34,928 nt of DNA, from contig JAJKFJ010002296.1 in the NCBI GenBank assembly GCA_027382625.1, positions 1-34,928 of the forward strand. Direction: 5' to 3'. Made by a program: the position numbers and the translations under genes. Positions 1 to 34,928 of this stretch are shown in pieces. Within the stretch, counting starts at the first letter, position 1; the number at the start of each line of letters is the position of its first letter. The notes beneath the pieces are model-generated. The model was given only the letters and a program-made list of their open reading frames with translations. It searched no databases and was not told where the DNA came from. Source of the DNA: Tetmemena sp. SeJ-2015 (taxonomy: Eukaryota; Ciliophora; Spirotrichea; Sporadotrichida; Oxytrichidae).

Positions 1-693
1 TACAAGCATCTCACTCAGTATCTCAGAAGTGAGAAGGTCAAGTTTGTTCAGTTCAAGCTAAGTCAGAAGAGCCTCAACGCATTGCTGCTCAAACATCCTG
101 GAAGTACATACGACACTCTGATGAATGACTTCATATCCAAAGTGATTGAGAATGTGAAGGAGGAAGATCCACTACAGATAACTTTGAAGCCTACTGCTCT
201 GAATATCCTCTGCAATGAAATCATGAAAGAGTTCTGTTGCAACAAGAATAACGTGAGCATCAACGACACGTTGCCATCACTTCTCACAACGGTGAAAGTC
301 TATCTTGGCTTTGATATGACAGTGAGGAAGGACTTCACAAACAACGGCGTTATCATTCAAGCATGTGGGCCTGACATTCAGATATTCTAACTGAATAAGA
401 TAGCTTCGCAAATGCTTGCAGTTCAACCTTATCTCAAGAGCGAGATCAAGGAAAGGAAGTTCATGTTTGCATTCACTGGAAGTCCTGATGATTGGAGAAG
501 TACATTCACTATCAAGAGCAACGAGCTCCACTATGCTGTGATGGTCTCACCACTGAGAGATGATAATACTGCAACTCTAGAGATCAGAGCAGTTCCTCGT
601 TGCAAGTTCTCTCCTGCACTTCATCACTCCACCTTCTGGTGCAACAAGCTAAAGTTGTTTGAAGCTTACGAGCTCACTGCTAAGAATGTGTGA
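1..693 (+). CDS. Partial copy (C-terminal 230 codons) of the 577-residue gene at 11590-13446
   Basis: This is the left-arm copy of the gene described at 11590-13446, cut by the window edge. Codons start at base 1 (Tyr-Lys-His-Leu-Thr-Gln) and run to a TGA at 691-693, with one in-frame TAA (388-390) read as Gln. The copy corresponds to the last part of exon 4 and I saw no difference from the right-arm copy in this stretch. Whether an intact gene continues to the left cannot be seen. No domain is recognised in this part; it is a mixed alpha/beta-looking sequence ending in a Lys-rich, aromatic segment. Confidence 0.8.
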
Positions 694-1198
694 GAGATCT
701 CACTCTGAACTATCTCGCATCTATTCAAATCATCTATGAGAGTATCAAGAACTTACTCACCTTGTAAATATATTTGCTTCGCTAAGTATTTGTCTTCAAT
801 CCAATTCACGCATCTTAGTCTCGTTAGTTTTCACAATCCCTAACGCATCTTCTCTACCTAACAACAGTGTGAATATCATTTCTCGCATCTTTAAATATCT
901 CTCTCACACACAAATACACTCTCTACATCTATTCATTCTCATAGGGGTTTTGGGTTTGGGGTCTTGGGGGTGTTGGGGTTTAAAGTTCGAGCTAACTCTA
1001 AAAGTGCTCGTACCCAACACACGCAAGACAACACTCGACGAGTTCAACAACTTTGCACAACACTAGCTACTCTACTGGAAGAGTCAAAGAATACTTGCTT
1101 GTTGAAAATTTAGGTAAGTTAAAATTGAAGAGATACTTCGCCGTTGTAAAGCAACGATGCCCGTTGCACTGAATCGTTCGTGAACAGTGAATGCTGTG
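694..1198. other. Convergent intergenic region, left copy, with degenerate C4A4-like tract
   Basis: This is the left-arm counterpart of 11085-11589. It lies between the converging 3' ends of the gene C copy and the Gln-rich gene copy. The G-rich strand is visible at 943-981 (runs of G separated by T-rich spacers). The rest has no coding signal once TGA is taken as stop, so I see only 3' flanks here. Confidence 0.6.
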
Positions 1199-1746
1199 TC
1201 AGTTGGTTTGTTACGCTTAAGTTGAAGGCTCACCTCTAACTGATGTTGGAACTTGTCTTGATTAGTTCGCGTTACTCTGAACTCCATTACCTGAAGGTCC
1301 AGCGAATGGATTAGTCTGCGACTGAGAGAGTTGTTCTCTGAATCTTGAACCATCAAAGAATGGCTGCGTTGAGTTCTATCCACCACCAACTCCACGAGAA
1401 CTAGCTTCAACATAACGAGGAGCTCCACTCTAGTTCGTCTTTCTCATCTAACCAAAACTCGTATCATGATAAGTAGCGGTTCGCATTCTCTTCACACCGT
1501 GTTGAATGCTTTGAGTTCCGAATCGATAATCAATATCAACATCAGAGAGATGAATCTGTCTATCGTTCAGAGGTTGCGCTCGCTTAGGAGCTTTGCGAAC
1601 TTTCGTTCCTGCGTTGAGGAGATCAAGTGCTCTGCCTCTCTGAGCTGCAACGGAGTTAGAGATCAATGTAGAACTTACTATTCGACCACACGTTCGAGTG
1701 TGTAATGAGCTCATACATCTCTGGCAGTATCTCAATGTACTTCCTA

Positions 1747-1844
<98 letters not shown>

Positions 1845-4402
1845 TATCTCAATGTACTTCCTATCACGTTCCATCTTCATCTCCTATCGCGCTTTGTATG
1901 CGTTGCCAATATTCTCTGGGAAGAAGTTTGGCCTCACTGTGTTGATCACCTATCACACAGACTCATGAATCAAATCACAGATACTTACGTTGAAGAGGAA
2001 TTACCGATTCAGGATTCTTTGATCAGTAACGGTGGGCAAGTATTGAGAGATGAACTCGTCTTTCATCGCATCCTTCATTAAGTTGAGTGCTGATAGTTCT
2101 TTGAGTCGAGGAACTGCAACCATCTTCACTTGATTATTCTTGAGTGCCTAGTGATAGAGAGCAATGAGTTCACAACTATCTTACCTTCTTACGACCTGAG
2201 AAGATCTCTCTCAAGAAGTCAACTGTGCATTCTTCGTACGGAGGAACATAGTATTGCCCTATGATTGAAATGAAAACACCAACGCAGAGTCTTACCTATG
2301 TTAGTGAGAACGTTGTAGATCTCTCGCTTCGATCTCACGAACTGCTGCAGTTGACGACCACTTATCTTCTAGAGTCCAACTTGTTGTGATGCTTGGAAGT
2401 TGAGTCCACCTCTGTCGACTTGCCGTTGTCTCCACTCCTCTTACTCAACTTGTGCAGCTGTGGGTTGAAGTTGCTGTTAGCCCAACGGGATGTAAGTATT
2501 ATTTCTCTGTCCTTGTCTCGACCACATCAACTCTTGAGTAGAAGAGTTCTATGCATTCTATTGAGCTGAGACATAGAACGGATTCGTAGGAATAGTGTTT
2601 GAGTTCACACTCTATGTAGGTTGTGATGCTGCTTGACTTTAAGGAACAGGAACTGTTTGAGATGTAGCATTCTACTACTGGTTGGAAGTTGATTCACCGT
2701 TGGAAGAATCTTGAGTCTGTTGTTAAGTTGTCGTCGCTTGCGACTGTGCAACATTCTAAGTCGACTTAGTCTGAGTAGGAAGTGGAGTAGCTTGATTGAA
2801 ACTTGATTACTTAGTTTGAGATTGCTCGCTGAACTACTAAGGAGTAAATGTGAATGGCGTTGGAGTGAAGTTGTTGCCCATCATCGATATGTTCTATTAC
2901 GTTGTATCTCCACCTGAGCTATCAACTTGATTGTAACGAGTCTGAGGAATTGTGGAAGCAAACTATTCAGCGATTGGTTTAAAGAACTCACGCCTATCTT
3001 GCTGCGTTACCTCACGCAGATAACTTTGGTGATTCGCTTAGTTATTCCAAGTAGCTTGCTTGAACGAGGAACTTGCGTTATTGAAGTTGGGTTGAGAGTA
3101 ACGATTCGCATAGTTGCTTGGTTGCTGGAACTGATTCTAACTACGAGACTAGTTCACGTTGCTGTTGTCATTTACGAAGTAGTCCCACCTCTACTATTAC
3201 TATCGCTGATCTTAAACTTGCTACTGATATGGTTGAGCATAGTTAAACTGTTGCTGCTACTTCATTCGCGATGGAGCAAACTTCTGTTGTGATTGATTGT
3301 GAAACTGACTTTGAATCGGGTCTTAACCCGCGTTGCTACTCTGTGCCAAATGCTGTTGCAATAGTTGTTGCATCTCGTTAGGAATCTAACGGGGATCAAG
3401 TTCTTCGTTCTATCTCGCTCCGTCAGAGTTAGACACAGTATTCTAAGTTGGGTATGCTCCAGAGTTAGGAGGTTGATCACTACGTTGGAGACTCGCGTCT
3501 TCATACTCTCGTTGACTTTGATTAGCAGCATCATGTTCTCCTCCGTTGTCAGTCTACAAGAAACTTCAACCAACTTAGAACTCGTTGAGTGATACTCAAT
3601 GAAACGAAGATTGCTTACCGATTTCATTGCATGATCCTAACGACCCATTGCTCGCATTCGATCTGCTTCAGTCTTGAACTCTTCACCTGATTCATAACCG
3701 AATCCAGGATTCGTATCAGCTCCCTCTTCATCAACAACGTCTTAAGTTGCTTCCAAGAATTGAGACATTTACTCTTTGAATGCAAAGTTACCTTGACTAT
3801 CGTAGAAGTTGCCCTGTGAGTCTCCAACGTATGAGTGAGTTATATTTTAGCCAACGGTGTGAATCTCTCTTGGCATAGTTGTTTAGTTATCTGTGAAGTT
3901 GTGTTCACCGTTGCTCTCTCCGTTATCAACTTAGCTTTCTAACTAAGCCAACCTTCTTCTCTTCGTTGCAGTCTACGACTGATCAGTTGCTTACTCGATT
4001 TCAAGTTGAGAAGTTATAACTTTCTAAGGAGGAAGTGGAGTCTAGAGTGCTGAGTAGCCAGGCATAGTTCCAACTGAGTACTCAGTTATCTCACCTTCCT
4101 CGATTTCTTAGTCATGAGGTGGCCCGTTGAGCAAGGTCGAAGTTTACCCTGGATCCATCTCGTTGAAGTTCTATTACTAACTAAGTGCGTTTGTGGTGTG
4201 GTCACCGTATCCAGAATTCTTTCCCTGAAGCAAATGTGTGAGAGAGGAGTGAAGCACTTACTCTAATGATTGACTTGCGTTTGAGACTACTCAAACTTGA
4301 ATTCGGACTTTGCATATTCGTTGCCTTGCTTAAGTCCAAGCTTTGCATCAACGCTTGACTCTCGTTCATGTTGCTGGATTCGTTCTGCAGTGACTCGTTC
4401 AT
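1199..4402 (-). CDS. Gln-rich protein, left-arm copy with in-frame 117-nt insertion
   Basis: This is the mirror copy of the gene at 7998-11084. Exons, in transcription order, are 4262-4402, 3619-4224, 2296-3553, 2185-2258, 1989-2147, 1679-1949 and 1199-1644; the start is at 4402 and the TGA at 1199-1201. Exon 6 carries the C-run insertion, which adds 117 nt (39 codons). On this strand it would encode a repeated Asp-Arg-Lys-Tyr-Ile-Glu-Ile segment around a long poly-Gly, without a frameshift. Nine substitutions relative to the right copy fall in coding sequence: seven are synonymous (including TAG for TAA at 1376 and CAA for TAA at 2383) and two are conservative (Asn/Lys at 2061, Glu/Asp at 2414). 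If the C run is an artefact, this copy is otherwise intact. Confidence 0.75.
1727..1865. repeat. 96-base C homopolymer flanked by 22-nt direct repeats
   Basis: An uninterrupted C run (1748-1843) is bordered by two identical 22-nt copies (1727-1748 and 1844-1865; the first copy's last C is the first base of the run). The right arm has only one 22-mer and no run at the matching place, so 117 nt are extra here. Poly-G/C runs of this size are a typical base-calling or assembly artefact, and the 22-nt duplication looks like an assembly overlap. A biological explanation (slippage, templated insertion) is less likely but not excluded. Confidence 0.95.
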
Positions 4403-4638
4403 CTTTACTTAGTTATTTAATATATAATTACATTAATTGAATATCAGCGAAGATATGAAGCAACTGTGTTTGTTTGAAATTTTATGCAAGAACTGAAGCT
4501 CTCCGGAGAGAATGCTTCTTCACTATTCAACTTCATCTTATCATTCTAAATTCAACCATTACACTAACGAGGTATTGGTGCACTCACTGAGAAGATGCTG
4601 ACGAGTTTCATTCCTTGAATGAGATCTTCGTCGCGCTC

Positions 4639-5303
4639 TCATTGCTTTCGCTCTAACTTCTGCGCTCTCTGCACTCGTCTCCTCTCTTTCACTTCTCTCC
4701 ACTCTCTATTGAATTATCCCACTGCTCTCTCATTTCGGAGGCGAGTGTTCCTGTCAGCGGAGTTCTCACTGATGATGCTGCGCAATCCCCGTTGTAATGA
4801 GTTCACTGCAACGGCGCTTTGATTCAGCGAGAGTGAAGCTTCCTTAACGGGAGAGATTCTCTTAGGAGTAGCAAAAGTTTGAACTGTATCCACTGCGCCT
4901 TGCCGCGCTTTCGATTTGAGTTCTATAACTTTGAAGAGAGAAGAATCATACCCTCGATGTGAGAGCGCTCCCACGCTCGCTGCTTACTTAGAATGCGTGC
5001 AGAGCTTCGTGTTGGTTGATATTACTTCAGTGGAGATTCGGGCCGACATCTTCTTCTATAGCAGGAGTGAGAGAAGCGCGCATTCTTAGTTTTGTAACTC
5101 TTCTCGCATCTCGAACATTTGAAATCGAGAACAAGGTTTCTGTATTCAACCATGGTCATGCCATCGTGTTCATCAAGTAGATGACTCCTGAAGTTCCTGC
5201 TCTTCACTTCTGCTTCGCAATCATCAACTTGGCATACCTTTACAACCTTGCGCAAGTCTTTGTATCGCAAGCGCTGCTTTGCAAACCTGCTGCGCCTCTT
5301 CAT
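4639..5303 (-). CDS. Small two-finger C2H2-type zinc-finger protein, left-arm copy
   Basis: This is the mirror copy of the gene at 7097-7761: exon 1 is 4952-5303, the 29-nt intron 4923-4951, and exon 2 4639-4922, with a TGA stop at 4639-4641. I saw no difference from the right-arm copy, so its 211-residue product should be the same. See the right-arm entry for domains. Confidence 0.8.
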
Positions 5304-7096
5304 ATTTGATTCAAATTTAATATTACAATTGAGTGATTCAAATTCAAATATGGCCCAACAAGCCAACGCAGATCATTGCAAGTGAGGACAGCTCACCCCG
5401 TTACGCTGGCATCGTCTCACACGGAGTGATAGTGATTAGTTTAACATTGATTATCGTTGTATTGAGTGATAGTATGAATGAGTTGAATGAGTGAGGGCCA
5501 TTGAAATTTTGAGTCAACATCTTAAGATGGAAGAAATCAGGCGTCTGTGTTGGAAGGGGGGAACCCTCGCTCACGGCTCGGACGACGCCACACACCACGA
5601 CATGAGCACTCTCACTCTTCTCCACATAGCCACAACATAGCAAGTAGTTAGATACACGATAGAGAGTGATAGTATAGCATGAGTGAGAGGGGACAAAGAG
5701 TGACGATGAATTGCTCATGTTTCGTTCACATTTGTCATGATGGAAGAAATCAGGCTTCTGTGTCGACGGGGTGTTGGGGGACAATCATGATCTCCGATCC
5801 ACAACGAAGTAACACAACTCCATCTCTCACTCATCTGCAACTATCGCAACCACTGCACACTATCACACACTCATACACTACACTCAATGAGCAAGTATAC
5901 TCGTTAGTCCTCACTCTGCAGCCATTCACACACACATATTTCAAATTTCGTAACGGAGATCCTTGTGTATCTTAACTGTATCCACTTACGTAACGAGAAA
6001 CTGCTGTTACTATTTCACTCGATTGTCCTTCACATTCACTCATCATTATCACATCCTCATTCACACTCTGTCACTCATTCACTCCATCTCATTCACTCTA
6101 CTACTCATTCTGATTCAGATCATACACATACACCATACACCCTATTTGTATTTAGCTAGATTTAGATTTAGTTTTGCTGAGGACTCCGCTCCGCTCTAAA
6201 CTAGAGCGGAGCGGAGTCCTCAGCAAAACTAAATCTAAATCTAGCTAAATACAAATAGGGTGTATGGTGTATGTGTATGATCTGAATCAGAATGAGTAGT
6301 AGAGTGAATGAGATGGAGTGAATGAGTGACAGAGTGTGAATGAGGATGTGATAATGATGAGTGAATGTGAAGGACAATCGAGTGAAATAGTAACAGCAGT
6401 TTCTCGTTACGTAAGTGGATACAGTTAAGATACACAAGGATCTCCGTTACGAAATTTGAAATATGTGTGTGTGAATGGCTGCAGAGTGAGGACTAACGAG
6501 TATACTTGCTCATTGAGTGTAGTGTATGAGTGTGTGATAGTGTGCAGTGGTTGCGATAGTTGCAGATGAGTGAGAGATGGAGTTGTGTTACTTCGTTGTG
6601 GATCGGAGATCATGATTGTCCCCCAACACCCCGTCGACACAGAAGCCTGATTTCTTCCATCATGACAAATGTGAACGAAACATGAGCAATTCATCGTCAC
6701 TCTTTGTCCCCTCTCACTCATGCTATACTATCACTCTCTATCGTGTATCTAACTACTTGGTATGTTGTGGCTATGTGGAGAAGAGTGAGAGTGCTCATGT
6801 CGTGGTGTGTGGCGTCGTCCGAGCCGTGAGCGAGGGTTCCCCCCTTCCAACACAGACGCCTGATTTCTTCCATCTTAAGATGTTGACTCAAAATTTCAAT
6901 GGCCCTCACTCATTCAACTCATTCATACTATCACTCAATACAACGATAATCAATGCTAAACTAATCACTATCACTCCGTGTGAGACGATGCCAGCGTAAC
7001 GGGGTGAGCTGTCCTCACTTGCAATGATCTGCGTTGGCTTGTTGGGCCATATTTGAATTTGAATCACTCAATTGTAATATTAAATTTGAATCAAAT
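5304..7096. other. Non-coding palindrome centre, possible element terminus
   Basis: No frame survives with TGA as stop except short shadows that appear in mirror image on both arms. The flanks of the centre are rich in GTGAATGAG/GAGTGA-type short repeats (about 6290-6370 and their mirror) and end in CCGCT repeats at the pivot. A direct repeat GCCTGATTTCTTCCATC occurs at 6645-6661 and 6858-6874 (and mirrored on the left), each preceded by a C-rich stretch with ACAC. This organisation, gene-free and repeat-rich, would fit the subterminal region of a linear element, but that is inference. Confidence 0.55.
7051..7096 (+). promoter_or_regulatory. AT-rich promoter box of the small zinc-finger gene
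   Basis: The core TGTAATATTAAAT with flanking TTTGAA/TTTGAATCAAAT lies directly before the ATG at 7097. The same kind of box occurs upstream of the five other genes, so it is a likely TATA-like element of this gene set. It also argues for the start at 7097 rather than further upstream. Confidence 0.5.
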
Positions 7097-7761
7097 ATGA
7101 AGAGGCGCAGCAGGTTTGCAAAGCAGCGCTTGCGATACAAAGACTTGCGCAAGGTTGTAAAGGTATGCCAAGTTGATGATTGCGAAGCAGAAGTGAAGAG
7201 CAGGAACTTCAGGAGTCATCTACTTGATGAACACGATGGCATGACCATGGTTGAATACAGAAACCTTGTTCTCGATTTCAAATGTTCGAGATGCGAGAAG
7301 AGTTACAAAACTAAGAATGCGCGCTTCTCTCACTCCTGCTATAGAAGAAGATGTCGGCCCGAATCTCCACTGAAGTAATATCAACCAACACGAAGCTCTG
7401 CACGCATTCTAAGTAAGCAGCGAGCGTGGGAGCGCTCTCACATCGAGGGTATGATTCTTCTCTCTTCAAAGTTATAGAACTCAAATCGAAAGCGCGGCAA
7501 GGCGCAGTGGATACAGTTCAAACTTTTGCTACTCCTAAGAGAATCTCTCCCGTTAAGGAAGCTTCACTCTCGCTGAATCAAAGCGCCGTTGCAGTGAACT
7601 CATTACAACGGGGATTGCGCAGCATCATCAGTGAGAACTCCGCTGACAGGAACACTCGCCTCCGAAATGAGAGAGCAGTGGGATAATTCAATAGAGAGTG
7701 GAGAGAAGTGAAAGAGAGGAGACGAGTGCAGAGAGCGCAGAAGTTAGAGCGAAAGCAATGA
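7097..7761 (+). CDS. Small two-finger C2H2-type zinc-finger protein (211 aa)
   Basis: Exons are 7097-7448 and 7478-7761, with a 29-nt intron (GTATG...ATAG); the stop is TGA and in-frame TAA codons are read as Gln. Two zinc-binding motifs are visible: C24-x4-C29-x11-H41-x4-H46 and C63-x2-C66-x12-H79-x-C81, the second with an atypical last pair. The N-terminus is very basic, and the C-terminal half is charged and Arg-rich, ending in a likely helical Arg/Glu segment. The finger pair has the same spacing and the same linker (an x-Glu-Tyr-Arg motif) as the N-terminus of the 1170-residue protein at 13565-17077, so the two are probably paralogues. A nucleic-acid-binding role, perhaps at element ends or promoters, is inferred. 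It lies just upstream of the Gln-rich gene on the same strand. Confidence 0.82.
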
Positions 7762-7956
7762 GAGCGCGACGAAGATCTCATTCAAGGAATGAAACTCGTC
7801 AGCATCTTCTCAGTGAGTGCACCAATACCTCGTTAGTGTAATGGTTGAATTTAGAATGATAAGATGAAGTTGAATAGTGAAGAAGCATTCTCTCCGGAGA
7901 GCTTCAGTTCTTGCATAAAATTTCAAACAAACACAGTTGCTTCATATCTTCGCTGA
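7762..7956. other. Short intergenic region between zinc-finger and Gln-rich genes
   Basis: This is the 3' flank of the zinc-finger gene and the upstream region of the next gene. It contains an inverted repeat in CTCTCCGGAGAG at about 7888-7900. No coding potential is seen under the inferred code. Confidence 0.5.
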
Positions 7957-7997
7957 TATTCAATTAATGTAATTATATATTAAATAACTAAGTAAAG
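7957..7997 (+). promoter_or_regulatory. AT-rich promoter box of the Gln-rich gene
   Basis: TTCAATTAATG is followed by TAATTATATATTAAATA and ends 11 nt before the ATG at 7998. It is nearly the same as the box upstream of the transposase gene (26651-26681). Confidence 0.5.
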
Positions 7998-10900
7998 ATG
8001 AACGAGTCACTGCAGAACGAATCCAGCAACATGAACGAGAGTCAAGCGTTGATGCAAAGCTTGGACTTAAGCAAGGCAACGAATATGCAAAGTCCGAATT
8101 CAAGTTTGAGTAGTCTCAAACGCAAGTCAATCATTAGAGTAAGTGCTTCACTCCTCTCTCACACATTTGCTTCAGGGAAAGAATTCTGGATACGGTGACC
8201 ACACCACAAACGCACTTAGTTAGTAATAGAACTTCAACGAGATGGATCCAGGGTAAACTTCGACCTTGCTCAACGGGCCACCTCATGACTAAGAAATCGA
8301 GGAAGGTGAGATAACTGAGTACTCAGTTGGAACTATGCCTGGCTACTCAGCACTCTAGACTCCACTTCCTCCTTAGAAAGTTATAACTTCTCAACTTGAA
8401 ATCGAGTAAGCAACTGATCAGTCGTAGACTGCAACGAAGAGAAGAAGGTTGGCTTAGTTAGAAAGCTAAGTTGATAACGGAGAGAGCAACGGTGAACACA
8501 ACTTCACAGATAACTAAACAACTATGCCAAGAGAGATTCACACCGTTGGCTAAAATATAACTCACTCATACGTTGGAGACTCACAGGGCAACTTCTACGA
8601 TAGTCAAGGTAACTTTGCATTCAAAGAGTAAATGTCTCAATTCTTGGAAGCAACTTAAGACGTTGTTGATGAAGAGGGAGCTGATACGAATCCTGGATTC
8701 GGTTATGAATCAGGTGAAGAGTTCAAGACTGAAGCAGATCGAATGCGAGCAATGGGTCGTTAGGATCATGCAATGAAATCGGTAAGCAATCTTCGTTTCA
8801 TTGAGTATCACTCAACGAGTTCTAAGTTGGTTGAAGTTTCTTGTAGACTGACAACGGAGGAGAACATGATGCTGCTAATCAAAGTCAACGAGAGTATGAA
8901 GACGCGAGTCTCCAACGTAGTGATCAACCTCCTAACTCTGGAGCATACCCAACTTAGAATACTGTGTCTAACTCTGACGGAGCGAGATAGAACGAAGAAC
9001 TTGATCCCCGTTAGATTCCTAACGAGATGCAACAACTATTGCAACAGCATTTGGCACAGAGTAGCAACGCGGGTTAAGACCCGATTCAAAGTCAGTTTCA
9101 CAATCAATCACAACAGAAGTTTGCTCCATCGCGAATGAAGTAGCAGCAACAGTTTAACTATGCTCAACCATATCAGTAGCAAGTTTAAGATCAGCGATAG
9201 TAATAGTAGAGGTGGGACTACTTCGTAAATGACAACAGCAACGTGAACTAGTCTCGTAGTTAGAATCAGTTCCAGCAACCAAGCAACTATGCGAATCGTT
9301 ACTCTCAACCCAACTTCAATAACGCAAGTTCCTCGTTCAAGCAAGCTACTTGGAATAACTAAGCGAATCACCAAAGTTATCTGCGTGAGGTAACGCAGCA
9401 AGATAGGCGTGAGTTCTTTAAACCAATCGCTGAATAGTTTGCTTCCACAATTCCTCAGACTCGTTACAATCAAGTTGATAGCTCAGGTGGAGATACAACG
9501 TAATAGAACATATCGATGATGGGCAACAACTTCACTCCAACGCCATTCACATTTACTCCTTAGTAGTTCAGCGAGCAATCTCAAACTAAGTAATCAAGTT
9601 TCAATCAAGCTACTCCACTTCCTACTCAGACTAAGTCGACTTAGAATGTTGCACAGTCGCAAGCGACGACAACTTAACAACAGACTCAAGATTCTTCCAA
9701 CGGTGAATCAACTTCCAACTAGTAGTAGAATGCTACATCTCAAACAGTTCCTGTTCCTTAAAGTCAAGCAGCATCACAACCTACATAGAGTGTGAACTCA
9801 AACACTATTCCTACGAATCCGTTCTATGTCTCAGCTCAATAGAATGCATAGAACTCTTCTACTCAAGAGTTGATGTGGTCGAGACAAGGACAGAGAAATA
9901 ATACTTACATCCCGTTGGGCTAACAGCAACTTCAACCCACAGCTGCACAAGTTGAGTAAGAGGAGTGGAGACAACGGCAAGTCGAGAGAGGTGGACTCAA
10001 CTTCCAAGCATCGCAATAAGTTGGACTCTAGAAGATAAGTGGTCGTCAACTGCAGCAGTTCGTGAGATCGAAGCGAGAGATCTACAACGTTCTCACTAAC
10101 ATAGGTAAGACTCTGCGTTCGTGTTTTCATTTCAATCATAGGACAGTACTATGTTCCTCCATACGAAGAATGCACAGTTGACTTCTTGAGAGAGATCTTC
10201 TCAGGTCGTAAGAAGGTAAGATAGTTGTGAACTCATTGCTCTCTATCACTAGGCACTCAAGAATAATCAAGTGAAGATGGTTGCAGTTCCTCGACTCAAA
10301 GAACTATCAGCACTCAACTTAATGAAGGATGCGATGAACGACGAGTTCATCTCTCAATACTTGCCCACCGTTACTGATCAAAGAATCCTGAATCGGTAAT
10401 TCCTCTTCAACGTAAGTATCTGTGATTTGATTCATGAGTCTGTGTGATAGGTGATCAACACAGTGAGGCCAAACTTCTTCCCAGAGAATATTGGCAACGC
10501 ATACAAAGCGCGATAGGAGATGAAGATGGAACGTGATAGGAAGTACATTGAGATACTGCCAGAGATGTATGAGCTCATTACACACTCGAACGTGTGGTCG
10601 AATAGTAAGTTCTACATTGATCTCTAACTCCGTTGCAGCTCAGAGAGGCAGAGCACTTGATCTCCTCAACGCAGGAACGAAAGTTCGCAAAGCTCCTAAG
10701 CGAGCGCAACCTCTGAACGATAGACAGATTCATCTCTCTGATGTTGATATTGATTATCGATTCGGAACTCAAAGCATTCAACACGGTGTGAAGAGAATGC
10801 GAACAGCTACTTATCATGATACGAGTTTTGGTTAGATGAGAAAGACGAACTAGAGTGGAGCTCCTCGTTATGTTGAAGCTAGTTCTCGTGGAGTTGGTGG

Positions 10901-11084
10901 TGGATAAAACTCAACGCAGCCATTCTTTGATGGTTCAAGATTCAGAGAACAACTCTCTCAGTCGCAGACTAATCCATTCGCTGGACCTTCAGGTAATGGA
11001 GTTCAGAGTAACGCGAACTAATCAAGACAAGTTCCAACATCAGTTAGAGGTGAGCCTTCAACTTAAGCGTAACAAACCAACTGA
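7998..11084 (+). CDS. Large Gln/Asn-rich protein with C-terminal globular domain (945 aa)
   Basis: Seven exons give one open frame ending in TGA: 7998-8138, 8176-8781, 8847-10104, 10142-10215, 10253-10411, 10451-10604 and 10639-11084. Introns are 37, 65, 37, 37, 39 and 34 nt, all GT-AG with mostly GTAAG donors. Dozens of in-frame TAA/TAG codons sit in poly-Gln contexts. Residues 1-250 are acidic and low in complexity; about 270-640 are a Gln/Asn/Ser/Tyr-rich, prion-like stretch; about 640-840 look globular and the introns cluster there; the tail is Gly/Ser/Gln-rich with a basic patch. I do not recognise the globular domain. The two arm copies differ mainly at synonymous sites, so the protein appears to be under constraint. 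A structural, condensate-forming or nucleoprotein role is possible but unsupported. Confidence 0.85.
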
Positions 11085-11589
11085 CACAGCATTCACTGTT
11101 CACGAACGATTCAGTGCAACGGGCATCGTTGCTTTACAACGGCGAAGTATCTCTTCAATTTTAACTTACCTAAATTTTCAACAAGCAAGTATTCTTTGAC
11201 TCTTCCAGTAGAGTAGCTAGTGTTGTGCAAAGTTGTTGAACTCGTCGAGTGTTGTCTTGCGTGTGTTGGGTACGAGCACTTTTAGAGTTAGCTCGAACTT
11301 TAAACCCCAACACCCCCAAGACCCCAAACCCAAAACCCCTATGAGAATGAATAGATGTAGAGAGTGTATTTGTGTGTGAGAGAGATATTTAAAGATGCGA
11401 GAAATGATATTCACACTGTTGTTAGGTAGAGAAGATGCGTTAGGGATTGTGAAAACTAACGAGACTAAGATGCGTGAATTGGATTGAAGACAAATACTTA
11501 GCGAAGCAAATATATTTACAAGGTGAGTAAGTTCTTGATACTCTCATAGATGATTTGAATAGATGCGAGATAGTTCAGAGTGAGATCTC
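11085..11589. other. Convergent intergenic region, right copy
   Basis: The region lies between the stop of the Gln-rich gene and the stop of the minus-strand 577-residue gene. It contains the C4A4-like tract (next entry); otherwise it is 3'-flanking sequence with no coding frame. Confidence 0.6.
11302..11340 (+). repeat. Degenerate C4A4-like (telomere-like) tract
   Basis: Six C runs of 3-5 bases are separated by short A-rich spacers over about 36 nt. They resemble the C4A4 telomere repeat of spirotrich ciliates without being exact. The complementary strand could form a G-quadruplex. It could be a relic of telomere addition, an element-borne telomere-like motif (TBE termini carry such repeats, from memory), or a 3'-end structure separating convergent genes. 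Confidence 0.55.
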
Positions 11590-13446
11590 TCACACATTCT
11601 TAGCAGTGAGCTCGTAAGCTTCAAACAACTTTAGCTTGTTGCACCAGAAGGTGGAGTGATGAAGTGCAGGAGAGAACTTGCAACGAGGAACTGCTCTGAT
11701 CTCTAGAGTTGCAGTATTATCATCTCTCAGTGGTGAGACCATCACAGCATAGTGGAGCTCGTTGCTCTTGATAGTGAATGTACTTCTCCAATCATCAGGA
11801 CTTCCAGTGAATGCAAACATGAACTTCCTTTCCTTGATCTCGCTCTTGAGATAAGGTTGAACTGCAAGCATTTGCGAAGCTATCTTATTCAGTTAGAATA
11901 TCTGAATGTCAGGCCCACATGCTTGAATGATAACGCCGTTGTTTGTGAAGTCCTTCCTCACTGTCATATCAAAGCCAAGATAGACTTTCACCGTTGTGAG
12001 AAGTGATGGCAACGTGTCGTTGATGCTCACGTTATTCTTGTTGCAACAGAACTCTTTCATGATTTCATTGCAGAGGATATTCAGAGCAGTAGGCTTCAAA
12101 GTTATCTGTAGTGGATCTTCCTCCTTCACATTCTCAATCACTTTGGATATGAAGTCATTCATCAGAGTGTCGTATGTACTTCCAGGATGTTTGAGCAGCA
12201 ATGCGTTGAGGCTCTTCTGACTTAGCTTGAACTGAACAAACTTGACCTTCTCACTTCTGAGATACTGAGTGAGATGCTTGTAGTGATCGAGTGCGATCTC
12301 ACACTCAACGGGTTCATGTTGAAGTTGGAGTTTGTGCTCTCTCAACTTTGCATTTATAACTTGCGAGTGGAGTGAAGGTTAGTGGAACCAGAAGTAAGAC
12401 TTCTCAAATCTATCCTCCAAGTTGTTTAGATAAGGAAGAGCTCCAATCGTGAACGAGAGTTCATCTCCTTGAGAGTTCAAAGTTGTTCTTCCTCTGAAAA
12501 TAAGTTTACCATTCTCCGTTGTGTAAGTGGAGAACTCACCACCAACTCTGTGCACAGGATAGAGAATCCAATCAGTGACTGCGATTTGCTTGCGACTGAG
12601 TTCACTAGTTTGAGCATGTTCAGAGAGAATACCCAACACACGAGAGACTGCTTGCTCATGACCGTAGATGATTCCGTTCATGTCATCGCTTTTGAACGGG
12701 CCTTTGAAAGCAAGATCAAAGTTGAAGCTCAACTTCACAACACAGTGTTGATGTGGGTAAGTGTTCTCAATAATACAATCAGCATATGATCTTGATTTAG
12801 AACTGAAGAGCTTGCTCACGAGTTGAGCAAGTTGAGCTGTCTCTATCTTGAAGACTGTGTGAGTTTCTGAGAAGTCATGATCCTCAAGAATAGCAAAGCA
12901 ACTTTGCACCCAAGTGTTGATCGCGGATAGCTGAGTTGAATCATCTGTAGCAGAAGTTTTCCATGATGCCGTTGAATCAACTTCCACTGCAACGAAGGAG
13001 TGTGCCATCAGTGTGTGTGTGAGTTGTGAAAACGTTGAATCATCAACGAGCGAAAGCTCCTCAAGTTAGTTGACAATGTCATTGCAATAGCTTGGTGCAG
13101 CTGCGATACTTTGCATTGACTCCATTATCTCTACTCCTGTAATTAAATCAATAATTTAAATTCGTACCTTGAACGTTGATAGTTCCAACACTGATAAATT
13201 TCAATGAGTGAGAGTATCTGAAATGAGGAGCAACCATGTTCACGCTATTGAAATATCAACTCATCTGATTGTTTGATGATGCGGCCATTCAAAGTTGAGT
13301 ACGATACGCATAGTGAGTTCCGTCTGTAAGTGTTATTCTTTGTTCATCATACACACGAGTAGCACAATAGCAAATGATTCTGCTAACGAGAGAGCAGCGA
13401 TACTCGCTCACTTGTTTCCATATTGATTGTAAAGTGTAAGTTTCAT
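11590..13446 (-). CDS. Protein of unknown function, possible N-terminal OB-like fold (577 aa)
   Basis: Exons in transcription order are 13412-13446, 13308-13382, 13168-13244 and 11590-13136; introns are 29, 63 and 31 nt. The TGA stop is at 11590-11592 and one TAA in the large exon is read as Gln. The first two exons are short and less certain. They are chosen because they bring the start next to the shared promoter box and because the 63-nt intron contains an in-frame TGA. A minimal alternative starts at 13237. The N-terminal 60 residues contain a Leu-Thr-Asp-Gly motif between beta-like segments that reminds me of the N-terminal OB fold of RPA large subunits; this is weak. The remainder is unrecognised. 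The 3' 694 bases or so are duplicated in the left arm. Confidence 0.72.
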
Positions 13447-13475
13447 TTTTGAATTTGATTATTAAATACTCAATG
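13447..13475 (-). promoter_or_regulatory. AT-rich promoter box of the 577-residue gene
   Basis: On the minus strand, GTATTTAATAATCAAATTC lies immediately before the ATG at 13446. It has the ATTTAAT core and CAAATTC flank seen at the other genes, and it supports the upstream start. Confidence 0.4.
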
Positions 13476-13564
13476 ACTTATCACTTAATTGAGAGAATAG
13501 AAAGATGAAGAGATTTGAATTGATAAAAGTTGTTATATAATAGATACCTTACAATTAGATTCAT

Positions 13565-16500
13565 TCATTTGAGTATGGGCGCGAGAGCATGCGAAACTTG
13601 ATCGCGCAGTTAGGGCCAAGTGAAGTTACGATACTCTTTAAAGATTTACATTTGCAATGCCTTGTATGGATCGATTCTCTTCTTCACATCCATGTCGAGT
13701 AGCTTCCCCATGAGTTCATGCAATGGTTCAGGAATGGAGAATTCAAAGCTAATGTCTTGCAGAGGTTTTCTCTACGTGCAGAAGTTGCGGACGTCTTCAA
13801 CCGAGTACAACCATTCACGTGTAGCTAACCAGTATAGAACAAGTCCAACGCCCCACGAGTATCTCGCGTATGCGGTTTCACGATCTGCACGCATTGATTA
13901 GTTCATTTCTTCTGGAGGTAATTCCTTTCTAAAGTCTTTGTAGATGCGCATGCTTAACTTGTAGTCGAACTGCACTCGCAGAGGGAAAGCTTTACTATGT
14001 TGGAGTGACTTGGGTGAAACTAATCTGATTGGCATCATCTGCATCTGTGCCGTGTCGATCGCCTTCAGAAGGAAGTAAGCAATCACCGTTAGCTTCTTTG
14101 CATCGCGAAGTAATTGTCCGTTGACAGCTTGCTGCAACTAGAGTCCTTTCTTGTCTTGGATGAAAGCGAGGTAGTCTCCGAAATACAAACGCGCAAGTGG
14201 CGCTAGAATGAAGTATCGATAACTCGCAAGTATATCAGTTCGATCGAATGCTCCTTCTCTTCTTAAGAACGCGCTCTGGACCGGCTCCGTTCTTAGGATA
14301 AGATGGAATTCGTTTGGTTGAGATGCGAGCGCTTCGTCGACCTCCCCCATTTCGTAGACAAGACTCTCTGCGAGGTAAGTTATCCGATTCGATGAAATGT
14401 TTTCAAGTTTGATAATGCGTAATTTGTACTTTACAAGGCCGCGTTCTTATAAGTAGGGAATTATGAGTTGAGCACAGATTCGCGACGAGCGCTTTAAGTA
14501 GCTGAGTTCAAGATTCTAAGCATAGATCATAGATGTGGCTTTGAGTTCTCGTGTCAGATACATGTAGTAGTCGAAGCAAGTTCGCTTGAAAATGTTGAAC
14601 ACAATATCCTTCTCTTGTTGTAACTCTTAAGCCTTGAAGATAATCGCGTCAATGTCTTGTTGCTCCTGCACGGAGAGAGTGTGTTGAGGTACAGAGTACA
14701 AACCAACTTTCAAGGGGATTGCAGCTCTGATAACGTGAGTGGATTTGATCATTGAAACTCCATTCATAACGGTGGCGTCGATGAGTTTGCGAAGCTAGAA
14801 GATGCACTAGTGAGGCGACAGCAGTGTGATGTATGACTTGCCTATCTGCAACGACTCTTTCACTCCATTTGGCACCGCACGCTAGAGCGCTTCGAATGCG
14901 TGCTCATAACTATTTTACCTTTCACTTAATAAGAACTTATACTACTCTGGTTCAATGTCTTTCGCTATGTCGCATAGCTCTAAAAACTTATCGAGCAAGA
15001 TCGTCTCGCTTTCTTTGCGCATCCAATACTTCAATCCTCTTGCGTTGGCCATAGGTAGAAGATAACAGTGATACAGTTCGTGTCTAGATATCTTCAACTT
15101 AGAATGTCCCGTTAGGAAGTAAAGTATCTGCAGAGTCATTGCATAGTTTGCGAAGAACTGCGTTGGCTCCTTCATTTCAATCTCACGCTTCTTATCTTCA
15201 AAGTAACCTCGTGCATTCTTTGTGTCGATGTACTTATCCAAGATCATGATGTCTGCTTCCTTCTTCTCCTTCGAATCTTCTGCATCCGCGAGTGCAACTT
15301 AACTCTGTGAGCGTCTAAGCAATTCAATTCTTCCAAGCTCATCGTTGGAATGTTCAAGGTTGAAGAATCCACTGCTCTGAATTCGTTGCTCGACATCAAG
15401 TTTCTCCTTGCTAATGAAGTTCAAGTACTGGATAGAATCAAGTTCACAGTTCAACAAATCATATACTTTGATAGAAGTTCCACGTTGGAACTTATCCTTT
15501 GTTAGCAGACGTTTGCTGCTGTTGTGATTATACTACCAAGCGAATGATTGAATCCTGTTAGATGAGTTGAGAAACTCAGTGATAGCTGCGATTGATTTCT
15601 TGTCCAAGCGCGACGAGAGAATGAAGGCGTGAGTGATTTCCTGTTCAAGATCTTTCAAGATGGAGTGAGCCTTGTCTGGATCCCAGAGCAAGTACTTGAT
15701 GCGGTTGTTGAATGCTTGCACTGATTCGTAATCAAAGTCTCTGTGGTTTTCAGCCCAGCGCTTATGAATCTTCTTCGCTGTTGCGAGATCTGCCTAAGTC
15801 AAGCGGAAGCAATAAACTTTGCAACTGTATCGGAGACAAGTTCGCATCGACATCAACGTGTTGTATTGGCCAATGTCACAGAACGTTGAATCTCTGTTGA
15901 GACCACTGAATACAAACTCAGCAATGATCTCATTCACGGAAGTGCTGCATAAGATGTCGACATCTCTCGATTTCGTTTTCTTCGTAGGAGACTTCTTTCC
16001 CTTCGACGGAGTTGGACCTCTATCATCGTCGAAGACATCTTGCTCGAATTCAGTTTGCAGTTGATGTGAGAATTGCTGAATGAGTTAGTTCTGCACAACT
16101 AACTTGCTCATCTCTTGCTGAGATATCAGTGATCGTTCGTAAGGTTTTATATCCAACTACTACTTGTGATCGTAGTAGACTTAATCGATAGTGCGTGAAA
16201 GCGAATCGTCAATGACTTGTTGTTAGAGAAACTCCTGTGCGAGAATTCTCAGTCTCTCGTATCCGTCATCGTCTGTCTAAGTTCCTTAGTCCACCATCAT
16301 ACGTGGTGCTTCGTTGCGTGTGGCTGGTAGTTGTTGATAAGAACTTTGGAAAGTAAATGAGTTGCGTCTCTCGTTGTCGTGTAACGACTCAACGCTGTTG
16401 TCATTATCTCCTTCATATTTAAAGTAAGCCTCATCTCCAACGAGAGAACCTACTGACTCTGTGATTGATGTGATTTCAATATTCTCAACGAGTGAGTTCA

Positions 16501-17077
16501 TTGGTGGTGATGAGATATTAGTTGGAGGCGCAGCCTTTGCTCTCTTTCCAAGGAGACTTGTGTTGGGTGGTAGTGATCTTGAAATAGGAGTTGTCGTCGT
16601 TATGAATGATGACTTCCGTTTGGAGCTAGTCTCCATGCTCTGAACCTCTTGTCTATCTGCTTACACTATATCAAAGTATTTGAATTCAAGTGAATGCTTA
16701 CCATTCAACTCTGTCGGTTTCAATCGCAGAGGATGTTCCTTCTTCGCTCTCTTACTTGGAAGTTGCTCGTTCTTGGATTCTTCGTTCAACAACTCTTGAT
16801 CATCAATGCTGTCTCTCCTTGGTTCGTTGTTTCGTTCACCAACTTGCTTCCCCTTGATACGTCCTGTCTTCTCTTTGTATTGATGACTTCTTAAGGTGCT
16901 CTTGTTCGGATAACCTTTGCCACACATATCGCAGATGAACGCGCGATCGCCACCTCGATACTCAAGGACGCTGAGGCCATCATGGTATTTCTTCAAATGA
17001 TAGAAGAGAGTCTTGTCAGTAACTTATGTCTGACAACCATCCAAGCCACAGGCAAATGATTGATTCGCTTCCGCCAT
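13565..17077 (-). CDS. Zinc-finger plus pseudokinase-like protein (1170 aa)
   Basis: One uninterrupted frame runs from the ATG at 17077 to a TGA at 13565-13567; TAA/TAG codons are read as Gln and there are no introns. The N-terminus has C10-x4-C15-x11-H27-x4-H32, then C49-x2-C52-x12-H65, matching the small zinc-finger protein at 7097. Next come a polar Ser/Thr-rich region, a basic Lys-rich patch near residue 360 that could be a nuclear-localisation signal, and a long helical middle. The C-terminus looks like a degenerate kinase: a hinge-like LVYEMGE, an IRLVSPKSL segment (1017-1025) where HRDLKP would be, FDY near 1037, then YSWGVGLVLYWLA (1073-1085) and LLDMDVKKRID resembling subdomains IX-XI. 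The catalytic Asp and DFG appear absent, so it is probably inactive. From memory, TBE transposons of Oxytricha encode a 57-kDa protein with zinc-finger and kinase regions, a possible relative. Confidence 0.82.
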
Positions 17078-17395
17078 ATATTTCGATTAGTAAATTTGAA
17101 TTTAAATTATAAAGTTTGAATTGAAACTTATCTTATTAATAAGCAAGATCCGTATCCAAAGCACTTCAAGAGTGCAGTAGATGTAATGTATCTACTGAAT
17201 GAAGAACTCAAGAGTGAATAGAGAGGATAGGATATCTTGCCCGTGTGAGGTTTTACTTACTTCTTCAATCTGATTCTCGTTAGGCGTAACGGAGTCTGAG
17301 TTATTCTGCAACAACTAATCTGCACTGCTGAAGTTGGAGTGACTTAACCAAAATATCTTCGCTGATTAAGATTCAAATTATAATATTAAATATAA
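17078..17395. promoter_or_regulatory. Divergent promoter region between the 1170- and 1567-residue genes
   Basis: This 318-bp region separates two ATGs that point away from each other. AT-rich boxes sit at both edges: minus strand 17078-17120 (TATAATTTAAATTCAAATTT) and plus strand 17371-17395 (ATTCAAATTATAATATTAAA). The middle is mixed and shows no coding frame. Shared control of the two genes is likely from the geometry. Confidence 0.6.
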
Positions 17396-20300
17396 ATGTC
17401 AAATCAACCTTACGATTTCAGTCACGAGTACGGCTGTCTCACAAGTACTCATCATCTTTAAGCCGCCACCATCTACGAGATCTTACCTCTAATCAAAGGA
17501 ATCAGATTCTTTCAACATTTCGAGGAGTTCCTCTCAGTCATTGGCCTCCACCAATACATCTAAATTGGCCACATTGCTAAGTGGGTCCGAGTTGATTTTG
17601 AACTCCAATATGAGCCACTCTCCGCCGTCACCGGATATCCAAACTTCTCGTTGCACCTTGGTCAGTTTCTACTCCGATTCAAGCATGCCGTTGATGCCAT
17701 CCGCGGATACTTGCAGTACAACGCACTTGGAGATAAACTCAAAGCACTGATTTCGCACTTAGTGACGGGTGGACCTATTACTTGGTCGAACATGAATTCC
17801 TTCGATCATGCTTTCCTGAGAAATCCAAACGCTGGATTTAAACTTGTCAAGATGTCAGATTGGTTCCTGCAACCAAAGAACTTTTGCTTCTATCTTGACG
17901 TAAACGACATGCCTTACTCGTCAGAATCACTTGATTACGCTGAGTGGAAGAGAGTCTATGCAACGAAGAAGAAGAAGATTAATCAAGTTGAACTCTTTCT
18001 GCTGGACTACGATTAAGCATCACAACCATTTCAAGTTGTTTCGCGGATCTTGAAGTTTGAAAGGAACAACGATATCATTGAGGGTTCACTTGATCCTTCT
18101 GCTCAAGCCGCAGCTGAGTAACGTCGTCGCAGCAAGATGAAGTCTGAGAGCTTAGCTGGCTTGGCAGGCCAAGAAGAAGAGAGCATTCCACCCAGATAGT
18201 AAAACATTGAACAAGTTATTCTTGATATCAAAGATGAGAAGAGTCAGAGAAAATAGCAAGCGCATGTTGATCTCTCATCACCAGATTATCCTGAATTCGA
18301 TGGAGTGGAACAAACTTTTCCCGTCAATCAATTTGACACAAGCATGCTGAACGTTCAAAATTCTAGCTTAATGATGGGCTAATTTTCCAAGACTGATCAT
18401 GATTTCATCGTCTTGATCAAAGAATGTTTCTCACTTGCCTTAGATAAGCTTCAGGTTCCACTGAATATACATTCAGTGAGTGAGCTTCTTACTTCAATTA
18501 TAAATAGTCTACCTGTTAGAGAAACATGGATTCGTGCTTTCTTCTCGTGTGACAGACAAAGTGTGAAAGTGGGTTAATATTAAACTGGTCCGTTATATCA
18601 ACCCTTCGAGAATATACAAGAACTGAATGAACTGGCCATTCATTTCAAACTTAAGTTATCTGATTTCACGAATCAGCATATCTTCATACAAAACATCAAC
18701 GAGCATTTCAAGCTTAATTGTCTATCTAAAAATGAGAATGAGGCAACAATTCGCATGATTAGTTACATTGTATTTTCTCTGTACTCGAAAAACTTTCATC
18801 TTGATAACGATGCTGTGCAGAAGTCTTAGAATGGATTCACGTTGTAGAGATTTCTTCAACCGCAACGAAAGGCGTTTATTGTCAGGTTCTTACGAATCCT
18901 TATCCTGCAAACTTGTAGTACAATGAATACAGAGCAAACTTCAAACAGAGACTTCTTGACGCCTGAAGCTATCTTGAAAGATGCTAATAATCGTAGCTTT
19001 GATGAAATTGCTCTTTTGGTTGTTTCGTTGAATCAGAACCTGCCTGATATCCTCAGAGGATTCTACTACATATATGCTTGCCACAAAGTTGCTGTTCAAG
19101 AAGCAAAGAAGATGGTTTCAATGTTGTTCATGGCCAAGAATATGAAGCCACAGGATGTCGTGGCTGGATAGAAAAGGACTCGAGAGGACTAACTCGTTGA
19201 CTCGGATGCTAATTCAGGTGATTAATTTCCTGACCCTTACTTCTATAAGAGATAGAGATTAGATGCTGGATTTGCTAATGAGCAACTCATCTAAAACTAT
19301 CAGTTGAATGAGTAATTTAATCCCGATAGCCACTTTTATCCTTTCCAGGTTCCACCTGAGCAACAGCCTGTGAATGTGTAAATGCCAAACCCTTCCACTT
19401 ACTATCAACGGCAAGATACAACATTCAACCCAAACGCTACTTCTCAATTAATGCAAGCACCTCCAGTGTTGTCTCAGCATAGTTAAGAAAATTAGAGATT
19501 GCCGTTGGGTGATCGCAGCCAAGACAGGCATTCAGAAAACTCATAGAGAGAGTTCTTCATGCAACAGCAAGATCATGCATCAGACAAGAACGCTTAGGTA
19601 GTCGATGATGAAGATGAGATAAGCATTGTCTAAGGTGGGAATTAGCTTGGCCAGTCGCAAGTTATTGATCTTGAGAACTTGTCTAACGCAAGAGAACTTA
19701 GCAGCGACAAACCACCGTTGATCTAACAGCAGAATCAGTAAGATGCTTCACAATAGAATCTGAACCAACAGAGATCACAGCAGATGCTGCAAGCACTAGT
19801 TAAGAAGTGTTTCGAGAACAAGATTGTGAACTAAGGCAAACTTAAAACTGTGATCGACTAAGTTGATGCGCCATACAAGAGTCTCTTTAAAATTGATCGA
19901 TTGGTCTTATCTTGTCGGCCCTCAACCATTGAAGTTGCAGAGGAAGCTTTCGCAAACTTACTCGTTGCAAGAATGCTGCTCGTCAACGAGAAGATCAATC
20001 TTGTTCGCTATGAGTTCGACAAGGTAGAATCCTGGGGAGAGCGATATGCTGTTCCATACTCTCTCGTTGAGAATGATTTCTCTCTCGTCAATCTTCCGTT
20101 CGCAGTTTCTTTGATTGGCCAACAAGCATTCGATTCTAAGTATGTGCCTTTCCAAATCAGGAGTCACAACTAAAACATCTGGGCCAATGTTGATACTGAA
20201 AAGAGTCGCAACCAATCTAGGTTAGCATTAAGATTCAAAGGAGGCAGAACTATCATTGCAAATGAAATGGTGATGTGGTTGTTCAACGGACTCAACGGAT

Positions 20301-22283
20301 TCTAAACTTACACCGACGCTCGCATTTTCGATATGCTCTGCACTCTTACGTTCCCAGTGATTCATGGCACAGAACATCTCGTTAAGAACTTGACGGATCA
20401 AGTTTCACACACTGATGTTTATGACATTTAAAGACTTGCTCCTTACTTCTTGTTCGATATGCAGAAGATGGAACCAATGAGCCTTATACTTCTGAAAGAG
20501 TTAGTTGGTCCTTCTGCAAATTTAAAAGTTGAAAGCGTTGATAAGTTGCTCTTGAGAGGCGAAAATTGTTTCTAATTCATGAAGAAACCGAACGAGAAGG
20601 TTGTCGTTGAAATCCTTTTCACCTACAAGGGTCGCTTGAATAGACTTTGCTACGTTGTGAGAGCAGCTGAAAACGGCAAGCTTCAAGTGCTTACTCCTTA
20701 CTTGAAAAGCCAAGCCAATGCGAAAGGTCAAATCTCTGAATCCAGCTGCGACACGATTTACGAAGAGATGAAAATGAACATACAGTTGAAAGATGAGCAA
20801 GTCTACCGAGTTCGCTATTACGCACATAAACAAGTCCCAGAAAATAACCTCAAGATGATGTTCTCTTAGAATTTCTTGCAGATCATCAAAGTGAGGAACA
20901 CTCTCATGCTCTACTATTTCAAGTAAGAACTCCCGTTGGAGATAGCTTGTTTAACTTATATTTATGTAGGTTCCACATGAACTCATTCAGTCATGCTAAC
21001 GACATTTTAAAGACTGGAGGAATCTCAGCTGTAACGACAATCAACAGACTTGTAGATCCTCTCTTTCAAGCAGATTTTAATGATTGGCTTTCTGAAGTTC
21101 AGGTTGCGAAAGAGTTTGGATATGAGAAGCTCCTTTCTATTCCGTTGCAGATCGAAGCTATCATGAATACTCTTAGTCTAGCGAAAGACTTCGAGTTCGA
21201 TTACTTTGTCTCCTCACTCTTCACAATATTTTCATTTGCTGCTATCTCTGCTTCATTCGAGTAAGGCGATGATAAGAATGAGGAATGGGATAAAGTGTTC
21301 AAGTAGATTTGCATTTCACTCAAGTATCCTGCTAAATTTTTCAAGAGTGTAGACCTCTTCAAACTCTTCGACACGTAAGACATTCCATTTGCTTATCGTT
21401 AATAGGATTGCCAATACCGTTGGGGGTGACTTGAAACGGTATTCCAGAAAATGTGCAACGTTGAAGGACTAACTCCACTAACCTGTTTTGTCTTGTCTCA
21501 GGTTCAGTGGCTTTAGATCTTTTTCTCTTGGCAAAGATAGGAATGAGGCGACTCTCTAATGTGTGAATGACAGACTTCCTGACTCGCAGAGCATCTTCAC
21601 TGAGTAGGAGTTGAAGAGCATTCGAGAGAAAGAGACTTAACTCGATTGGACAATGCAATCAGCGTCCGTTGTGCGCAAGATGTTCACTGTACGCTTATTA
21701 GTTGTAACGATATATAGGATGGCCATTTCTATAACTGGAGAGCGTATTACACCGAATCTTTGAATAGTCTCAACACGATTGAGTTCGCATCCACAGGTGT
21801 TGATTGTCTCACTAGAAACAACTTGAAGCGATACCACGATACTTCGAGTGTGAGGTCACTTTAATTCCCCTATATCGAGCAGCAATACAGGATTCAAGAT
21901 CAAATCGCTTCTCCTAATTCCATTTAAACTACTCCTACTAGTAAGTTATAATATATTATTTAAAATGGATAGGTCCACCCGGCAGTGTTCCTTACAGTCA
22001 AGTCAGTTATCGCCAACAGCCACTTCAACAAACTATGGCCGTGACTATGACACCATATCAAGTTACAGTGCCTCTGCAAAATCCTACCGAAAAGTAGAGA
22101 ATTGAGATGCTGAGGATGTAGATGCAAGAGCAAATCCCTAGTATCAAAACTTTCCATAGCTCTCCATTCAACCCTGTCGCTACTCCACACAATCCTATAT
22201 CAGCTAACCTTGGAAAGATCTTCGAGCATAACTCAAACTATGATATGGATGATGATGATGATGATGATCAGAAGAAGAACTGA
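17396..22283 (+). CDS. Very large protein of unknown function (1567 aa)
   Basis: Exons are 17396-20922, 20970-21425, 21502-21688, 21718-21940 and 21973-22283; introns are 47, 76, 29 and 32 nt and the TGA is at 22281-22283. The second intron could instead end at 21447 (22 nt), adding 18 in-frame codons. Exon 1 alone is 1175 codons with many TAA/TAG read as Gln. Residues 1-220 are globular and aromatic-rich; a mixed region follows; basic QKRTRE near 592 may be a nuclear signal; about 600-810 is Gln/Asn-rich and disordered; about 820-1470 is globular with alternating hydrophobic segments; the tail is Gln/Pro-rich and ends in an Asp run then QKKN. I recognise no family, and see no polymerase, helicase, protease or capsid motif. 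Its size and position suggest a core function of the element. Confidence 0.8.
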
Positions 22284-22660
22284 GGCAGATTCATTTAGAA
22301 GGCAGGACTGAAGCCTTCATGATAACTCAACTACAAGCTTTATTTTCAAATCATTCGAAGCTTAAAATTTTCAATAACACTTTAGAATAGACTTGTCTTG
22401 TTCTGTCTTCATTGTGTTAACAATTATAGATGAATCAACAGGTTGAATGAGATATGAGAACAGCTAAGATGATTTCACAACGGAACTCAACGGCAAACTT
22501 AGAGCTATGAGTGAGGATAACTCCAACGGGGAACGTTCGGTGTTTATGTAAGTTGTTTCATGCTTAACTATCAATGCTACTTTAGATTTAGAAGATTAAG
22601 CAACTTGGAAATCGAGATTAGAGTTGAAACTGAATGAGAGAAGCAAACTTTGTTGGTATG
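22284..22660. other. 3' flank of the 1567-residue gene, no gene seen
   Basis: Mixed-composition sequence with several CAACGG hexamers (around 22480-22530). No frame longer than a few dozen codons remains with TGA as stop. It leads directly into the iteron-like array. Confidence 0.5.
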
Positions 22661-23083
22661 TACCTTTACTAAATTTCAAGTGAACCATTACTAAATTTTG
22701 AACCATTACTAAATTTCAAGTGAACCATTACTAAATTTGGGTGAACCATTACTAAATCAAAGGTGAACTTTTACTAAATTGTGAACCATTACTAAATCAA
22801 AGGTGAACTTTTACTAAATTGTGAACTTTTACTAAATTTCAAGTGAACCATTACTAAATTGTGAACCATTACTAAATACTTGAACCATTACTAAATACTT
22901 GAACCTTTACTAAATTTTAGGTGAACCATTACTAAATAGTGAACCTTTACTAAATCTCAAGTGAACCATTACTAAATCAAAGGTGAACCTTTACTAAATC
23001 TGGTGAACCTTTACTAAATTTGGTGAACCTTTACTAAATCAACGGTGAACTTTTACTAACTCAACGGTGAACCTATACTAAAT
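22661..23083 (+). repeat. Iteron-like array of about 21 copies of a 17-bp motif
   Basis: The repeated core is TGAAC(C/T)(A/T)TTACTAAAT, all in one orientation, with 0-5-nt spacers of a few recurring types (TCAAG, CAAAG, CAACG, ACT). Average spacing is close to 20-21 bp, about two helical turns, which would place bound protein on one face of the DNA. Variants alternate CCATT, CCTTT and CTTTT. Such arrays act as replication-initiator or transposase/zinc-finger binding sites in other systems; here that is inference. No ORF reads through it. Confidence 0.85.
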
Positions 23084-23402
23084 CAAGTATGTCCTTACAC
23101 TATAGTATGTGTGCACTCACTCATCTATATCACTCTCACTCATCTCTAATCATCTAGCACATTCATAGATTAGTTCTACTACTGAATGGAAGTCGATGAG
23201 TGTAAGTTGTATTAGCTTTAGATAAAGAGAATCGTCTCTAACTCATTCCTATGTTATAGTCAAAGTGCTCAAGTATAAACTTTCTCAACTTGATAATCAT
23301 ACATATACATAGTGATATGAGACTTGAAGTAAGAGACTCCTAGTATCAGTACTGAGATGAGATGAATGAGAATAGCGGAATCGACTCCGTTGAGCAATGT
23401 AA

Positions 23403-23462
23403 AATTCAATTGAAATCATTCTCCGTTAGTTCTCAACGGGGATTCATTCTATAAATTGAATT
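23403..23462 (+). other. Hairpin with CCGTT/AACGG core
   Basis: AATTCAAT (23403-23410) pairs with ATTGAATT (23455-23462). Inside it, CCGTT (23423-23427) pairs with AACGG (23435-23439) around a 7-nt loop. The core is the element's common CAACGG motif set as an inverted repeat. Confidence 0.6.
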
Positions 23463-23487
23463 CAACAACAGTGATTAGTCAAGGCTC

Positions 23488-23504
23488 GGGGAGGGCAGGG
23501 AGGG
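23488..23504 (+). other. G-quadruplex motif
   Basis: Four runs of 3-4 G separated by 1-2 nt (GGGGAGGGCAGGGAGGG) fit the standard intramolecular G-quadruplex pattern. It stands out in an otherwise AT-rich non-coding region. Confidence 0.7.
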
Positions 23505-23707
23505 AGAGCTTGGCGACACTGCTTATGGAGGAGTGAGGACGAGAGGCAAGGTAATCAATCTGTTTATATCTATCAACTTGATATAGGTGGTGGCATATAA
23601 AGAGCAGGTCTGAGAGCTTCCATTAATTTGATCAAAACTTCTGAAGCTGTCTGCAGCAGTCTAAGAAAAGGTCTCAATTAAATTAATGAGAACTCTACGT
23701 TGCACTT

Positions 23708-23782
23708 AAATAAAATGAAGCTTCAACCCTTTGGCACACAGCAAACTACTTTCATCAATTTGATGGGAAGCTTCTTTTATTT
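23708..23782 (+). other. Long hairpin with 16-bp stem
   Basis: AAATAAAATGAAGCTTC (23708-23724) pairs with GAAGCTTCTTTTATTT (23767-23782) through 16 bp with a single bulged base, enclosing a 42-nt loop that itself holds an ATCAATTTGAT inverted repeat. No Rho-independent-terminator context is expected in a eukaryote, so an RNA-structural role is more likely. Confidence 0.6.
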
Positions 23783-24193
23783 GAAATGAAAAGACAAGTT
23801 CATCAAGTAGCAACTTTCAATTCTCCATTTTATTTATTGCAAGCTAAATTTATAGAGACACAAACTTATCTAGAGAGTACCTAAATAAATAAATGAGAGA
23901 ACTTCAATTAATTTAATTGGAGAGACCTTGGCTTCTCCTTGCTAAATTATTTGAAACTGAGACCCAATAATTAATTAAATCAACTCAAGTAATCTAAGGT
24001 AAGTAGTTTAGTTTGATAGGAACCCAAATGTACAGAAGCCTTGTCTAGTAGTTGAAGAAACCCACACTGATTAGATTAACTAAACGGTGAGGATGACCTC
24101 ACCTAAGAGATAGGCTCTGTATATTCGGGTACCCAATGAGAAAGCTAGATACCTATATCCACCAACGGAAATACAGTCGTTCCTATCCTCATG

Positions 24194-25216
24194 CTTCTAA
24201 ATTCCAATGCTAAGAGTAAACAACCTATACAGACCGCTTCCATAATAATGGGCACAGTCCACAGGAGGAAGGTGGTCCGCTACCTATACTTGCCGCTTCC
24301 ACTTGTGGGCACAGCTCGCCGGAGATAGAAGACCACGCTCTTAGGTCTCTCGAGTAAACAACCTATGCGCACCGCTTCCATAAAAATGGGCACAGCTTGC
24401 CGGAGGAAGGTGGTCCACTACCTATACTTGCCCAACCTAGTCTGTAGGGTGGGCCGGCCGGAGATAGTGGACCACGCTCGAAAGAATACTGAAGCTGAGT
24501 GTGCAACCTATACGTACCGCTTCCATAAAGATGGGCACAGTCCGCAGGAGGAAGGCGGGCCTCTCCTATACAGACCGCTTCCGCATGGGGGCACAGTCCG
24601 CCGGAGTAAGAGGCCCGCGCTCAGCAGGTGGTTCCCCCTCCTCACAAGTAAACAACCTATACGTACCGCTTCCATGAAAATGGGCACAGTCCGCGGGAGG
24701 AAGGTGGTCCTCTACCTATACTTGCCGCTTCCACTTGTGGGCACAGCTCGCCGGAGATAGAGGACCACGCTTGTGAGAACGATAACTGAGTGTTCAACCT
24801 ATACAGTCCGCTTTCGCATGGGAGCACAGACCGCCGGAGGAAGGTGGTCCTCTACTTATACTTGCCGCTTCCATATGTGGGCACAGCTCGCCGGAAGTAG
24901 AAGACCACGCCCAGTTATCAAGGTAGTTGAGTGTGCAACCTATACGTACCGCTTCCATAAAAATGGGCACAGTCCGCCGGAGGAAGGCGGGCCTCTCCTA
25001 TACAGACCGCTTCCGCATGGGGGCACAGTCCGCCGGAGCAAGAGGCCCGCGCTCAACTTGGGGGCACTAGAGTAAACAACCTATACAGTCCGCTTTCACA
25101 TGGGAGCACAGACCGCCGGAGGAAGGTGGTCCTCTACCTATACTTGCCCAACCTAGTCTGTAGGGTGGGCCGGCCGGAGATAGAGGACCACGCTCTAGGA
25201 ATTGGAATAGTAGAAG
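24194..25216 (+). ncRNA. Seven-unit array of structured RNA-like repeats with co-varying stems
   Basis: Seven units lie at 24210-24344, 24350-24481, 24494-24625, 24641-24777, 24781-24919, 24925-25058 and 25067-25198 (132-139 nt). Each opens and closes with its own complementary pair: CTAAGAG/CTCTTAG, TCGAG/CTCGA, GCTGAG/CTCAGC, CTCACAAG/CTTGTGAG, GATAACTG/CAGTTATC, AGTTGAG/CTCAACT and CTAGAG/CTCTAG. Inside are two similar modules with conserved CCTATAC, CCGCTT, GGGCACAG and CGCCGGAG. The second module sits within a further stem that also co-varies (GGTGGTCC/GGACCAC versus GGCGGGCC/GGCCCGC). A hairpin replaces itself by length and sequence while staying paired. The array is closed by CTTCTA-ATTCCAAT (24194-24208) and ATTGGAAT-TAGAAG (25201-25216). 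I do not recognise the RNA family. The strand is inferred from G-U-tolerant pairing and remains uncertain. Confidence 0.8.
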
Positions 25217-25979
25217 GTGATGATAATAATTGATTATATTTCCGCGTGGTTATATATGCATCTGCAACGGGATTTGAATATTCGTTTAGGAGGATGCCAC
25301 AACCAACGGACTACTTATAGCGCGAACGCCAACGGTAAAATTTTATAATTATTTATAAAAATTCAGGAGCGCGCCGAGGCTCTGCTTCGAACTAACTGTC
25401 TGAGATGTAAATTGATGCGAGGAGCCTTCTGCGATTTTTGGCGAATCTGAAAACTTTCAATTAATACATAAGAGCGCTCGCTTTACATTTTCAATTTTAA
25501 TGGAGCTAAGTAAGGAACTCTTTCGACTAAATTTGAATGCGGCCAACTGGTTTTTATGGAAACTGTTTGCATCGAGTTTAGCTTACATAAATTAAATTGC
25601 AACTCAGAGGAAGCTTGTTGTTCATTTTTACAAATTGAACTTAATTTTAGTCCTGGCGTCAATAAATAAATTCCCGTTCAAGATAATTTCAAACCTATTT
25701 ATTGGAGCCAAGAGGTGAAGCTCTCAACGGGAAAATCATTTTGTCAAATTTTATAGAAAACTTCACCTTCACATAAATTTAACTTCGAGTCGGTATACGC
25801 CGGGCACCTCAATTAATAATGAGCCGAGTAGCTCAATTAAATTTATGCAGCTTCAATTAAATTATTGTTTCAGGCTTTGAGAGAGTCTCTCGTCTTGTGC
25901 TCCAAATTAATGAAATGACATTCAAACTCTAACAAGGGTAAGTAGAACATGACATTTTGCTTTCATACTGATGTTTATT
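25217..25979. other. Gene-free region between the RNA array and the pseudoknot-like fold
   Basis: No coding frame. It contains several CAACGG hexamers, a GC-rich patch at about 25370-25435, and CTCAATTAA-type segments that can pair locally (25805-25870). CAAATTAATG near 25903 is complementary to CATTAATTTG near 23625, which could be a long-range pairing across the RNA array, but ten AT-rich bases are weak evidence. Confidence 0.4.
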
Positions 25980-26101
25980 TTACTTTAAGCCGTTGGTAGA
26001 TATGTACCCACTTGAGAACTGCCAACGACAACAGAGTAGAGACCTCGCCGACAAGACGTGTGAGAGGTACCTAGCACGGTCGGCTCTTTTATTTAAAGTA
26101 A
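25980..26101 (+). ncRNA. Compact multi-stem, pseudoknot-capable fold
   Basis: An outer stem TTACTTTAA (25980-25988) / TTAAAGTAA (26093-26101) encloses two hairpins: CGTTGG (25991-25996) / CCAACG (26022-26027), and GCCGAC (26047-26052) / GTCGGC (26079-26084) extended inside by CGTG/CACG. ACCTC just before the second hairpin can pair with GAGGT in its loop, giving an H-type pseudoknot; the loop also has the self-complementary AGGTACCT. This could be a small functional RNA or a structured domain of a longer one. No known family is recognised. Confidence 0.5.
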
Positions 26102-26650
26102 GTCGGGGGGAGTAGCACCTTCGCGAATGAGTGGCCACTCAAATATATTTTAGCTATGGAGATCCCCGTTGAGCCAAATGAAAAGTTTGATTAGCAAGCT
26201 CCGTTAGAGAAGTTAGGTGTGAGTGATAACTCACGGTGAAAGTTCCCGTTGAGAAGTTTAGTTGTTTGAGATGATAGAGTTAGAGTTATGAGTGTGAGGA
26301 AGACTTAGAACTTGTGAACGACACAGCTATGTTAGTTATAAGAGAAGTGGTTAGTTCTGTTTGACTATGAGTTCAGAATCAGAGTAATGCATTTGAGAGA
26401 GTAAGTAACAACGCAGAGATATTTAGTCATGTCACAGACTGTGAACTTACTCAGACTATCGTTGCAATCAACATCAAACAACATAGACATACACAACATA
26501 CTTGGCTACATCTTATTTTAATATCAGAGATAGAACGCGAATGAGTGTAAGATAAGATAAGTTAGCTTGAAGTTTTACTTCACTTGTCTGAAGTTTTACT
26601 TCACCGTTGTTCGTAACGGGAGACTTTATCTAATGTAAGTAAATCACAAA
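26102..26650. other. Gene-free upstream region of the transposase gene
   Basis: Mixed sequence with CCCGTTGAG occurring twice (about 26163 and 26246) and further CAACGG/CCGTTG hexamers near 26600. No coding frame under the inferred code. Confidence 0.45.
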
Positions 26651-26681
26651 ATTTGAAATCATAATTATATATTTAATAAAG
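26651..26681 (+). promoter_or_regulatory. AT-rich promoter box of the transposase gene
   Basis: TTGAAATCATAATTATATAT followed by TTAATAAAG leads straight into the ATG at 26682. It is close to the box of the Gln-rich gene at 7957-7997. Confidence 0.5.
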
Positions 26682-29178
26682 ATGTGGAAGCAATTCAAGC
26701 GCACAGTCGACGCAGCAAGCAACCTCCTTGCTCGAAGATAGAATCAGAGCAACGAAAGCAGTTTAGATTGAAGCAGTGTCAGCGATCGAAGTGAGTCTAT
26801 CATTTCAACAACCTTGCTCCATACTTAAGCAAGTGGACCTGTGAGAGAGAGCGTGACTCAAGGTCGGCGCAAGACTGTTACACTATGGACACCAGTTGTC
26901 ATAGGTAAGGCATTCACTCGCACGTTCAGTGCAACTAAGAAAGAGTATTCAACAACGAGATAACTTCACCACATGCGAATCCCAACTGTGTGTCAGAGTT
27001 TAGAAGGTGGACTCATCATTGATCTTCCTCAGAGTGAGATTCAAAGCAAACTCAACGAAATCATTGAGGTCTCAAACTTTGAGAGTGATGAAACATTGAT
27101 AGAGTATCTTAGAGCTTTGTACTTGAACATCAAGCAACGCAAGTTAGACAAGAAGTAAAGCAACTCGTCTCAACTCCCGTTGAAGCAACACAACTAATTC
27201 TCAAACTCTGCCGTTGGAACAAACCTGGAGGATGATCCAGTGTAGAGATCTCTTGCAGCAATCTTAAATAGGAGTACGAAGTAGTTGGAACCAGAGTTGG
27301 AGGAACTCATCAATCAACCACGATTCAAACGCAGAGTTCAGAAGAAGTTTGAGAAGGAGCAACTCGTGAAGCGACTCTACTTCAAAGACAATGTCAAACC
27401 TAAGTTGATAGCGAAGGAAGCAAAGATGTCTGTTGATGTTGTCAGAGCAATCATTGTGAAATCAAAGTACATTATGCGTGAGCAAGAGAAGCGTGAGAAG
27501 GGAACGTTCAGACCTGGTCCTCGTGGTTACAGTCGAGTTGAGTTGTGCGAGGCGATTCAACGGAGATTAGAAGTTGGAGGAGTTCACGGAGTCAACCTTG
27601 AAACTTTAAGAGCAGGACTTGAAGAGGATATGTTGCGAGAGAAGATGGAGAGCGGATTAGAGTTGGAGGAAGAGAAGTAAGTTCAGAATGCAACTCCGTC
27701 AGAGAAAGTTTACACGAGCGCTCGCTCGTTGCGTGATCACATTCCTTGTCCAACAACTCTGAGTTCAGTGTTGCGAGATGAATTCAAGTTGCAGTTCGGT
27801 TCATACCAGAGTTCTAATCTCAAGTATTCAGATCCTAACTTCGATGAGAAACGATAGTGGGTTGCGAGACTGCTCGCGCAGTTCTTGTTCGAAGATTTCA
27901 TTATCATCAGCATTGACGAAAGCAACTTTAGATCTGACACGGTGAAGAAGAGGCAGTGGACGTTGAACAACAACATCATTCGTCGTCATCTCAAAGATCA
28001 ACTTGAAAGTGGATTCGGCAACGGGAGTGAAGATGACAACGAGGATGCGAGAGATGAGTCATCAGCGAATTCAAATAGTGTAAGTTATAATCGAATCAGA
28101 TATTTAGAATTTATAATTTAATACTTTACAATAGAATAGAAATGATGAAGTGCTATCGCACTCCGCACATTGCTTCACAACTCCACGAACTAAAGTGAGG
28201 AACGAACATGCAAGGCAGTAGATAAGTTCAGTGCGGAGACGACTCGATCGATTCGATTTGATGAGCGCAGCAAGTATGTCTAATCAGATTTGATGTTGCT
28301 AGGTTCTAAAGATGAAAGTTCAGTGCAAGTGCGCACTCAACTCACTCCGATTGCAGAGCACAATGATGAATACATTTCCTCCACTCTGAAGAAGCAAGCA
28401 AGAGATGATTCATTCGAATCAAGTTGCAGTGGTCCAATCTCAAACTCAAACGTGGGCAGTGGCGAGAATGTTGAGAGCGATTCAGAAGGTAAGAAGTTGA
28501 TTGCTCAACGAAACTTGTAGCTGATGTTTCACAAGTTGATAACACGAACGATTTTGAATCAGAGGAACAGATTGCAACAGAGAACTTGATTGACAAATCA
28601 CGAATCAGATTAGACAAAGCACTTGGTAGATTCGGCCAAGTTGCGCAGAAGTTGTGCAGAGAGAAAGAGAAGAATCGCAGATAGTAGTATTCGATGTCAT
28701 TGCTTTCAGCACTATCGCAAGATCAAGTCATTGCAACACAAATTCTTGAAGGTGGTGTTGACTCAACGGTGTTTGAAAACTTCGTGTACAGAACGTTGTT
28801 CAGTGTAAGATCTTCACTCGAGACTCAGAACAAAGATGTACTCGTATTCATGGACAACGCAGTGATACATAGACATTCTCAAGTACTAGAGACATGCAAG
28901 TTGTTCAAGTGTCATGTTCTCTTCAATGCGCAATACTCACCATGGCTGAATCCTGTTGAACAACTCTTTGGTCAATTGAAACGATAACTTAAGAAAGCAA
29001 AAGTTGATAGCAAGTAAGTTTACGATTCTCGTTGCAACTCTAACATTCGCGTTATAGAGAATAGTTGGTAACGGCGATCGCTCAAGCAATCAAAGATCTT
29101 GATCAAACGAAGACTCAGTCACTCTGGTTGTTCAGTATCAAAGCATGGATTCAAACTCTAACCCTTGGCCATGTTTGA
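26682..29178 (+). CDS. DD34E transposase, Tc1/mariner/IS630 superfamily (about 778 codons, in-frame TGA)
   Basis: Exons are 26682-28079, 28135-28273, 28303-28488, 28521-29013 and 29058-29178; introns are 55, 29, 32 and 44 nt, and the stop is TGA at 29176-29178. A helix-turn-helix lies around residues 226-258. Catalytic residues are visible: Asp412 in ISIDESNF, Asp686 in VFMDNAVIHRH and Glu721 in SPWLNPVEQLFGQLKR, with 34 residues between the last two. This is the RNase-H-like cut-and-paste core. The 273 residues between the first two Asp are far more than the roughly 90 usual in the family; the extra acidic, Ser-rich segment carries the first three introns. A TGA at 26769-26771 (codon 30) interrupts the otherwise open frame. 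It may be a mutation or error, or translation may start at the ATG at 26973. No terminal inverted repeats were found beside the gene. Confidence 0.85.
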
Positions 29179-29194
29179 AGATCAAGATTGAGAT

Positions 29195-29680
29195 CTCATG
29201 TATCGATTCAACATGATTGATAACTCATGCTTCGCAACTTGTGCTCGTGTTCGGTGACTCATGTTTGGTGACTCATGCTTCGCAACTTATGTTTCATAAC
29301 TCATGTTTCATACCTCATGTTTGAGAATTCATGTTTGGGCACTCATGTTTGGGCACTCATGCTTGAGAACTCATGTTTGAGCACCCATGTATGAGAACTC
29401 ATGTTTGGGCATTCATGCTTGAGCACTCTTGTATTAGCACTCATGTTTAGGAACTCGTGTAAGGCAACAAATGTTTTATATATAATGTTTGGGCAATCAT
29501 GTATGAGCACTCATGTTTTCGCACTCATGTTTTCGCACTCGTGTTTTAGAACTCATGTTTTAGCATTCAGTTTTAGAACTATGTATCACAATCATGTATG
29601 ATGACAGCTATATATATTTAATGTTGGCGAACTTATGATTTACAGCATGTTTTCGCAGTCATGTTTTCGACGGCGATCTG
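29195..29680 (+). repeat. Degenerate 15-16-nt tandem repeat around ACTCATGTTTG
   Basis: About 25-30 decayed units of the form (G/A)CACTCATGTTTGGG or AACTCATGCTTGAG run in one orientation just after the transposase stop. They become more AT-rich toward the right end, where TTTTCGCACTCATG dominates. The units are less regular than those at 22661-23083. It could be a subterminal repeat block of the element. Short reading frames here are products of the repeat. Confidence 0.75.
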
Positions 29681-30261
29681 TTTTCCGATAATAATTTTGA
29701 TTGATATTTAAAATGATATAATAAGAGACTTGTACTCCCCATAATTTTGACATTTAATTCCATATATAATATACCATATGATAGAGCTTGATGAGTAGAT
29801 AAAGAATCACCTAGGTTGTTTAGTGTTATCAATTTTCTGTGATGAGATATAGTGGTTTGAAGTTTCATCTAAGTGGCCATGATTGACTAATAAAGAGAAC
29901 TGTCTTAAATCAGATGTGATCTTTTTCAATTTTTTTCAAACTAATGAGATAACATATAAGGAACTATTCATTAGATTTATAGCTCATATATGTTTTATTT
30001 TCATATAAGAATTTTTCAAATTGCTGCATTTTTTATATTTTTACAGAAAAAAAAAAGTTCAGATTTGTGGTTTTTTACTTTTTTTCATATTTAAAAAAAT
30101 CTTTATCATTTTAAAAAATAATTAATTAGAGAAATTTTTACTCTATATAGAATTTTTTCAATTTATTAGGAAAGAAAAAATGTAAAAAATGTAAAAAATG
30201 AATAAAGTAAAAATATTTTTTCAATAAAAAAGTTGATGTCGATAATACATTTTTAATACCA

Positions 30262-30605
30262 AATATTGGGTAAAAATGGATGAAAATTGTACCTTTATGC
30301 GCTCGTTTGGAGGCTTTCCGGCTTGAATTTCTTGTCGGACGAAACGGATCTCCTTATAAATCAAGTATGCTCTATCTGTCTGTCCGCATAGTTTTTCAAT
30401 TATTCAGAAAAAATGGTCAGGAAAATGGAAATATTTCTGGCATTTTTACCATTGTTTTGTCTATTTGACCTGTTTCCAGCCTTTTCCGACAAAATCCCTT
30501 GGATATGTCCCAAAGGAATCGCATATGCTCTATCGATTGGTGCAATAAAAATTTCTAAAATTGCAAAAAAATGACCACTTTTTGTGTATTTTTGGTACAT
30601 TTTCG
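30262..30605. other. GC-richer island with short inverted ends
   Basis: Within the AT-rich DNA a roughly 340-bp segment has noticeably more G and C. Near its left end is GAAAATTGTACC and near its right end GGTACATTTTC, an imperfect inverted pair. Inside, ATGCTCTATC occurs twice (about 30368 and 30526). It could be a small non-autonomous element or a decayed gene piece; the evidence is thin. Confidence 0.35.
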
Positions 30606-31530
30606 AAGATAATTTTTTTTGGAAAAAATCTTTTTTAAAAATCTATTTTTCGAAAAAATCTTTTTATCCCAGAGAAAAAATCTTTTATTCATAAGTAAAA
30701 TTCATTTATATTTAACATTTTAATACCTTTTTTTCTTTATTATGAGTTTATATAATTGCAATCCCAATTGAAAAAATGTAAAAAATCTGCTCCGATTAAA
30801 TGAAAAAATTTCCTTTTGATATTTTTTCAAAATGAAAAATTGAAAAAAATGAAAAATGAGAATGAAAAAAATACTTTCAATATTTCAATTTTTAAAAAAT
30901 TTTAATGTAAATTCAGCATTATTAGGCTTATTTTTTGCAAATTTCTTGCTTATCTCTTAATAAAGCAGTTATTATAAAGAAATAATTACATCATTTAGCG
31001 ATAGAACCATTTATAGCATATGCTTATGATATGCTTTAGTTCGCTTTCTCAGATGATAAACTTTCTTATTAAGAAATCTTTTCATTTGCTTTTGATAGAT
31101 TCGGAAAAGATTAATCTACTCTTATGAATATAATTAAAAGAATCTTGTTATTCCCATGATTACTCAGTTTTAGATTGCAGTTCCTCAAGCATTGATTTTA
31201 TCGACTCTTCCCCTTCAGTTATTGCTAACAAACCTTTTGACATATATTTGATTGGGTAAATATCTTGCTAATTGGGTTTTGAAATGCAATCTAATTATCC
31301 AGACATGATTGACTTCAATTATAAGAGTCTCTTTTTAATTAAGCCTATTATTCTTCGCTATAATTGATGATCTTCTTGCTTAATTGCTTAATTTAGCAAC
31401 TGCTCCTATTTATTATATGGTGAGAGCAGGCTAATCTAGAATTCTTTCCGTGTCTAGAGGAAATCTCTATAGAGAAATCCTTTCAGCTCTAAAGGAAATC
31501 TTTTAGCTCTTAATAGTCTTCTAATTATGG

Positions 31531-33675
31531 AATTAAGACTATATTCCTGAATTATTTTAGGAGTAAATTAAGACCCTCTTGAGAAGTAAACTATACTTAT
31601 AATGGAAACAAATTTACTCTCGAGCTGTATTATGAAAGAGAAATTAGCATATCTAAGACTCTGACTATCATTAAGTAGCTTAGTTCCGATAATTTAATCT
31701 TAAAAAAGAGTCCGCTTTTCTTATTAACTGGCTTATTCTTAATTAAAAATTATTTCTTCTATTACTATTCTTAATTATTAAGCCTTGTGCAATTAGTCAT
31801 TCATAAGTATAAATTCCGAGTAAAAATCAACGAGCCCTCAATTTAGGCTTGGATTAAGTTGCTTTATTCATTGAGCAATTAACTTATCCTGAGTTTAATT
31901 ACATTGAGTTGAGATTAATTGTGATTAAATAGCCTTTTACTTATTTGGAGAAGTCTTAATTATTTCTCTTTAATCTAGTCATATTTCAGATAGAAATCGA
32001 ACGCCCTTGATAATTTGAATTAAGACAAGAAATTTCTGAAAATCTTAATTAATAGAATTATCTTATTTCTTAGTCTATTCATCAATATAGAGAATGCTAG
32101 CATATTGAATTGACACTTTTAAAGTGCTTTTAAAGTCTTTATAGATGATCTTTTGCACTTTAAGTCAAATGAATTAAGCCATCGGGGCCATTTTTTCCCA
32201 AAATTCTCAAAAGCCATATGATCTATGAAAATCCTTAAATTAAAGAATTACGAATTAATTCTTCATTCTAAAGTAATTGAGATTTTTTCTAGATGAGATT
32301 ACTTGATTTGGGTTAATATTGAGCATTTTTAGAGAATTATTTAAGACTTCTTTATTTGTATCATTACCATGAATTTAAGCAAACCCATTTTGGGAATTAA
32401 GACAACTTTTTTGAGAGAGCGAATTTGGGTCTGAATCTTTCCCAGTCAAATTTTTGGGATCTAAATGTGATGAATTGATTCTCAAATCAATTAAAATGTG
32501 AGATTTTTTATTTTTGCTGAAAGCTCGGAACAAAGGTAAGGGCTCCTTGAATTAAGACTCTTTGGTTTTCTTAATTAATTTGACTAATATACTTAATTAA
32601 ATTTGGGTAATTAATAGGCTGTCTTAATTAAAATATCACCCTTCTTAATTTAAATTTCAAGAAAATCCACTATTTTTCAATTATTTTTGCCATTTTTAGG
32701 GTGGCTGAGAAAGTAGGACCCGGTTATAGCCCTTTTAAAAGGCGAGTAAAATGAGTATAATGGAGGATTTTTAAGACTTGCATACCATTTACGGTGACTC
32801 ATTTTAGGCAATTTTCCATATTTGGCCCTATTAAGTAGTCTTAATTCAATTTTTCAAAATCCATCATCCTTAAAATTATAAGAATTAAACCATTTTATTA
32901 ATCAAATTAAATCGAGTATATAGGCATCAGAGAGTTCTCCATGTAATTTAAATTCATTTTAGGTTATACTAGGTCCTATGGTAAAACTCCAATTAAACCA
33001 AAACTTTAAGACAAACCCCCTGTTTTAAAACCCCAATCTGGACCTCATCCACCATCATTTCAAATATAAAATCCAACTCTTTTTTAAACATTAAGCTAAC
33101 TATACATCAACTAAAGCAAAAAAATTTAAGTGGAGAATCGAGATTTCATTTTTTAGCTTATGATGGTTTAGTGGTGGGTCCCAAAGGGCCCTTTTTAGTT
33201 TGAGAGATCTGCCTTTTTAATTAATCTCTTCTGTAATTTTGGGAAGCGTGTATACATATATAATGATCTTTTAATATCTATTAAATTTTTATCTAAGTAT
33301 ATGGGTTAGGGGGTTTTATTTTTTAATTTTTTATTATAATCCAAAAATAAATTAAATTTTTTTTAAAAAAAATAATTTATTAATAGTTTATTTTGTTTTT
33401 GAGTAATTTTTTTTAACGAGTATCTTTTATTTTTTAAATTTGAAAAAGTTTAATTCGATATAAATGCTTCATTTTTTAAAGAAGGAACAGGGATCAATAA
33501 AAATTATTTAAATATTTTTATTTGTGAAGTATTAAAATTTTAAATTTTGGGTTTTAATTTTTTTAAAAACAATAAAGAAACAAATTAATACTTTTTAAAA
33601 CTTTTAATAGAATTTTACAGCTAAATATTTCAATTTTTTTTTAGGTATGATTAAATTTTTTTAGCCAATTAAGAC
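31531..33675. repeat. Dispersed 9-mer AATTAAGAC / GTCTTAATT
   Basis: Exact copies are at 31531, 31566, 32018, 32395, 32550 and 33667 (forward) and at 31953, 32621 and 32838 (reverse). Spacing is irregular and both orientations occur. In sequence of this composition far fewer than one copy would be expected by chance in 2 kb, so the motif is enriched, though its function is unknown. Confidence 0.6.
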
Positions 33676-34928
33676 AAGTCAAATTTTTTTATAACAGTAA
33701 ACATCTAATTAATTAAATTTAATAATTAAAAATTTTGTGCAAAAATTTTCTTAATTTCACTTATTAAGAAACTAATTTTAATCGGCAATTTTTAAATTAG
33801 TTATCAATGATTATAATCCCTTTTTAAATAAAAAAAAATTTGAAAATCCTCTATTTTATAGTATGACGATAAAGAGAAAAAAATGAGCATTACATTTTCT
33901 TGATTGAGGTGGGAAAGGAAACATGTTTTAAATTAAATTCCTATAAATAAGCTGTTGATTTTGGGGAGTGAATTAACCATTTTACGGCCACTAATTATAT
34001 TTCCCTTTTTTTTTTTTTTAACAATTAAGATTTTTAAATTTAAATTCTCAACGTTTAATTTAAAAAGTTTTAGTCCTTATCTCTTTATCTTTTTTTTGTC
34101 CATTTTTTAAAATTAAAGGGAAGATGTGGGTATATTATTGGGATAGTATCTTTTTGAATCTTGATTTGACAAGTTAGATAACAGATTTAAATTTATTAAT
34201 TGTGCTTAATATTTTATTTATTTAAATAAAAATTGTTAAAAAAAACAAGAGGAAAAACTGAAAATAAGCTTTAAAAATTCATTTGAAGTAAACTCTTTTT
34301 AATTTCATAAATATGATAATTATTTTTTAGTTTTGCGTTTATTTAAACATTTTATAATATTTATTTTTAAATAAACATGTGAAACGAGAGAAAAGTAATT
34401 TTTGTGGGTATTATTTTGAATTAACATGTTTAGGCAAAAAACAACCATAAGCTTCTCATCTACTCACTAGAATTTCCAAAAATAAAGGTAATTTTATAGT
34501 GGCCTTTCCAATTTTTTTTGATTACCTTTAAGAATTTTTTTGAGGGAAGGAGAATTTTTGATGATGAAATTTTTATACTAACAGACTGAAAAAATTTAGG
34601 ATTAAATTTAGACTTTGGGGAAGCTCATATAAATTACAAGCTGGTGCCTAAAATGTTATAAAAAGCATTTGCATAAATTTATGATTAAAAAAAAACTATT
34701 CGTGTCTTTTCCCATATAAGCATCTTTAAAAATTTTAGTTAATTTAAAAATAAATACTATTTATAAATTTCAAGCTTTAAAAAATAATTTATTTAATTTT
34801 TCTAGAAGCTATAAGTTTAAGACTTTTAAATAAATAAAGAAAAAAAAATAAAATTAAAAAAAAATTAAAATTAATTAGAACCATTTTATTTATATGAATT
34901 TTTAAAATTTTTGAAAGAATTTAAATGA

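Follow-up and report, generated by a model that had tools for sequence, protein, structure and literature searches.

The array of tandem repeats at 24194-25216 is best read, in our view and with moderate confidence, as the middle of a transposon-borne element that folds best as minus-strand RNA, a predicted non-coding RNA that would likely serve as a multivalent protein-binding scaffold. The RNA reading itself is well supported by comparative structure, all comparisons being made among copies inside one genome. The stretch analysed here, called the window, is an entire contig of 34,928 nucleotides out of the 5,213 contigs of the 146-Mb genome of the ciliate Tetmemena sp. SeJ-2015. C4A4 repeats stand at the start of several contigs, the longest frame of the window extends from 209 aa under table 11 to 1,249 aa under code 6, with TAA and TAG read as glutamine, and the ciliate telomerase RNA model of Rfam matches the genome at 66.1 bits against a cut-off of 52; these features point to a spirotrich host and, likely, a germline assembly.

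Architecture of the array and of the larger element

TRF reports a tandem array of period 140 and 6.9 copies, in agreement with the seven units, here seen to be imperfect copies, that a first-pass annotation had recognised from the letters. The outermost positions, 24194 and 25216, belong to the two arms of a stem enclosing the complete array (CTTCTAAATTCCAAT / ATTGGAATAGTAGAAG), one arm at 25201-25216 and its partner at 24194-24208, both placed on the minus strand by sequence and fold. Between them, and likewise on the minus strand, follow unit 7 (25063-25205, outer stem included here and below), unit 6 (24922-25064), unit 5 (24781-24922), unit 4 (24639-24782), unit 3 with its GC-rich inner stem (24490-24632), unit 2 (24345-24489) and unit 1 (24207-24350). 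The first modules are spaced by 138, 145, 149, 142, 141 and 141 nt, and the GC content of the array is 52% as compared with mostly 34-44% in the rest of the surrounding transposon.

Three further features described at first pass were found again: each unit consists of two versions of one module, the outer stems are unlike between units yet still complementary, and the inner stem (about 11-14 bp) switches from GGTGGTCC/GGACCAC to GGCGGGCC/GGCCCGC in units 3 and 6. A repeated hairpin, reading CCU-CCG-GCGGACUGU-GC-CCAU ... AUGG-AA-GCGGUCUGU-AU-AGG on the minus strand and containing two internal loops, occurs at 14 places in the window's array, two per unit, once alone (hairpin A) and once extended by the inner stem (hairpin B). 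It is rich in wobbles, with U-G pairs closing it on the minus strand. The blocks CCTATAC, GGGCACAG and CGCCGGAG, previously taken to be unpaired, are mostly paired and form the two sides of this hairpin.

Although the array is real, the span originally assigned to it covers just the central part of a longer conserved element at about 23999-25366. We predict this element to be a non-coding RNA gene on the minus strand from its conserved ends and its better minus-strand fold, its limits being a plus-strand GTAAGT and AG. At one end lies an AT block kept in all 16 copies examined, whose TATA-like part (25340-25347, minus strand) is a putative promoter element, followed by a conserved end domain (25270-25339, minus strand), the window version of the GGACTACTTAAG block and the predicted 5' end of the RNA. 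At the other end, a conserved extended hairpin of 105 nt (24023-24127, minus strand) is predicted to form the 3' part. Across the window-, L009- and L060-type copies that share it, this hairpin is 86.4% paired and has 7 doubly changed pairs compared with 2.5 in shuffles, and its energy is lower on the minus strand in 12 of 13 rows, the exception being L023, which folds better on the plus strand. The signal becomes weaker when the distant L073 is added (4 versus 2.0 doubly changed pairs, with 26 of 500 shuffles as high).

The same end domains flank differing middles, and some copies keep both ends and others one, as in L020, L042 and L043, which retain the 25.3-kb end alone. The number of units varies from 1 to 8 between copies: seven in the window and in L023, seven plus a divergent eighth in L009, two in L015 and one in L020. 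Unrelated structured repeats make up the middles of L060, L061, L062 and L074, and another fold that of L073; our unit model R1 has no match in the L060-, L061-, L062-, L042-, L043-, L073- or L074-type middles. Four L060-type copies together give a consensus fold of -202.2 on the minus strand versus -157.4 on the plus strand, with 9 versus 7 compensatory pairs. In the window, R1 matches four of the seven units on the minus strand, a number we think is due to overlapping neighbour ranges, as well as one weak site on the plus strand (18.2 bits); weak opposite-strand matches are also seen in L023, L009 and L015. The host transposon, the conserved flanking domains and the copies with other middles were absent from the first-pass description.

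Strand of the fold and compensatory changes

Structures were compared in alignments A1 and A2, which hold 20 units from five sources (seven each from the window and L009, three from L013, two from L015 and one from L020). Excluded were the divergent last unit of L009, the fused first and divergent last units of L013, the near-duplicate L023, the near-identical L024-L026, the partial or degenerate L011, L016, L018, L019, L021 and L022, and L010, L012, L014 and L017 for low quality. The latter four contain many homopolymer-like differences in length and letter and are probably low-quality contigs.

All 20 units tested fold better on the minus strand, with a mean of -57.3 compared with -45.7 kcal/mol, and the consensus fold of the units reaches -42.2 (z -15.2) on the minus strand versus -24.2 (z -7.4) on the plus strand. 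Similarly, the minus strand is the more stable one in 7/7 copies of the whole element and has the lower z in six of them, L074 being the exception (plus -3.6, minus -1.8); for the window region z is -9.3 on the minus strand, and in L062 and L025 the energy is also lower on this strand. A plus-strand RNA as the main fold was rejected because it folds less well in the unit, consensus and element comparisons. The array and its compensatory changes are real as first described, but the strand on which they had been read was wrong.

A minus-strand structure of 45 pairs has 89.0% of 887 cells paired, in contrast to 39.0-44.3% when slid. Eighteen of its pairs are changed on both sides compared with 11.8 in shuffles, and the doubly changed cells amount to 77 versus 27.0, none of 500 shuffles coming as high. 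Further pair types in the same structure show no excess, as 181 of 500 shuffles reach the count. The strongest points for compensation on minus-strand RNA are the kept U-G pairs, wobbles at fixed places in 20/20 and 19/20 units. Overall, G-U cells outnumber A-C cells by 127 to 33 in a structure derived partly from the minus strand, which biases this count; in the outer and inner stems alone, which both strands share, the counts are 20 and 8, a single pair supplying 11 of the 20. The double-sided changes in excess of shuffled and slid controls, together with the kept wobbles, support the earlier proposal that selection acts on structure and not on protein.

Nature also provides a broken copy. 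In L023, two of the seven outer stems, those of units 2 and 3, are unpaired, apparently after an exchange between units.

The host transposon and its transposase

The array's element belongs to a Tc1/mariner-type (DDE_3) transposon. About 11.6-29.6 kb of the window reads as transposon, mostly at 34-44% GC and with other long frames, and adjoins DNA of 22-29% GC beyond 30 kb. The transposase region lies on the plus strand and comprises a first open frame under code 6, to which no family is assigned (26814-28145), and the DDE_3 catalytic part (28586-29191; PF13358, 64.8 bits against a cut-off of 28.6), which resembles 35 proteins in public sequences. Repeats of 14 nt are found near the right end of the transposon (29257-29584).

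For the orientation of the two parts, 46 element matches were compared with the 23 same-contig transposase entries among the 150 scored matches listed. Counting transposases among the matches listed, 23 pairs of element and transposase are at most 6 kb apart, and in 20 of them the folded strand runs antisense to the transposase; the other 23 element matches have no transposase within 6 kb among those listed. One of the three exceptions sits on the second arm of an inverted contig, one is a fragment of 141 nt, and the one on C1941 is without explanation. Among the matches listed, the element is upstream of the transposase in 15 of the 20 antisense pairs, at a distance of 2,995-3,586 nt in 14 of the 15, and five pairs are scored as downstream, namely the L009-type copies on C2063, C1729 and C2455 and two elements on C1992, which are ambiguous as a same-way transposase also follows both. 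In L009-type copies the array adjoins the terminal 14-nt repeats, and six such copies share the transposon end, after which their flanks diverge. When the window was compared with the 7-kb L009 locus over stretches of at least 150 nt, leaving out array-internal ones below 88% identity, one terminal-repeat stretch was recovered along with the element and the transposase region, which are 74.7% and 75.3% identical, respectively. Judged by these values, the element is as strongly conserved as the transposase region.

Comparable in this context are the TBEs (telomere-bearing elements), which are likewise ciliate Tc1/mariner transposons with a DDE transposase, as attested in the window by the PF13358 match. 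In Oxytricha and relatives they are described, in the passages of the source that deal with them, as having three ORFs and telomeric terminal repeats (PMC4724952). These same passages describe no structured RNA, whereas the window transposon carries a predicted one, and they give the TBE termini as telomeric CA4C4A4C4, whereas the L009-type transposon end, seen in six copies and for one end, has no C4A4 repeat (PMC4724952). The 1,249-aa code-6 frame on the minus strand at 13565-17314 looks like the TBE 57-kD ORF, as a C2H2 finger lies close to its start and its tail is weakly kinase-like. Its matches to zf-C2H2 (E 0.0069) and to Pkinase (E 0.02) stay below the curated cut-offs, however, and a homologue search at E 0.001 found none. 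As the zinc finger/kinase frame is just weak and the one end seen lacks the telomeric repeat, we do not file the host element as TBE.

Several other features of the window were observed along the way. A tandem repeat of the form TGAAC[CT][AT]TTACTAAAT with 18 pattern copies occupies 22662-23083 and is similar to the element upstream of the U2 gene in this genome (TTGAACCATTAACATTTAG), and a CTATAG follows about 31 nt past its last copy. Could this be a plus-strand promoter of the snRNA type in iterated form? The same type of repeat is present in L023, L024 and L025 and in none of nine other loci counted, several of which are short. A hairpin with the kept loop TGTCTGCAGCA is found at 23590-23680 and in L007 and L061; its long stems are quite different yet complementary across the three copies, two of which fold better in the window's plus sense and the window copy slightly better on the minus strand. 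Finally, positions 1-12282 form a perfect palindrome, centred near 6200, whose arms are 100% identical; just one of the arms contains a stretch of 96 C, at 1748-1843. Head-to-head copies of the element exist also on C22, C2836, C97, C129, C3171 and C3027, and such arrangements are either an amplification artefact or real inverted dimers.

Alternative explanations

The main rival to an antisense RNA gene is a purely sense intron, that is, a long and structured intron of spliceosomal type in the plus-strand leader transcript of the transposase, an intron that would run from the splice-donor-like GTAAGT (23999-24004, plus strand) to the splice-acceptor-like AG (25365-25366, plus strand) and whose folds would join the splice sites or regulate splicing. 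It draws on the presence of GTAAGT in 11/11 upstream-type copies having that end, L073 and L074 among them, and of AG soon past the AT block in 12/12 upstream-type copies, and on the fact that both signals are missing at these places in the four L009-type copies examined, in three of which the element is downstream of the transposase. However, these four copies keep the AT block, the units and the 3' hairpin without these splice signals, and the plus strand folds worse in 20/20 units and 7/7 elements, so that we regard an intron as the whole explanation as unlikely. The minus strand at 23996-24004 reads TACTTAC(CTT), also in L060, L062, L073 and L074, which resembles the 5' end of U1 snRNA. 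A U1 mimic at the GTAAGT end is possible, if less simple than a plus-strand donor site.

Even less probable, to our mind, is a small-RNA precursor whose hairpins would be processed into short RNAs for silencing or marking the transposon. Hairpins are numerous, and small and long non-coding RNAs serve ciliate DNA elimination (PMC7374600, PMC12203969), but the conserved internal loops and fixed wobbles exceed what a mere source of duplexes would need, and the inner stems are just 11-14 bp or so in length.

The first-pass annotation had considered RNA or cruciform DNA, and this pair of options can now be narrowed. A structure at the DNA level without any RNA, either as cruciform palindromes or as arms kept alike by template switching, would be consistent with stems that drift yet stay complementary and with the many inverted repeats in this assembly. 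The U-G pairs fixed in 20/20 and 19/20 units would count as mismatches in DNA, and correction of one arm by the other would erase them, which disfavours this explanation, and the strand asymmetry of the fold also speaks for minus-strand RNA; we therefore judge it improbable. A protein-coding repeat, for which a 419-aa plus-strand frame open across the array under code 6 might argue, was rejected and is scarcely credible, as conservation tracks base pairs and the spacings of the units, though three of the six are multiples of three contrary to what had first been noted, still shift the frame along the array.

Known families and comparable systems

No known family had been recognised in the array at first pass, and this holds for Rfam 15, which gives no match at gathering score in the window. 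With E values up to 5, the region 23900-25400 yields just MIR2655 and sR1, both at chance level and far below their gathering scores. A tRNA-derived element was rejected as ARAGORN finds no tRNA genes and no tRNA fold, and group I and group II ribozymes were dismissed for want of an Rfam match. Other candidates were equally set aside: a tRNA-type internal promoter at the B-box-like TTCAAATCCC on the minus strand, which is not kept in L060 and L043; a likeness of CCGGAGGAAGGTGGGG to 16S rRNA, no rRNA model being among the Rfam matches with E up to 5; and an snRNA-type promoter, as the conserved element upstream of the U6 and U2 genes in this genome, known as the PSE, is absent by eye from the minus strand at 25460-25181. 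Words of the unit module occur in one viral and three prokaryotic contigs, in all four of which the unit model R1 has no match with E up to 1, and a word of the 3' hairpin occurs in no viral contig. Searches of open-licence papers brought up no report of a transposon-borne structured RNA of this kind.

Nevertheless, partial parallels exist. The omega RNA of TnpB/Fanzor elements is a structured non-coding RNA borne by a transposon, as is predicted for the window element, which differs in that repeated hairpins form an array next to a DDE transposase and that the 10 window frames compared with Pfam include no TnpB/Fanzor-type nuclease. In the DNA transposon IS10, RNA-OUT runs antisense to the transposase gene, an orientation shared by the predicted RNA here, which is far larger and does not overlap the transposase frame. 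Bacterial CsrB and fly roX are multivalent repeat RNAs that present one hairpin motif many times in variable copy number. The window array likewise repeats one hairpin motif in a variable number of units; unlike CsrB and roX, it is carried by a transposon, two internal loops interrupt its hairpin motif, and its binding of a protein is a prediction. IStrons combine a group I intron with an insertion sequence (PMC4227781), a single mobile unit thus containing both a DNA transposon and a structured RNA. Compared with IStrons, the window element has intron-like ends too, but these look spliceosomal, no group I model matches in Rfam, and its array consists of repeated units.

A predicted antisense RNA gene and its possible role

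Following the antisense reading, the minus strand would give rise to a non-coding RNA some 0.5-1.4 kb long that is antisense to the transposase. Transcription would begin at the TATA-like block around 25340 and proceed in the direction of 23999, the RNA starting just past the AT block at 25340-25347 and having the 105-nt hairpin near its end. The repetition of one hairpin with conserved loops, the variable number of units and the drifting stems suggest a scaffold, which would offer the repeated hairpin many times as a protein-binding site. The stems would merely position these sites and, with their role limited to holding the hairpins in place, could drift freely while pairing persists. The protein bound may be the element's own, used for transposition, or a host factor for silencing or DNA elimination that is soaked up by the RNA; we lean slightly towards such a host-factor sponge. 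The RNA gene would be nested within a plus-strand leader intron, and with intron ends on that strand, neither transcript should interfere with the other.

Ciliates clear transposons from their working nucleus by an RNA-guided machinery (PMC7374600, PMC12203969), with a ciliate transposase also implicated in this DNA elimination (PMC4724952). Against this background, we tentatively put forward, at somewhat below even confidence, that Tc1/mariner transposons of this ciliate carry their own large modular RNA gene, placed antisense in the leader intron of the transposase and built from two conserved end domains and an exchangeable middle, one version of which has 14 hairpin sites. The RNA might belong to an RNP that takes part in transposition or be a decoy that blunts RNA-guided DNA elimination, and it would be the first of its kind in eukaryotic cut-and-paste elements. 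The finding raises the testable question of which protein binds the repeated hairpin. If the proposal is true, a transposon RNA conserved in structure would be a new player in the contest over elimination or a new cofactor of transposition.
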